Source of the DNA: Aeoliella mucimassa
Lineage (GTDB): Bacteria > Planctomycetota > Planctomycetia > Pirellulales > Lacipirellulaceae
Length of the DNA: 64,000 nt
Direction: 5' to 3'
Assembly: GCF_007748035.1 (NCBI RefSeq)
Contig: NZ_CP036278.1
Location: 3,286,001-3,350,000 of the forward strand
Shown: positions 1 to 64,000 of the stretch, in pieces
How positions within the stretch are numbered: position 1 is the first letter of the stretch
Layout of the letters: each line of letters starts with the position of its first letter
Notes under the pieces: model-generated
What the model saw: only the letters and a program-made list of their open reading frames with translations
Database searches by the model: none
Told to the model about the DNA's origin: nothing
Position numbers and translations under genes: made by a program

Positions 1-480
1 GAGTACGTGTCGCGCGATGGCAACTTTGCTCTCTCGGTGCCACTGACGCCGGAGGGGGAACTTACCGCCGAGGCGACCACGATGCTCGAAGAGTTTGGCG
101 CCTGGATGAAGATCAACGGTCAAGGCATCTATGGCAGTTCGGCTGCTTTCACGTTCGGCGAAGGCTCGCACCAGTTACCCGGCGGGGGACTCAATCAGAA
201 AACGGCTGACTATGAGTTCACCACCGAGGACTTCCGCTTCACCAAAGGCAAAGATGGTGCCTTGTACGTCTGGTGCATGACCGTACCAGACGATCTCGAA
301 TGCCTGAAGATTCGATCGCTGGGAACCTCGCGTAAAGGAGTGTCGCCCCCTCCCAAGAGTGTCGAACTGCTCGGCAGCGATGCTCCCGTAACCTGGAAGG
401 CGACCGGAGACGCCCTAGAGATTACGTGCCCGATGATGAAAGAGTTTCGCACGGCAGTAGGATTCCGCGTGCAGTACTAA
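1..480 (+). CDS. Alpha-L-fucosidase (GH29), C-terminal part, truncated by window start
   Basis: The frame is open from base 1, so the start lies upstream. The first ~50 residues (DGNFALSVPL, then LEEFGAWMKINGQGIYGS) match the end of the GH29 catalytic barrel, where family members read roughly NGNLLLNIxPxxDG followed by GEWLKxNGEAIY. The remaining ~100 residues fit the small C-terminal beta-sandwich of this family. GH29 enzymes release alpha-linked L-fucose with retention of configuration. The nucleophile and acid/base residues are outside the window and cannot be checked. The gene converges on the next one, leaving a ~110 bp gap with a hairpin. With the sulfatases further along it suggests use of sulfated fucose-containing glycans, which is inference. 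Confidence 0.8.
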   Translation, partial: EYVSRDGNFALSVPLTPEGELTAEATTMLEEFGAWMKINGQGIYGSSAAFTFGEGSHQLPGGGLNQKTADYEFTTEDFRFTKGKDGALYVWCMTVPDDLECLKIRSLGTSRKGVSPPPKSVELLGSDAPVTWKATGDALEITCPMMKEFRTAVGFRVQY

Positions 481-526
481 CGCAATCAGAAGAGCCATTT
501 CCTCGGGGGAAATCAAAAGAGACTGC

Positions 527-573
527 TCGCGCACGGCTGGCACAAGCTTGGAAATGCCGAATGCCGTGCGCGA
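527..573. terminator. Hairpin between convergent genes, candidate bidirectional terminator
   Basis: An 11-bp perfect inverted repeat (TCGCGCACGGC at 527-537, GCCGTGCGCGA at 563-573) surrounds a 25-nt loop that can itself pair GGCA 539-542 with TGCC 555-558. It lies exactly between the two converging genes. Leftward transcripts would continue into a modest T-rich run (TCTTTTGATTT); rightward ones have no T tract, so termination is more convincing for the leftward gene. Confidence 0.45.
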
Positions 574-591
574 ACAGTGATGATGGCCGAC

Positions 592-3351
592 TTAGCGAAG
601 CCGATAGCCTAGTCCTGCAACGGCAATCGCCAGTAATAGCCAACTCGAAGGCTCGGGAACCGCACCAACACCGCTGATGGGAAGCGACGAACCAAAGTTC
701 GCCTTCCACAGCTCGTAGTGTTCGTACCCCACGGTACCCAGCCCGTTATCGTTCGGCAGTACGCCACTGCCAAGATTGTCGCGCCAGACGGTGTAGTCGG
801 CCAGGTTCACGATGTTATCTTCATTGTAATCGCCTGGCAGTGCGTCGGCCGTAAAGGCTCCGTACATGACCGCGCCGGCCGTGCCTTCGTCGTCGCCCAT
901 CAACAGGAAGTTAAACTGCAGATCCTGCGTGCTCCCAGTGTAGAGCGGGCCGAGGTTAATGGCCGCTCCTGGACCGATGGTGGTGAAGCCTTCGGTGTCG
1001 AACTCAGCCAACAGCGAAGCCCCGTTGTCGAGTGCTTCGAGCCAGGTGTTGGTAGTGGCCGACTGTTCGGCGAGACTGTTCCAGCCCGCTTCGCTCAAAG
1101 CACCGCTGCTCGAGAGGATCTCGTAGGCGTCGATCTCCACGGTGGTGCTCGACGTGTTGCGAAGATACACATCGCCTGAACCGGAGGGGTCGACTTGCAG
1201 CACGAGATTATTCACCTTCGAACCGGTATACTCCACCCGCCCGGTGAAGGTCTTGCCATCCGACGAACGGCGATACACAAACTGCAGGTCCTCGGTGTCG
1301 CCGGCGAACGTGCCAGCCAGCGGTTTGTAGATGCTGCCGAGGGCAACGTCGCTGCCGAATGTCGCATCGGCACCGATTTTTAGCTCTCCAATGTTGCTGG
1401 TGGTTTGGGAGGTTTCGATCCAGTCAGACCCAAGCTGACCACTCTCCACCAGGCTCGTCCAATCGCTCGCTTTGTCGCTCAGCATGCCGAGATCGGAGCC
1501 GACGTAGTAACCGTCGAGGGTAATGCTCGAGCTACCAGGGTGCATGATGGTCGCCGCCCCGGTGTCGCGATTTACTTGCAGTACCAGGCGTTCTTCGATC
1601 ATGGCGGTAATGCCGACGCGGCCGCCTCCTAAATCCGTCTGAACGGTGGCCAACGACTGATTCGGAGCCAATCCACCGATCCAGCTTAACGAGCTGAAGT
1701 CTCCGGTGATCGAATCGGCCTCGACAACGGTCCATGTATCCGTGGCGGCTGGTGTGTAACCGGTGAAATCGAGCACAAGCTGTCCACCCACGGTAGCACT
1801 GGTGCCGGCTGATATAAAACCGTTGTTCGCGTTACCGGCGACCCCCACCTGATAGCTACCCGTGAGCGAAAGACTGCTATCGGTACCTACGGTCGCACCG
1901 GCTCCGATGGCCAGCGAAGAACTGCCACCAATGGTAAAAGAGCCTTCGGAGGTGAGCGAACCGCCCGACAGCACCGAGACCGCCCCGCTGCTCACGTTCA
2001 GCTCGCCATTGGTGTCGGTCCCCGCGCGAATGCTCAAGGCTCCGGTGCCAAGCACATCGAGACCACTGGAGGAGCTAATAGTCAGCGAAGCTGGACTGTA
2101 GGCTCCGACGGTATCGACGACCACGGTACCACCAAAGTCGATGGCCGCGCGTTCGTCGACCACTTGGGAATAGTCGGGAATGAAATTGACCGCCCCGACC
2201 GGATCGTACCAGTTAGTTCCCCCCGAAGCATTGGGGTTGTTATCGGTTTCAGTGAACCAGTTGTTATCGGCTGGATAAGGGCTGTAGTCGGGGTGCTTGA
2301 AGTAATACGTCACCTGGGCGAAGCTCGAAGAAGCCACCCCCACGCCCAGCAGCACTAAGGCAATCACCATCACGCGAGGGTTTACCTTGAGGCGACGCAC
2401 CAACAGCAAGCCGGCGCCGACTGCAGCGAGCCACAACGTGCTCGGCTCAGGGACCTTGGCGGACAGGAAACCAAGATCGACGCCTGCTAGCGAACCGGTA
2501 TAGTTTTGTTTCCAGAGTTCAAAGTCAGCGAAGTCGACAAAGCCGTCGGCGCTCAAGTCGCCATCCAACCGCGAGTTGGCCGATTGACGGAAATTGTCGG
2601 CAATGACCTGCAAGTCGGCAAGATCGACGCCGTTGTAGCCATCAACATCGCCCGCTGGAAACATGAAGTTCAGTGTCATGGGACCATGCCCGTTGCTAGT
2701 GCTCCCTTCGCTGCTATCGATGCGGTACTCTTTGCCGTCGGAGGTGCTGCTGATGAACAACAGGGTGACCAAACCGTCGGTATCGGCATTCAAGAAGCTA
2801 CTGAAATCGAGATCCGAACCATTCGAAATGAAGGGCAACGGTTGCTCGTCGACGCCGTCGAGGGTTAACGTACCGAGCATCGTCGCGTCGCTCGTAAAAC
2901 CAAAAGTGCCGACGGGGGCATCGTTCACCACGCCGGCTGCGTTGGAGTAACTAATTTCGGAATCGTCCCAGTCGACTCCCAGCGTATCGACCGCGGTGAT
3001 GGTGTCGTTCAGACCATACACGTCCCACACGCCTGGTCCGTTGTAGGAACTGCCCGTGAATGTTCCGCTGAGGGTGACTTCGTTGGTGAAGAACTCCGGA
3101 TTGATACCGGCGATGTCAAACCGCACGTATCCCATCCGAATCCGGGTGGTGGAACCATCGTCGTACCAACGTACTTCGACCGAAGACTTCCCCCCATGGT
3201 GACTCGTCGGGCCGCTGCCACCACCGTTGGTAATGTAGGTATCGGCATCGGGCGTTAAGCCGTAGAACTCTTGCGCGTCGGCCCTGACGGCCACAATAGC
3301 CGTGGCTGCCATGAGCAGCGTAGTCAGGTTAAATAGAGATTTATGTGTCAT
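592..3351 (-). CDS. PEP-CTERM/dockerin protein, apparently two surface proteins fused in frame
   Basis: The start chosen is ATG at 3351, preceded by AAGGGAGAAG and followed by a signal peptide (MTHKSLFNLTTLLMAATAIVAV); an ORF extension to 3429 lacks these. The product is 919 residues. The first unit has two dockerin-like loops (around residues 230-280, with GVDLADLQVIADNF and DGFVDFADFELWKQN) and a full PEP-CTERM tail near residue 298 (VPEPSTLW, hydrophobic stretch, VRRLK). Directly after it, without a stop, comes what looks like a new signal peptide (MVIALVLLGVGVASSSFAQ, Met at 2370), a beta-repeat region resembling autotransporter passenger repeats, a second dockerin-like segment near residue 835 and a second PEP-CTERM tail at the very end (VPEPSSWLLLAIAVAGLG). 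PEP-CTERM tails are sorted by exosortase in other bacteria. No enzymatic domain was recognised. Confidence 0.75.
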   Translation of the reverse strand: MTHKSLFNLTTLLMAATAIVAVRADAQEFYGLTPDADTYITNGGGSGPTSHHGGKSSVEVRWYDDGSTTRIRMGYVRFDIAGINPEFFTNEVTLSGTFTGSSYNGPGVWDVYGLNDTITAVDTLGVDWDDSEISYSNAAGVVNDAPVGTFGFTSDATMLGTLTLDGVDEQPLPFISNGSDLDFSSFLNADTDGLVTLLFISSTSDGKEYRIDSSEGSTSNGHGPMTLNFMFPAGDVDGYNGVDLADLQVIADNFRQSANSRLDGDLSADGFVDFADFELWKQNYTGSLAGVDLGFLSAKVPEPSTLWLAAVGAGLLLVRRLKVNPRVMVIALVLLGVGVASSSFAQVTYYFKHPDYSPYPADNNWFTETDNNPNASGGTNWYDPVGAVNFIPDYSQVVDERAAIDFGGTVVVDTVGAYSPASLTISSSSGLDVLGTGALSIRAGTDTNGELNVSSGAVSVLSGGSLTSEGSFTIGGSSSLAIGAGATVGTDSSLSLTGSYQVGVAGNANNGFISAGTSATVGGQLVLDFTGYTPAATDTWTVVEADSITGDFSSLSWIGGLAPNQSLATVQTDLGGGRVGITAMIEERLVLQVNRDTGAATIMHPGSSSITLDGYYVGSDLGMLSDKASDWTSLVESGQLGSDWIETSQTTSNIGELKIGADATFGSDVALGSIYKPLAGTFAGDTEDLQFVYRRSSDGKTFTGRVEYTGSKVNNLVLQVDPSGSGDVYLRNTSSTTVEIDAYEILSSSGALSEAGWNSLAEQSATTNTWLEALDNGASLLAEFDTEGFTTIGPGAAINLGPLYTGSTQDLQFNFLLMGDDEGTAGAVMYGAFTADALPGDYNEDNIVNLADYTVWRDNLGSGVLPNDNGLGTVGYEHYELWKANFGSSLPISGVGAVPEPSSWLLLAIAVAGLGYRLR

Positions 3352-3459
3352 CAACTTCTTCTCCCTTGAACAGCAATGGCGGGACTTAACTGGCCAGCCG
3401 CGTTGTGTTTGATTAAGAAAAGTGCACACGATGCGGTGCTCAATACAGGACGAGCACCC

Positions 3460-4338
3460 TTAGCGACTTCGGCGACGCACGATTGCTATGCCGACCGCAC
3501 TTACTAGCGTCAACAGCATGGTTCCAGGCTCAGGAACAGTGGCTGTGAAGAAGTCGAGATCGATGCCTTCCAACGAGCCACCTGCATCGACATAGGCCGT
3601 TTTCCACTGTCGAAAATCAGCGAAGTCAATAAAGTCGTTGTCGACCAAGTCGCCCGCGGAACGAGCGGTTTGCGCAGTGCGGTAGTTTTGCAAGATGGGA
3701 TTCAGGTCGTCGAGGGTTACCAGACCATCGCCGGTGGTATCGCCTGGTATCGGCTGCGCGTTGGCAAAGGCGGCCGTGATGTCGAAGTTGTACCAACCGA
3801 GAGCACGACTATTGCTGTTGGTTTTCGAGACGTTGATATCAAACGTTGGATTCTCGCCGAAATGGTCGCCGGCGATGTCGTTGTCGTAGCTGATTCTAGG
3901 ACTGACGGTCAAATCTCCAATCAACTCGCGAGTGTCCGTGTAGGTGCCACCGCTTGCCAACGGGGCAGTGAATTCGATGTCCCAATCCCAGGTTCCGCCG
4001 CTGCCGACCCCCGGAACAATCCGGGTGGTCGACAGTGACAGATCCGTAATCACCTCACCAGGATCAAGGCCAGTGACAGCAATCGACCACGTTTGACTTA
4101 AGGCACCGCTGCTGCTGCCCGTGCGGAAGTAGTACCGATTGTCTTGAAGGGTCTTTCCTGAATAGCCTGTGATGGTAACGGTGAAATCGCCGACATCAGG
4201 GTCGCTGATTACGTAGCTGTTCTCCTCGTCGCTTTCAGTGGTCACGGTGGTGGTAGCTGCCATCGCGGACTGGCCGGCAACCATCGCTGCGAGCGAGTAC
4301 AATGTAAGGACTGCGAATCGTAGTTTGTGCCTAGTCAT
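3460..4338 (-). CDS. PEP-CTERM protein with dockerin-like segment
   Basis: This 292-residue protein has a signal peptide ending near MVAGQSAMA, a beta-rich domain (residues ~30-195), a dockerin-like pair of loops (DTTGDGLVTLDDLNPIL and NDFIDFADFRQWK, ~200-250) and a C-terminal VPEPGTMLL tail with hydrophobic stretch and RRRSR. The beta domain is clearly paralogous to the next gene upstream: both share YVxxDPDVGxxTVTIxGxSGK, TTRIxPxVG, WDWxIEF and GGTYTDTR. The two genes lie head to tail 99 bp apart and were probably produced by tandem duplication, with only this copy holding a dockerin. The function of the shared domain is unknown; a surface or secreted location is inferred from the sorting tail. 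Confidence 0.8.
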   Translation of the reverse strand: MTRHKLRFAVLTLYSLAAMVAGQSAMAATTTVTTESDEENSYVISDPDVGDFTVTITGYSGKTLQDNRYYFRTGSSSGALSQTWSIAVTGLDPGEVITDLSLSTTRIVPGVGSGGTWDWDIEFTAPLASGGTYTDTRELIGDLTVSPRISYDNDIAGDHFGENPTFDINVSKTNSNSRALGWYNFDITAAFANAQPIPGDTTGDGLVTLDDLNPILQNYRTAQTARSAGDLVDNDFIDFADFRQWKTAYVDAGGSLEGIDLDFFTATVPEPGTMLLTLVSAVGIAIVRRRSR

Positions 4339-4437
4339 CTTGATTCCATGATGGAGTTAATGGTTACACGCTCTTAAGCGAAGCGCAGAATAGGTGTGCA
4401 GCTACCAACGCCGCACTGAATAGCACACGAAGGCTCG

Positions 4438-5088
4438 CTAAGCTCTTCGCCGACGAAGCAGACCGCCCAAGCCCGCCATGCCGAGACAAAGCATGCACCA
4501 GGTAGAAGGCTCCGGCACACGAGCGGCGGTTATATCGAAATCTCGCCATCCCACAGCGCGAGTGTTACTGGCCACGTTCTTCACTACATTCACGTAAAAC
4601 GTAGGATCCTGGCCAAAGTGGTCGCCAGCCACGGCGGCCGAAAACGCGATATCGGGATCGACGGTCACTTGCCCGTTGTTAAGCACCCGCGTGTCGGTGT
4701 AAGTACCCCCGCCTGCCAGGTCGGCGGAGAATTCGATGCTCCAGTCCCAATCGCTTCCGCCGCCAACGCTAGGGGCGATACGGGTGGTGTTCATCACAAA
4801 GTCGCTAATGTATTCGCCGGCATCGAGACCGGTGATTGCGATCTGCCAAGTGTCGTCGATTGGATCGCGCGAACTGCTAGTTCGGTAGTAGTAGTTACCA
4901 TCCTTCTCGGCTTTACCCGAGTGCCCCGAGATCGTCACGGTGTACTCACCGACGTCAGGATCGTTGACGACGTAGGAGGTTTCGGTATCGCCCGAAGTGT
5001 TCACGCTCACTAAAGCGGCCGTAGCGTTTGCCCCCAAAGTGCCGAAGCACAGCACAGCGAGAAGGGCGGCGAGTTTTGAATAAATCAT
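4438..5088 (-). CDS. PEP-CTERM protein, paralogue of the downstream neighbour
   Basis: The product is 216 residues: a signal peptide (MIYSKLAALLAVLCFGTLGANATA), the same ~160-residue beta domain as the downstream gene, and a VPEPSTWCMLCLGMAGLGGLLRRRRA-type sorting tail that begins directly after the domain, with no dockerin between. The ATG at 5088 has a good ribosome site (GAGGAG about 7 nt before). No enzymatic motif is visible. Confidence 0.8.
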   Translation of the reverse strand: MIYSKLAALLAVLCFGTLGANATAALVSVNTSGDTETSYVVNDPDVGEYTVTISGHSGKAEKDGNYYYRTSSSRDPIDDTWQIAITGLDAGEYISDFVMNTTRIAPSVGGGSDWDWSIEFSADLAGGGTYTDTRVLNNGQVTVDPDIAFSAAVAGDHFGQDPTFYVNVVKNVASNTRAVGWRDFDITAARVPEPSTWCMLCLGMAGLGGLLRRRRA

Positions 5089-5830
5089 TAGTCGCTCCTC
5101 AAAGAATCAGACCGTACGCAAGATGAAAAAGACAAGATGACTCCGCCTCGCTCGTGGCGTCGCCAATTCGGTATCAAGAAAATTCGCGTCAGGCAGACTG
5201 TTTGACCAAGCTGAAGATTAGCACGCGCTGGTGCTCTAGTTACCCAAGCATCCGCGCATGCATTGCAACGTAGGAGATCCGGCAGTCGCCTTTCCGCCGT
5301 AGCACTGATAAGGAATTGAAGAGTTGTCCGCCACACCGGCGATTCTATGTGTGGCGGTAATCCGATGTCAACGAAACTCGGGGGCTCATTTACGCAAGTT
5401 GTAAGTCACAGCTTGCATGTTGACTTTGTAAGCGATGAAACGAGAGTCAGCACCTCACAAATGCACTTTCGTAAGCTCACACTCTTGCGTGCAACTCATC
5501 TAAGAAGACCACTGTCGTTACCTTTGGATTGCCTACCGACCTGGGCAATCGCTTTGCTAACCATCACCCATCCGAGCGGCTTCCACTCTCGCTCCTCCAA
5601 CTTCCGTCTCGTTGAACGGTCGCTCCCGCTCCTGGGCGTTGGCAAACGTCCACCAACGTGACGACAACCAGGGACTATCAGCTCATTTTATCGCGGTTTT
5701 CGCCATAAAAATCCTGGCACCAACGAGTCGACCTCCCCTTGGCCCCATGTTAAAATGGGGGGTGTTTAATTAGTCCCTCTGTTTTTTGGGCCAGCTACTG
5801 ATTTACCCCCCTCTAGATTCGGATCCCACC
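5089..5830. other. Long intergenic region between divergent PEP-CTERM genes
   Basis: About 740 bp without a convincing gene; the open frames here have no family resemblance or good ribosome sites. It must hold the promoters of the two divergent genes. Two inverted repeats are visible: CCGCCACAC (5328-5336) with GTGTGGCGG (5349-5357), a perfect 9-bp stem with a 12-nt loop and no T tract, and CCCCAT (5743-5748) with ATGGGG (5755-5760), about 70 bp before the downstream start. The roles of both are unknown. Confidence 0.5.
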
Positions 5831-6658
5831 ATGATTGCCCGCCTGCTATCGTATTGTCTCACCCTCTTACTAGCCGCCTGCTTGGCAACCTCACACGCTC
5901 AAGCCGCCGAAGTGGTTGCATTCTGGGGCTTTGCCTCGGATTACGATTTCGACACAAACCCCACCAAACAAGCTTTCGCCGCCGATGTCGATAACACCAT
6001 GTCTGGCGATGCCATTCTCGAAGCCTTCCGTGGCGATGGCGATGATCTCGACGACAACGGTGGTGGCGGATTCGTCTCCTACACCTCCCCCTTCAGCGGT
6101 GTTACCTACGAACCGACTCGCACAATTAAATGGGACGATCTGGCGGGCGGCGGTGACGACTTCGACATCGATGGGGTCGATACCTTTACCCTCGATAAGA
6201 ACGACGGCGCTGGAGCAGTAGCCGGCGAAGACTTCGGCAACGACGCGCTGATGTATATCACATTCGATGGCACCGGCTACAGCGACTTCCAGTTTCGTTT
6301 CGACATCGAAGGCACCCCGGGCGATCTGCCTAGCTCGTTTGATGTGTTCTATCGCGTCGATGGCCCGAGCGGCACCTGGTTCCGTGATGCCGATCAAAAC
6401 AACATTTCACTGACCTTCTTCGACTATGATCCTGCCGACCCCGAAAACCAATTCGCCGACAGCGGTATGATCTCGTTGTCGCCAATGCTCGATGGTTCGT
6501 CGACGATTGAATTGATCATTAGCGACTTCAACGAATTCGGAAACAGCGAAATGGAGATCGATAACTTCGAGATCGTCGGCCAGAGCGTGCCAGAGCCTAG
6601 CTCAATCGCCATCGTCGCTCTCGCCCTGGTTGGCTTTGCTGTAAGCCGTCGCAAGTAG
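5831..6658 (+). CDS. PEP-CTERM secreted protein
   Basis: The ATG at 5831 is preferred because it opens directly into a signal peptide (MIARLLSYCLTLLLAACLATSHAQA); an upstream ATG-in-frame at 5786 would put 15 unrelated residues in front. The 275-residue product has a beta-rich, Asp-rich body (for example DGDDLDDNGGGG) resembling the generic extracellular beta-sandwich proteins common with this sorting tail, and ends in VPEPSSIAIVALALVGFAVSRRK. No catalytic motif was recognised. A strong terminator lies ~65 bp after the stop, so it is probably a single-gene transcript. Confidence 0.8.
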   Translation: MIARLLSYCLTLLLAACLATSHAQAAEVVAFWGFASDYDFDTNPTKQAFAADVDNTMSGDAILEAFRGDGDDLDDNGGGGFVSYTSPFSGVTYEPTRTIKWDDLAGGGDDFDIDGVDTFTLDKNDGAGAVAGEDFGNDALMYITFDGTGYSDFQFRFDIEGTPGDLPSSFDVFYRVDGPSGTWFRDADQNNISLTFFDYDPADPENQFADSGMISLSPMLDGSSTIELIISDFNEFGNSEMEIDNFEIVGQSVPEPSSIAIVALALVGFAVSRRK

Positions 6659-6723
6659 ACTACGAACCCAATCGACTTCTGTCGGCAGTAGCACGTGCCG
6701 CTTGTCCGATGCTCCACACAGAG

Positions 6724-6760
6724 CGGTAGCGTCCTTCTGGGACGCTACCGTTTTATTATT
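6724..6760 (+). terminator. Rho-independent terminator
   Basis: A perfect 11-bp stem (CGGTAGCGTCC 6724-6734, GGACGCTACCG 6740-6750) with a 5-nt loop is followed by TTTTATTATT. It sits 65 bp after the upstream PEP-CTERM gene. The remaining ~295 bp to the next gene shows nothing further. Confidence 0.9.
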
Positions 6761-7054
6761 GGCTTCGCTGCTACCCTGGATGGGCGATAGATGGCCCTCA
6801 GGGTCCCTTGCTGGTAGCGGGGTCCCTAATGCGATTTCTCCCGCAAACCACGATTTTGCCTTGGTAACCGCGGCCGAAACCGTCGCTTTTCATGAATTTT
6901 CGATTAAGATAAACGGAGTTGCGCACCATTTATCTATAGAAGGCGGACTGCGTAACTTACTACTCCCAACACTCTTCAATTCAGAGCTTGATAGGCTCCT
7001 GCAACTGGATGCGGTCCGCGACATTCGTCGTTCGCACACCCGGAACAGGCAGGC

Positions 7055-10000
7055 ATGGCGGTATTTCGAAAGCGGCACCACAACTCTCGCACCAAATCTC
7101 ATGCGTCGCGTCGTAACAGAGGTTCGCGCCTGCGCATGGAGCAGTTGGAAGACCGTCGTCTTCTAGCGGTGGTGATTAATGAGATTCACTACAATTCGGC
7201 CGACAACACCAGCTTTGAAGAGTTCATCGAACTCTACAATACGTCGTCGGAACCGGTGGACTTATCGGGCTGGGAATTCACCGACGGCATCGACTACACG
7301 TTTGCCGAAGGGCAAACGATCGCCGGCAACGGGTACGTTGTCTTGGCCCAGGATCCCGCGACTCTGCTTTCTGAGTTTGGCACCGTTGCCACTGGTATGT
7401 ACGCAGGCGGCTTGAGCAACGGCGGCGAGCGTGTTGCGTTGTCGGACAGTAGTGGCAACCTGATCGACGAAGTCGAGTACAGCACGACCTTCCCCTGGCC
7501 AATCTCCCCTGATGGCGAGGGGATGTCGATGGAATTGGTGAATCCCAACCTCGACAACAACCTCGGCAGCAACTGGCGTCCTGCTTTCACCGAACCTTTG
7601 TTCGCCAGCCCCGACGATGGTTCCACCTCGGACTTGGTGAGTGGACTCGTGCATCGCTGGAGCTTCTCCGGCAATCTCGAAGACAGCGTCGGTGGCGATG
7701 ATGCCACACTGGTCGACCCTGCTGGCATTACAGAGTTCGTCAACGGCCGACTGGATGTCTCACGCAATTCGGGCCAACTCTCGAATCAGGTACCTTTCGA
7801 ATCGGGAGCCTACGTCGACCTGCCTAACGGCATTATCTCCGATCTTGGCGAGAGCGCTACGTTCGAATGGTGGGGTACAGTGACCCGCAATCGCACCTGG
7901 GCCGAGATCTTCTCGTTCGGCACCAGCGACGGTGGCGAAGACAGCTCCTCCAGCGCGTCGGGCCAGAGTTACATCACACTCATCCCCCGCGCCGACTCGG
8001 GCGATCTTCGACTTTCCCATCGCAATGGAACTACCAGTGTAGAAACCTCGATCGACTGGTCGCAATCACCAAACACGAACACCGAGTATCACTTTGCCGT
8101 TGTCTGGGATGGAGCATCAGACACCCAGTCGCTTTACGTCAACGGTCAACTGGTGGGACAAAGCTCCACCACGCTTGATCTGGCCGATCTAAACGACAAC
8201 AACAACTGGCTCGGACGCTCGCAATGGAACGATCCGCTGTTCGACGGCTATCACAACGAGTTTCGCATCTACAATCAGGCTCTTAGTAGCTCAGCGCTTG
8301 CCGAAAGTTACGAAGCGGGTCCGAATGCGGTATTCGCGGGGCCAACGATAAACTCGTTTGAAGCCAATCAAAGCTCGATCGTCAGCGGCGAGACCGTCGT
8401 ACTCACCTGGAATGTGACCGACGCCACCTCGCTCACTATCACACCTGATGTAGGGGACGTTACCAATCGGTCGGGGACCACAGTCAGTCCCACCGAGACA
8501 ACTACTTACGTATTGATTGCGACCAACAACGAGGGCACCACCTCGCGGGCAGTCACCATTACCGTAGAACCGCAGCGTGCAACTCCAGGAGCGGCAAACG
8601 CCACGCTGGCAGACAACGCAGCCCCTGCGATTGCATCGATCGACACCTCTGGTGGCGACACGTCTGAGAGTATTGGAGTCGTTACTGCGGAAGTCTCCGA
8701 TCCCGACGGGGTTGCCTCGGTTGAATTGCAGTATCAGATCGTGCTACCAGGCGAGTATATCCCCGCTCGCTTGCCCGTGGACGTCGACGCTCTGGTCGCG
8801 AACGCCACGCTGCTTCCTACGGCTAATCCCGAGTACTTCGACCTGGCAAATTGGACTACCATCGTGATGGTGGACGATGGTACGGGAGAAGACGCGGTAG
8901 CTGGCGACGGCATCTACACCGCGTCGATACCGGCCCAAGCTCACCGCACGCTGGTGCGATATCGTATCGAAGTGTCCGACACGCTTGGCGCTACCGCGAT
9001 GGCTCCCTACGCCGACGATGCTTCGCTGAACTTTGCTTACTTTGTCTACGATGGCATTCCCGACTATGTCGACAATAACAACCAGCTGCTAGCCGATGCC
9101 GATGCGTTGGACTCGTTGCCGGTTTATCACTTGCTGACTCGTGCCGAAGACATAGCCGAAGCCAACGCCTGGGATTCCGACGACCAGATCCCCCAAGGCA
9201 CCGAGGCTCGCTACACGTTCAACTGGGGCGGCACCATTGTCTACAACGGCAAAGTCTACGACAACATCCAATATCGCCCTCGCGGAGCGAACGGCCGCTA
9301 CTACGGCGAAGGCAAACGGAGCATGCGATTCCGTTTCAACGATGGCAATTGGTTCGAACCTCTCGACCAGGATGGTGAGCCGTATCCCGAACAATGGAAA
9401 ACGCTGACCACAGGCAAGGGATTCGACAACCACTCAACGTTAACTTACTCGCTGAACGAAGCCATCACGCTGCAACTCAGCAACATGCTTGGTTTGCCAG
9501 CGATCGAAACGCACTGGTTCCAATTCCGCGTGATCGACGATTCCGCCGAAGCTCCTGATCAATGGAACGGGGATTTCTGGGGAATCAACTTCGCCCTTGA
9601 GGACTACGACAAACGCTTCCTCGATGCGCATGACCTGGAGGAAGGCAACCTTTACAAACTCAACAATCAGACACAAGACGCCGAGCGTCAACTCGATTAC
9701 CAGGCACCGAACGCGGTGTCAGACGGGTCGGATTTCAACTACGTTGAGTACGCGATGGGCCGGGCGAGCGACAAAATTGAGTATCGTGTCGACCTCGAGA
9801 AGTACTTCATCTACCACGCCTTGTCCGAAGCAGTTCGCCATTACGACTATTGGCCCACGGCCAACAAGAACATGGCCTACTACTTTGCGCCGAACTACAC
9901 CGCTGAGAAAGACTACAAAGGGGAGCTTTGGCTGCTGCTTTGGGATACCGATGCCAGCTGGGGTCCGACTTGGAACGAGGGCAAAGACCTGGTTTACGAC

Positions 10001-11881
10001 GCCCTGTTCGAGAATTTCGATCCGTCGTACGCCGACAGCCTGATCAAACCCGCGTACTACAACACCCTACGTGAACTGCGTGACCTAATCTGGCAGCCTG
10101 ACCAACTTGAGGGCATGATCAACGAACTGGTTTCGAATATCCTGCCGCTCGAAGCTGCGGATCGCGCTCGCTGGCAAGGAGCTCCCGATTCCGCTGGCAA
10201 CTACGATGGTCTCAGCGGCGCTGGCTCCGTGTCGCTGTCGAATCTCGTGCAGGACATGCTGAACTTCGCGTTCGTGGGAGGAAACTGGCCCAGCGGAGGC
10301 ACCAATTCCACCGGCTACGTCGGTCCTGGCGGTCGGGCGGCGTATCTTGATGATCAACTCGTCAACTCTGGCGAAGAAGCCCTCATTCCCGAAACACCGG
10401 TAATCACCTACGTCGGCGATCCCGGCATGGCGGCCGACGAGCTCGCGTTCGAAGCCACGACGTTCGCCGACCCTCAGGGGAATAACACCTTCGGTGCGAT
10501 GGAATGGCGAATCTCGCAAGTCACTCCCGTATCCGCGGGACTTGATACCGACCTGGAGTTCCTCGACGAGTGGACCGCCAGCTGGACTTCGGGAGAGCTC
10601 ACAACCTACAGTTCCACAATTGCCCCTTCCAGCTCAGCTGTCACTGCGGGAGAAATCTATCGCGCTCGTGTTCGCTATCAGGACGACACCGGGCGGTGGA
10701 GCCACTGGTCGGATCCCGTTGAGTTTGTCGCGGCAGAAGCCAACGGCTCAACCACACTGGCGATTACCGAACTGCATTACCATCCAAACAACTCCAGCCT
10801 TGTCGATGAAGACGATCAAGAATTCATCGAAATCCTGAACACCGGAAGCACAACAATCGACTTGACCGGAGTGCAGATCACCGACTTTGCCTCGACCCCC
10901 TACGTATTCTCGCCGGGCCAGATGCTGGCACCAGGAGAGTACATGGTAATCGCCCGCACTCCGGAGGTGTTCGAAGCCGTCTATGGAACGAACGTCAATC
11001 TAGCCCTCGATGGATTTGGTGACCGTAATCTCAGTAACGGCGGCGAAACTATCTCGCTGCTTGACGCATCGGGCAACGTGATCCAGAGCTTTACCTACAG
11101 CGACGACACCCCCTGGCCCACTACTGCTGATGGCGATGGCCCTTCTCTGGAGATCATCGATCCGCTGGGGGATGCGAACGACCCGCTCAACTGGAGAGCA
11201 AGTCGCTACGATGGCGGTTCCCCAGGGGTCGAAGCACTCTCGATCCCCGGCGACTACGACTTAAGCGGGGTTGTTGATCAGAACGACTACCTCCTCTGGA
11301 AGTCACAGATCGGCTCTAGGGTCGCCATTGCTGGAGCAGGTGCCGATGGCAACCGCGACGGAGTGGTTAGCCTTGGCGACTACACGATCTGGCGTGACAA
11401 CCTTGGTGCAATTGCCGAGGTGGCCAGTATTGGTTCGCCGGAAGTCGCTGCCGTGTCGAGTACCACGGAACCCGCAGCTCCCCCCGTGGTTGTTGAGATC
11501 CTGGAGCCGGAACAAGAGCAAGAACTGCAAGCAGAACCACAAGAGTACTTGCCAACAGATCCATCGCCCGCACCTGCGGCCGATGCACAGACGACGAATT
11601 CCACCACAACGACCCTTCCGCAAGTAGCTCAGATGCAGCTGCCAGCGAGCAGCGGGTCTCAAGCACGTCAAGTAGCGATCGAACAGCTCTTCAGCAATTC
11701 GGACCCAACCGATCCCGCACTGCTCTGGGCCCCTCGCTTCGCTCGTCGACATGAAGTCCGCCAAAGCTCGGTCGACCAATCTCCCCGGAAACTGGTTGCC
11801 ACCCCCGCAGCGGTCGATTCCCTTGACTCTCAGGATCTTGAGATCGATTGGCGTTGGCAACTTTCTACCAAGCGAAGGTAA
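7055..11881 (+). CDS. Giant CotH-type surface protein with lamin-tail, LamG and dockerin domains
   Basis: This protein has 1608 residues. The basic N-terminus leads to MEQLEDRRLLA (about residues 28-38), the planctomycete LEPR-type export motif. Domains in order: a lamin-tail domain (~40-180, VINEIHYNS, LSGWEFTDG), a LamG/concanavalin-like domain (~195-425), an Ig-like domain (~430-510), a second beta domain (~520-670), a CotH kinase-like domain (~687-1030, with YRPRGANGRYYGEGKRSMRFRF and LWDTDASWG), another beta domain, a second lamin-tail domain (~1234-1385) and dockerin-like loops (GDYDLSGVVDQNDYLLW, DGVVSLGDYTIWRDNLG, ~1397-1450). The C-terminus is Pro/Gln/Glu-rich. CotH proteins in Bacillus are atypical protein kinases of the spore coat; whether this one phosphorylates anything is unknown. 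The start has no strong ribosome site. Confidence 0.85.
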   Translation: MAVFRKRHHNSRTKSHASRRNRGSRLRMEQLEDRRLLAVVINEIHYNSADNTSFEEFIELYNTSSEPVDLSGWEFTDGIDYTFAEGQTIAGNGYVVLAQDPATLLSEFGTVATGMYAGGLSNGGERVALSDSSGNLIDEVEYSTTFPWPISPDGEGMSMELVNPNLDNNLGSNWRPAFTEPLFASPDDGSTSDLVSGLVHRWSFSGNLEDSVGGDDATLVDPAGITEFVNGRLDVSRNSGQLSNQVPFESGAYVDLPNGIISDLGESATFEWWGTVTRNRTWAEIFSFGTSDGGEDSSSSASGQSYITLIPRADSGDLRLSHRNGTTSVETSIDWSQSPNTNTEYHFAVVWDGASDTQSLYVNGQLVGQSSTTLDLADLNDNNNWLGRSQWNDPLFDGYHNEFRIYNQALSSSALAESYEAGPNAVFAGPTINSFEANQSSIVSGETVVLTWNVTDATSLTITPDVGDVTNRSGTTVSPTETTTYVLIATNNEGTTSRAVTITVEPQRATPGAANATLADNAAPAIASIDTSGGDTSESIGVVTAEVSDPDGVASVELQYQIVLPGEYIPARLPVDVDALVANATLLPTANPEYFDLANWTTIVMVDDGTGEDAVAGDGIYTASIPAQAHRTLVRYRIEVSDTLGATAMAPYADDASLNFAYFVYDGIPDYVDNNNQLLADADALDSLPVYHLLTRAEDIAEANAWDSDDQIPQGTEARYTFNWGGTIVYNGKVYDNIQYRPRGANGRYYGEGKRSMRFRFNDGNWFEPLDQDGEPYPEQWKTLTTGKGFDNHSTLTYSLNEAITLQLSNMLGLPAIETHWFQFRVIDDSAEAPDQWNGDFWGINFALEDYDKRFLDAHDLEEGNLYKLNNQTQDAERQLDYQAPNAVSDGSDFNYVEYAMGRASDKIEYRVDLEKYFIYHALSEAVRHYDYWPTANKNMAYYFAPNYTAEKDYKGELWLLLWDTDASWGPTWNEGKDLVYDALFENFDPSYADSLIKPAYYNTLRELRDLIWQPDQLEGMINELVSNILPLEAADRARWQGAPDSAGNYDGLSGAGSVSLSNLVQDMLNFAFVGGNWPSGGTNSTGYVGPGGRAAYLDDQLVNSGEEALIPETPVITYVGDPGMAADELAFEATTFADPQGNNTFGAMEWRISQVTPVSAGLDTDLEFLDEWTASWTSGELTTYSSTIAPSSSAVTAGEIYRARVRYQDDTGRWSHWSDPVEFVAAEANGSTTLAITELHYHPNNSSLVDEDDQEFIEILNTGSTTIDLTGVQITDFASTPYVFSPGQMLAPGEYMVIARTPEVFEAVYGTNVNLALDGFGDRNLSNGGETISLLDASGNVIQSFTYSDDTPWPTTADGDGPSLEIIDPLGDANDPLNWRASRYDGGSPGVEALSIPGDYDLSGVVDQNDYLLWKSQIGSRVAIAGAGADGNRDGVVSLGDYTIWRDNLGAIAEVASIGSPEVAAVSSTTEPAAPPVVVEILEPEQEQELQAEPQEYLPTDPSPAPAADAQTTNSTTTTLPQVAQMQLPASSGSQARQVAIEQLFSNSDPTDPALLWAPRFARRHEVRQSSVDQSPRKLVATPAAVDSLDSQDLEIDWRWQLSTKRR

Positions 11882-11960
11882 CTCGTCTTCAGGCTCTCGC
11901 TATGTGGTCTACCTCAGGATTCTTACTCAATTCTAGAGGACTTGCTGAGCAAATTCTGGC

Positions 11961-11989
11961 TTGACGCCGAATGGGCGAGTATCTACTGT
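11961..11989 (+). promoter_or_regulatory. Sigma-70-type promoter of the TetR gene
   Basis: TTGACG (11961-11966) and TACTGT (11984-11989) are spaced by 17 bp, matching the consensus at 5/6 and 4/6 positions. The predicted transcription start lies at about 11996, immediately before the palindromic operator at 12001, which suits autorepression. Confidence 0.55.
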
Positions 11990-11998
11990 TCAAAGATC

Positions 11999-12015
11999 GG
12001 ACGGACGCGTCCGTT
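11999..12015. promoter_or_regulatory. Probable TetR operator, copy 1
   Basis: The 14-bp perfect palindrome ACGGACGCGTCCGT (12001-12014) lies within GGACGGACGCGTCCGTT, a 17-bp sequence repeated exactly at 14104-14120 before the pump gene. It sits just upstream of the TetR gene and downstream of its -10 box. Operator function is inferred from symmetry, position and duplication. Confidence 0.75.
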
Positions 12016-12055
12016 TTGATTCAAGCCAATGAAACCAGTGCAAAAAGGGATTGCG

Positions 12056-12679
12056 ATGCTCAACCTCAGCGATACGGAATCCCGAATTCTTCGAGTCGCC
12101 TGCGACGTATTTGCCAGAGAAGGTTTTCGCAACGCCGACGTGCAGGTGATTGCTGATCTCGCGGGGGTCGGCAAAGGGACAGTCTACCGACACTTTGGCA
12201 ACAAAGAGCAGCTGTTTCTAGCTGCCTCGAAGCACGCGGTCGAAGAAGTGGCAGCCCACATATGGAAAGACGTAATCGGCGATGCTGATCCCGACGATGT
12301 ACTGGCTAACATCGGTACGACAAACATGCTTCGCAAGATCGCCGCTTCATACGCTTCGTACTATCAGCGAAAGCCCGGGGTAGTAGAGTTGATGATCCAA
12401 GAGCGGGCGGAGTTCCGGCAGTCGGTCTTTCCAACCCACTTGATGCATCGCGCCGAACATCGTGGCGGGTTGGAACGACTATTCCAACGCGGGATGGAAC
12501 GAGGAGAGCTACGCGATTTCGAAACGGGGCCAGTTGCCGATGCCTTCGCCGACATGCTGTATGGCAGCGTGGTGAATGGTTGCCTCGATGGAGGGCATCA
12601 GCATCTGCCCGAACGAGTGGCATGTGCCGTGGAGATCTTCATCAACGGCTTGGCTTGTTCACCAATCCATGAAGAGTAA
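12056..12679 (+). CDS. TetR/AcrR-family transcriptional repressor
   Basis: The product is 207 residues, typical for the family. The N-terminal helix-turn-helix is clear (VACDVFAREGF, then IADLAGVGKGTVYRHFGNKEQLF, ~12-55); the rest is the variable ligand-binding domain. The ATG at 12056 has AAAGGGA about 6 nt upstream and is preferred over 12029, which lacks a ribosome site. Repressors of this family usually control adjacent efflux genes and release DNA on binding a pump substrate. The next gene, 19 bp on, is the pump's adaptor, and the same palindrome lies before this gene and before the pump gene, so it probably represses both. The ligand is unknown. Confidence 0.9.
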   Translation: MLNLSDTESRILRVACDVFAREGFRNADVQVIADLAGVGKGTVYRHFGNKEQLFLAASKHAVEEVAAHIWKDVIGDADPDDVLANIGTTNMLRKIAASYASYYQRKPGVVELMIQERAEFRQSVFPTHLMHRAEHRGGLERLFQRGMERGELRDFETGPVADAFADMLYGSVVNGCLDGGHQHLPERVACAVEIFINGLACSPIHEE

Positions 12680-12698
12680 ATGTGCGAAGGAACGACAC

Positions 12699-14060
12699 AT
12701 GAAATCACAACGACTTGACATGCAGACTGCTCTGACAGGATTCTTGGCAACTCTTTTGCTAGTGACTGCAGGCTGTAACCAGCCCGCTCCCACCGAGCAA
12801 GAAGCGGCTGCGTATCAGATTCAAACAACTAGCATCTCGGTACGCGTGGCTCCGGTCATGCATCAATCGCTTGTCACTGAGAAAGAGTTCACTGGCAACC
12901 TGCTTCCCCGCCGTGTCACCCGTATTATGGCCGAAGTGCCCGGCGTGGTTGCCGAGATCCCTCAAGTAGGAGCCAAGTTCGATATCGTCGTCGAGGGCAA
13001 GCACTACTCCGAGCAACTCGGTCTGACCTACGGCCAGCCGGTTACCAAGGGGGATCTGCTACTGCAGCTCGACACACGTGATTACGAAGTAGATCTGCAA
13101 ATGGCTCAAGCAAAGCTGGCGAAAGCTTCGGCAGATCTAGCGAAGCTCGAATCGTGGGAGCGCGCCGAGGAAGTCACTCGGCTAAGTGCGTTACAAGCCG
13201 AGGCCGCTGCCCGACTCGAGCAAGCGAAGCGAGATCGCGATCGCATGCAGCAACTGCTGCCGACACATGCGATTTCGCAAGCCGAGTTCGAAGAGAGCGA
13301 GCTAGCGGTGGCCACCGCCAGTGCGGCTGTGGATAGTGCCGCCGCGTTAGTGAAGCGAGCCCAGGCAGGCCCGACCGAAGAAGAAATTGCGGTACAGCGG
13401 GCCCTGGTATCGCAGGCCGAAGCCGAAGTCGAGCAAAGCAAGATCGAACTCTCCAAGACCACGCTGCTGGCCCCTTACGACGGAGTGATCACCGCCATCA
13501 ATGTGGAAGTTGGTGAGCGAGTCGCCGCGTCGGGTGATGTGCTCGTCGAACTCATGGACCTTAGCTATTTGGTGGCCGAGATCGGTATTCCTGAGTCGTT
13601 CGTCGGGGCCGTGAAAGTTGGCGATCAGGCCTCCGTACTCGCTTCGGGAAGTGTCGAGCCGGTTACCGGGCTGGTGGTCGCAATAAACGAACGCGTGGAT
13701 CTCGAAACGCGCACTTTCCGCGCCCGAGTCGCCATCGACAACGCGAACGCCCGCTTCAAGGCAGGCCAGTTCGCTCGCGTTCGAATCCCCTTCCGACCCA
13801 CGACCGAGGAAACGCTCGTCGTTCCCTCGGAAGCTATCGTGTTTATCGAAGGCCAGCCGCACGTTTATGCGGTAGAGAACGGTCGGGCGATCGCCAAACA
13901 GATCGAGTTGGGACTCGCTACCGATACCTCCACACAGGTGGTAGCCGGACTCGCTGGCGACGAACTTGTGATCACCGATGATCCCACGCTTGTCACCGAT
14001 CAATCGGAAGTCGTCGTCGAGTCTCCTCCGTCCACGGTTGTCGTTTACAAGCAGCCATAG
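12699..14060 (+). CDS. RND efflux periplasmic adaptor lipoprotein (HlyD/MFP family)
   Basis: The ATG at 12699 has AAGGA 8-12 nt upstream; the in-frame extension to 12576 overlaps the TetR gene and lacks support. The 453-residue product has a signal sequence with a lipobox (LLVTAGC, Cys26), a biotinyl-lipoyl half-domain near residues 85-130 (VPGVVAEIPQVG), a long Ala/Glu/Arg-rich helical hairpin (~130-250, expected coiled coil), a return lipoyl half (TLLAPYDGVITAINVEVGERV) and beta-barrel plus membrane-proximal domains. Such adaptors link an inner-membrane RND pump to an outer-membrane channel. No channel gene is present at this locus. Since the pump gene after it is broken, the adaptor may now be without a partner. 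Confidence 0.9.
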   Translation: MKSQRLDMQTALTGFLATLLLVTAGCNQPAPTEQEAAAYQIQTTSISVRVAPVMHQSLVTEKEFTGNLLPRRVTRIMAEVPGVVAEIPQVGAKFDIVVEGKHYSEQLGLTYGQPVTKGDLLLQLDTRDYEVDLQMAQAKLAKASADLAKLESWERAEEVTRLSALQAEAAARLEQAKRDRDRMQQLLPTHAISQAEFEESELAVATASAAVDSAAALVKRAQAGPTEEEIAVQRALVSQAEAEVEQSKIELSKTTLLAPYDGVITAINVEVGERVAASGDVLVELMDLSYLVAEIGIPESFVGAVKVGDQASVLASGSVEPVTGLVVAINERVDLETRTFRARVAIDNANARFKAGQFARVRIPFRPTTEETLVVPSEAIVFIEGQPHVYAVENGRAIAKQIELGLATDTSTQVVAGLAGDELVITDDPTLVTDQSEVVVESPPSTVVVYKQP

Positions 14061-14103
14061 TCCCCCCTCCACCGCTCCGCTTTTCATTCTTTGCACAACA
14101 ACT

Positions 14104-14120
14104 GGACGGACGCGTCCGTT
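14104..14120. promoter_or_regulatory. Probable TetR operator, copy 2
   Basis: GGACGGACGCGTCCGTT is an exact repeat of 11999-12015, containing the palindrome at 14106-14119. It lies in the 87-bp gap between adaptor and pump genes, 28 bp before the pump's ATG, implying a second regulated promoter or a roadblock inside the operon. No clear -10/-35 pair was found for it. Confidence 0.7.
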
Positions 14121-16254
14121 CGACCTTCGGTCCTTCGAGTATTCAAGATGAAACTGTCCGAAACTGCCGTTCAGCGACCGGTGCTCACCCTCATGGTGTT
14201 CTCGGCGCTCATCGTGTTTGGCATGGTTGCCTACCGCACGCTCGGCGTCGCGCTCTATCCAGACGTAGATATTCCCGTCGTCACGGTCACGGTTACCTAC
14301 GAAGGGGCTGCTCCCCACACCGTAGAGACCGAGGTAACCGAGGTGCTGGAGGAATCACTAAGTACGATCAGCGGCATCAAATCGATGCGTAGCGAAACCA
14401 GCGAGGGGCTCTCGCAGGTGTTTCTGGAGTTCGAACTCAAACGCGATATCGATATCGCTGCTCAGGATGTTCGAGACAAGGTCTCCTCGGTGCAGTACGA
14501 GCTTCCTTCCGAAGCCGAGGCTCCCATTATCGAGAAGCTGGATCCCGACGCGACCCCGATTCTGGGAATCGTGCTGGCAGGTAAAGGCTCGGTGCGCGAT
14601 ATCTCTGAGATTGCCGACGATATCGTGAAACCGGCCATCGAAGGAATCGATGGAGTGGGTGGTGTGCAACTATCCGGAGATCGCGAGCGGGAGGTCCGCA
14701 TCTGGTTGCGAGTGAATGATCTAACCTCGTACAACCTCGCTGCTCAGGACGTTGTAGACGCCCTACGGGAAGGCAATATCGAGGTACCAGGAGGACGTCT
14801 CGAAGCGGGAGAGTCGGACCTGGTAGTCAAAACCAAAGGCAAGCTGAACGACGTGGCAGATTTTCGCCGCATGGTGATCACCCGCCGCAACGGACATGCC
14901 ATTCGTCTCGAGCAAGTTGCCTACGTCGAAGATGGTCTCGAAGATCGCCACAGCCTGGCTCGCCTAAACGGGCAACTAGCCGTATCGCTTTCGGTCCGCC
15001 AGCAGTCGGGCGCGAACATGGTGGTCGTGGCGAACGAAGTGAAGGCAACTTTAGACAAGATTCGCGACTCGTTACCAGAAGGGTACGACTTGCTGGTTGT
15101 CCAAGACAATTCTGCCTTCGTAGAACGGAGTGTAGACGAAGCACAAAGCGAACTGGTCCGAGGGGCAGCACTCGCGGTGCTGGTGATACTACTTTTTCTG
15201 CGGAGTATTCGAGGCTCACTTGTGGCGGCAGTCACGATTCCGGCCACAATTGTATCGACCTATGCTTTTATGATGGCGTTCGGCTTCACGCTGAATACCA
15301 TGACCCTGCTCGCGCTTACCATTTCGGTCGGCATGGTGATCGACGACTCGATCGTGGTGCTCGAAAACACCTGGCGACACATGCAAGAAGGCAAGCCGCG
15401 ACTGCATGCGGCCGTGGCGGCGATGGACGAAATCGGCTTTGCGGTTATTGCGACATCACTCTCCATCGCAGCGGTGTTTGTGCCTGTCGCCTTCATGGAT
15501 GGGCTTATCGGGCAATTCTTCTTCGAGTTCGGAATGACCATCACCTTTACGGTGATCATTTCAACGCTGATCGCCCTCTTCCTCTCGCCGATGCTCTGCT
15601 CGCAACTTCTAAAACTGAGCGCTTCGCACGGTCGCCTTTACCAGATTTCCGAAAACCTACTCACCGGTATCGAATCGCTTTACTCATGGGTGCTGGGCGT
15701 GGCTCTCCGTGCCCGCTGGCTTGTAGTGCTGGTAGCGATGGGAGTATTTCTCGCCAGTTGCACGCTGCTGCCGTTGATCGGTAAAGAGTTCACCCCCGCT
15801 GCTGACGAGGGGCAGTTTCAAGTACAACTCGAAGCTCCAGTTGGTTCGTCGGTGGACCGCACCGCTAAGCTGGCCGGGCAGGTCGAGGCCATTCTTGCGA
15901 CGCTTCCGGCTGTAGAGGACATTTATACAACCATTGGTGGACAGTACGAAGGACAAACCACGGTAGCCCAGGTGATGGTCCGCATGGTCGATCGCAGTCA
16001 GCGAGCCACTTCGCAGTCGAAGGCCATGGAACTGGCCCGTGAGCGACTCGCCCCCTACTCGCACTTGCGAATTACTGTGGATCCCATCGCCCGACTCGGA
16101 GGCGGCGGCATGCGTTCCGCTCCGGTACAGTACAATCTGCGGGGTGACGATCTCAATCAACTCACTCAGATCGCAGATACTCTAGTGGAGACACTGAAAG
16201 CGACCGAGGGCTTTGTCGATGTCAATACAACCAGTCAAAGTGGCAAGCCCGAAC

Positions 16255-17289
16255 GGCCTTGTTGACTAACTCCACTCGAACTGTGGAAGCCCGAGTTGGG
16301 TGAATTGATTGATGATTTTACAGCGCAAGCGGGCTTCCGTTTGTTGGTTTTCGAATACTCGGTTTTTGAGATGGCTCCCAAAGCTTTGTTTCACTCGGTA
16401 CATGGTCGTTTCCGCCAAGCTTCTACGATGATAGCCCACTTCCTCTTTCCAACTCCTACGCCCCTTGCGTCGAATCTGACGAATTGCCTCGTCCCGGGGC
16501 AAAGGCTCCTCCGCAGAGTTGCCATGTTGTTTGATCTTGGCGTTGTGCTGCGGCGGAATCACCGGCTCAATGCCTTCGGATTCCAGCCCTTCATAAACCT
16601 TCCACTTGTCGTAACTACCGTCGCCGTGAAACTTTTTTACGGGCTGCTCCACCTGCTCCAGCATTTCGGGAACCGCATCGGCATCGTGGCAACTGTTCTC
16701 GGTCAAAATCTCCGCCACAATCTCGCGGGTGTCAGGATTCACCGACAAATGCAGCTTCCGCCATGTCCGCCGCTTCGACTTGCCATGCGTCCGCATCTTC
16801 CATTCGCCCTCGCCAAACACTTTCATGCCGGTGCTATCCACCACGATATCGATGTCGCCCCTCTTGTTAGCGATATCGAGCGAAACATTCAGCTTGCTGG
16901 CTCGCTTGGCGAGCGAAGAATAATTGGGAATCGCTGCCTCGACGCCCAACATCGCCACCAGCGAGCGGCCGAATCCCTCAGTCTGCCGATAGGGAAGTTT
17001 CAGCAGTTCGCGAATCGTCAGCAAGCACTCGATCGCCGTATCGCTGAAGACAAAAGGGCGACCGACTTTTGTCTGGTCGTTAGGATGTTCCCAGTTCTCC
17101 AACGCCTCGTCGCTAAACCAAATAGTGATGTTTCCACGCTCGATGAGCGACTTGTTATACTCCTTCCAGTTCGTGACTTTGTAGGTTCGTTTTTCTTTCG
17201 TAGCCATGTTCGATCTCCGTAAAAAAGGTACGTGGTTCCATTCCACGTTAGTTTTTACGGAGGTTTGTGACTAATTGTTCAACAAGGCC
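16255..17289 (-). mobile_element. IS5-family (IS903-group) insertion sequence, copy 1
   Basis: The element is 1035 bp, bounded by inverted ends GGCCTTGTTGA... with 11 perfect terminal bases, close to IS903 ends (GGCTTTGTTGA). It is flanked by the 9-bp direct repeat AGCCCGAAC (16246-16254 and 17290-17298), the size expected for the IS903 group. It is inserted in the RND pump gene, with its transposase antisense to that gene. Confidence 0.95.
16266..17207 (-). CDS. IS903-group (IS5 family) transposase
   Basis: The product is 313 residues from ATG 17207, which has GGAG 8 nt upstream (an upstream extension to 17246 reaches toward the IS end). DDE catalytic signatures are visible: IVVDSTGMKVFGEGEW (first Asp), HGDGSYDKWK (second Asp) and RSLAETTMYRVKQSFG (Glu of the Y-(2)-R-(3)-E-(6)-K type motif). 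An intact, full-length enzyme; the encoded protein is identical to that at 23001-23942. Confidence 0.95.
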   Translation of the reverse strand: MATKEKRTYKVTNWKEYNKSLIERGNITIWFSDEALENWEHPNDQTKVGRPFVFSDTAIECLLTIRELLKLPYRQTEGFGRSLVAMLGVEAAIPNYSSLAKRASKLNVSLDIANKRGDIDIVVDSTGMKVFGEGEWKMRTHGKSKRRTWRKLHLSVNPDTREIVAEILTENSCHDADAVPEMLEQVEQPVKKFHGDGSYDKWKVYEGLESEGIEPVIPPQHNAKIKQHGNSAEEPLPRDEAIRQIRRKGRRSWKEEVGYHRRSLAETTMYRVKQSFGSHLKNRVFENQQTEARLRCKIINQFTQLGLPQFEWS

Positions 17290-18385
17290 AGCCCGAACTA
17301 TCGATCGCCATCAATCGTGACCGAGCTTCCGATTTAGGGGTGAAGGTGGAATCGCTTGGCAAAGCGATCAACCAACTCGTCGGCGGCCAGGCGATCTCCA
17401 CCTTCGAAACCGGTGGCGACAACATCGATGTCCGTGTTCGCCTGGTGGGTGACGATCGCCAGCACGCCAGCGCCCTCGAAACGCTGCCGATGCGTACTTC
17501 GGATGGCAGCCTGACGGAGCTTCGCAACATTGCCTCAGTTAGCAATACGTTCGGCCCGGTGACCATCGAGCGGCAAAACCGACGTCGTCAGGTGACAGTT
17601 CTGGCGAACCTTGCGGACGGAAAACCCTTGGCCGAAGCGGTGCAGCAAGTCGAGTCGCTCGCTCAAGAGATTGGCTTGCCCACCGGAGTCGAAGGAGTCT
17701 TCACCGGCACGGCCGAAACCATGGCCGAGTCGTTTGCCAGTATGCTTTTCGCCTTGGTGCTGGCAGTAGTCCTCACTTACATGGTGCTGGCCGCTCAGTT
17801 TGAAAGCTTTGTCCATCCCCTCACCATCATGATCTCGCTACCGCTGTCGATCGGTGGAGCACTCGGGGCGTTGGCTTTGACTGGCCGTACGCTCAACATC
17901 TTCAGCATGATTGGAATGGTGATGCTGATGGGCTTGGTGACCAAGAATGCCATCCTACTGGTCGACTATACGAACTTGCTTCGCCGGCGCGGGACCGCCC
18001 GAGACGATGCCCTGCGCCAAGCCGGACCTACAAGATTACGTCCGATCCTGATGACCACCTGCTCGACCATCGCCGGCATGATTCCGATTGCGATTGGCCT
18101 CGGCGAGGGTTCGGAGTCGCGAGCACCGATGGGAGCGTGCGTTGTGGGAGGGATGATTACCTCGACACTGCTAACCCTGGTGGTAATTCCAGTGGTTTAC
18201 AGCCTGATGGACCAGTTTTCGACTTGGGTCGTGCGATGGTTCTCACACGACCAATCAACAAACGAACTGGCTTCGCCTGCGTTGCTGGATCATACAAGTC
18301 AGCAGCAACTCCCTAGCCCTACTCCTTCGACAATCTCTGCGGCTTCCGCCAAAATTGCGTCGTGACCAATTCGTCAGTGATACAG

Positions 18386-19042
18386 CTAGTCGTTAGATTC
18401 TTTCTGTTCCGCAACTGGTGGTTTCGTTTGGCCACTTGGCTGAAGACTATTGAGCAGATGCACTGACTCTCTACCCAAGCGTTCACAAATCGCTGAGGTT
18501 TCGCCAAAGTCAACATCTAACGGTTCGACTCGATGCGACTCGACAATCGCCACTGAGCCAATCCACGGATCGGGAGAACCAGGCAGGTACACAATCACGA
18601 GGTCTTGGCTCGTCCGTCCCGCTTCGTAGCCAATGCGTATCATATCGTCGAGCCGCACGGTAACAGGTTGCAACGAAGGGCCGATCGTTCCATCGCTGAT
18701 ATTGCCAGTAAGAATGTCTTTGTAGATCGCGTATTTTGGATAGACCGTTACCAGTTGCTTCTCGATAGTCTGCGTAAACTGCCGAGCAATTGCTCGCCGA
18801 GCCGCTAATCCACAAACGAAACAGAGGAACAATACGATCGCTATAGCGATAAGAAACAAGAGCAACACCCCTAGCGTGCTGCTAACCGGCAAATACTCGC
18901 GCAGCGGGGTATAAACGACTAATACCGCATTATACACGTACCCGAGCAAAGCTCCGATCACGGCCAACGGTAACAAGAAGAGCAATCCACCGATGGCAGT
19001 TGTTTTGAGAAAACCAACGCTTTGGATGATCTTTGATTTCAT
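18386..19042 (-). CDS. DUF502-like two-helix membrane protein
   Basis: The product is 218 residues from ATG 19042, preferred over 19069 because CCAGGAG lies upstream at a workable distance. Two long hydrophobic segments (about residues 10-40 and 55-85) are followed by a soluble domain with KYAIYKDILTG and VIVYLPGSPDPWIGSVAIV, matching the layout and the P-x-P-x-P-x-x-G region of DUF502 proteins. The biochemical function of that family is not established. It converges with the pump gene (20 bp between stops). Confidence 0.65.
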   Translation of the reverse strand: MKSKIIQSVGFLKTTAIGGLLFLLPLAVIGALLGYVYNAVLVVYTPLREYLPVSSTLGVLLLFLIAIAIVLFLCFVCGLAARRAIARQFTQTIEKQLVTVYPKYAIYKDILTGNISDGTIGPSLQPVTVRLDDMIRIGYEAGRTSQDLVIVYLPGSPDPWIGSVAIVESHRVEPLDVDFGETSAICERLGRESVHLLNSLQPSGQTKPPVAEQKESND

Positions 19043-19224
19043 CGGCCACACTACTCCTGGAGAAGTCACAAGTAACCAGTCCTATCAGGGAGACTCGCCA
19101 ATGGAGGCCTGAAAGTGCGGTATACTATGGAGCATCTCGACTCCGCCTGCAAGAACTTATCGCTTGCAGTTGAAAGGAGCGACCTTTGTAGGTTCACTCT
19201 GAGCTATCCCCTAGTACTGTAGGG

Positions 19225-20847
19225 TTAACCAGCTTCGTTAGGAATCGCCAGTATTGCAATAGCTCCGCCTGTTGGATTGTCATTGATAGACCATTCGGCT
19301 CCTAGAGAGGTCAGCGCAATCTCGTCGAGAACCGCCAACTGCTCCGAATCGGCATCGACTTCCGCTATGGACTCGTAAGTTGCACTTCCTCGACTGCGGT
19401 CGTCGGCCGATAGACCATTATCCGCCACCATGATTTCGATCGTATTGTCTTCCAATTGACGTGTATGAACCTCAATAATTCCTTCGTCGGGGCTTGAAGT
19501 CCCTACTTGCTTGAGCGACTCCGCGGATGCACATATCATTTGCGATACCACACGAAAGAGGTGAGAACGACTTGCGCACACGTACTGAGCGTCACTCGAT
19601 ACTTCTACCTTCGGACTCGAGACTTCCTTCCATTTCGAGCGAGTGAGTGTCAGCGCATCGTTAATCACCTCTTTCAGTTTGACATCACAGGTATTCGCAG
19701 AATTATCACCGGTGGCTGATTTCATCGCCCACACGATCTTGTCGATGGATCGCACCGCCTCTAAGGCATCCTCGCCGGCGCTGAGCATCCCTTCGATATC
19801 TAGTGACTCTGCTTCTACCACGCATACCGCATCCCGATGGCCATCTGAATGTTCACGTCCAACGACATTCGTTACCTGCAACTGCTGTTTGGCTTTGCGG
19901 CTAATCTGCACCCGCCGATGCGCCTGGTTCATATATTCCAAGCATGAGAGAGCAATCTGAAGTGGTGAGCCGATCTCATGGGCTACCCCTTCGGCGAGTC
20001 CCCCGAGAGATTCAAGCCTTTGTCGTTCCGCAAAAGCAGCCAGCAGTTGTTTCTCAGCGGTGATATCGGTCGCGTACTTCACAATCTTCTCGACCTCACC
20101 ACTTTCACCCTTCACTGGGTTGTAAGTACCTTGAATCCACTTGCGTTCACCATGCTTGCCATATCGCTCAAACTCCCCGGCCTGATATTGCCCACTGCGG
20201 AGCTTCTGCCAGAACTGTTCGTATTGATCACTGTCACTTTCGTCTTGTGAGACAAAGATACTATGAAGCTGCCCGAGCACCTCGTGCCTTAAATACCCCA
20301 TTGTATGCAAGTAATTGTCGTTCACATCGATAATCACCCCGTCAGGATTGAACTCGATTCGACCATGTGAGCGATCAATTGCCGTTAATTGAGCATCTAG
20401 GGCCACCGCAGCGCGGGCAGCGATCTGCTCCGCCTGCTTTTGGGCTGTAATATCGATGGCGTACTTAACAATCCGCCACACTTGACCATCATTATCGAAG
20501 ATTGGGTTGTAGTTGGCTTGTATCCATCGTCGGTAGCCATCTTTCGTGAGTCGCACGAACTCACCACGCTGATACTCCCCTTCTCGAAGAGATTGCCAAA
20601 ACTCTGCATACGCATCAGACTCACGATAGGCCGATTCGACAAAACACCGGTGATGCCGACCGAGCACTTCATCGCGATGGTACCCCATGGCATCCAAATA
20701 GTTGTCATTTACATCGATAATGATTCCATCTGGTGTGAATTCGATTCGTCCTTGCGAACGATCAATTGCCTCGAGGCGAGCAGTGAGCATTTGCATCACC
20801 GTGCGAGTGTCTTCCGAGCCGAGTCGCCGATCACCACATGGATTCAT
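19225..20847 (-). CDS. Double-PAS sensor histidine kinase with degenerate ATPase domain
   Basis: The product is 540 residues and lacks transmembrane segments, so it is probably cytosolic. Two tandem PAS-PAC units (~25-140 and ~145-270) are near-repeats of each other (RIEFTPDGIIIDVNDNYL and RIEFNPDGVIIDVNDNYL; each ends with VKYAxDITAxKQ). A dimerisation helix with GVAHEIGSP (His ~290) follows. The ATPase region is eroded: the N-box position reads HLFRVVSQMICASAESL without the usual Asn pair, the G1 box is DNGLS rather than DxGxG, and no GxGLGL G2 box is present. It may signal without autophosphorylating or may be decaying. It is on the same strand as, and ~275 bp downstream of, the IS-shattered kinase, with which it shares the WAMK/HAMK helix. 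Confidence 0.8.
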   Translation of the reverse strand: MNPCGDRRLGSEDTRTVMQMLTARLEAIDRSQGRIEFTPDGIIIDVNDNYLDAMGYHRDEVLGRHHRCFVESAYRESDAYAEFWQSLREGEYQRGEFVRLTKDGYRRWIQANYNPIFDNDGQVWRIVKYAIDITAQKQAEQIAARAAVALDAQLTAIDRSHGRIEFNPDGVIIDVNDNYLHTMGYLRHEVLGQLHSIFVSQDESDSDQYEQFWQKLRSGQYQAGEFERYGKHGERKWIQGTYNPVKGESGEVEKIVKYATDITAEKQLLAAFAERQRLESLGGLAEGVAHEIGSPLQIALSCLEYMNQAHRRVQISRKAKQQLQVTNVVGREHSDGHRDAVCVVEAESLDIEGMLSAGEDALEAVRSIDKIVWAMKSATGDNSANTCDVKLKEVINDALTLTRSKWKEVSSPKVEVSSDAQYVCASRSHLFRVVSQMICASAESLKQVGTSSPDEGIIEVHTRQLEDNTIEIMVADNGLSADDRSRGSATYESIAEVDADSEQLAVLDEIALTSLGAEWSINDNPTGGAIAILAIPNEAG

Positions 20848-21145
20848 AGGACCTTTACTCCAAACAACAACACCGACTCACAACCTTTGGGAAATCCATG
20901 CCGCCTTAGTCGCTCAGCTGGTGGGCGGAACTTTATTGAGGGGGTACTCTCCACTTTTATGTCTGTAGCACCTGAGTTTCTCTGTGAATATGTGGTATAG
21001 CACCTTGCTAAACACCATCTATAATCTAGCTCTCACACGAGGAAGATGACGGAAGCCCCGGCAAACCGAATTGCCAACAGTACTTTCCAACGAATCGGGT
21101 ACTGCGGTAGAAACGACCCAGGATTAGCTGACTGGACACATCCTA

Positions 21146-22305
21146 GTACGTCTTTCCTGAAATCCATTCCGCTGCTATATGCTGCGGAATGAAAAAGCAC
21201 ATTGTTTGCCTGGACCACCAGGCCCGTGGAGGTTTGGAGCAGCTAGCACGCTCAGGCGCCCGCGCGGCGCAAGTGGTGCGTCGCTGCCAGATATTATTGA
21301 AATCGGACTCGGGATGCACCGACGAAGAGATCGCCGAGCATGTGGGCTGCACGACGCGCAACGTCCGAGCCGTCCGAAAGCGGTTCTGCGAAGAGGGCGT
21401 CCAGCGGGCGGTGTACGATGCGCCTCGCTCGGGCCGCCCCCCAGAGTTCACCAAGCGGCAGCAGCAACAGGTAATCGCCCTGGCGTGCAGCGAGCCGCCC
21501 GAGGGACGGGCTCGCTGGACGCTGGAATTGTTGTGCGAGCACGCGGTGAAGGAAGGCTTCGTCGATTCGCTCAGCGTGACGGAGGTCTCGCTGTGGCTCA
21601 AGGAACACGACCTGAAGCCGTGGCGAAAAAAACTTGGTGCGTGCCCAAGCTGAACGACGAGTTCTGTGAGCGGATGGAGGACGTCCTCGAGCAGTACGAG
21701 AAGCCGCTCGACCCGAACGAGCCGGTCGTCTGCCTCGACGAGCAGCCCTATCAGAGGGTCGACGACGCGCGGCCGCCCGAGCCCGCGGCACCCGGCAAGA
21801 TCGCGAAGCAGGACTACGAGTACCGCCGCTGCGGAACCTGCAGCGTGTTCGTGGCGGTCGAGCCGAAGGCGGGCAAGCGATTCGTTCAGGCCAAGCGTCA
21901 CCGCAAGCGAGCCGACTTCGCCCGGTTCGTCCGCGACCTCTTGAAGCGCTATCCCGACGCAGAGCGGGTTCATCTGGTGATGGACAACCTCAACACGCAC
22001 AACGAGAAGTCGTTGATCGAAACCTTTGGCGAGGAGGCGGCTCGGCCAATGCTGGAGCGGATTGTGTGGCATTTTACCCCCAAGCATGCCAGTTGGCTCA
22101 ACATGGCCGAGATCGAAATCTCGGCCATACAGCGACAATGCCTGGGACGTCGGTTGGCTTCGCTCGACAAGGTTCAAAGCGAACTCTCCCACTGTTCACG
22201 CGACCGCAATCGGAAGAAAATCAAAATCAATTGGACCTTCCATCGAAAAGACGCCAAACGCGTCTTCCCTGAACTCTATAGGAAATGACTTCCGGGACGA
22301 CGTAC
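21146..22305 (+). mobile_element. IS630-family insertion sequence, copy 1
   Basis: The element is 1160 bp with imperfect inverted ends (left GTACGTCTTTCCTGAAATC, right complement GTACGTCGTCCCGGAAGTC, 15 of 19 matching). TA is duplicated at 21144-21145 and 22306-22307; the empty site would read CCTAGG. It interrupts the last codons of the broken HAMP kinase. Confidence 0.95.
21189..22288 (+). CDS. IS630 transposase, two frames joined by -1 frameshift
   Basis: The first frame (21189-21653) encodes the helix-turn-helix half (DEEIAEHVGCTTRNVRAVRKRF) and then WLKEHDLKPWRKK before running to a stop. The second frame carries the catalytic half (VVCLDEQPYQ, LVMDNLNTHNEKS, HASWLNMAEIEI, the DDE residues Asp, Asp and Glu). 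The overlap holds A_AAA_AAA (21626-21632) in the zero frame, a classic -1 slippery heptamer. Slippage gives KPWRKKTWCVPKLNDEF, the normal IS630 junction, and a 366-residue protein. Confidence 0.9.
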
Positions 22306-22918
22306 TAGGCACCGAATCTGACACCTGCGGTAGCACCCCATTCTCCGCGATTGGCAAGCACACTCGAAATACTGTACCAACACCAGGAGTCGACTCCACC
22401 TGAACATCCCCATGGTGTCGAAGCACCGACTGGTAAACAAAAGCGAGGCCTTGTCCGGTACCTTTTCCTACGTCCTTGGTAGTGAAGAAAGGATCGAAGA
22501 CCCGCTGTTGAAGTTCTTCTGGTATACCAATTCCATTGTCTGACACTTCGATGTACACCACATCGTCGGAGCTATACGTATTCACTTCGATAACCCCCAC
22601 ACCCGGCTGGCCATCGTAACGCTCTTCAATGGCATCCGAAGCGTTGACCAGCAAGTTCAGAATGATCTGACTTAGCTCCGCACGATCTCCGTAGGGGTAT
22701 GGCAGGTGCTCATCCAGGTTCATTTCCAATGAAGCTACGTATTTCCAACTGTTTCTGGCAATGACTGAGGCATCTTGGATGAGGGAATTCACGTCGACCG
22801 GCTCATGCTCCACTTTCCCAGCATGGGTCATCGCTTTCATCGCATGAACAATCTCGATGATCTTGCTAACAGCGGATGACGCATCGCTCAAGGCAGATGG
22901 AATCTCTGCATTCGCAAA

Positions 22919-23953
22919 GGCCTTGTTGAACAATTAGTCACAAACCTCCGTAAAAACTAACGTGGAATGGAACCACGTACCTTTTTTACGGAGATCGAAC
23001 ATGGCTACGAAAGAAAAACGAACCTACAAAGTCACGAACTGGAAGGAGTATAACAAGTCGCTCATCGAGCGTGGAAACATCACTATTTGGTTTAGCGACG
23101 AGGCGTTGGAGAACTGGGAACATCCTAACGACCAGACAAAAGTCGGTCGCCCTTTTGTCTTCAGCGATACGGCGATCGAGTGCTTGCTGACGATTCGCGA
23201 ACTGCTGAAACTTCCCTATCGGCAGACTGAGGGATTCGGCCGCTCGCTGGTGGCGATGTTGGGCGTCGAGGCAGCGATTCCCAATTATTCTTCGCTCGCC
23301 AAGCGAGCCAGCAAGCTGAATGTTTCGCTCGATATCGCTAACAAGAGGGGCGACATCGATATCGTGGTGGATAGCACCGGCATGAAAGTGTTTGGCGAGG
23401 GCGAATGGAAGATGCGGACGCATGGCAAGTCGAAGCGGCGGACATGGCGGAAGCTGCATTTGTCGGTGAATCCTGACACCCGCGAGATTGTGGCGGAGAT
23501 TTTGACCGAGAACAGTTGCCACGATGCCGATGCGGTTCCCGAAATGCTGGAGCAGGTGGAGCAGCCCGTAAAAAAGTTTCACGGCGACGGTAGTTACGAC
23601 AAGTGGAAGGTTTATGAAGGGCTGGAATCCGAAGGCATTGAGCCGGTGATTCCGCCGCAGCACAACGCCAAGATCAAACAACATGGCAACTCTGCGGAGG
23701 AGCCTTTGCCCCGGGACGAGGCAATTCGTCAGATTCGACGCAAGGGGCGTAGGAGTTGGAAAGAGGAAGTGGGCTATCATCGTAGAAGCTTGGCGGAAAC
23801 GACCATGTACCGAGTGAAACAAAGCTTTGGGAGCCATCTCAAAAACCGAGTATTCGAAAACCAACAAACGGAAGCCCGCTTGCGCTGTAAAATCATCAAT
23901 CAATTCACCCAACTCGGGCTTCCACAGTTCGAGTGGAGTTAGTCAACAAGGCC
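22919..23953 (+). mobile_element. IS5-family (IS903-group) insertion sequence, copy 2
   Basis: This 1035-bp element is in the opposite orientation to copy 1. It is flanked by the 9-bp direct repeat ATTCGCAAA (22910-22918 and 23954-23962) inside the broken HAMP kinase gene. Excision rejoins FAFANAEIPSAL in the kinase. Confidence 0.95.
23001..23942 (+). CDS. IS903-group transposase, copy 2
   Basis: The 313-residue protein is identical to the one encoded at 16266-17207, with all three catalytic residues present. The ATG at 23001 follows GGAG by 8 nt. Confidence 0.95.
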   Translation: MATKEKRTYKVTNWKEYNKSLIERGNITIWFSDEALENWEHPNDQTKVGRPFVFSDTAIECLLTIRELLKLPYRQTEGFGRSLVAMLGVEAAIPNYSSLAKRASKLNVSLDIANKRGDIDIVVDSTGMKVFGEGEWKMRTHGKSKRRTWRKLHLSVNPDTREIVAEILTENSCHDADAVPEMLEQVEQPVKKFHGDGSYDKWKVYEGLESEGIEPVIPPQHNAKIKQHGNSAEEPLPRDEAIRQIRRKGRRSWKEEVGYHRRSLAETTMYRVKQSFGSHLKNRVFENQQTEARLRCKIINQFTQLGLPQFEWS

Positions 23954-24007
23954 ATTCGCAAATGCAAACTTCCTTTCATAGAAAATGACATTAAATCGCT
24001 GATGATC

Positions 24008-25236
24008 TGTAGTAACCAACACTTAATCTGACAGACAATCTAGTTAGCGACCAGTTGCAAGTTCTTGTCCAGTCGCTTTTCGTTGACGATCGATTTGGCA
24101 TCTTCGAAGGTTTCCATTGGCGTTTTGCCGTAACAGTAGCGACCGCTGTGCGGTCGCTCGTGGTTATAGCTCTTCATCCACTGGTCAAGATCTGTTTGCA
24201 GCTCCTCGATCGAGCTGAACATCTTCTTGCGGAATGCGACCTGGTAAAACTCCTGCAGCATGGTTTTGTGGAATCGTTCACAGATGCCGTTGGATTGTGG
24301 CCGCTTGGCCCTGGTCTTCGAGTGATCGATGTTCTCGATCGCCAGGTACAGTTGGTACTCGTGATGTTCACGGCTGCCACAGTACTCGGTGCCACGATCG
24401 GTGAGCATGCGCAGTACCGGCACGTCCTCTGCTTCGAAGAATGGAATCACCTGATCGTTTAACATATCGGCCGCGACCAACGCATTCTTGCGATCGTACA
24501 GCTTGGCAAACGCAACTCGCGAGTAGGTGTCGATCACCGTCTGCTGATAGATTCGCCCGACGCCCTTGATGGTGCCGACGTAGAACGTGTCCTGCGCCAC
24601 CAGGTAACCGGGATGCTCGGTTTCGATTTCACCATGAGCTTCCTTCTCCAGCTTCGCTTTCTCCAGGGCCACGACCTGGGATTCGGTAAGGATAATACCA
24701 TCTTGAGCCACTTTGGCCTCCAGAGCCTTCAGCCGCTTCTTGAACGTCTCCAGCTCATGCCGCAACCAGACGCTACGGACACCACCTGACGAGATCAGGA
24801 TGCCCCGTTTCTTCAGTTCGTTGCTCACACGGACCTGGCCATAGGCCGGTTGTTCGAAGGCCATTTCGACCACCGCTTCTTCGACCTCCGCGGCCACACG
24901 ATTCTTGACGACGGGCTTCTTCCGCGAGATCTCCTTGAGGGCCTCCTCACCGCCGTTGTCGTACAACTCTTTGAAGCGATAGAAGCTATCTCGCGAGTAG
25001 CCAAACACTTTACACGCTTCGGAGACGTTGCCCAGCCGCTCAGCGAGTTTCAGCAGGCCCAGCTTGTTCTTGATGATTTTCTGATCGTTACTCATCTCGG
25101 ACACTCCTTGGGGGAAATGAGGCGGCCGCCGGCTGCAATCACTGCTATCACTCGCTGCGCTCGTTCAAGCAATGATTGCAGCCGGTACTCTAACCTCAAA
25201 CCTTGGTTAGTGTCAGATTAAGTTTTGATATCTACA
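24008..25236 (-). mobile_element. IS481-family insertion sequence, copy 1
   Basis: The element is 1229 bp with ends beginning TGTAG and sharing ACTTAATCTGACA within the first ~26 bp (inverted). It is flanked by the 7-bp repeat GATGATC (24001-24007 and 25237-25243). It lies in the broken kinase gene between the His-box and ATPase pieces; removal restores DKSLSEADHQRFNV. Confidence 0.93.
24040..25095 (-). CDS. IS481-family transposase
   Basis: The product is 351 residues from ATG 25095 (AAGGAG 8 nt upstream; a GTG at 25104 overlaps that site). An N-terminal helix-turn-helix (RLGNVSEACKVFGYSRDSFYRFKEL) precedes an rve/RNase H-like integrase domain with VAQDTFYVG (Asp), MLTDRGTEYCG (Asp) and SNGICERFHKTMLQEF (Glu), ending with YNHERPHSG. 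Intact and identical to the copy at 28562. Confidence 0.95.
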   Translation of the reverse strand: MSNDQKIIKNKLGLLKLAERLGNVSEACKVFGYSRDSFYRFKELYDNGGEEALKEISRKKPVVKNRVAAEVEEAVVEMAFEQPAYGQVRVSNELKKRGILISSGGVRSVWLRHELETFKKRLKALEAKVAQDGIILTESQVVALEKAKLEKEAHGEIETEHPGYLVAQDTFYVGTIKGVGRIYQQTVIDTYSRVAFAKLYDRKNALVAADMLNDQVIPFFEAEDVPVLRMLTDRGTEYCGSREHHEYQLYLAIENIDHSKTRAKRPQSNGICERFHKTMLQEFYQVAFRKKMFSSIEELQTDLDQWMKSYNHERPHSGRYCYGKTPMETFEDAKSIVNEKRLDKNLQLVAN

Positions 25237-25782
25237 GATGATCTGCTTCTGAAAGCGATTTGTCCTCTTCAATAATCTGTTGACATTGATTGACGACATC
25301 AACAAGGTATACGAATTGTTCTTCGAGGAACTCCACTTCGTTCGCGACGCATTGCATCGGCGTGTTGATCTCATGAGCGATGCCTGCAGCCAGCTGACCA
25401 ATCGACTCAAGACGACTTGAATGGGCGTGCTGGCGTTCCAATTCCTTCATAAAGGTCACTTCCTCAAGCAATCTTTCCGTTTCAGCTGCACGTTCGCGAA
25501 ATACTTCGGCCGCAGCGGCCAATCGCCCTAACTCATCGTTACGGTCGTGGCCAGGAATCTGATCGCATGCTTCCCCTTCTGCCAGACGGTCGAAGGTTGC
25601 TGTAATAGCGTTTAAGGGCGGAGCTACGTCTCGTGCAATCAACCACGACACTGCCACACCAAGAACGATGGTTACTATCGAAAACAAATGGCTCATCCAT
25701 TTGAAGCTATCACTGCGCTGTGCCATTTGCTTCGACAGTTCTGCAGCGCGGTGCGAATACTCTTGTTGAGTCGTTGAAGCTA

Positions 25783-26942
25783 GTACGTCGTCCCGGAAGT
25801 CATTTCCTATAGAGTTCAGGGAAGACGCGTTTGGCGTCTTTTCGATGGAAGGTCCAATTGATTTTGATTTTCTTCCGATTGCGGTCGCGTGAACAGTGGG
25901 AGAGTTCGCTTTGAACCTTGTCGAGCGAAGCCAACCGACGTCCCAGGCATTGTCGCTGTATGGCCGAGATTTCGATCTCGGCCATGTTGAGCCAACTGGC
26001 ATGCTTGGGGGTAAAATGCCACACAATCCGCTCCAGCATTGGCCGAGCCGCCTCCTCGCCAAAGGTTTCGATCAACGACTTCTCGTTGTGCGTGTTGAGG
26101 TTGTCCATCACCAGATGAACCCGCTCTGCGTCGGGATAGCGCTTCAAGAGGTCGCGGACGAACCGGGCGAAGTCGGCTCGCTTGCGGTGACGCTTGGCCT
26201 GAACGAATCGCTTGCCCGCCTTCGGCTCGACCGCCACGAACACGCTGCAGGTTCCGCAGCGGCGGTACTCGTAGTCCTGCTTCGCGATCTTGCCGGGTGC
26301 CGCGGGCTCGGGCGGCCGCGCGTCGTCGACCCTCTGATAGGGCTGCTCGTCGAGGCAGACGACCGGCTCGTTCGGGTCGAGCGGCTTCTCGTACTGCTCG
26401 AGGACGTCCTCCATCCGCTCACAGAACTCGTCGTTCAGCTTGGGCACGCACCAAGTTTTTTTCGCCACGGCTTCAGGTCGTGTTCCTTGAGCCACAGCGA
26501 GACCTCCGTCACGCTGAGCGAATCGACGAAGCCTTCCTTCACCGCGTGCTCGCACAACAATTCCAGCGTCCAGCGAGCCCGTCCCTCGGGCGGCTCGCTG
26601 CACGCCAGGGCGATTACCTGTTGCTGCTGCCGCTTGGTGAACTCTGGGGGGCGGCCCGAGCGAGGCGCATCGTACACCGCCCGCTGGACGCCCTCTTCGC
26701 AGAACCGCTTTCGGACGGCTCGGACGTTGCGCGTCGTGCAGCCCACATGCTCGGCGATCTCTTCGTCGGTGCATCCCGAGTCCGATTTCAATAATATCTG
26801 GCAGCGACGCACCACTTGCGCCGCGCGGGCGCCTGAGCGTGCTAGCTGCTCCAAACCTCCACGGGCCTGGTGGTCCAGGCAAACAATGTGCTTTTTCATT
26901 CCGCAGCATATAGCAGCGGAATGGATTTCAGGAAAGACGTAC
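25783..26942 (-). mobile_element. IS630-family insertion sequence, copy 2 (tandem)
   Basis: The element is 1160 bp in the opposite orientation to copy 1. TA at 25781-25782 precedes it and TA at 26943-26944 follows, which is the only DNA between it and copy 3. With copy 3 it disrupts the sensor part of the HAMP kinase. Confidence 0.95.
25800..26899 (-). CDS. IS630 transposase, copy 2
   Basis: Frame 1 is 26435-26899 and the catalytic frame ends at 25800; both are identical to copy 1, including the seven-A slippery site. Confidence 0.9.
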
Positions 26943-26944
26943 TA

Positions 26945-28104
26945 GTACGTCGTCCCGGAAGTCATTTCCTATAGAGTTCAGGGAAGACGCGTTTGGCGTC
27001 TTTTCGATGGAAGGTCCAATTGATTTTGATTTTCTTCCGATTGCGGTCGCGTGAACAGTGGGAGAGTTCGCTTTGAACCTTGTCGAGCGAAGCCAACCGA
27101 CGTCCCAGGCATTGTCGCTGTATGGCCGAGATTTCGATCTCGGCCATGTTGAGCCAACTGGCATGCTTGGGGGTAAAATGCCACACAATCCGCTCCAGCA
27201 TTGGCCGAGCCGCCTCCTCGCCAAAGGTTTCGATCAACGACTTCTCGTTGTGCGTGTTGAGGTTGTCCATCACCAGATGAACCCGCTCTGCGTCGGGATA
27301 GCGCTTCAAGAGGTCGCGGACGAACCGGGCGAAGTCGGCTCGCTTGCGGTGACGCTTGGCCTGAACGAATCGCTTGCCCGCCTTCGGCTCGACCGCCACG
27401 AACACGCTGCAGGTTCCGCAGCGGCGGTACTCGTAGTCCTGCTTCGCGATCTTGCCGGGTGCCGCGGGCTCGGGCGGCCGCGCGTCGTCGACCCTCTGAT
27501 AGGGCTGCTCGTCGAGGCAGACGACCGGCTCGTTCGGGTCGAGCGGCTTCTCGTACTGCTCGAGGACGTCCTCCATCCGCTCACAGAACTCGTCGTTCAG
27601 CTTGGGCACGCACCAAGTTTTTTTCGCCACGGCTTCAGGTCGTGTTCCTTGAGCCACAGCGAGACCTCCGTCACGCTGAGCGAATCGACGAAGCCTTCCT
27701 TCACCGCGTGCTCGCACAACAATTCCAGCGTCCAGCGAGCCCGTCCCTCGGGCGGCTCGCTGCACGCCAGGGCGATTACCTGTTGCTGCTGCCGCTTGGT
27801 GAACTCTGGGGGGCGGCCCGAGCGAGGCGCATCGTACACCGCCCGCTGGACGCCCTCTTCGCAGAACCGCTTTCGGACGGCTCGGACGTTGCGCGTCGTG
27901 CAGCCCACATGCTCGGCGATCTCTTCGTCGGTGCATCCCGAGTCCGATTTCAATAATATCTGGCAGCGACGCACCACTTGCGCCGCGCGGGCGCCTGAGC
28001 GTGCTAGCTGCTCCAAACCTCCACGGGCCTGGTGGTCCAGGCAAACAATGTGCTTTTTCATTCCGCAGCATATAGCAGCGGAATGGATTTCAGGAAAGAC
28101 GTAC
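26945..28104 (-). mobile_element. IS630-family insertion sequence, copy 3 (tandem)
   Basis: The element is 1160 bp, head to tail with copy 2 and separated from it by a single TA; TA at 28105-28106 follows. Flanks outside the pair (AGC-TA and TA-GTA) give an empty CTAG site. Confidence 0.95.
26962..28061 (-). CDS. IS630 transposase, copy 3
   Basis: Frame 1 is 27597-28061 and the catalytic frame ends at 26962. It is identical to copies 1 and 2 and has the same -1 frameshift arrangement. Confidence 0.9.
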
Positions 28105-28176
28105 TAGTAGCCTTTTCCACAACCGTTCTGTGATGTGCGAACGCACTCTTGATAGCGTTTGCCGAATAGCCCACTC

Positions 28177-28529
28177 CTACGACTGGAGGTTAGCATGCGC
28201 GACCCTCAGGTCAAACCGAACGCGCAGAACACCAGCAGCTTTCAGAGCACAGCTAGCATAACCGCTACGATACTCACTGTGACAAACAACCATGAGCTCA
28301 ATGGCATATCCGGCGAATAGACACTACGCTTGTCCCTTCAGTGGCCATGGATCATTACCCACAAGCATTTCACTTAAGGTGATGCGCATCGTTGAAGACG
28401 AGACTGCAAAGCAATAGTGAGCGCGGGCTCTATCACTAAAGATCGAGGCAACCGATAGTTAATGATCAGAAATAACCTGCCGAGCGGAGTGCGACTCTTG
28501 CGAGGCTCCTGCGAATTCTATCTCTAAAG
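28177..28529. other. Gene-poor remnant between broken kinase and IS481 copy 2
   Basis: This 353-bp stretch should hold the kinase's missing 5' part but no frame continues it; stops occur in all minus-strand frames. A tiny minus-strand frame, 28307-28242, encodes 21 residues that would form one membrane helix (MPLSSWLFVTVSIVAVMLAVL) but has only a weak ribosome site. Its status is uncertain. The region may be scarred by a deletion next to the IS481 element, which has no target duplication. Confidence 0.4.
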
Positions 28530-29758
28530 TGTAGTAACCAACACTTAATCTGACAGACAATCTAGTTAGCGACCAGTTGCAAGTTCTTGTCCAGTCGCTT
28601 TTCGTTGACGATCGATTTGGCATCTTCGAAGGTTTCCATTGGCGTTTTGCCGTAACAGTAGCGACCGCTGTGCGGTCGCTCGTGGTTATAGCTCTTCATC
28701 CACTGGTCAAGATCTGTTTGCAGCTCCTCGATCGAGCTGAACATCTTCTTGCGGAATGCGACCTGGTAAAACTCCTGCAGCATGGTTTTGTGGAATCGTT
28801 CACAGATGCCGTTGGATTGTGGCCGCTTGGCCCTGGTCTTCGAGTGATCGATGTTCTCGATCGCCAGGTACAGTTGGTACTCGTGATGTTCACGGCTGCC
28901 ACAGTACTCGGTGCCACGATCGGTGAGCATGCGCAGTACCGGCACGTCCTCTGCTTCGAAGAATGGAATCACCTGATCGTTTAACATATCGGCCGCGACC
29001 AACGCATTCTTGCGATCGTACAGCTTGGCAAACGCAACTCGCGAGTAGGTGTCGATCACCGTCTGCTGATAGATTCGCCCGACGCCCTTGATGGTGCCGA
29101 CGTAGAACGTGTCCTGCGCCACCAGGTAACCGGGATGCTCGGTTTCGATTTCACCATGAGCTTCCTTCTCCAGCTTCGCTTTCTCCAGGGCCACGACCTG
29201 GGATTCGGTAAGGATAATACCATCTTGAGCCACTTTGGCCTCCAGAGCCTTCAGCCGCTTCTTGAACGTCTCCAGCTCATGCCGCAACCAGACGCTACGG
29301 ACACCACCTGACGAGATCAGGATGCCCCGTTTCTTCAGTTCGTTGCTCACACGGACCTGGCCATAGGCCGGTTGTTCGAAGGCCATTTCGACCACCGCTT
29401 CTTCGACCTCCGCGGCCACACGATTCTTGACGACGGGCTTCTTCCGCGAGATCTCCTTGAGGGCCTCCTCACCGCCGTTGTCGTACAACTCTTTGAAGCG
29501 ATAGAAGCTATCTCGCGAGTAGCCAAACACTTTACACGCTTCGGAGACGTTGCCCAGCCGCTCAGCGAGTTTCAGCAGGCCCAGCTTGTTCTTGATGATT
29601 TTCTGATCGTTACTCATCTCGGACACTCCTTGGGGGAAATGAGGCGGCCGCCGGCTGCAATCACTGCTATCACTCGCTGCGCTCGTTCAAGCAATGATTG
29701 CAGCCGGTACTCTAACCTCAAACCTTGGTTAGTGTCAGATTAAGTTTTGATATCTACA
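28530..29758 (-). mobile_element. IS481-family insertion sequence, copy 2, without target duplication
   Basis: The element is 1229 bp with the same ends as copy 1. The flanks differ (CTCTAAAG before, GCTCATG after), so there is no target repeat, suggesting an adjacent deletion or recombination after insertion. The right end provides the stop codon of the neighbouring lipoprotein gene. Confidence 0.93.
28562..29617 (-). CDS. IS481-family transposase, copy 2
   Basis: The 351-residue protein is identical to that at 24040-25095, with the DDE residues intact. Confidence 0.95.
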   Translation of the reverse strand: MSNDQKIIKNKLGLLKLAERLGNVSEACKVFGYSRDSFYRFKELYDNGGEEALKEISRKKPVVKNRVAAEVEEAVVEMAFEQPAYGQVRVSNELKKRGILISSGGVRSVWLRHELETFKKRLKALEAKVAQDGIILTESQVVALEKAKLEKEAHGEIETEHPGYLVAQDTFYVGTIKGVGRIYQQTVIDTYSRVAFAKLYDRKNALVAADMLNDQVIPFFEAEDVPVLRMLTDRGTEYCGSREHHEYQLYLAIENIDHSKTRAKRPQSNGICERFHKTMLQEFYQVAFRKKMFSSIEELQTDLDQWMKSYNHERPHSGRYCYGKTPMETFEDAKSIVNEKRLDKNLQLVAN

Positions 29759-30251
29759 GCTCATGATCATGATCGTGAGCCACAGCCCCATGGAACTGTA
29801 CATCGTTGATCATCACCACTAACTGGGCTTCGGCGTGCCCTTCATCGAGATCTGCAGCAAGCTCTGCGTCGGACGATACGAATTTGGACGCCTGACCTGC
29901 GGGATCAGTTGCATCCGGAGTCGCTGACAAGCTGAATTGCTCTGCTTCACCATCATGGCTCAGATTGATCATTATCTCCGTTGCACTGATTGCCACTGGC
30001 ACCTTTGCTTCTGCGTCCAGCAGGTAGACCGTCACGGTGCCGTTTGCATCGTCGTGAACCAACTCCGCATGATATTCTTCGCTGCCTAGCTCGATGAGCG
30101 TTCCGTGATGCGGCCCTTCGGTAGGATGCTCATGGGCGTCAGCGTGCTCAGGAGCTTTGGACTCTCCAGCAGGTTCCTTGGCGCAACCGACCACGATCGC
30201 GCATGACATAAATGCCATACAAGTATAGGTTAGTAGATTCCGTAACTTCAT
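29754..30251 (-). CDS. His-rich lipoprotein of the metal efflux operon, 3' end altered by IS481
   Basis: The ATG at 30251 has an excellent ribosome site (GGAGGTGA, 6 nt before). The signal peptide has a lipobox (IVVGC, Cys23), followed by a His/Glu-rich linker (HADAHEHPTEGPHHG) and a small beta domain (~50-150), ending AHDHDHEL. The last Leu codon and the TAG stop are contributed partly by the IS481 end (29754-29758), so the native C-terminus, probably more His/Asp repeats, is lost. It is the third gene of the operon, 66 bp after the pump gene. A periplasmic metal-binding or metal-delivery role is inferred from the histidines and context; no characterised family was recognised. Confidence 0.75.
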   Translation of the reverse strand: MKLRNLLTYTCMAFMSCAIVVGCAKEPAGESKAPEHADAHEHPTEGPHHGTLIELGSEEYHAELVHDDANGTVTVYLLDAEAKVPVAISATEIMINLSHDGEAEQFSLSATPDATDPAGQASKFVSSDAELAADLDEGHAEAQLVVMINDVQFHGAVAHDHDHEL

Positions 30252-30316
30252 AAACAATCACCTCCAATGGTTAAACAGTCTTAAAACATCAACTCTTACC
30301 AGCGATAAGCCGACAT

Positions 30317-33300
30317 CTACTCGTGTTCATCTTCCGCTATCAGTTCCACCTGAGCCGAACTTGCTTCGATGACTCGCTGTGCAGCTGTTTGGCCGAGTTT
30401 CCAAAACAAGGCTGGCCTCACCAAAAACTCCAGCAAAGTACTAGAGATCAGTCCCCCGATGATCACCGTAGCAACCGGGTAGAGAATCTCTTTCCCTGGT
30501 TCGCCAGCCGATAAGGCAAGAGGAATGAGTCCAATGCCTGAAGTGAGTGCGGTCATAAGCACCGGAGCAAGTCGATCCTTGCCCGCTCGAACCACCATTT
30601 CTGGTGTCCACGACTCTCCCTCATAGCGCACTAGGTGCAAGTAGTGGTTGATGAGCAATATGCCATTTCGCGAAGCGATTCCACACAGTGAGATGAACCC
30701 CACCATGCTAGCGATGGTAAGCGTTTGCCCGGTGAGATAGAGCGACGCAACGCTTCCAATGAAGGCCATCGGCAATGCGACCATCACTTGCAAGGCAAGG
30801 TTGGCTGAGTGGAATAACTTGTAGAGTACCAGGAACATCGCAACCAACGACACGCCAAATAGAATAGCGATCATCCGGGAAGCCGATTTCTGACTCTCGA
30901 ATTGGCCGCCATATTCAATAAAGTACCCTGTTGGCAATTCGGCAACGATAGGCTTCAATTTGTTTTGAATATCGTTGACTACATCCACCAGCCCCCGATC
31001 CGAGACGTTGCACTGCACGACGATCCGGCGACGGACTTGCTCGCGATTGATAGTGTTCGGGCCAGCCGCCTTGTAGATACGCGCAATATCCTCCAATTTC
31101 ACGGTTCCTCCCTGAGGCAACTCAATCCGCAGGCGTCGAAGCGATTCGATATCTTCGCGCGTGTTTTCCCCCAATCGAACCAGCAGATCAAACGTTTGCT
31201 GTCCGTCTAACACCTGGGAGACCACCTCGCCTTGCATGGCCGTTTCCACAAACTCGTTCACATCTGCTCTGCGCAGCCCGAACATTTTCAGCTTCTCCCC
31301 ATCGGCTTCGATACGAAGCTGGGGAATGATCACTTGTTGTTCGACCTGCAAGTCACGTATGCCCGGCACATTGGCAATTGCTCCCCGAATCCCTTCTGCT
31401 TGTCTCCGCAGTTCATCGAGATCGTCGCCGTAGAGCTTTATAGCCACTTGAGCCTTTACACCCGAGAGCATGTGAGAGATCAAATGGGCGAGTGGTTGTT
31501 CTACAGCAGTGACGATACCGGGAAACTCTTCTAACACGTCACTAATCTCATCAATCACTTCATCGCGACTATGCTCCGAGTTCGGATCGACCGTGGCCAC
31601 AAACTCCGTAACATTCACGCCCTCGGCATGCTCATCCAACTCTGCTCGCCCAGTCTTCCGAACGACGGCGACCAGGTCGTCCATTTCTGCCAGTCGCTCT
31701 TGCACCCGCTCTGCAATCTCGTTCGAAGTAGAGAGCGAAGTGCCTGGAGGAAGCAACACATTCACCTGAACCGCTCCCTCATTGAATGGGGGTAGAAAAT
31801 CGCTTTCCCTTTGCAGCATCCCCCACCCCGCGATCGCTACCCCCACTAACGCCAAAGCAAGTAGCGGCCAGGCGAGGCTCAGGCTGGTGCGAATCACTCC
31901 CCCTGCGAGTAACTTCAACCCTCGCAACAAGGGCCCGTCTTTCTCTTCTGAATCGGTTTCATGATTTCCGAGCAGCCAATAGCTCAGCACCGGAGTGACC
32001 GTGAGGGACACTAGTAGTGAGGAGACAAGCGAGACGATATACGATACTCCCATCGGCCTGAACAACTGGCCTTCCATACCAGTCAGTGCGAACAACGGCA
32101 CGAAAACCAGCACGACGATTAAGGTTCCATACACAATCGAATTGCGAATCTCAACACTTGCTTGAAACACCACGACGAGCGGATGCCTCGGTGAAGCGGC
32201 CGATCGATTCTCTCGCAGACGTCGGAAAATATTCTCGACATCGACAATCGCGTCGTCGACAAGTTCTCCAATCGCAACGGCTAGGCCACCTAGAGTCATC
32301 GTGTTCACCGAAAGCCCAAAGGCGGCAAACACGATCGCCGTGATCGCAATCGACAGTGGAATAGCCGTGAGCGTAATGAGAGTCGTACGTACATTTAGTA
32401 GAAAAAGAAAGAGAATGACAACTACGAGGGCTCCACCGTCGCGGAGGGCTTCAAACACGTTATCGATCGCCAAATCGATAAACTCTTTCTGCTGATAGAG
32501 TTCGGGCAGGACCTGCACATCGCTCGGCAGCGACGCTTGCATGTCTTGCAGCGCGGCAGTCACTCGATTCGTCACGTCCCGAGTATCGGCCTGTGGTTGC
32601 TTTAGAATCGTGAGCACTACGGCCGGGCCGCCGGTCATTTGCCCTTGGTCGTCACGATGAAATGCCGCACTATCCCCCCGCTTTACCTGCGCCCCTTCTA
32701 CCACATCGGCTACCTGCGAAAGGGTGATCGATTGCTTCTCACGTTGCTTGACAACGATGCCACCGATCTGGTCGACCGTTTTCACACGCCCTAAAGAACG
32801 CACGAGAAACTCGTTGGGCCCCTGCTCGTCCAGGTATCCACCAGCGGTATTCTGATTGCTTTGCTCAAGCGATTGTTTCACTTCCTGCAACGTTACTCCG
32901 AATCGAAGCATGCGATCCGGATCCACAAGCACCTGAAACTGCTTGCGGTCTCCCCCCATCACAATCACTTGCGAGACCCCGGGAATCGTCAGCAAACGTT
33001 GCCGGACTGTCCAGTCAGCAAGCGTACGCAATTCAAGCGGGCTTGTCTCTCCGTCTGCAGTCAATCCAACGACCATGATTTGCCCCATGATCGACGAGAT
33101 CGGCATCAGCTGTGGTTTCACGTTCGGCGGTAGCCGATCGTTCGCCAGCGCGAGTCGCTCGGTGACAATTTGGCGGTCGTTGTAGATGTCGGTTCCCCAA
33201 TCGAACTCGACGTAGATAACCGAGAGACCGATGCCCGACGCGGTGCGTACTGCCTGAACGCCGGTAGCCCCGTTCAACACGGTCTCAATGGGGAAGGTGA

Positions 33301-33493
33301 CTAGCGTCTCCACTTCCTCTGGGGCCATACCGGGGGCTTCGGTCATGACCACCACCCGTGGGCGGTTGAGATTCGGGAAGACGTCGATAGTCAATCGCGA
33401 TGCCTGCCACGCTCCATAGCCCATGAGGAACAGGGCCATCGCAGCGACTAGCACACGATTGTGTAACGAAAAACGAATAATGGCATTGAGCAC
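30317..33493 (-). CDS. Heavy-metal efflux RND pump (CusA/CzcA family)
   Basis: The start is taken as GTG at 33493 (VLNAIIRFSLHNRVLV), with AGGGGAG 7 nt upstream; homologues begin at this point. The product is 1058 residues, normal for HME-RND pumps. TM1 is followed by periplasmic loops with the family sequence RVVVMTEAPGMAPEEVE. The TM4 motif GELVDDAIVDVEN near residue 410 is the HME signature, distinct from drug pumps. HMLSGVKAQVAIKLYGDDLDEL in the second porter loop resembles CusA. The 12-helix pattern is complete. The protein would export monovalent or divalent metal ions across the envelope with the adaptor encoded just upstream. The metal cannot be fixed from the sequence alone. Confidence 0.93.
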   Translation of the reverse strand: MLNAIIRFSLHNRVLVAAMALFLMGYGAWQASRLTIDVFPNLNRPRVVVMTEAPGMAPEEVETLVTFPIETVLNGATGVQAVRTASGIGLSVIYVEFDWGTDIYNDRQIVTERLALANDRLPPNVKPQLMPISSIMGQIMVVGLTADGETSPLELRTLADWTVRQRLLTIPGVSQVIVMGGDRKQFQVLVDPDRMLRFGVTLQEVKQSLEQSNQNTAGGYLDEQGPNEFLVRSLGRVKTVDQIGGIVVKQREKQSITLSQVADVVEGAQVKRGDSAAFHRDDQGQMTGGPAVVLTILKQPQADTRDVTNRVTAALQDMQASLPSDVQVLPELYQQKEFIDLAIDNVFEALRDGGALVVVILFLFLLNVRTTLITLTAIPLSIAITAIVFAAFGLSVNTMTLGGLAVAIGELVDDAIVDVENIFRRLRENRSAASPRHPLVVVFQASVEIRNSIVYGTLIVVLVFVPLFALTGMEGQLFRPMGVSYIVSLVSSLLVSLTVTPVLSYWLLGNHETDSEEKDGPLLRGLKLLAGGVIRTSLSLAWPLLALALVGVAIAGWGMLQRESDFLPPFNEGAVQVNVLLPPGTSLSTSNEIAERVQERLAEMDDLVAVVRKTGRAELDEHAEGVNVTEFVATVDPNSEHSRDEVIDEISDVLEEFPGIVTAVEQPLAHLISHMLSGVKAQVAIKLYGDDLDELRRQAEGIRGAIANVPGIRDLQVEQQVIIPQLRIEADGEKLKMFGLRRADVNEFVETAMQGEVVSQVLDGQQTFDLLVRLGENTREDIESLRRLRIELPQGGTVKLEDIARIYKAAGPNTINREQVRRRIVVQCNVSDRGLVDVVNDIQNKLKPIVAELPTGYFIEYGGQFESQKSASRMIAILFGVSLVAMFLVLYKLFHSANLALQVMVALPMAFIGSVASLYLTGQTLTIASMVGFISLCGIASRNGILLINHYLHLVRYEGESWTPEMVVRAGKDRLAPVLMTALTSGIGLIPLALSAGEPGKEILYPVATVIIGGLISSTLLEFLVRPALFWKLGQTAAQRVIEASSAQVELIAEDEHE

Positions 33494-33513
33494 GGTTTGA
33501 CTCCCCTTGCGTA

Positions 33514-34893
33514 TCAATGGTTATGGCCAGCGTGGGGGTCGATAGCTCCGCCCGACTTGTTCTTGATTGCCAGATGCATCATGTAAGCACCTTTTCCGGC
33601 AATAACGTCGCCCTTAAAAACCGCTCCGTCGTTGGCAAGTACCACCGCGCGTTGATCGCGATAGCGAACGTGCACTGGCACTTGTTGGAACTGGTTGCCA
33701 TTTTCACGATACACGTAGGCTTCGGCTCCTTCATCGATGACTGCGGTTGCCGGAACCACGATCTGCTTCTGCCACGACTCGATGGGGATGCTGAGTTCCA
33801 TGCGTTGGCCAGGCTTAAACACCCATTCGAGGTACCGCGTGCCTTGCGGACTCGTCTTGTCCAGCGCAATACGATTCGGAAGTTGCACGTAGATTTTGAA
33901 CGCCCGCGACACCGGATCAATCTGGCCAGCGACGTATTGAATGCGTAACCCCGTGAGCTGCGAGTCTTCCGACTCGCGATCAAGCTGTCGAGCGTTGACA
34001 GGCAGTTCTGACTCTGCAGCACGACGAATCGCCGCTGCATCGTCCTCGAATGCCAATGCTTCGATCAATAACTCACAATGGTCCGAGAGCAATGCTAGCT
34101 CCCGCCCCATATCCACATGCTCCCCCAAAGCAACTCCCAGGCTTTGTACGGTAAACCAGTGTGGGGTTTCTTCGTGCTCCGTCGGTTGATGCTCATCCGC
34201 ATGCTTGGGTGCACGGATCGTGATCTCGCGAAACATGCGTCCCGAACGCTGGACCTCGCCCACTTGCTCTTCGTTCAAACCATGGAGCAGCATGGCCTGG
34301 CGGGCTGCATCGAGCGTTACCTGCAGACGATCCTGCTCATACTGCTGCTCCAGAATGCGTTTGCCGGCGACTACCCCATCGCCTAACTCTTGAAGTCTAG
34401 CAAGCTCGCGTTGCACTACGCTTAGCTTGGCTTGCGTCTCCAGAAACTCTCGTTGCGCGGCGACCAACTCTTCGTGGGTGAGTCGCACTTGAAACAATGG
34501 CTGGTTGGTATCCACTGCTTCGCCCGGCGAAATAAACACCTTCTGCACGATTCCGGTTAACGGAGCTGTGATGTGAACCTGCGATCTGCCGGGACGCTCG
34601 ACGACACTGGCCGGCAGGTTGAGTTCCCGCACGTAATCGGTTGGCTCGACCACAAACGGCTCAAAACCGATATTCTTGAGGCCCCGTTCGGTCAACTTGA
34701 TGGTTCCCCCAACCGATGACTCCTCGTGGTCGTGACCGGCGTGGGGATCTTGCTCGCCGACCTGATCTGTCGCGCTACGAACAAGCGGCAGCCACTTGTC
34801 GCGAGCGAGGGCTCCGACACCGACGATGGCAACAAGAGCCACGACGAAGATGGCTGCGAATCTAGTAGATCTGTTTTGTGAATTTGTGGGCAT
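33514..34893 (-). CDS. Heavy-metal efflux adaptor (CusB/HlyD family)
   Basis: The product is 459 residues from ATG 34893 (GGAAGGGTGGAG upstream). It has an N-terminal membrane anchor or signal (FAAIFVVALVAIVGVGALA), a His-rich segment DPHAGHDHEE, then lipoyl (HITAPLTGIVQKVFISPGEAV), helical hairpin (~140-210), beta-barrel and membrane-proximal domains. The C-terminus repeats the metal-binding motif (DPHAGHNH). His motifs at both ends are unusual and may bind metal for hand-off to the pump. It lies 20 bp upstream of the pump's GTG. No outer-membrane channel is encoded here; the OprM-type protein at 43746 or a distant gene would have to serve. Confidence 0.9.
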   Translation of the reverse strand: MPTNSQNRSTRFAAIFVVALVAIVGVGALARDKWLPLVRSATDQVGEQDPHAGHDHEESSVGGTIKLTERGLKNIGFEPFVVEPTDYVRELNLPASVVERPGRSQVHITAPLTGIVQKVFISPGEAVDTNQPLFQVRLTHEELVAAQREFLETQAKLSVVQRELARLQELGDGVVAGKRILEQQYEQDRLQVTLDAARQAMLLHGLNEEQVGEVQRSGRMFREITIRAPKHADEHQPTEHEETPHWFTVQSLGVALGEHVDMGRELALLSDHCELLIEALAFEDDAAAIRRAAESELPVNARQLDRESEDSQLTGLRIQYVAGQIDPVSRAFKIYVQLPNRIALDKTSPQGTRYLEWVFKPGQRMELSIPIESWQKQIVVPATAVIDEGAEAYVYRENGNQFQQVPVHVRYRDQRAVVLANDGAVFKGDVIAGKGAYMMHLAIKNKSGGAIDPHAGHNH

Positions 34894-35057
34894 CTCCACC
34901 CTTCCCTCCCGCGCACACCAGCAAGGCACAACGGCCAAAGGCAACGCGCAACGAGACACATGGCTCATGAATCAGGCAACTGCTAGCAACAGAAGGCAAC
35001 CTCTTCTAGCTGGCACCTGGAACTCAGATACCGCAAAGTGTTGCCGTAGGAGCAGAA

Positions 35058-35456
35058 TCAGATAAGAAGCACACTCTTCGCGAGATGCGCGCGCACCGGT
35101 AGCGGACTTGCACTGTCGCCTGACAGTTGCGGATAGCTCCGCCAACTGGCAACCAACGGTAGGACTGGTGTCTGAACATCACAGCAGAGCGGGTGGGCAA
35201 GTAGCATCACATCCAGTGCCTGACCGTGATGATCGGTCACCACCCAGCGGCAATGGTCCTCTTCACATTCATCCTGATGGAAGGGATGGTGATGGCCTTG
35301 CTCAGATGGAGCTTGGCACTCAGCGTGATCATGACTGCCACTTGCATGTTCGTGAGAGTCATGCTCGCAAGCACGATGCGTTGTCGGTGCCGAGGAGCAG
35401 CACGCCTCGTCGCCATGCGCATGATGACCACAGCACCCCAGTAGGGCGTGGATCAA
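35058..35456 (-). CDS. His/Cys-rich small protein leading the metal efflux operon
   Basis: The frame encodes 132 residues from a TTG at 35456. It opens with ALLGCCGHHAHGDEACC and continues with several His clusters (HDSHEHASGSHDH, EQGHHHPFHQDE, EEDHCRW). The frame is open further upstream to a CTG at 35495, adding LELAIRPLIAISV, which with the following LIHALLGCC would make a signal peptide; GGTGG lies before that CTG. No ATG is available, so the true start is uncertain. It is on the same strand, ~165 bp before the adaptor gene. Metal chelation or sensing in the periplasm is a reasonable inference. No named family was recognised. Confidence 0.6.
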   Translation of the reverse strand: MIHALLGCCGHHAHGDEACCSSAPTTHRACEHDSHEHASGSHDHAECQAPSEQGHHHPFHQDECEEDHCRWVVTDHHGQALDVMLLAHPLCCDVQTPVLPLVASWRSYPQLSGDSASPLPVRAHLAKSVLLI

Positions 35457-35827
35457 TACGGAAATGGCGATTAAAGGACGAATGGCTAACTCCAGCTAAG
35501 TTCCACCAAGACACAAAGGAGGCGACGCATAAATGTATCCCACTAAATCTGGTGGGGCAACGGCATTCGCCGGATCTGTGTGAGCATTGCCAGCAATTAA
35601 CTGCTGATTCGATTCGGGTGGAATCGTTGTTTACAGCCCCTTTTCGACCATTTACTGCGTGAACTTTCACACATCTGCGAGCAATTGCAGGAGTAGTGTA
35701 TGAGTGGAGTCTCATTTCAGACACTCCCAGTCACACAGCGTAGCTCAAGGAGCAGATTCTACGGTTTGTAGGCCCGCTGGCAAGCGCCTACGACGCAGTG
35801 TTGCCATTTGCCGAACGTTTTTTTCTC

Positions 35828-35843
35828 TGGCATGAGAGTTGCC
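35828..35843 (+). promoter_or_regulatory. Sigma-54 (-24/-12) promoter
   Basis: TGGCATGAGAGTTGCC matches the sigma-54 consensus TGGCACRNNNNTTGCW at all but two positions, with correct GG-to-GC spacing. The predicted start (~35855) gives a leader of ~95 nt before the small peptide gene at 35951. A sigma-54 activator is encoded next to it (36180-37640). Upstream, GAGTG (35702-35706) and CACTC (35722-35726) form an imperfect dyad that could be an activator site; this last point is weak. The rest of 35496-35827 shows nothing else. Confidence 0.7.
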
Positions 35844-35950
35844 AATTACTTGTTTCGCTTCGAGCAGATGTTCACGTCGAACGCAGTTTGGCCATGCTTC
35901 GGAGCTTGCTTTCGAACCCTATTTGGTTCCGAGAATTAGGAGGTACTTCC

Positions 35951-36097
35951 ATGAAACGCCTAGCTTATTCGTTGCTGTTCCTAGCGGCACTCGCTGTGTC
36001 AGGCAGCGTTGCTTCTGCTTCGACGCACTTTGGAAGAATGGCTTTCGTGCATCACCATTCTCCCTCCACTTCGCACGTTACTATCCCCCAGGAGTAG
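35951..36097 (+). CDS. 48-residue secreted peptide with HHH motif, sigma-54 driven
   Basis: The ATG at 35951 follows a near-perfect ribosome site (AGGAGGT, 8 nt before). The peptide has a textbook signal sequence (MKRLAYSLLFLAALAVSGSVASA) and a mature part of ~25 residues with FVHHHSPSTSH. A sigma-54 promoter lies upstream and a strong terminator follows, so this is a one-gene transcript. It lies between the metal-pump operon and the sigma-54 two-component pair. This resembles ZraP, the secreted metal-binding protein beside zraSR in enterobacteria, in position only; there is no sequence similarity that I can see. The function is unknown. Confidence 0.75.
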   Translation: MKRLAYSLLFLAALAVSGSVASASTHFGRMAFVHHHSPSTSHVTIPQE

Positions 36098-36123
36098 TAT
36101 TCTAAGGCGGTTGTAGTTTGTCT

Positions 36124-36161
36124 AACGCGTCCGAATCCAGGCGGTTCGGACGCGTTTTTTT
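36124..36161 (+). terminator. Rho-independent terminator
   Basis: A 12-bp perfect stem (AACGCGTCCGAA 36124-36135, TTCGGACGCGTT 36145-36156) with a 9-nt loop runs into seven T residues. It ends the small peptide transcript 27 bp after its stop. Confidence 0.93.
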
Positions 36162-36179
36162 AGACCGAACCGCCAACGA

Positions 36180-37640
36180 TTAATACAGCCCGTAACGATG
36201 CATTTTGTAGTGGAGCGTACGAACACTTACACCCAGCGCCTTGGCGGTGTTCTCGCGATGGTATCCACATGCGGCAAGGGCGGCTTGAATCGCAGTCTTT
36301 TCTGCTTCCACCACGGCGTCGGCTAACGAGCAAAGATCTGCAGGACTAGCCTGATTGTTGGCTGGGTCGAAATCGGCAGGCACGTCGTCGGCATGGATCG
36401 TATCGGAGTGAACTGTCACGACTAACCGTTCCACCATATTGCGAAGCTGCCGGACGTTGCCCGGCCAGCGTGCACCGACCAATCGCTGCAGTGCGTCGGC
36501 CGACAAAGTCTTGAGCGGCCGCGCGTGCTTCTTGCAGAACCGAGACAGGAAGTGCTCGACGAGCACCGGGATATCCTCACGACGCTGACGTAACGGAGGC
36601 AGATGGATCGGAACCACGTTGAGTCGATAGTACAGGTCTTCGCGGAACGCTCCCTCTTCTACTTCTTCAGCAGCTAGTTTGTTGGTCGCCGAAATCAATC
36701 GCACGTCACATTCCAGGACCTCTTCGCCACCGATGCGAGTGTAATATTGCGTTTCCAATACACGCAGCAAGTCGACCTGACACTTGGCTGGGATCTCAGT
36801 AATTTCGTCCAGGAACAGCGACCCTCCCGCAGCCCGCTCAAAGCACCCAGGCTTCTGACGCGATGCGCCAGTAAAGGCACCTTTCTCGTGACCAAACAGT
36901 TCGCTCTCGAGCAACGTTTCGGGCAGCGCTCCAAGGTTCACCGCCACGAAGGCTTTGTCGCTACGGTCACTCAGGTCGTGCAGTGCGCGGGCGACCAGTT
37001 CTTTACCGGTTCCACTCTCGCCACAGATCATCACTGTAGCATCGGTGCGGGCGACCTGACGAACCTCGCGCAGCACGCTCAGCATCGAGGAACTGTTACC
37101 AATAATGCCGGAGACTTCCCCCGCGTCGGCCAATCGTGAGCGCAGCTCGTGCACTTCGTGCTGCAGCAAGTGATGTTCACGCGCCTTGCGAACCTGTTGA
37201 CGGATCAGGTCGAGATCGAGTGGCTTCGAGATAAAATCAAATGCACCAAGCCGCATCGCTTCGACAGCCGTCTCGACGGTGCCATGCGCGGTGATCACGA
37301 TCACGCTCGTTTGCGGACGACTTTGCAGCAACCGTTCCAGTAGCTCCAGGCCGTTCATCGCACTAGGCAAGCGAACATCGACAATCACCAACTGAAAGGG
37401 GTTCTTCTTAAATTGCTGCAACGCGCTGTCGGCATCTCCTGCCAGGGCGATGAAGTCGGCCTCTTTCGCGAGCCCCTTCTCAAGCCCCGAACGGATGTTG
37501 GGCTCGTCGTCCACAATCAGAATGCCAAACCTCGCGTCGTTCACCATCGTGTTATCCGCATGCAAATAAGAGGTTTCCTCAACCTTGAACTCTGGAGAGG
37601 TCTGCTGCTCAATCAAACCTTGTTTCGACATCGAACTCAT
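36180..37640 (-). CDS. Sigma-54-dependent response regulator (NtrC/ZraR type)
   Basis: The product is 486 residues with the full three-domain layout. The receiver domain (~36-150) has acidic DD (44-45), phospho-acceptor Asp88 (VIVDVRLP), the Thr in VITAHGT and Lys in FISKPLD. The AAA+ domain (~175-405) has Walker A GESGTGKE, an intact GAFTGA loop (GHEKGAFTGASRQ) for sigma-54 contact, Walker B GGSLFLDEI and the R-finger region. The C-terminal Fis-type HTH (AALAACGYHRENTAKALGVSVRTLHYKM) binds DNA. The ATG overlaps the kinase stop by 4 nt (ATGA), implying translational coupling. Likely targets are the adjacent sigma-54 promoter and perhaps metal export genes, which is inference. Confidence 0.93.
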   Translation of the reverse strand: MSSMSKQGLIEQQTSPEFKVEETSYLHADNTMVNDARFGILIVDDEPNIRSGLEKGLAKEADFIALAGDADSALQQFKKNPFQLVIVDVRLPSAMNGLELLERLLQSRPQTSVIVITAHGTVETAVEAMRLGAFDFISKPLDLDLIRQQVRKAREHHLLQHEVHELRSRLADAGEVSGIIGNSSSMLSVLREVRQVARTDATVMICGESGTGKELVARALHDLSDRSDKAFVAVNLGALPETLLESELFGHEKGAFTGASRQKPGCFERAAGGSLFLDEITEIPAKCQVDLLRVLETQYYTRIGGEEVLECDVRLISATNKLAAEEVEEGAFREDLYYRLNVVPIHLPPLRQRREDIPVLVEHFLSRFCKKHARPLKTLSADALQRLVGARWPGNVRQLRNMVERLVVTVHSDTIHADDVPADFDPANNQASPADLCSLADAVVEAEKTAIQAALAACGYHRENTAKALGVSVRTLHYKMHRYGLY

Positions 37641-39004
37641 CCAACGGGGCTACACCGTTCAGCGGGAAGCATCACGGTAAAGGTAGTACCATGAGACCCC
37701 GACTCGAAGTCGATGGTCCCGTAATGTTGCCTGACGATCTTTTCACAGATCGCAAGTCCCATGCCAGTTCCAGTGCTCCGGGTGGTGAAATACGGATCAA
37801 ATATCTTCGACTGCAGATTCTTGGGAATACCTGCCCCACTGTCAGCGACTCTCAAGGCCACGGAATCATTAAAACTCTCCACGGTAACTTCCAGCGTGCC
37901 GCCGGCTGGCATGGCCGCCAGGGCGTTGAGCATCAGGTTCAACAGCACCTGTTCCATGCGGATTCCGTCGAGACGCACCTCGGGAAGTGGCTCGTCTGGC
38001 AGTTGGCTACTTAGCTGCACTCTTTGCTTCTCCGCCTGTGGTTTTACCAGGCGAATGACCTTCTGGATCAGCGACTTGAGATCGACCAGTTGGAGCTCGA
38101 GTTTGTCTACCGAGGCAAAGTCGCGGAAGTTTTCGAGAACCCTCGTGATTCGATGGGTCTCCTCCGCAAGCACGTCCAAGGCGGCCCGAGTGTCGGGCGA
38201 GGGATTCTCTTCCTGCATCCCCTCTCGCAGTAATTGCACATGAAGTGCCAGGGCACTTAGCGGGTTCTTGATTTCGTGCTGCAAACCAGCCGCCAGCGAT
38301 CCCAAGCTCATGTAACGTTCCATGCGTCGCAATCGCTGTTCAATGAGTACTTTCTCGGTCACATCCCGCACATGAACTACCGACCCGATCAGGCGTTGAA
38401 GGTGATCACGCAACAACGTGCACCCTGCTCTCAGGGTTCTTGGGTGCCCGTCGTATTCCATCACGTAATCTATATCACGGATACTGGCGTGTGTGCTCAG
38501 GACTTCCTGACAAATGTTCGTCAGTGTTTGGTGCGAATTCGGAAAGTGCTTGGGGCCGTCACCCTGCTCCTCTTGCTCGGGCCACAATAGCGACTCAGCG
38601 CAGGGGTTGAAACTCAATATCTCCGCATTTTGATCGGTCGTGATAATACCGAGGTCTAAGCTGGCAAGAATGTCGGTAGCCAATACTTTGGTAACTCTTA
38701 AAGAACTCTCGCTACTCAAATAGGCGCGTACCAACAGGACAACCGCACCACTCAACACGACGGTGTTAAGGATCAGCAGCAGGGCTAGTTGCGACTGAAA
38801 CCGCAAATTTCCTGCCAACTCCGTCGCTTCTGGCAAGTCACTTGCAGGTAGATGGTGTGAGAGTTCCTTCAGGATTTGTATTTCCCGAGAGAAATCCACC
38901 AAGATCCAGGCCGTAACTAACAACGCAGTCAGGCTGAAAAGTGCGAGTCCTGCGATTGCCCACCTTGGACCTATCCCTTGCGGAGACTGATTTTCATGAA
39001 ACAT
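37637..39004 (-). CDS. Membrane sensor histidine kinase (NtrB/ZraS type)
   Basis: The ATG at 39004 is chosen because it places the first membrane helix soon after the start (WAIAGLALFSLTALLVTAWIL); the frame is open to an ATG at 39079 and no ribosome site decides the matter. The product is about 455 residues: two membrane helices bracketing a ~45-residue periplasmic loop, a PAS domain (LGIITTDQNAEILSFNP), a His box (AAGLQHEIKNPLSAL), N-box (LLNLMLNALAAM), G1 (DSGAGIP), F box (DPYFTTRSTG) and G2 (GTGMGLAI). All kinase motifs are intact. It is paired with the sigma-54 activator encoded next. The short periplasmic loop suits sensing of an ion or envelope state; the signal is unknown. Confidence 0.9.
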   Translation of the reverse strand: MFHENQSPQGIGPRWAIAGLALFSLTALLVTAWILVDFSREIQILKELSHHLPASDLPEATELAGNLRFQSQLALLLILNTVVLSGAVVLLVRAYLSSESSLRVTKVLATDILASLDLGIITTDQNAEILSFNPCAESLLWPEQEEQGDGPKHFPNSHQTLTNICQEVLSTHASIRDIDYVMEYDGHPRTLRAGCTLLRDHLQRLIGSVVHVRDVTEKVLIEQRLRRMERYMSLGSLAAGLQHEIKNPLSALALHVQLLREGMQEENPSPDTRAALDVLAEETHRITRVLENFRDFASVDKLELQLVDLKSLIQKVIRLVKPQAEKQRVQLSSQLPDEPLPEVRLDGIRMEQVLLNLMLNALAAMPAGGTLEVTVESFNDSVALRVADSGAGIPKNLQSKIFDPYFTTRSTGTGMGLAICEKIVRQHYGTIDFESGSHGTTFTVMLPAERCSPVG

Positions 39005-39079
39005 GGCCGTGATTCTTACTTGCTTCCGCGTGCAATTCATTGCAGACCGGGTGCAGTGAGTTGCATGAAATTGTCCCAA

Positions 39080-39383
39080 AACCCTAAAGCTACACCGGAG
39101 GATAGGTAATCTGTACCCATTCCCCGACTTGAAGAGCGCCGACTAACTCAACGCAATCAGGCCGTCCGATAGTGCAGTTGTAATTGTAACTACTGTACCC
39201 CACCACCCGGATCGGCTTTCTCTGGCAGCTGCTTGGCCTGCCGGAGGCCCTGACGACTATCGGACCCCACGCTCGCCCCGCGATGGCTCCCCCATAGGGA
39301 GCCCCGCAAACTCCCCCCCACCTATCCCACCTCCCACCCAGGCGATCCAGCCTTTGAGCAAGGCAATAAAGAGAACATCCGAT
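39080..39383. other. Divergent promoter region between sensor kinase and tripartite pump
   Basis: About 300 bp with no gene. It contains a perfect 7-bp hairpin (GGCTCCC 39285-39291, GGGAGCC 39297-39303) followed by C-rich DNA, ~80 bp before the adaptor start; it could lie in the pump mRNA leader. No convincing sigma-70 or sigma-54 promoter was identified. Confidence 0.4.
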
Positions 39384-40481
39384 ATGAGAACCCCCCGATC
39401 CATTGTCGCTTTTGTTGCGGCCACCTGCTTTATCGTGAGTGGTTGTGAGAAACCAGAAGCGGAAGAGCATCACGAAGAACATCACCGCATCATTGTCACC
39501 AGCCCCAAAGTTGAGGACGTGACAACCACCCAGCTTTACGTCTGTCAAATTCACTCGTGTCGCCATATTGAGGTGTGCGCGTTGGATGGTGGTTACCTTG
39601 AGAAGATTCCTGTGAACGAAGGCCAGTCGGTGAATCAGGGAGACTTGATGTTCAAGATCCTTCCTACCATCTACAAGGCCAAACTCGACTCGGAACTCGC
39701 CGAGGCCGATCTCGCCCGTATTGAGTACGAGAACACCAAGAAGCTATTCGAGGACAAAGTTGTTTCCGACAAGGAAGTAGCACTCGCAAAAGCCAAGCTC
39801 GATAAAGCGTTGGCCAATGCCCAGCTGGCCCAAGCGGAACTCGACTTCACCGACGTCCGAGCTCCATTCCCTGGCATCATCGACCGCTTGCACCACCAAC
39901 AGGGCAGCCTGATCGAAGATGGTGACATGCTAACTACGCTGTCCGATAACAGCACAATGTGGGTGTACTTCAATGTGCCTGAAGCACGGTACCTGGAGTA
40001 CAAGACCGCCACCAAAGAGAACGCAGGCGACCTGCACATCGAGTTGATGCTGGCCAATGGCAAGCAATTCAACCAGCATGGAAAAATCGGTGCTATCGAA
40101 GCCGACTTCAATAACGAAACCGGTAACATCGCCTTCCGGGCCGACTTCCCCAACCCCGAAGGCCTGCTGCGGCACGGACAAACGGGCACCGTGGTCATCA
40201 AGCAGGTGGAAGAAAACGCGGTGGTTATTCCGCAACGTGCCACGTTTGAGATTCTGGCCAAGCGATATGTATTCGTTGTGGAAGACGACAACATCGTGCA
40301 CCAGCATGAGATCAAAGTTGAACACGAAATGGAGGATATTTTCGTCATCGACAGCACACTGAAAGCAAGCGACAAGATTGTGCTTGAAGGGATTCGACAG
40401 ATTCGCGACGGCGATGAAGTGGAATACGAATTCAGTGAGCCAGAAGTGGTTCTCGCCAACCTGAAATACAGAGCGGAGTAG
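39384..40481 (+). CDS. RND efflux adaptor lipoprotein (AcrA/MexA family)
   Basis: The product is 365 residues from ATG 39384, with a lipobox FIVSGC (Cys21) followed by a His/Glu run (EEHHEEHHR). Lipoyl half (GGYLEKIPVNEGQSV), short helical hairpin (~95-140), second lipoyl half (VRAPFPGIIDRLHHQQGSLI), beta-barrel and membrane-proximal domains follow in AcrA order. The sequence NSTMWVYFNVPEARYLEY is typical of the family. It is first in a three-gene operon, with 11 bp to the pump gene. The ribosome site is weak (AAGAGAA). An in-frame ATG at 39354 would give a 10-residue extension before the signal sequence and is less likely. Confidence 0.9.
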   Translation: MRTPRSIVAFVAATCFIVSGCEKPEAEEHHEEHHRIIVTSPKVEDVTTTQLYVCQIHSCRHIEVCALDGGYLEKIPVNEGQSVNQGDLMFKILPTIYKAKLDSELAEADLARIEYENTKKLFEDKVVSDKEVALAKAKLDKALANAQLAQAELDFTDVRAPFPGIIDRLHHQQGSLIEDGDMLTTLSDNSTMWVYFNVPEARYLEYKTATKENAGDLHIELMLANGKQFNQHGKIGAIEADFNNETGNIAFRADFPNPEGLLRHGQTGTVVIKQVEENAVVIPQRATFEILAKRYVFVVEDDNIVHQHEIKVEHEMEDIFVIDSTLKASDKIVLEGIRQIRDGDEVEYEFSEPEVVLANLKYRAE

Positions 40482-40492
40482 GGACCACAAGA

Positions 40493-43783
<3,291 letters not shown>

Positions 43784-45369
43784 ACGACTGGTTGTTTCGG
43801 CAACGGTCGTCACTGGCATCCTGTTAGCAATTCCAGGTTGTGGTATTCCCCAATACTGTTGTGCCGAACGAGGACCGGCTGTGCCCGACTCGTTCAACGG
43901 CATGGCGAACGATGAAAATTCGGCTCAACTCGGTTACCGCGAGTTCTTCGAAGATCCCATGCTTACCGGCTTGATCGACGATGCACTCGTAGGTAACCAA
44001 GAGCTGAAAATCATGCGGCAGGAAATCCGCATCGCCGCGCTCGAAGTACAAGCTCGTCGCGGTGAGTACCTGCCGTTTGTCTCGCTCGGAGCGTTCGCTG
44101 GTCTCGACAAAGCCAGCCGCTTCACTCGCGAAGGGGCGGTCGAGGATCAATTGCAAGTCGCTCCTGGCAAGGGATTCCCAGACCCACTCCCCAACTTCAT
44201 GCTCGCCGCGGATGTATCGTGGGAAATCGACATCTGGAAGAAACTGCGTAACGCGAAAAACGCTGCCGCCTATCGCTACCTTGGCACACGCGAAGGGCAA
44301 ACCTACGTGGTCACCCGACTCGTAGCCGAAGTTGCCGAGAACTATTACGAGCTCATGGCGCTCGACAACCGCCTGGAAACCCTGGAGCAAACCATTGCCA
44401 TCCAGGAGCAAAGCCTGAAGATGACCAAGGACCTCAAGGATGCAGGTCGCGCTACCGAGCTTGCCGTGCAGCGTTTCCAGGCCGAAGTTCAGAAGAACCA
44501 AAGCGAACGCACAATCATTCGGCAGGATATCCTGGAAGTCGAAAACCGCTTGAACTTCTTGCTTGGTCGTTATCCTCAAACCATCAATCGGTTGTCGGCT
44601 GATTACATTGATTTGACCGCTCAACGTTTGAATGTCGGGGTACCGTCGCAGTTGATGCTCAATCGCCCCGACATCCGTCAGGCCGAACGCGAACTCGCTG
44701 CTGCTGGGCTCGACATCAAAGTCGCTCGGGCGCGGTTCTATCCTTCGCTTACGCTCACCGCCGGTGTTGGTTACGAAGCGTTTAACACCGAGTATCTGTT
44801 CCGCAGCCCCGAGTCGCTCATCTACGGTGCGGCCGGCGAGCTCGTTGCTCCGCTCATCAACAAGAAGGCGATCAAAGCAGCTTACAGCACTGCGAACGCC
44901 AAGCAGATTCAAGCGGTTTACAACTACCAACAAACCGTGCTGAATGCTTACACCGAAGTGCTCAACCGCATCTCGAAGGTCGAGAACTACGGGCAGAGCA
45001 TCGAAGTCAAGAAGCAACAGCTCGCTTCGCTGGAATCCTCGGTCGACAATGCGACCAAACTGTTCCAGAACGCTCGTGCGGAATACATGGAAGTGTTGCT
45101 CGCTCAGCGTGACATGATGGAAGCCAAGATGGACTTGATCGAAACCAAGCAGCAGCAACTCACCGCGGTGGTGAACGCCTACCAGGCGCTCGGCGGCGGT
45201 GCTCGTGCTGGGTTCGATCTGCTGAACTTCCCCGAGGAACTCACCCCGGTGCGAATGCCGAGTCCTCCGGAAGAAGAAGCACCGATGGAAGCCCCCGAAG
45301 GAACGTTGTAGTCCTCGCGGAACGATTACACTCGAAGCCTTGATTCGTTTGTCTCCTTCGAATGGGATG

Positions 45370-45415
45370 GGCCCCCACTTCGGCTGAATAAGCCAAGTGG
45401 GGGCCTTATTTATTT
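45370..45415 (+). terminator. Rho-independent terminator of the tripartite pump operon
   Basis: GGCCCCCACTT (45370-45380) pairs with AAGTGGGGGCC (45395-45405), extended inside by GGCT/AGCC (45382-45385 and 45391-45394) around a GAATA loop, and is followed by TTATTTATTT. It lies ~60 bp after the last operon gene. Confidence 0.93.
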
Positions 45416-45526
45416 GTCCCTCTCTTCGCGCGCAGCCTCTCCGTCCCCCGAGCGACGTACTCGGAGCGGACCCCCTCTAGCGAGCGGGTTCTGTCAGTCA
45501 CGATTCGCTGCTTCGACGCGCCGATG

Positions 45527-45751
45527 AATAGATTCCCAATTTTCCCATCGATGGGTAAATTGAATCAGGACACACTCTATAAAACCAGCGGTTTCTGCGA
45601 TCGAATAGATTCCCATTTCCAAAAACGCATCCGATGGGAATCTATTTTCTCGCTGCATAGCGATCGTAAGTCTTTTCCAGTAAACAGCTTACATTCACAC
45701 CTCCGTTCAAAATGCCCAGAATAGATTCCCACCGGTGGGAATCTATTCTGG
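45527..45751. repeat. Cluster of palindromic repeats built on AATAGATTCCCA
   Basis: AATAGATTCCCA occurs at 45527-45538, 45604-45615 and 45720-45731; its complement TGGGAATCTATT occurs at 45635-45646 and 45736-45747. The third unit is a perfect 36-bp palindrome (45716-45751, arms CCAGAATAGATTCCCACC and complement). The second is a 13-bp stem with a 17-nt loop (45604-45646). The first is an imperfect dyad centred on CCCATCGATGGG (45544-45555). They lie in a 760-bp gene-free gap (45312-46073) after an operon terminator. No transposase or coding function is attached. Confidence 0.85.
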
Positions 45752-46073
45752 AAGGGTCGACGATCAGGGAATTCATGGGTTTTCGAGTCCTAGCTTGCCT
45801 ATCTTGTTTATATACATTTGACCATATATGCCGGCCATTTCCCATCGAAAACTTGCCACGCGGCCCAAACGCTAGCGATGGCACATCCGCAGCACGAGCT
45901 GCAATGAGTGTCCTGCGATTTTGCAACCAGCGATCCTGTTTACGATGTTGGCGACGCCCGCCTAAAATGGGCTCCGCCTCATGGCGCTCATCCACCATTC
46001 CCCGCTCGCGATCCCTCGCTCGCCGACGCCAGCTATTCCGGCGTCGCCTGACCATCGCATCGGAGTTGCCCTC

Positions 46074-48218
46074 ATGCCGCACACCTCGCGACTTGCCACG
46101 TTTCTACTCCTAGCCTTGGCTGCCGGATTACTCTGGCCGGCCACCAACCAGGCCCAGCTTATCGACCGACAAGCCTTGGTGAGTCGCCATCGCGTGAAGC
46201 TTACGCAGGCCGAGCCCCGGTCGCCGCTGCAGGTTGGCAATGGCGAGTTCGCGTTCGCGATGGATATCACCGGGCTGCAGACGTTCCCTGGCACCCAACC
46301 TAGCGATCCCCCGCTCGGGACCATGTCGCAGTGGAGTTGGCATTCGTTTTCCGAAAGCAAACGATTCGACTACGCCCAGACACTCCGCAACTACGAGGTC
46401 GAGGGCCGCCAGGTAAGCTACGCTACGGATCGCACCAGTGACGCGGGCGAGGCGTTTCGCGCGAATCCCCATCGCTTTAATCTGGCTCGCATCGCCTTGA
46501 AGCTGCAAGACCAGAGCGGGCGAGAAGCCGAGGTCACCGACCTCACGCAGGTCGACCAGCAACTCGATCTGTGGACTGGCGAGGTCACGAGCCGATTTCA
46601 GTTCGATGGAGAGCCGGTGGAGGTTCGCACGACGGTCGCCCCCACGAGCGATACACTCGCCTTCACGATTAATTCGCCGCTAGTGCGCGATGGCCGGCTG
46701 CAGGTCGCCCTCGCATTTGCCTATCCCGCTGGTGTATGGGGTCCCCCGGTCGATGCCGAGAGCGCCGACGAACAAGCTTCCACTCGGCACACCACCGAGT
46801 GCACTCCCCTGCCCCACGGCGGTTACTTTTGCCGCACGCTCGATGGCACGCAGTACGGAGTGCAAGTCGCCAGCAATGGAACGCTAACCACCACCGACCA
46901 GTCGCATCGCTTCACGATCTCTCATCAATCAGCGGACCAACTCGAAGTGGTAGTTGCGTTTCACTCCGCCCCGGTCGAGCCGATTCAACTTGCCGACTTT
47001 GCCACGATCCAAGAATCAGCGTCCGATTACTGGCAGCAGTTCTGGAACACCGGCGGGGCGATCGATCTCTCCGGCAGCACCGACCCGCGATGGCGCGAAC
47101 TCGAGCGGCGCATCGTGCTCTCGCAGTACCTGACGGCCATCCAGTGCAGCGGCTCGATGCCGCCGCAGGAAACCGGCCTCTTATGCAATAGCTGGTACGG
47201 CAAGGCCCACCTGGAGATGCATTGGTGGCACGCGGCCCACTTTGCCCAGTGGGGACGCGTGGAGTTGCTCGAACGGAGCCTCGGCTGGTACGAGCAAATC
47301 TTGCCCGCCGCCCGACGTATTGCCGAGCGGCAAGGGTACGCTGGGTTTCGCTGGCCCAAGATGACCGGTCCCGCCGGCATCAGCAGCCCCAGCGACGTCG
47401 GCGAACTGTTGATCTGGCAACAGCCGCACCCGATCTACTTCGCCGAACTATGCTACCGCGCAAATCCTACGCCTGAAACGCTCGCTCGCTATCGCGAGAT
47501 CGTGGAGCAGACCGCCGAGTTCATGGCCGACTATGCGGTATTCGACGAGTCGCAGCACTGCTACGCGCTCGGGCCGGTATTGATCCCCGCGCAAGAGTGC
47601 TACGAAGGTCGCAGTAAGCCGGGCGTGACCAATCCGACGTTTGAACTCGCCTACTGGCGATGGGCCCTTCGCACGGCCAACCACTGGCGCGAGCGTTTGG
47701 GCGAGCCCCCGAACCAACAGTGGGAGCAGGTCGCCAGCCAACTCGCTCGGCCAACGGTTCGCAACGGGTGCTACACCGCGATTGGCAACGAGCCGTGGCT
47801 TCGACGCCGCGATCATCCCTCGATGCTGGCCGCCATGGGAGTGCTGCCCAACGACGGGTGGCTCGAGCCTTTCATCATGAAGCAGACGATGTTCGACGTG
47901 GAGTCGGATTGGGATTGGGACACCACCTGGGGCTGGGACTACCCCATGATGGCGATGACCGCCGCCCGGGTTGGCGAGCCAGCCAAGGCGATCGACTACC
48001 TGCTGATGGAGACCTCGAAAAACAAGTACCTTGCCAACGGTCACTGCTGGCAAGCGAATCGATTGCCAGCCTACTTACCGGCCAACGGAGGTCTACTCAG
48101 TGCGACCGCCATGATGGCCGCCGGCTGGGACCAAGCCCCGAAAGCCAACGACGCTCCTGGATTCCCACACGACGGAGGGTGGAAGGTTCGCCACGATGGC
48201 TTGGAACGCATGCCGTGA
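46074..48218 (+). CDS. Secreted six-hairpin glycosidase-like protein (GH65/GH95-like)
   Basis: The ATG at 46074 opens a signal peptide (MPHTSRLATFLLLALAAGLLWPATNQAQ); an in-frame extension to 45981 has no support. The product is 714 residues. The N-terminal beta domain (~30-330, with SPLQVGNGEFAFAMDITGLQT) precedes an (alpha/alpha)6 barrel (~340-700) with CNSWYGKAHLEMHWWHAAHFAQWGR, a run typical of uncharacterised GH65/GH95-like enzymes; the acidic residues there or in WDTTWGWDYPMMA could be catalytic, but I cannot assign them. It converges on the double sulfatase 37 bp away. A role in glycan breakdown is likely; the substrate is unknown. Confidence 0.7.
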   Translation: MPHTSRLATFLLLALAAGLLWPATNQAQLIDRQALVSRHRVKLTQAEPRSPLQVGNGEFAFAMDITGLQTFPGTQPSDPPLGTMSQWSWHSFSESKRFDYAQTLRNYEVEGRQVSYATDRTSDAGEAFRANPHRFNLARIALKLQDQSGREAEVTDLTQVDQQLDLWTGEVTSRFQFDGEPVEVRTTVAPTSDTLAFTINSPLVRDGRLQVALAFAYPAGVWGPPVDAESADEQASTRHTTECTPLPHGGYFCRTLDGTQYGVQVASNGTLTTTDQSHRFTISHQSADQLEVVVAFHSAPVEPIQLADFATIQESASDYWQQFWNTGGAIDLSGSTDPRWRELERRIVLSQYLTAIQCSGSMPPQETGLLCNSWYGKAHLEMHWWHAAHFAQWGRVELLERSLGWYEQILPAARRIAERQGYAGFRWPKMTGPAGISSPSDVGELLIWQQPHPIYFAELCYRANPTPETLARYREIVEQTAEFMADYAVFDESQHCYALGPVLIPAQECYEGRSKPGVTNPTFELAYWRWALRTANHWRERLGEPPNQQWEQVASQLARPTVRNGCYTAIGNEPWLRRRDHPSMLAAMGVLPNDGWLEPFIMKQTMFDVESDWDWDTTWGWDYPMMAMTAARVGEPAKAIDYLLMETSKNKYLANGHCWQANRLPAYLPANGGLLSATAMMAAGWDQAPKANDAPGFPHDGGWKVRHDGLERMP

Positions 48219-48255
48219 TGGAATCGCAGCTTATCGACTGAGCTGTCGTATTGGG

Positions 48256-51012
48256 TCAACTCGATTCAGTCGTTTCGGCCTGTTTGGCGTTTGACTTCGC
48301 ATTGCTAGCCGGGGGAACTCCAATCGCGTCTTCGGGCAGTCCGCGGTTCCAGTTTAGCACGTTGCGTTTTAGGCGTTCCGTGACCCGTGGGTTTCGGGAC
48401 GACACGTCTTTTGTCTCGCTGGGATCGCGTTTCAGATTGAACAACTGTGTGTTGGAGCCATCGATATTCGTCACCAGCTTCCATTGGTTTTCGCGAACCG
48501 CCAAGTCGGGATTCGGATCGTTCTTCGGGCCTGGACGATCGGGCGGGCGACGCCAAAAGAGTGGCCCACTGCGTTGAGCGTCCGACATGCCCAGCAGCAC
48601 AGCCAGCAGATCTTCGCCGTCGCATTGGTAGCTCTCCGGCGGATTCAGGTGTCCCAACGTGGTGAGCGAAGCAACCAGGTCGACCGACGAGACGATCGTC
48701 GTCTCGTTCGTAGTGCCGGCGGCCTCGGGCTGCACCAGTCCTGGCCCCCACACGATCAATGGACTGCGAATGCCCCCTTCGTACAGCGAGCCTTTGGCTC
48801 CACGAAGCGGCTCGCTGGTGCCGGCTCCCGGTTCGGGACCGTTGTCGCTGGCTAGCACGATAATGGTGTTGTCGCGAAGCTTGGGATCGTTGCGGACTCG
48901 ATCGAACAGAGGAGCGAGTTGCTCGTCCATGCTTTTGAGTACCGCCTGGTAAAGCTTGCGTTTGCCACCCTCGCCCCGTTGTTCGAGTGGTGGGAAGAAG
49001 GGCGAGTGGACGTCGTCGGGCCACACGTTGATATAGAATGGCTTGTCCGCAGCAACCGACTCGTCGATAAACTGCAGCGCCCGCTGAGTGAACCGCTGCG
49101 TGATGATCGAGCGGTCTTCCCATTCAATCGGACCATGCCCTAGCGTCGCGCTACCGAGGTCATGGCGGTGTGGCTCGGTGCTCTTGCCATCGTAGCAAAG
49201 CGGCAACACTCGTGGGCCAAGGCCTTCGAAATTGGTGAGCGAGGCATCGAACCCGTATTCGGTAACGAGCGGGGCCTCCGCCACATCGCGCTGCCCACCC
49301 ATGTGCCATTTGCCAAAGTGGCCAACTCGGTACCCTGCTTCGGAGAATAATCGCGGCAGCGTCACCGCTTCGGGGTCGAGCCAGTTGACGATGCCTCGCT
49401 GGTGGTTCAACTCCCGACGAGCAAGGTAAGAGGTAATACGGTGCCGCGCTGGGTAGTTGCCGGTGGTCAGCGAGGTTCGCGAAGGGGAGCAAATCGGTGC
49501 GTTCACGTAGAAGTTCGTGAATCGCAGCCCCTCTCGTGCGAGCTGATCGATGTTCTGTGTTTCCACCGCTTCTCCACCGAAGCACGACAGATCGGTCCAC
49601 CCCATGTCGTCGATGAACACCATCACCACGTTCGGCGATGGTTTGCCCTCGCGATGCAAGCGAGGCAGCCCGTACACGCGTTGTTGATCGCCCTGCTCTT
49701 CCATCCAGGTGTCAAGCAGTTGGCTCATCTTCGTTACTCGATCGGCCTGATCGCTCTCGGCAATCAAGTTGTGAGTTTCGTCGGGATCGTTCTGCAGGTC
49801 GTACAATTCTTCGCGCGGGCGCTGCAGGTAGCGATGCACGACGTCGGCCGCGTGCTGATCGTACTTGGCTTTCTTTTCCCAACTCGGCCAATAAGGCGAG
49901 TCGTTCACCACGTCGGTGACGTGCGAGCGGAACTCGAACTCCGGATGCAAGTTACGAATGTACTTGTAGCGGGCATCGCGAATACTGCGCGACGGATACA
50001 CGTTGAAATTGCCATCGCCACTGTGAGCGGTGTAGATGTAGTCGCGGTGCGAGTCGGACTTGCCTTCCAGCACTGGCACCATCGACTTGCCGTCAATCGA
50101 CTCGGGAGGCGTGCCACCCGCGGCTTCAACAATCGTCGGCAAGATATCGACCCACGACACCATGGCCGCAGTCTGCTCCCCTTGCTTGATGTGCTCAGGC
50201 CACACGGCAACCATCGGGGTGCGAATGCCATCGTCGTAGAGGTTCCACTTGCTGAAGGGCCACTGTGCACCATGGTCGCTGGTGTGCAAAAACAGTGTAT
50301 TGTCGCCGAGCTTTCGATAGGCGGTGTCGAACACAAAGCCGAGTTCATCGTCCATCGTGCGGATGGCTTGGTAATACATCCCTCGCGCGCGAGTCGTTTC
50401 GGGCGTCTCGACATGTTTGGCCGGAATCTGCACCTTATCGAGATCAATGGTGCTCGGCTTCGGCCAAGGGACGTGCGGCCAGTTCGTACCGACGAACAAA
50501 CACAGTGGTCGTTCATCCTTGCGATTCTCGAGCCATTTCATCGCTTCGCTCACCGCGACGTCGTCGTGATAGTTAAAGTGGCGAGCGATGTCGAACCCGT
50601 ATTCGGGCGTTTGATTGTAATGGCCCACTTTGCCAAACGACACGACCTGGTAGCCTAAATCGTGCAAATAGGCCGGCAGCTTCTTGATGTCGGCTCGCGG
50701 CCGGGCGTGATTGCGTTCGGCCCCGTTGCGGGCGGGCATCAAGCCAGTGAGCAGCGCCGCCCGACTGGGAGCACACGAAGGAGAGGCAACGAACGCATGC
50801 TCGAACATCATCCCCTGCTGGGCAATTCGCTCCATGTTGGGAGTCGACATATCGGGCGAACCGTACAGCGACGAGTCGGCGCGCGTATGATCGTCGGAAA
50901 GAAACACCACGATGTTTGGTGGGGGATCGGCCTGGGCTGCCGAGGCAGCAACGACCAGAGTCAATAACAGGGAACTAAAGACAAAATGCTTCCTGAGAAT
51001 ACGCTTGTGCAT
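48256..51012 (-). CDS. Double sulfatase: two S1 sulfatase domains in one secreted protein
   Basis: The product is 918 residues with a signal peptide (LLLTLVVAASAAQA). Domain 1 (~32-450) begins NIVVFLSDDHTRADSSLYG and carries the formylglycine motif SCAPSRAALLTG (Cys80). Domain 2 (~460-880) begins NVVMVFIDDMGWTDLSCFG and carries ICSPSRTSLTTG (Cys near 508) and FGKWHMGG. Both hold the metal-binding DD pair and a C-x-P-S-R motif that a formylglycine-generating enzyme would activate, so both may be active. The second domain, in its DDMG start and GKWH motif, is closer to the sulfatase at 60167 than to domain 1, arguing for fusion of two different sulfatases rather than duplication. Substrates are unknown; sulfated polysaccharides are likely. 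Confidence 0.9.
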   Translation of the reverse strand: MHKRILRKHFVFSSLLLTLVVAASAAQADPPPNIVVFLSDDHTRADSSLYGSPDMSTPNMERIAQQGMMFEHAFVASPSCAPSRAALLTGLMPARNGAERNHARPRADIKKLPAYLHDLGYQVVSFGKVGHYNQTPEYGFDIARHFNYHDDVAVSEAMKWLENRKDERPLCLFVGTNWPHVPWPKPSTIDLDKVQIPAKHVETPETTRARGMYYQAIRTMDDELGFVFDTAYRKLGDNTLFLHTSDHGAQWPFSKWNLYDDGIRTPMVAVWPEHIKQGEQTAAMVSWVDILPTIVEAAGGTPPESIDGKSMVPVLEGKSDSHRDYIYTAHSGDGNFNVYPSRSIRDARYKYIRNLHPEFEFRSHVTDVVNDSPYWPSWEKKAKYDQHAADVVHRYLQRPREELYDLQNDPDETHNLIAESDQADRVTKMSQLLDTWMEEQGDQQRVYGLPRLHREGKPSPNVVMVFIDDMGWTDLSCFGGEAVETQNIDQLAREGLRFTNFYVNAPICSPSRTSLTTGNYPARHRITSYLARRELNHQRGIVNWLDPEAVTLPRLFSEAGYRVGHFGKWHMGGQRDVAEAPLVTEYGFDASLTNFEGLGPRVLPLCYDGKSTEPHRHDLGSATLGHGPIEWEDRSIITQRFTQRALQFIDESVAADKPFYINVWPDDVHSPFFPPLEQRGEGGKRKLYQAVLKSMDEQLAPLFDRVRNDPKLRDNTIIVLASDNGPEPGAGTSEPLRGAKGSLYEGGIRSPLIVWGPGLVQPEAAGTTNETTIVSSVDLVASLTTLGHLNPPESYQCDGEDLLAVLLGMSDAQRSGPLFWRRPPDRPGPKNDPNPDLAVRENQWKLVTNIDGSNTQLFNLKRDPSETKDVSSRNPRVTERLKRNVLNWNRGLPEDAIGVPPASNAKSNAKQAETTESS

Positions 51013-51133
51013 CGTTCATCCGCCTGGGAGGCCCAACGTTTAATGCCATCAACACTACGGCAACCACGTCTGGAGCCTCTACGAGTCATTCGTTGTTTAC
51101 TCTAGCCACCGATCTGGCGGCTCTCGCTCTCTA

Positions 51134-52915
51134 CTATTCTAAATCAAAACGTTTTATGAGATAGGACGACACGTCAACGACCTCGCGATCGGAAAGTGAC
51201 CGATTAAAAATCAACACTTCGCCTAAATCGCCGTGAAAGATCATCGAACCATCGTCGTAAATCGGATGTTGGCCGAATAGCTTACGTGAGGTCCCACCGA
51301 CATCGACCACCGCTTGCTGCGTTGCCGCTTCCTGGCCATTCACGTACAAACTCAAGGTACGCGACTCTGGATTATGTCGAAATCCGACGACCAACGGTTC
51401 GCCGGTCTGCGCACGCTCGAAAGCCCCCACTTCGCTCACAATCGAAGTTCGACTCCCCTGCTCGTACCCCGAGAACACATGGCCAATAATGGCATGACGA
51501 CCATCGCGGTTGCCATCGCGGGCGAAGATTTGAAACACGCCTGGATCCACTCTGTCGCCGACTGACTGCGGAATACGCTGTGGGGGGCCGTTGTAGTTCA
51601 AGATCGGCTGAAAGACGGGATTCGCATCGTTCAGCGCGAAGACCACAAACGCGGTTTGTTCATTCGCGGTGTACAGTGGAGGAGTCAGCAGAAAGGCACC
51701 TTCGCCGCCAAAACGCAGCGAGGGTTTCCCGTTCAAACCATCTTCGGTAAGCACCGGGCGGTACTTGGCCGCTGGTTGCAAAGCGTCTTCCGCCGAACTA
51801 TTCGGCACCACTAGAAGATCGCGCCAGCAAATCACTCCGTTCTGGTCGTCGGTCTCCACGAACCGATCGGCCGCCAGCCACAGCACGAGTCCATCCCGGA
51901 TCTGCAAATCGGGCACCTGATCGTCGCTCAGGAGTTCGCGGCTGCGCCAGGCAAACTTCGACTCATTGGCCTTGAACTCATCGAGCGAGATTCCTCCCAC
52001 CGAGTAGCGACATGCCTGATCTTTCTGTAGCACGATCGATTTCTTGGGCGTCGAATCGGTCGCCCCACGCGCCTGGAAGGCGACTTCGCCCTCGAACACG
52101 TGCACTTCCGAACCACCGGCGGAATCGACCGAAACCCCGAACGCAGTGCCGAGATCGATAACCACACCGCTAGGTGTCGATACTTTAAATCCAAACGAGG
52201 CTTCCACCGAGACATCGCCCACCACCAACGTGAACGCAGCGTCGTCGTCGATCTTCAGTGTGCAAGGACCGCGGGCCGATACCTTGGCTCCGGAGTCAAA
52301 AATCAGCTCCGCCCGTCCTTCTTCTAGCGATAACTCGGAACCAGGAACCAGCGCGGTGCCTTCGCGGAACGACTTTTTGGTCCACTCGCAGTTCGTCAGT
52401 CTTCCCAAATAGGCCGAGGCATTCACCGGGCGGACCATCGAGGGCTCGGCAACAGGCTTTTGATCGGATTCAGAGTTCTGTTCTATCGCGACCTGATTCC
52501 CGTTTCCCGGTCCTGACCAAATGTAAGTCCATACTCCCCACCCCATCACCAGCGCTAGCGAGGCAGCTAACATTCCCTGCACCAGATGCGAGTTCCACCA
52601 GCGAGCCTCAGCAGCACTTGGCGGTTGAGAGTTCGTCGCGGGTAACTCGTGTGCGGCGATCGAACGAAGCAGACTATCCGCATCAGCCGCAGCAGAGGCT
52701 GGTTGGTCGGTCGATTCGTCGGCAAACATCGCCTGCATGCCTTCGATACGCTGCAAATCGCGCATGGAGACTTGCCAAACGAGCCACTGCGACAACGCTT
52801 CGGCGGCGTCGGGCTGTTCGTTGACCCATACGGAGATCATCTGGAATCCCTGCTCCGAGAGATTTCCGTCTAGATAGTCTTCGAGGTGATCGTGGATAGG
52901 TTCGGGAATATTCAT
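51134..52915 (-). CDS. FecR/LamG membrane protein, putative anti-sigma partner
   Basis: The product is 593 residues. The cytosolic N-terminus (LEDYLDGNLSEQGFQMISVWV) resembles anti-sigma domains, then comes one membrane helix (~111-133), a FecR domain (~190-300: SELSLEEGRAELIFDSGAKVSARGPC, GVVIDLGTAFGVSVD, EVHVFEGEV) and a LamG/concanavalin-like domain (~330-590). It lies 60 bp downstream of an ECF sigma factor gene on the same strand, the usual planctomycete pairing. In studied FecR systems an envelope signal passes through such proteins to the sigma factor; the glycan-binding type C-terminus suggests polysaccharide sensing. This is inference. Confidence 0.85.
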   Translation of the reverse strand: MNIPEPIHDHLEDYLDGNLSEQGFQMISVWVNEQPDAAEALSQWLVWQVSMRDLQRIEGMQAMFADESTDQPASAAADADSLLRSIAAHELPATNSQPPSAAEARWWNSHLVQGMLAASLALVMGWGVWTYIWSGPGNGNQVAIEQNSESDQKPVAEPSMVRPVNASAYLGRLTNCEWTKKSFREGTALVPGSELSLEEGRAELIFDSGAKVSARGPCTLKIDDDAAFTLVVGDVSVEASFGFKVSTPSGVVIDLGTAFGVSVDSAGGSEVHVFEGEVAFQARGATDSTPKKSIVLQKDQACRYSVGGISLDEFKANESKFAWRSRELLSDDQVPDLQIRDGLVLWLAADRFVETDDQNGVICWRDLLVVPNSSAEDALQPAAKYRPVLTEDGLNGKPSLRFGGEGAFLLTPPLYTANEQTAFVVFALNDANPVFQPILNYNGPPQRIPQSVGDRVDPGVFQIFARDGNRDGRHAIIGHVFSGYEQGSRTSIVSEVGAFERAQTGEPLVVGFRHNPESRTLSLYVNGQEAATQQAVVDVGGTSRKLFGQHPIYDDGSMIFHGDLGEVLIFNRSLSDREVVDVSSYLIKRFDLE

Positions 52916-52975
52916 CAGACTCTGGTCGGTGCCTCCAAGATCCGCCTTGGACAGGTTCGACAGTAATTGGCTATT

Positions 52976-53545
52976 CTAAGGGGTCGCTAAGCGGCGTTTC
53001 ACACAAAGCAGCAATATTTTTCGAATCCGGTAGAGCTGTCCTTTGACACTTGCTACCGATTTACCTTGTTTCTCTGCAATATCAGCTAGGTCGCTGTCGC
53101 TGCCGTATCGCATTCGCAACAGCGACCGCCGATCAGGCGACAAGGCTTGCACGCATGCGTGCAACGCTTCGCGTTGGTACTCCGATGCGGGGGCGGGGTT
53201 TTGTTCCAGGTGGGCCTGGATCAGGTGAATCATGTCGTCGCCAAATGCCAGGCGGTCGCGACTTTTCTTGCGAAAGTACATGAGAGCCTGATTGCGGGCG
53301 ATGCCCAACGCCCAGGCCACAAATGGTCTTTCGGGATCGTACTTGTGGTAGTCGCGCGCCACACAGACCGCGACCTCCTGCAGCACATCCTCGGCATCGT
53401 GCAACGAGCCAATCTTCGCCAGCAGCAACGCAAACACGGCTGTACGCGCACGCTCCCACTGAGCCGCCAAGCCTTCCCCATCGCTGGAGGGACCTGGAGA
53501 CCCCGCGTCGTGGGGGGACTCGTCGAATTCCGCGTCGTGATCCAT
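52976..53545 (-). CDS. ECF-type RNA polymerase sigma factor
   Basis: The product is 189 residues. Region 2 (~30-100) has DAEDVLQEVAVCVARDYHKYDPERPFVAWALGIARNQALMYFRKK; region 4 (~130-185) has LSPDRRSLLRMRYGSDSDLADIAEKQGKSVASVKGQLYRIRK. There is no region 1 or 3, as expected for ECF factors. It is first in a two-gene unit with the FecR/LamG protein. It would direct transcription of a signal-specific regulon, possibly including nearby surface protein and sulfatase genes. The ribosome site at 53545 is weak. Confidence 0.92.
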   Translation of the reverse strand: MDHDAEFDESPHDAGSPGPSSDGEGLAAQWERARTAVFALLLAKIGSLHDAEDVLQEVAVCVARDYHKYDPERPFVAWALGIARNQALMYFRKKSRDRLAFGDDMIHLIQAHLEQNPAPASEYQREALHACVQALSPDRRSLLRMRYGSDSDLADIAEKQGKSVASVKGQLYRIRKILLLCVKRRLATP

Positions 53546-53911
53546 GTACTAGCAATGCTACCTGCTGAACGGAAGCCTCGCGAGCGGCACCTAGCGCTAC
53601 CGCCTGACAAGTGGCCGGATGTTCGGTCTATGGAGTATTTGCAACCGAGCAGCCAAGGTCGCAGACATTCTTAGGGAATTTCTCAAAACTTCAGGTTCCA
53701 GAAAAAAACCGCGCTACTTCTTCCTGCTAAGCGGCAAATACATCCACAAAGGCGGAGTCGACCAGACTAGCAAACCTGGTCATCACTCTTTTCTGTGAAA
53801 CTCACCAACCAGGCGACATCGGCCAGCTTGCTCGTTCCTTCGGTGCGCTGACCGACCTCTCCGGTTGCTTCCCCATAACAGGCAGTCGCACTAGTCTTGG
53901 AAAGGAACACT
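53546..53911. other. Divergent intergenic region, sigma factor / DUF1559
   Basis: About 365 bp, expected to hold two divergent promoters. The only structure seen is a 6-bp inverted repeat, GACCAG (53760-53765) with CTGGTC (53776-53781), about 130 bp before the DUF1559 start. No clear promoter hexamers were found. Confidence 0.4.
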
Positions 53912-54976
53912 ATGGACCGGCGTACTCTTCGGCGGCAATCCCCGCGTTTTCCCGTCGTCTCGGGTTTTACCCTTGTGGAGCTATTGGTCGTGATTGCGAT
54001 CATCGGCATCCTCGTTGCTCTGTTGCTGCCAGCCGTGCAGGCCGCGCGCGAAGCAGGGCGTCGCAGCTCCTGTCAGAACAAAATGCGGCAATTGGCAATT
54101 GCCATTCAAAACTTCGAGAGCGCCTACGGGCACTTCCCCGAGATCCCCCCCGCCGGTTTGGAAGGCGAGTCGTTCTTTATCCAGATCCTGCCGTTCATCG
54201 AGGGTTCGGCCGTTGCAGATAAGTACGACCCCAACGTGCAAGCCCGCAAGCAGTTGCGAAACGTGTTCAGCCAACCAGAACCTACGGTGCTCTGCCCGTC
54301 GGACGAGCCTGTGCAAGTGCTGTTTGCCAAAGGCTTCGATGCGTCGAACGCTGGCACCGGTGATACCGCGTACGACTACAAAGGCAACTATGGCATCAAC
54401 TGGGGAACCAGCCGCTTTAAACAAAACATGCCGGTTTGGAACTTCACGACCCAAAGCAACGAACCTGGCGAACCGGGCCCCTTTGAGCCTGGCAAAGAGA
54501 TTGGCTTCCGTCGCATCACCGACGGCTCCAGCAACACGCTGGCCCTGATCGAAATGCTGGCCGCACCGACTGGCGGACAAAGTGAAGGAGTCGCCGGCAT
54601 CGACCGCCGCGCCCGCATTTGGATTCCCGGATCGGCAACCTACCAGATTTCGACCTTGCTGTTGCCCAATAGCACTGCCTGCGGAGGTAGCGGTGGTGGT
54701 CGTGGAACCGGCAACACCGTGGTCGATCCGAAAACCGGCTGCGGCAAAGACATGGGCTTCTGCATCGACCGCCCCGACATTGGATTGCCTTGCAATCGTG
54801 GGAGCGACAGCGTTTCCGACGCAAATAGTTACACCCTCGCTGGGCGTAGCCACCACCCTGGCGGAATCGATACCGCCCGCTGCGACGCTTCGGTGAGTTT
54901 CGTGAGCGACGATATCGACCTACCCGTCTGGCGGGCACTTGCAAGTCGCGCGGGTGGCGAAGTGGTTGCGAAGTAA
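53912..54976 (+). CDS. DUF1559 pseudopilin-like protein
   Basis: The ATG at 53912 has AAAGGA 6 nt upstream. The product is 354 residues. It starts with a type IV prepilin leader ([34 protein letters not shown]; cleavage after Gly18), then the DUF1559 body with the conserved [14 protein letters not shown] and, at the end, [23 protein letters not shown] (members usually read HxGGxNxxxxDGSVRF). This family is hugely expanded in planctomycetes; its members are thought to be secreted or pilin-like, with unknown roles. It is probably cotranscribed with the next PEP-CTERM gene 93 bp downstream. Confidence 0.93.
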
Positions 54977-55069
54977 TACCTCACACATCGAGAACCTCGA
55001 TATGGCGAAGCCGCCACACTCTCGCAGGTTCCCACGAATTGATTCATCTTATCTTCCAAGGAGCACATC

Positions 55070-58000
55070 ATGACAACCGCCGCGAGAAATGTTCCATCGC
55101 AGTGGGCACTGCAATCTCTTTTGACGTTTACCTGGGCTAGTTTCTGTGCGTTGCTGGCAGTGCTTTACGCCACGACGGTGTCGGCCAACACGGTGAGCTG
55201 GAACAATGGTACCGGTTCGTTTACCGGCTCGCCCAACTGGTCCTACAACTCGGCCGGCACGCTCACTACCACCGACAACCCATTCAACTTAGTTGGAGCT
55301 GCCGGAGGTTCTGGCGGCGAGAACATCCTGCTCATTGGTAACGAAGGCGACGTCACCCTCAACGTCGCTAACCAGGGGCCCTTTTCCGACAATTCTCTCT
55401 ATGAACTGCGAATCGGCACACTTGCCGGTGAAGCCGACCTCTCGGCCCTCGACGGTGGTGCCAACTACCAAGGCAATGGTACTCTCACGGTTAACAACGT
55501 CGGACTCATCCTCTTTAACGACGGTGTCGGCTCAGGCAATCTCATCATCGGTGGAGCCGATGGCATCTCGGGCACGATGAATTGGAACTCGTCCGAAACA
55601 CTGCTCGCCAATGGTCAGCTGCGTGTCGGACAGAATGGCGTCGGTGTGTTTCACCAGAATGGTGGCTCGGTTCAAGTTGCGACCACTTCGCTGGCAACTC
55701 CTGCTACTCGCATAGGCACCGGTGTCGGTACCGGCACTTACAACCTGAACGATGGTAGTTTACAAATCGGCTCGGCCGACGATGGCACCGGGCTCGAAGC
55801 GGTCGCTACGCTTGACATTGGTTACGGCAGCAACGCAACCGGTACCCTAAACCTCGGCGACTCCGTTGGCAGCAGCGGCTCGGCTTCGCTCTCCACCTGG
55901 GGCGACGTGGTGATCGGTGGCAGCAACGGCCTACTAAACATCGCCTCCGATGGTGAGCTGCTGGTGAACTACGCCAGCGGACGTGCAAACTCGGCTCGTA
56001 TTCTTATCGGCAACGGAGGCGGCGACACCGGGGCGATCCTCCAAGATGGCGGCACCCTGCACAGCGACGGCTTGATGCGTCTGGGGTTCAACACCGGCAC
56101 TGCTTCATACACCCTGAATGGCTCCGCGGGATCGGTCAACGTTCGCGCGTTCGAAGCCTACCAAAACGTCGACATCAACTTCAATCTCGACGCCGGCGGT
56201 GCCACGCCGATCGTGGTCGATGGAAATACCAGCACCGCGGGTGACACTGCAGCGGGTAATTCGGTGACGCTCAGCAATCCTACGCTAAACATTACCGGCC
56301 TTACTAGTTACTCCTCGCTATCCGATATCCTGCTGTTCGAACAAGCCGACGCGTCGGCGTCGCTTTCCGGCAGCTTCAGCAATCTGATTCAAGGCCAGGT
56401 GGTTGGTCAAAACTCTGGCGGCAGCTCATTCTACCTCAACCTGTATGGTGGCGATGGCAACGACATCGTCTTGCAGAGCACACTACCGAGCAGTAGCACC
56501 GATGGCTTGGTCTGGAACACTAGTGCTGCGAACTTCGATTCAGGCTGGGCTTCGGGCAATGGCAGCTTCGGCGTCGCCAGCTTCCCGGTCGATCCGTTTG
56601 CAAACCTCCCAAACCTGTACCTTGGCAACAGTGGTACCGCGACGTTCGACGACACCACCAACACCAACTCTGGCACAACCGTGCAGAACATGTTTATCGG
56701 CACCAACCAGGCAGCGGCGATTATTGCAGGACGCAACGGAAACGGCACTTTGACCGTCAACGGTTCACAAGACCTCACCATCGACGACTCTGCCGCCAAT
56801 GGCGCAACCGGCTTCTTCACGGTTGGCGAGCAAGGCTTCACCGGAACCGTCAACTGGAATAGCACCGGCACGCTCGACGCCCAAGGGAAATTCCGGGTTG
56901 GTCGGGATGGGGGAACCGGCGTGTTCAATCAGAGCAATGGTATCGTCCTGGGCGGCACCACTGGCGGCGGCGGAAAGTATCTGGCTATTGGCGACAGCCC
57001 CGGCAGCGTAGGTACTTACAATCTTAACGGCGGTGCTCTGTATCCCGATGGCCAAGGGGGCGGCGCGACCCTACGCCAGTTCCGAGTTGGCTACAGTCAG
57101 GCAACCGGCACCCTGAAAGTGGGTGACGGCCTCGGCGCCGCCAGCAGTGCATTGTTTGAGAGCGAAGACGATCTCTGGATCGGCGGCAACAATGGCAATG
57201 GTACCCTGATCATCGAGTCGGATGGCGAAGTCCACCTCGTCGGCAATAACGCACCGCTGTTTATTGGTTACCTCGGCGGCGAGCCCGGAGCTCAAGGCCT
57301 TGGTGTGCAAAATGGTGGTACGCTCATTACTGAAGCAGTTTTCTCGATTGGTCAAGGCGAAGGCTCCGTGGGCGAATACCAGCTCAACGGCGGTTCCGTT
57401 CTCGCGGCCAACGATGGCGGCGGCGACGTCCGTATCGGCGGCGGCGGTGGCAACGGAACCCTCCGTGTTTCTGGCACCGCTAGCTTCTCGACGCTAGGCA
57501 ACTTGTTCATTGCCGAAGCAGGCGGGCAAGGCACCGTAGGGCTCTTGGAACTCACCGGCAGCCAGGCAAGTTTCACCGTGAATCGCTTCGAAAACGCGCC
57601 CGGCACCGGCGGCCCTGGCAATGGCAACGACGAAACCATTCGCTGGGTGGCCGACAACAATGGCATTACCCCGATTGTGATCGCTGCTACTTCAGGCACC
57701 AACGTGCTGCAATTGCAGGATCCCGTGGAAGTCACCGCAAACACTGGCACCAACGGCAGCGGCGACCTCACCGGCGACGGTATTGCACTCGAGCTTGATC
57801 TCTCGGCACTCACTGGCGATCACACCCTTACGCTTATGGACAACCAGAGCGAGGAAGAAGTAATCGGATTCTTCGAACTCGGTGATACGCTGGATCTCTA
57901 CGAGGAAGGCGAGGCAATTCTCGACACCGGCTTCAACGGCACCGTCACCATCTCGTACCTCGGCGGCACCGGCAACGATGTCATCCTGTCGCTGATCGCT

Positions 58001-58300
58001 AACAGTGCCTTGTTCGGCGATTACAACGACGATGGCATGGTCGACCTGGCCGACTACACCGTATGGCGCGACAACCTCGGCGCCTCGCTCACCCTGCCTG
58101 GCGAAGACCCAAGTCAAACGCCAGGCCAGGTAACGATGGAGGACTACAACGTATGGAAGAGCAACTTTGGCCAAAGCCTCTCGGCTTCGGTTAGTAGTCA
58201 CAATGTTCCCGAACCGTCAAGTGTCGCTCTCGTCGCGTTCTCACTTTTCGTGGTGGTTGGATTGACGAGTAAGTCTCGCAAGGCTGATCGTGCAGCCTGA
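55070..58300 (+). CDS. PEP-CTERM beta-repeat (autotransporter-like) protein with internal duplication
   Basis: The product is 1076 residues. A signal segment (LLTFTWASFCALLAVLYATTVSA) is followed by two long homologous halves, ~40-450 and ~480-890: each contains GTLTVN, a GxxNWNSxxTLxAxGxxRVGxxG step, a GTYNLNxG(S/A)L step and a GTLxxGDxxGxxSSA step. These Gly/Asn-rich repeats resemble right-handed beta-helix passenger domains. Dockerin-like loops (GDYNDDGMVDLADYTVWRDNLG, ~983-1037) and a sorting tail (VPEPSSVALVAFSLFVVVG) end the protein. Probably a surface adhesin or scaffold; no enzymatic motif is seen. Confidence 0.85.
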   Translation: MTTAARNVPSQWALQSLLTFTWASFCALLAVLYATTVSANTVSWNNGTGSFTGSPNWSYNSAGTLTTTDNPFNLVGAAGGSGGENILLIGNEGDVTLNVANQGPFSDNSLYELRIGTLAGEADLSALDGGANYQGNGTLTVNNVGLILFNDGVGSGNLIIGGADGISGTMNWNSSETLLANGQLRVGQNGVGVFHQNGGSVQVATTSLATPATRIGTGVGTGTYNLNDGSLQIGSADDGTGLEAVATLDIGYGSNATGTLNLGDSVGSSGSASLSTWGDVVIGGSNGLLNIASDGELLVNYASGRANSARILIGNGGGDTGAILQDGGTLHSDGLMRLGFNTGTASYTLNGSAGSVNVRAFEAYQNVDINFNLDAGGATPIVVDGNTSTAGDTAAGNSVTLSNPTLNITGLTSYSSLSDILLFEQADASASLSGSFSNLIQGQVVGQNSGGSSFYLNLYGGDGNDIVLQSTLPSSSTDGLVWNTSAANFDSGWASGNGSFGVASFPVDPFANLPNLYLGNSGTATFDDTTNTNSGTTVQNMFIGTNQAAAIIAGRNGNGTLTVNGSQDLTIDDSAANGATGFFTVGEQGFTGTVNWNSTGTLDAQGKFRVGRDGGTGVFNQSNGIVLGGTTGGGGKYLAIGDSPGSVGTYNLNGGALYPDGQGGGATLRQFRVGYSQATGTLKVGDGLGAASSALFESEDDLWIGGNNGNGTLIIESDGEVHLVGNNAPLFIGYLGGEPGAQGLGVQNGGTLITEAVFSIGQGEGSVGEYQLNGGSVLAANDGGGDVRIGGGGGNGTLRVSGTASFSTLGNLFIAEAGGQGTVGLLELTGSQASFTVNRFENAPGTGGPGNGNDETIRWVADNNGITPIVIAATSGTNVLQLQDPVEVTANTGTNGSGDLTGDGIALELDLSALTGDHTLTLMDNQSEEEVIGFFELGDTLDLYEEGEAILDTGFNGTVTISYLGGTGNDVILSLIANSALFGDYNDDGMVDLADYTVWRDNLGASLTLPGEDPSQTPGQVTMEDYNVWKSNFGQSLSASVSSHNVPEPSSVALVAFSLFVVVGLTSKSRKADRAA

Positions 58301-58420
58301 GGTTCCGTCTGAGCCCACCCCCTCCTCATTGTTCTTATTCGATGGCAATTTGTATCACACCCAGGGAGAACTGACTCATGAAACGGCTATTTGCCATACT
58401 CACTGTTCTAACAGCAACTA

Positions 58421-59268
58421 GGTCGTGTTGACATTCATGCCAAGCTGATCATGAGTGACGCCAGGCAGAGGAATCCATCGTAGTTTCGATCAGTTTTATC
58501 GTATCGTGTAGCGACCCTACGGTAGTGTTTTAACCGGTTGAAGAACCGCTCCACGACATTTCGGAGTTTATAGCGTGTGCGATCGTACCTTTTCTGTCGA
58601 AACCCACGGCGAGTCGGAATCACCGGCTTCGCGCCTTGGCGACGAATCTGATCGCGAAACCAATGGCAATCATACCCTTTGTCGGCGACGACGTATTCGG
58701 GAGTTAGTCCTTCCAGCAGCGTTTCTGCTTGGTGCATGTCGTGTCGGTTGCCACCCGTCAAAGTCAGACGAACCGGGCGGCCATCGCCCGTTACCGCGGC
58801 GTGGACTTTCGTTCCCCAACCTCCGCGCGAGCGGCCCATGGCTTCGCCACCGAGCCCCCTTTTACGCCCGCTGCGTGTTGATGGGCTCGGACCGTTGTCG
58901 AGTCGAGTAGCAAGTGCTCCAAGTCGGGCTCTTCGCCCAGAGTCTCCAAGACTTGCCGCCAGACGCCACGCTTGCACCATCGATTGAAACGCTGAAATAC
59001 CGAATTCCAAGGGCCAAAGCGAGTGGGAAGATCGCGCCACGGCGCGCCTGTGCGGGCGATCCACAACACCGCGTTCACGAACCGACGATTGCTCGCCGCG
59101 GTTCGACCGGGATCGCCGGATTTGCCAGGCAAATGGCCTCGAATCTTCAACCATTGTTCGTCTGTCAGTTCGTGCCGTCGCATCTATTCGCTCCTCCATG
59201 AGCAGGTAGGGGACGACACCGTGATACCATTTCGACAAAATCTACGCTACATAAATGTCAACACGACC
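58421..59268 (-). mobile_element. IS5-family (IS427-group) insertion sequence
   Basis: The element is 848 bp with inverted ends GGTCGTGTTGACATT(C/T)ATG matching at 18 of 19 positions. It is flanked by duplicated TA (58419-58420 and 59269-59270) in an ACTAGT target. Size and the two-frame transposase fit the IS427 group. It is the only copy in the window. Confidence 0.93.
58435..59183 (-). CDS. IS427-group transposase, two frames joined by -1 frameshift
   Basis: OrfA (59183-58791) encodes the DUF4096-type N-terminus (RHELTDEQWLKIRGHLPGK) and the first catalytic Asp (LLLDSTTVRAHQHAAGVK). The second frame continues RGLGGEAMGRSRGGWGTKVHAAV and ends at 58435 with the second Asp (VVADKGYDCHWFRDQI) and Glu (RNVVERFFNRLK). 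The frames meet at A_AAA_GGG (~58857-58863, minus strand), where a -1 slip on the AAA codon joins them, as in other IS427-group elements. Confidence 0.88.
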
Positions 59269-60086
59269 TAGTGTCGCTGCTACCAGCGGGCACGCAGCCC
59301 CGATCTACTTTGTGAACGACATCGGGCTGATTAAGCAATTTTCCGGCATCGATACTGGAGCCCATCCGGTGACTGCAGGTAGCTTTGCCATCGGTGCTGG
59401 TGTGCTGGTCGCGACAGTTCCTGCCTATGGGGAATACCAGGGCTTCACCTACGCCCCCACAGGAGAAGTGATTGCCGTGAACCCAGGCGGCGACATCGTG
59501 GAATGGACCAACGTTAACGCCTGGCTTGCTAATTCGACTCCCACGACTCTAGCGGCCGATGTGTTCGCCGACAAAGGTAATGGCAATGGCCCTGCAGGCG
59601 GCAATAACGCCGGTGCCGGCACCATTCATGGACTTAGCTACGATGGGAATACCGGGGGCTACTACGTCACCCTCGAGGGCGATACCGCATACGGCGGCGA
59701 TGGCGACATCCGCGAATACGCTTCGCTCGACGACCTGCTGACCAACACCGGCACCACCACCGCATCCTCCTACGGTGGCAATCTGCTGAACTTCTATTAC
59801 GGCGACGAAGACGCCCCCGGCTCCGCGGCCGCACCCAACGATATTGCCGGGGCTAACTACTTCCAAATCGGTGGCAATGGAACCCTCGAAGGGCACCAGA
59901 CGCTCGCCGACTATATTGCATCCCCCGGCAGCCGCACCTACGACTTACAGCCGTTCGGTGCAGGTTTGCGTGGTGGTTTTGCTGTACCCGAACCTAGCAC
60001 TGCTGTTTTATCGGTGATAGCAGTTGGTGGATTGCTGTTCTTGCGACGCTACTCAACCAACGGCTAGGGCAGCGACCGATGAATCG

Positions 60087-60122
60087 AAAGCCGCTCCGTG
60101 GCCCCCCACGGAGCGGCTTTTC
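60087..60122 (+). terminator. Rho-independent terminator
   Basis: A perfect 15-bp stem (AAAGCCGCTCCGTGG 60087-60101, complement 60106-60120) with a CCCC loop ends in TTTT. It lies 20 bp after the broken PEP-CTERM gene. Confidence 0.93.
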
Positions 60123-61906
60123 CAAACTGATAGATCGACATAGCGGCGAATAGGCACCTTAAGACGATGACCGGCAACAGAGTTCTCCTCCAATCCACAT
60201 TCTGCTACCCTCGTATTCGGCCAAGCTGGTTTCTGTTGCTTAGCGTGACGATCGCAGCGACTTATTGCACGATGCTTAGCCTTGTCCAATCGGGCATCGC
60301 TTCGCAGCCGAATGTCATCGTCATCAACATCGACGACATGGGCGCTGGCGATTTCAGTGCTTATGGCAGCCAGTTCTCGTCGACTCCGAACATCGATCAA
60401 CTCGCCTCTCAGGGCACTCGCTTCACCCAATTCTACGCGGGGGCTCCCATCTGCTCTCCTTCGCGGGCCGCATTGTTCACTGGTCAATACGCTGCGAGGT
60501 CGGGAATCAACTCGTTCTTGGATAGCTCGACGAGCAATCTGAACCGCGACAATGTAAACCACCTATCGCTCGAAGCCCCTTCGATGGCGGCCACGTTCCA
60601 AGACGCCGGCTACGCGACTGGTCATTTTGGTAAATGGCATCTCGGCGGAGGTCGTGACGTTGGGTACGAAACGAATCCCTCGGCCTCGACCAATGTCGCC
60701 GCACCGCGCATCGTGGAGTACGGCTACGACCAGGCCTGGACACAATTCGAGGGACTTGCGAACCGTATTGTGAACGTGGTCGACTACGGAGGAGATGCCG
60801 CCGGTGTTTCAACCCGCCCAAGCGCGTATTTCAATGGCCTTAACCAAATGAGCGACAATCTCGGCACCGGCGGTGGCATCGATGAGATTGTGTATCTCGA
60901 ACGCGAATTCAACGCCAACTTCATGGTCGATCGGGCGATCGACTTTCTCGGTACCAGCAAGCAGGCCAATCCTGATCAATCGGTATTCATGAACGTGTGG
61001 TTCGACGAAGTCCATACCCCCCACGATCCCCCGCCGGCGCTCAAAGCCAAGTACGACTCCCTCTATCCCAACCTGCCGGAGGAATCTCGCAACTACCTGG
61101 CTGTTCTGGAAGCCACCGATACTCAAGTTGGTCGTTTGATCGATTACATCGATCAGCAAGGGCTCGGTGAAGAGACCCTTATCTTGGTCACAGCCGACAA
61201 CGGAGCCACAGCAACCAACGTGAATAACATTGGCTCGGCTGTTCCTTCGCTCCGCGGTAGCAAAGGGGACCTGTTCGAGGGAGGTTTCCGCGAACCGTTA
61301 ATCGCTCGCTGGACCGGCAACGTAGCTGCCAATCGAGTGGATAGCGAAACGGTGATGTGGCAAACCGACCTGTTCCCAACGCTCACCAGTCTGACGGGAG
61401 TCTCGCAACCAGCGGGCGTCACCTTCGATGGCGAAGACATGAGCACCGCCCTGCTGGGCGTCGCCTCGCAAACGCGTACGACTCCTCTATTCTGGAACAT
61501 GAACCGAGCGAATGAAAACCGCCATGTGAATCCCGATCCAAACGGCGCCGGTGCCAATGGTCAGGAAGTGTTGGCAATTCGTTCCGGCGACTGGAAACTA
61601 CTGATCAACGCCCGCGGCACTTCGCCCGAGCTTTACAACCTGGCGACCGACGCCGGCGAGACCACGAATCTGGCGACCCAGCAAGCCGGCATGACCGAGC
61701 AGCTAGCCAGCCAGGCTTTGGCCATTCGTTACTCCACTCCCTCGCGCACCCTGCCCGACGCGGTGAATGCGGTGGTTCAACTGAAAGCGGAAGACCTCGC
61801 CTCGCTTGGCAACGGGGCTTCGATCGGTTCGTGGAGCGACTCCTCGACCGGCGACTCCTTCAATGGCAGCGTGTCGCAGCCGACCGTCAACGCGCAACCA
61901 ACCCTA

Positions 61907-63066
61907 GTACGTCTTTCCTGAAATCCATTCCGCTGCTATATGCTGCGGAATGAAAAAGCACATTGTTTGCCTGGACCACCAGGCCCGTGGAGGTTTGGAG
62001 CAGCTAGCACGCTCAGGCGCCCGCGCGGCGCAAGTGGTGCGTCGCTGCCAGATATTATTGAAATCGGACTCGGGATGCACCGACGAAGAGATCGCCGAGC
62101 ATGTGGGCTGCACGACGCGCAACGTCCGAGCCGTCCGAAAGCGGTTCTGCGAAGAGGGCGTCCAGCGGGCGGTGTACGATGCGCCTCGCTCGGGCCGCCC
62201 CCCAGAGTTCACCAAGCGGCAGCAGCAACAGGTAATCGCCCTGGCGTGCAGCGAGCCGCCCGAGGGACGGGCTCGCTGGACGCTGGAATTGTTGTGCGAG
62301 CACGCGGTGAAGGAAGGCTTCGTCGATTCGCTCAGCGTGACGGAGGTCTCGCTGTGGCTCAAGGAACACGACCTGAAGCCGTGGCGAAAAAAACTTGGTG
62401 CGTGCCCAAGCTGAACGACGAGTTCTGTGAGCGGATGGAGGACGTCCTCGAGCAGTACGAGAAGCCGCTCGACCCGAACGAGCCGGTCGTCTGCCTCGAC
62501 GAGCAGCCCTATCAGAGGGTCGACGACGCGCGGCCGCCCGAGCCCGCGGCACCCGGCAAGATCGCGAAGCAGGACTACGAGTACCGCCGCTGCGGAACCT
62601 GCAGCGTGTTCGTGGCGGTCGAGCCGAAGGCGGGCAAGCGATTCGTTCAGGCCAAGCGTCACCGCAAGCGAGCCGACTTCGCCCGGTTCGTCCGCGACCT
62701 CTTGAAGCGCTATCCCGACGCAGAGCGGGTTCATCTGGTGATGGACAACCTCAACACGCACAACGAGAAGTCGTTGATCGAAACCTTTGGCGAGGAGGCG
62801 GCTCGGCCAATGCTGGAGCGGATTGTGTGGCATTTTACCCCCAAGCATGCCAGTTGGCTCAACATGGCCGAGATCGAAATCTCGGCCATACAGCGACAAT
62901 GCCTGGGACGTCGGTTGGCTTCGCTCGACAAGGTTCAAAGCGAACTCTCCCACTGTTCACGCGACCGCAATCGGAAGAAAATCAAAATCAATTGGACCTT
63001 CCATCGAAAAGACGCCAAACGCGTCTTCCCTGAACTCTATAGGAAATGACTTCCGGGACGACGTAC
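61907..63066 (+). mobile_element. IS630-family insertion sequence, copy 4
   Basis: The element is 1160 bp with the same ends as copy 1, flanked by TA at 61905-61906 and 63067-63068; the empty site reads CCTAGC. It is inserted in the LamG-like part of the sulfatase gene, in the same orientation as that gene. Confidence 0.95.
61950..63049 (+). CDS. IS630 transposase, copy 4
   Basis: Frame 1 is 61950-62414 and the catalytic frame ends at 63049. It is identical to the other three copies, including the slippery run of seven A. Confidence 0.9.
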
Positions 63067-63249
63067 TAGCCACTGGTGTGCTGAATGGCAAAGCGGTCGT
63101 ACAGTTCGACGGCAACGACTCGCTCACTTCGAGCACCACGAACAGCCTTCCCTCTCCCGGCGCGGGCATCACCGTATTTGCAGTTGCCACCGGAGATGGC
63201 TCCGGCGATACCGCCGAGCGACTCGCCCAGATTGGTAACAGCAATGGCA

Positions 63250-64000
63250 CTCTACGCCGTTAACCCTTTTCGTAGTACTGGTTTGATTTGCTTTGCTCGC
63301 AGGGCCTGTGTCTTGGTAGCAGTGAGCAGTTGTGGTACTCCTGGCGGTTTGGCTTGTTTTTTTCGTGGGTAGTTGCGGCTGGTTTTGTTTGCTCTCTTGT
63401 AGCTGTCGATGATGGCTTGGCGAAGCCTCTCGCACAGGCGTTCGTTTTTCTCCGTTGGATGCAGGTAATCACGCATCGTGCGGCGAAACGCCAACAGCAG
63501 CTTGGCGAAACTCAACTTTGCTGGTGTGATGCCTTGCTTCATCGCTTCGACCAACGCGAACAGCGACATCGCCCATAAGCCGAACAACGACCAGGTGATT
63601 TCGAGCTTGGCGTTCTCGGCTTCGCGAGAGAGGAGTTTTCGACGGTGAAAGGTCTGCTTGAGATGGCGATAGAATAGTTCGATGCCCCAGCGACGTGCAT
63701 ACAATGCAATCACCTGCTTGTCGCTCAATTCACGCCGAGAAAGGATATTGGTAACCAGGTAGACCGGCTGCTTGCCATCCGTAGCGACCACCAGTCGCAA
63801 CACGAGCGGTTCGTTGCCACGCTTCGATTCCCGATCGGGCCATAGATAGACCGTGCCGGTCCATTCCCGTACATAACCAAGCTGTTTCAGCAACCGCACA
63901 TTGGCTCCCACTCGCAGCAGGACGTGTCGGCCACTTTTGATAATCGCTTGCAGCCCTTCGTACCCCATGAATCCGCCATCGGCCGTTATCAAAGCCCCGG
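63250..64000 (-). mobile_element. IS4-family insertion sequence, partial (runs off the window)
   Basis: Only the end nearest the transposase stop is present. The boundary with the sulfatase gene lies near 63250 but cannot be fixed without the other end. It is inserted within 190 bp of IS630 copy 4, in the same host gene. Confidence 0.8.
63252..64000 (-). CDS. IS4-family transposase, C-terminal part
   Basis: The frame is open to the window edge and ends at 63252, so the N-terminus is outside. Visible parts are ITADGGFMGYEGLQ (a catalytic Asp region), HVLLRVGANVRLLKQLG, and the IS4 Y-(2)-R-(3)-E-(6)-K signature in YARRWGIELFYRHLKQTFHRRKL. A basic tail follows. About 249 residues are seen; full IS4 transposases have 350-450. 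Confidence 0.88.
   Translation of the reverse strand, partial: GALITADGGFMGYEGLQAIIKSGRHVLLRVGANVRLLKQLGYVREWTGTVYLWPDRESKRGNEPLVLRLVVATDGKQPVYLVTNILSRRELSDKQVIALYARRWGIELFYRHLKQTFHRRKLLSREAENAKLEITWSLFGLWAMSLFALVEAMKQGITPAKLSFAKLLLAFRRTMRDYLHPTEKNERLCERLRQAIIDSYKRANKTSRNYPRKKQAKPPGVPQLLTATKTQALRAKQIKPVLRKGLTA

Follow-up and report, generated by a model that had tools for sequence, protein, structure and literature searches.

The locus described here resembles AcrR of acrAB, MtrR of mtrCDE, and TtgR of ttgABC in that a TetR-type repressor is encoded beside an adaptor-pump pair and a palindromic site lies at the promoter. The acrR, mtrR, and ttgR repressor genes are divergent from their pump operons. 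TetR regulators beside RND pumps are already known, and so, as reported for C.Kpn2I (PMC6237814), are autoregulators that act as roadblocks: the site of C.Kpn2I falls within a stretch that is transcribed, where the bound protein makes the elongating RNA polymerase stall.

Here we analyzed a stretch of 64,000 nucleotides, positions 3286001 to 3350000 of the Aeoliella mucimassa genome (6,608,792 bases, one contig), which is called the window and by whose positions the features are given. A sequence-only reading had noticed the same short palindrome before a tetR gene and before a pump gene and had predicted that one TetR-type repressor acts at two points of its own operon. The comparative data below support this prediction, and four genomes keep the copy before the pump gene.

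Results

The operon runs on the plus strand in the order promoter (TTGACG-17-TACTGT), operator 1, tetR, adaptor, operator 2, and pump, with all three genes on one strand. Its features are as follows.

11961..11989, plus strand: sigma-70-like promoter, TTGACG at 11961-11966, 17-bp spacer, TACTGT at 11984-11989
12001..12014, no strand assigned: predicted operator 1, perfect palindrome ACGGACGCGTCCGT, core of the 17-mer at 11999-12015
12029..12679, plus strand: tetR repressor gene; Pfam PF00440 TetR_N, E 1e-15; predicted model with TetR-family PDB matches
12699..14060, plus strand: RND periplasmic adaptor (membrane fusion) gene; NCBIfam TIGR01730 RND_mfp, 178.1 bits, cutoff 94.9
14061..14147, plus strand: adaptor-pump spacer of 87 bp holding operator 2, from length comparison among related operons
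14106..14119, no strand assigned: predicted operator 2, the same palindrome ACGGACGCGTCCGT, core of the 17-mer at 14104-14120
14148..16254, plus strand: 5' part of the RND pump gene; Pfam PF00873 ACR_tran, profile positions 2-715; includes the left target duplication, 16246-16254
16255..17289, minus strand: IS5-family insertion sequence, 1035 bp; transposase 16266-17246, NCBIfam transpos_IS5_2, E 9.4e-95
17290..18365, plus strand: right target duplication (17290-17298) and 3' part of the pump gene; PF00873 profile positions 732-1020

The TetR protein (P0001) carries the TetR_N helix-turn-helix (PF00440) at its N terminus, with 57.7 bits against a cutoff of 24; by eye, translation perhaps starts at 12056, an ATG with AAGGGA before it. 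Its AlphaFold2 model (mean pLDDT 85.4, residues 122-134 poorly predicted) has ten helices, and an all-helical C-terminal ligand-binding domain of the TetR fold is predicted. The named proteins among the 50 PDB fold matches listed were TetR-family members, with TM scores by query length of 0.49-0.75, E values of 3.3e-7 to 1.8e-5, and identities of 17-24%; the best PDB sequence match was 3vpr (E 3.4e-10). The protein also matched the NCBIfam MtrR and AcrR profiles, far under their curated cutoffs (47.6 of 280 bits and 31.2 of 271 bits, respectively). The RND adaptor (TIGR01730) adjoins an ACR_tran permease (PF00873) that is split into two parts, as in an RND efflux operon. Two more loci with RND pump matches lie in the window, at 30389-33436 and 39642-43702, and operator sites at up to one mismatch are absent from both.

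The pump permease gene is not intact in this genome, as the IS5-family element at 16255-17289 interrupts it; the element ends and the 9-bp target duplication were read by eye. In the other seven genomes that passed E 1e-240 (eight loci), the pump frame was open over 1062-1221 amino acids; the Aeoliella straminimaris record L010 also has an open pump frame. At least 40 full-length IS5-family copies at 100% identity were found in the genome (76 first-look candidates, of which 40 were scored), which suggests a recent bloom of the element; the pump insertion is therefore probably recent as well. Since the pump is disrupted while the operators are intact, the output of the circuit may now be absent in this genome. 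The 1035-bp element also occurs at 22919-23953 in the window, and a 72-bp partial extra end stands beside four of the listed copies. Furthermore, a repeat of about 1166 bp, perhaps another insertion sequence, has four identical copies in the window (21142-22308, 25780-26946, 26942-28107, and 61903-63070), two of which abut head to tail. An exact 1230-bp direct repeat, at 24008-25237 and 28530-29759 (distance, 4522 bp), flanks two copies of the 1166-bp repeat.

Both operator positions were confirmed exactly: the 17-mer GGACGGACGCGTCCGTT is found at 11999-12015 and 14104-14120. It had been described as a 17-bp palindrome, whereas only the 14-bp core (12001-12014 and 14106-14119) is perfectly palindromic, the 17-mer being the stretch identical between the copies. 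That it occurs nowhere else in fact holds for the entire 6.6-Mb genome, in which these are the only two exact copies, both in the same operon, and the next-best place has two mismatches. A common genomic repeat was thus rejected. At up to three mismatches, the window gave four matches, namely, both copies and their reverse readings, compared with a mean of 0.30 (maximum, 2) in 100 dinucleotide shuffles of the window; across the genome, the 17-mer was not in excess at this threshold (16 matches versus 27 for a reversed control pattern). The degenerate pattern ACKGACNNGTCMGT matched three genome sites, both copies and genome position 5771366, and its reversed control matched none. No tetR, adaptor, or pump homolog occurred in the 15 kb surrounding 5771366 (locus L090), which is inside a short reverse open reading frame, and we rejected this site as a further repressor target and regard it as a probable chance match.

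TetR homologs were gathered by protein similarity, yielding 29 loci in a named genome collection (10 of them planctomycete), and by searches that hit 23 of 296 genomes of the order (E 1e-25), 10 of 43 of the family (E 1e-20), and 9 of 397 of the class (E 1e-35); the four sets overlap. Two frames counted as distinct when they differed anywhere in the first 190 residues compared; near-copies (L076 and one of L080) therefore count twice, and L010 to L018 were counted once with the equivalent records L065, L068, L067, L107, L079, L086, L109, L111, and L112. Among 43 distinct frames, 36 were counted; the other seven, from genomes found through the operator pattern, were left out, and all seven have the site. 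The 18 distant hits L020 to L037 were also left out, and L136 (genome G637) was kept apart. Within the 500 bp before the helix-turn-helix code (less for L073 and L083, whose upstream sequence is shorter), 34 of the 36 protein-selected tetR genes had a site at most one mismatch from ACKGACNNGTCMGT, 29 of them with no mismatch. In 100 shuffles of the 36 upstream regions, the mean was 0.08 (maximum, 1) at up to one mismatch and 0.0 at no mismatch. The aligned sites gave the consensus GGACGGACNNGTCCGTCC with a loose center, and the outer GG on the promoter side was G in 30 and 33 of 34 sites, respectively. The two tetR genes lacking a site both belong to L070, one a 34% homolog and the other a remote paralog with a different recognition helix.

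The distant non-planctomycete TetR hits (L020 to L037) had no site at zero mismatches, and a single-mismatch match in one of them was inside the TetR coding region. As these hits lack an upstream site, the pairing of site and TetR is a property of this clade rather than of TetR proteins generally. In the reverse search, the 18-mer GGACGGACNNGTCCGTYY was found in 21 of 296 genomes of the order versus 6 of 296 for a reversed control, and in 20 of the 21 it adjoins a TetR homolog, the exception (G173) being a match within an unrelated reading frame. With two exact copies in the genome and this TetR neighborhood elsewhere, the palindrome is not a common repeat unrelated to TetR genes. Furthermore, G637, a genome found after the motif had been fixed, has the site behind a TTGACG element. 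The site also accompanies a Desulfohalobiaceae TetR homolog that shares 27% identity and whose recognition helix is almost unchanged. A control with random stretches gave 56 matches of 1080 at no mismatch and 66 at up to one mismatch, counts that include real sites and are therefore not clean. In the YR[HY]F motif of the recognition helix, H proteins had G/C at core positions 3 and 12 in 15 of 16 cases and Y proteins in 9 of 17, the one remaining protein having Q. This link between the H/Y residue and positions 3 and 12 (Fisher p 0.017, kinship ignored) is only a hint. The search of relatives that the earlier reading had proposed thus located the palindrome upstream of nearly all protein-selected homologs, and the comparative evidence that it is the operator of the adjacent TetR is strong.

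Two other arrangements were seen among the homologs. Paired operators 48-88 bp apart occur before a single tetR gene in L080 (12526/12575), L082 (1375/1423), and L131 (1501/1589), a double arrangement different from that of the tetR-adaptor-pump operon. In a sister TetR group (L015 to L018, that is, L086, L109, L111, and L112, together with L110), the repressor gene is divergent from a different RND pump, and one operator lies in the region shared with that pump.

The first copy had been placed just after a sigma-70-like -10 box, and this was borne out: TACTGT at 11984-11989 ends 11 bp before the operator 1 core, and the score of this promoter was reached by 5 of 100 base shuffles. A comparable arrangement recurred in 26 of 34 homologs, in which no more than 5 of 100 base shuffles reached the best sigma-70-like score in the 60 bp before the core, with 2-15 bp between the end of the -10 element and the core; in 20 of 34, the -35 element begins with TTGAC. 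Eight homologs had no good promoter, six of which are at loci divergent from a pump (L085, L086, L109, L110, L111, and L112); the remaining two are L079 and one of the pair of tetR genes in L080. A scan of 11800-14300 with a stricter consensus called zero promoters, the one at copy 1 included, so the copy 1 promoter rests on the looser scoring and on recurrence in homologs. Given its position just behind the -10 element, copy 1 would be about at the transcription start, the classical place for a block of initiation and for autoregulation.

The second copy was also where it had been reported, between the adaptor and pump genes in the 87-bp spacer, and three other genomes have it at the same place. 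For the comparison, ten tetR-adaptor-pump operons with pumps of at least 55% identity were taken together, and seven operons with distant pumps were treated apart. Four of the ten have copy 2, namely, this window, L064 (G115), L065 (G095, equal to L010, an Aeoliella straminimaris record of the same genus as the window), and L066 (G071), with adaptor-pump spacers of 87, 91, 99, and 66 bp, respectively. These genomes come from two families (f1 and f15), L066 being from a family other than that of the window. In the six operons without copy 2 (L009, L070, L071, L074, L075, and L082), the spacers are 28, 1, -4, -4, -1, and -1 bp. Among the seven distant-pump operons (L067, L068, L073, L077, L078, L083, and L084), all co-directional, none had a site in the spacer, and five (L067, L068, L077, L078, and L083) have long adaptor-pump gaps of about 54, 76, 109, 122, and 156 bp to the judged ATG or GTG start. 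A long spacer alone is therefore no sign of an operator, and the general rule that the spacer exists for the operator was rejected; the association of long spacer and operator holds only among the ten operons with pumps of at least 55% identity.

Compared pairwise, the four copy 2 spacers share no stretch longer than 7 bp except the operator. The copy 2 core ends 26-36 bp before the pump ATG in all four (28 bp in the window), and the core-to-core spacing of the two copies is 2069-2120 bp. The center is GA in both copies of L066 and GC in both copies of the other three genomes. Only the operator is shared between the spacers; copy 2 has thus been kept, matching copy 1 in L066, while its surroundings changed. 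L066 has another short inverted repeat downstream of copy 2, at 9299-9324 and ahead of the pump start, and the likely ribosome-binding site falls within it.

In all four genomes, the 60 bp ahead of copy 2 gave no sigma-70-like signal, as the best scores were reached by 57, 133, 140, and 99 of 200 shuffles; when the scan was extended to 30 bp beyond copy 2, they were reached by 122, 159, 135, and 179 of 200. No sigma-70-like promoter was thus seen at copy 2, a result that covers promoters of this kind only. Judged by eye, the two copies stay identical for only 16-18 bp within each of the four genomes, and no promoter came along with copy 2; duplication of a longer segment that included the promoter is therefore not favored as the origin of copy 2. 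L009, a close relative (pump 70% and tetR 56% identical), has no copy 2. The label "double" required one change on the pump tree (support 66/58, low), two on the adaptor tree, and three on the TetR tree, and related TetR proteins of L067, L068, L107, and L108 adjoin distant pumps or no pump match. The TetR, adaptor, and pump sequences point to no single clean shared history, and copy 2 may have arisen by one gain with a loss in L009 or by several gains.

Discussion

The sequences show the sites, with their conservation and positions, and they show an element resembling a promoter at copy 1 but none of sigma-70 type at copy 2; from this we infer binding, autoregulation, a ligand, and a roadblock. 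A TetR dimer would bind copy 1 just 3' of the -10 element, close to where transcription starts, and would block transcription of tetR, adaptor, and pump; as tetR is included, this would be negative autoregulation. A ligand, probably a pump substrate, would free the repressor. With tetR leading the operon that it would repress, some leakage of transcription has to persist, and this basal leak would go on supplying the repressor. Copy 2, which has no promoter of the copy 1 type, may not work by the same initiation block; a dimer bound there, 2.1 kb downstream, would most likely be a roadblock to RNA polymerase coming from the first promoter and would shield the pump gene from the basal leak as long as the ligand has not released both sites. 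We lean slightly toward this reading as a whole, with the palindrome as TetR operator, an initiation block at copy 1, and a roadblock at copy 2. The more specific proposal, that one TetR uses one operator sequence for two mechanisms, initiation block with autoregulation at the front and an elongation roadblock that spares the pump from leak, is tentative and somewhat short of probable.

Alternatively, the spacer might hold an internal promoter, the second of the operon, with copy 2 as its operator, so that the same repressor blocks initiation at both places. Such a promoter would fit the long spacer, which among related-pump operons occurs only where copy 2 is present, the position of the site just behind a promoter at 26 of 34 tetR genes, and a run of eight T between the adaptor stop and copy 2 in L064, which could mean that a separate transcript follows. 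However, the method that recognized those 26 promoters gave sigma-70-like scores no better than shuffles at copy 2 in all four genomes, and distant operons have long spacers without a site. As the scan recognized no sigma-70-like promoter at any of the four second copies, we rank the roadblock first and the internal promoter second, as a rather unlikely explanation. If copy 2 were an auxiliary site, acting through a 2.1-kb DNA loop or by concentrating repressor near copy 1, the operon would be expected to carry two identical sites, and their similar distance in four genomes might seem to agree; but this spacing simply follows from the gene lengths, and copy 2 hugs the pump start, a position that looping does not need. 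Looping of DNA over kilobases is not, in general, a known property of TetR-family dimers, and we consider an auxiliary role improbable.

Still less probable is that the palindrome acts in RNA, forming a hairpin ahead of the ribosome-binding site of the pump gene, or close to the mRNA 5' end, that affects translation, decay, or termination. The predicted minimum-energy fold holds the operator hairpin in three of the four spacers, the neighboring hairpin of L066 covers the likely ribosome-binding site in the predicted fold, and copy 1, taken together with the run of T that follows, resembles a terminator on the plus strand (4 such sites versus 2.2 expected by chance), copy 2 doing so on the minus strand only. 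Nevertheless, the same letters, and not just a stem, recur at the tetR promoters and at copy 2, and the remainder of the spacer is not conserved. Moreover, core positions 3 and 12 would be unpaired in RNA at 6 of 34 tetR sites (four T/C and two G/A), in which both half-sites stay of the AC[G/T]GAC type, as separately read DNA half-sites would allow. The broken pump in this genome and L009, which manages without copy 2, could be taken to mean that copy 2 is a nonfunctional relic or a chance copy. We consider this the least probable explanation, given that copy 2 is kept in four genomes of two families while the other spacer sequence diverged and that the only two exact 17-mers in 6.6 Mb fall in one operon. 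The roadblock proposal itself leaves the absence of copy 2 from thirteen other operons of the order unexplained and gives no reason why the adaptor is left unprotected, and the case for copy 2 comes from four operons, which are few.

The analysis provides a firm predicted operator, GGACGGACNNGTCCGTCC, for a TetR clade that is spread through the order of Aeoliella and reaches two genomes of other orders in the class. It also provides a natural contrast, four operons with an internal operator versus six related-pump operons without one, which bears on whether a repressor whose gene leads its own operon serves as an elongation brake that protects the cell from leaky expression of the pump. Among the literature matches listed, a scope outside which most subscription journals fall, no TetR-RND operator was described from Planctomycetota, and nothing was found on this operator sequence, on the regulation of planctomycete RND pumps by TetR proteins, or on in-operon TetR operators.

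Among TetR-family proteins of solved structure, PfmR of Thermus (3vpr), HapR, and FadR are fold matches of the TetR studied here, a comparison that covers the fold; the 50 fold matches listed are 17-24% identical to it. Compared with AcrR, MtrR, and TtgR, the repressor here is the first gene of the same operon, and a second copy of the site lies between adaptor and pump; the predicted site here is GGACGGACNNGTCCGTCC. The C.Kpn2I system (PMC6237814) is like the present proposal in having a regulator site within the regulator's own transcription unit, both this unit and the roadblock being putative here, and unlike it in that C.Kpn2I is a restriction-modification controller with the site in its own coding region, whereas here the site lies between the adaptor and pump genes. 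What the present comparison would add to these systems is a predicted operator shared across a TetR clade and, within the operon, a conserved and apparently promoterless second operator.
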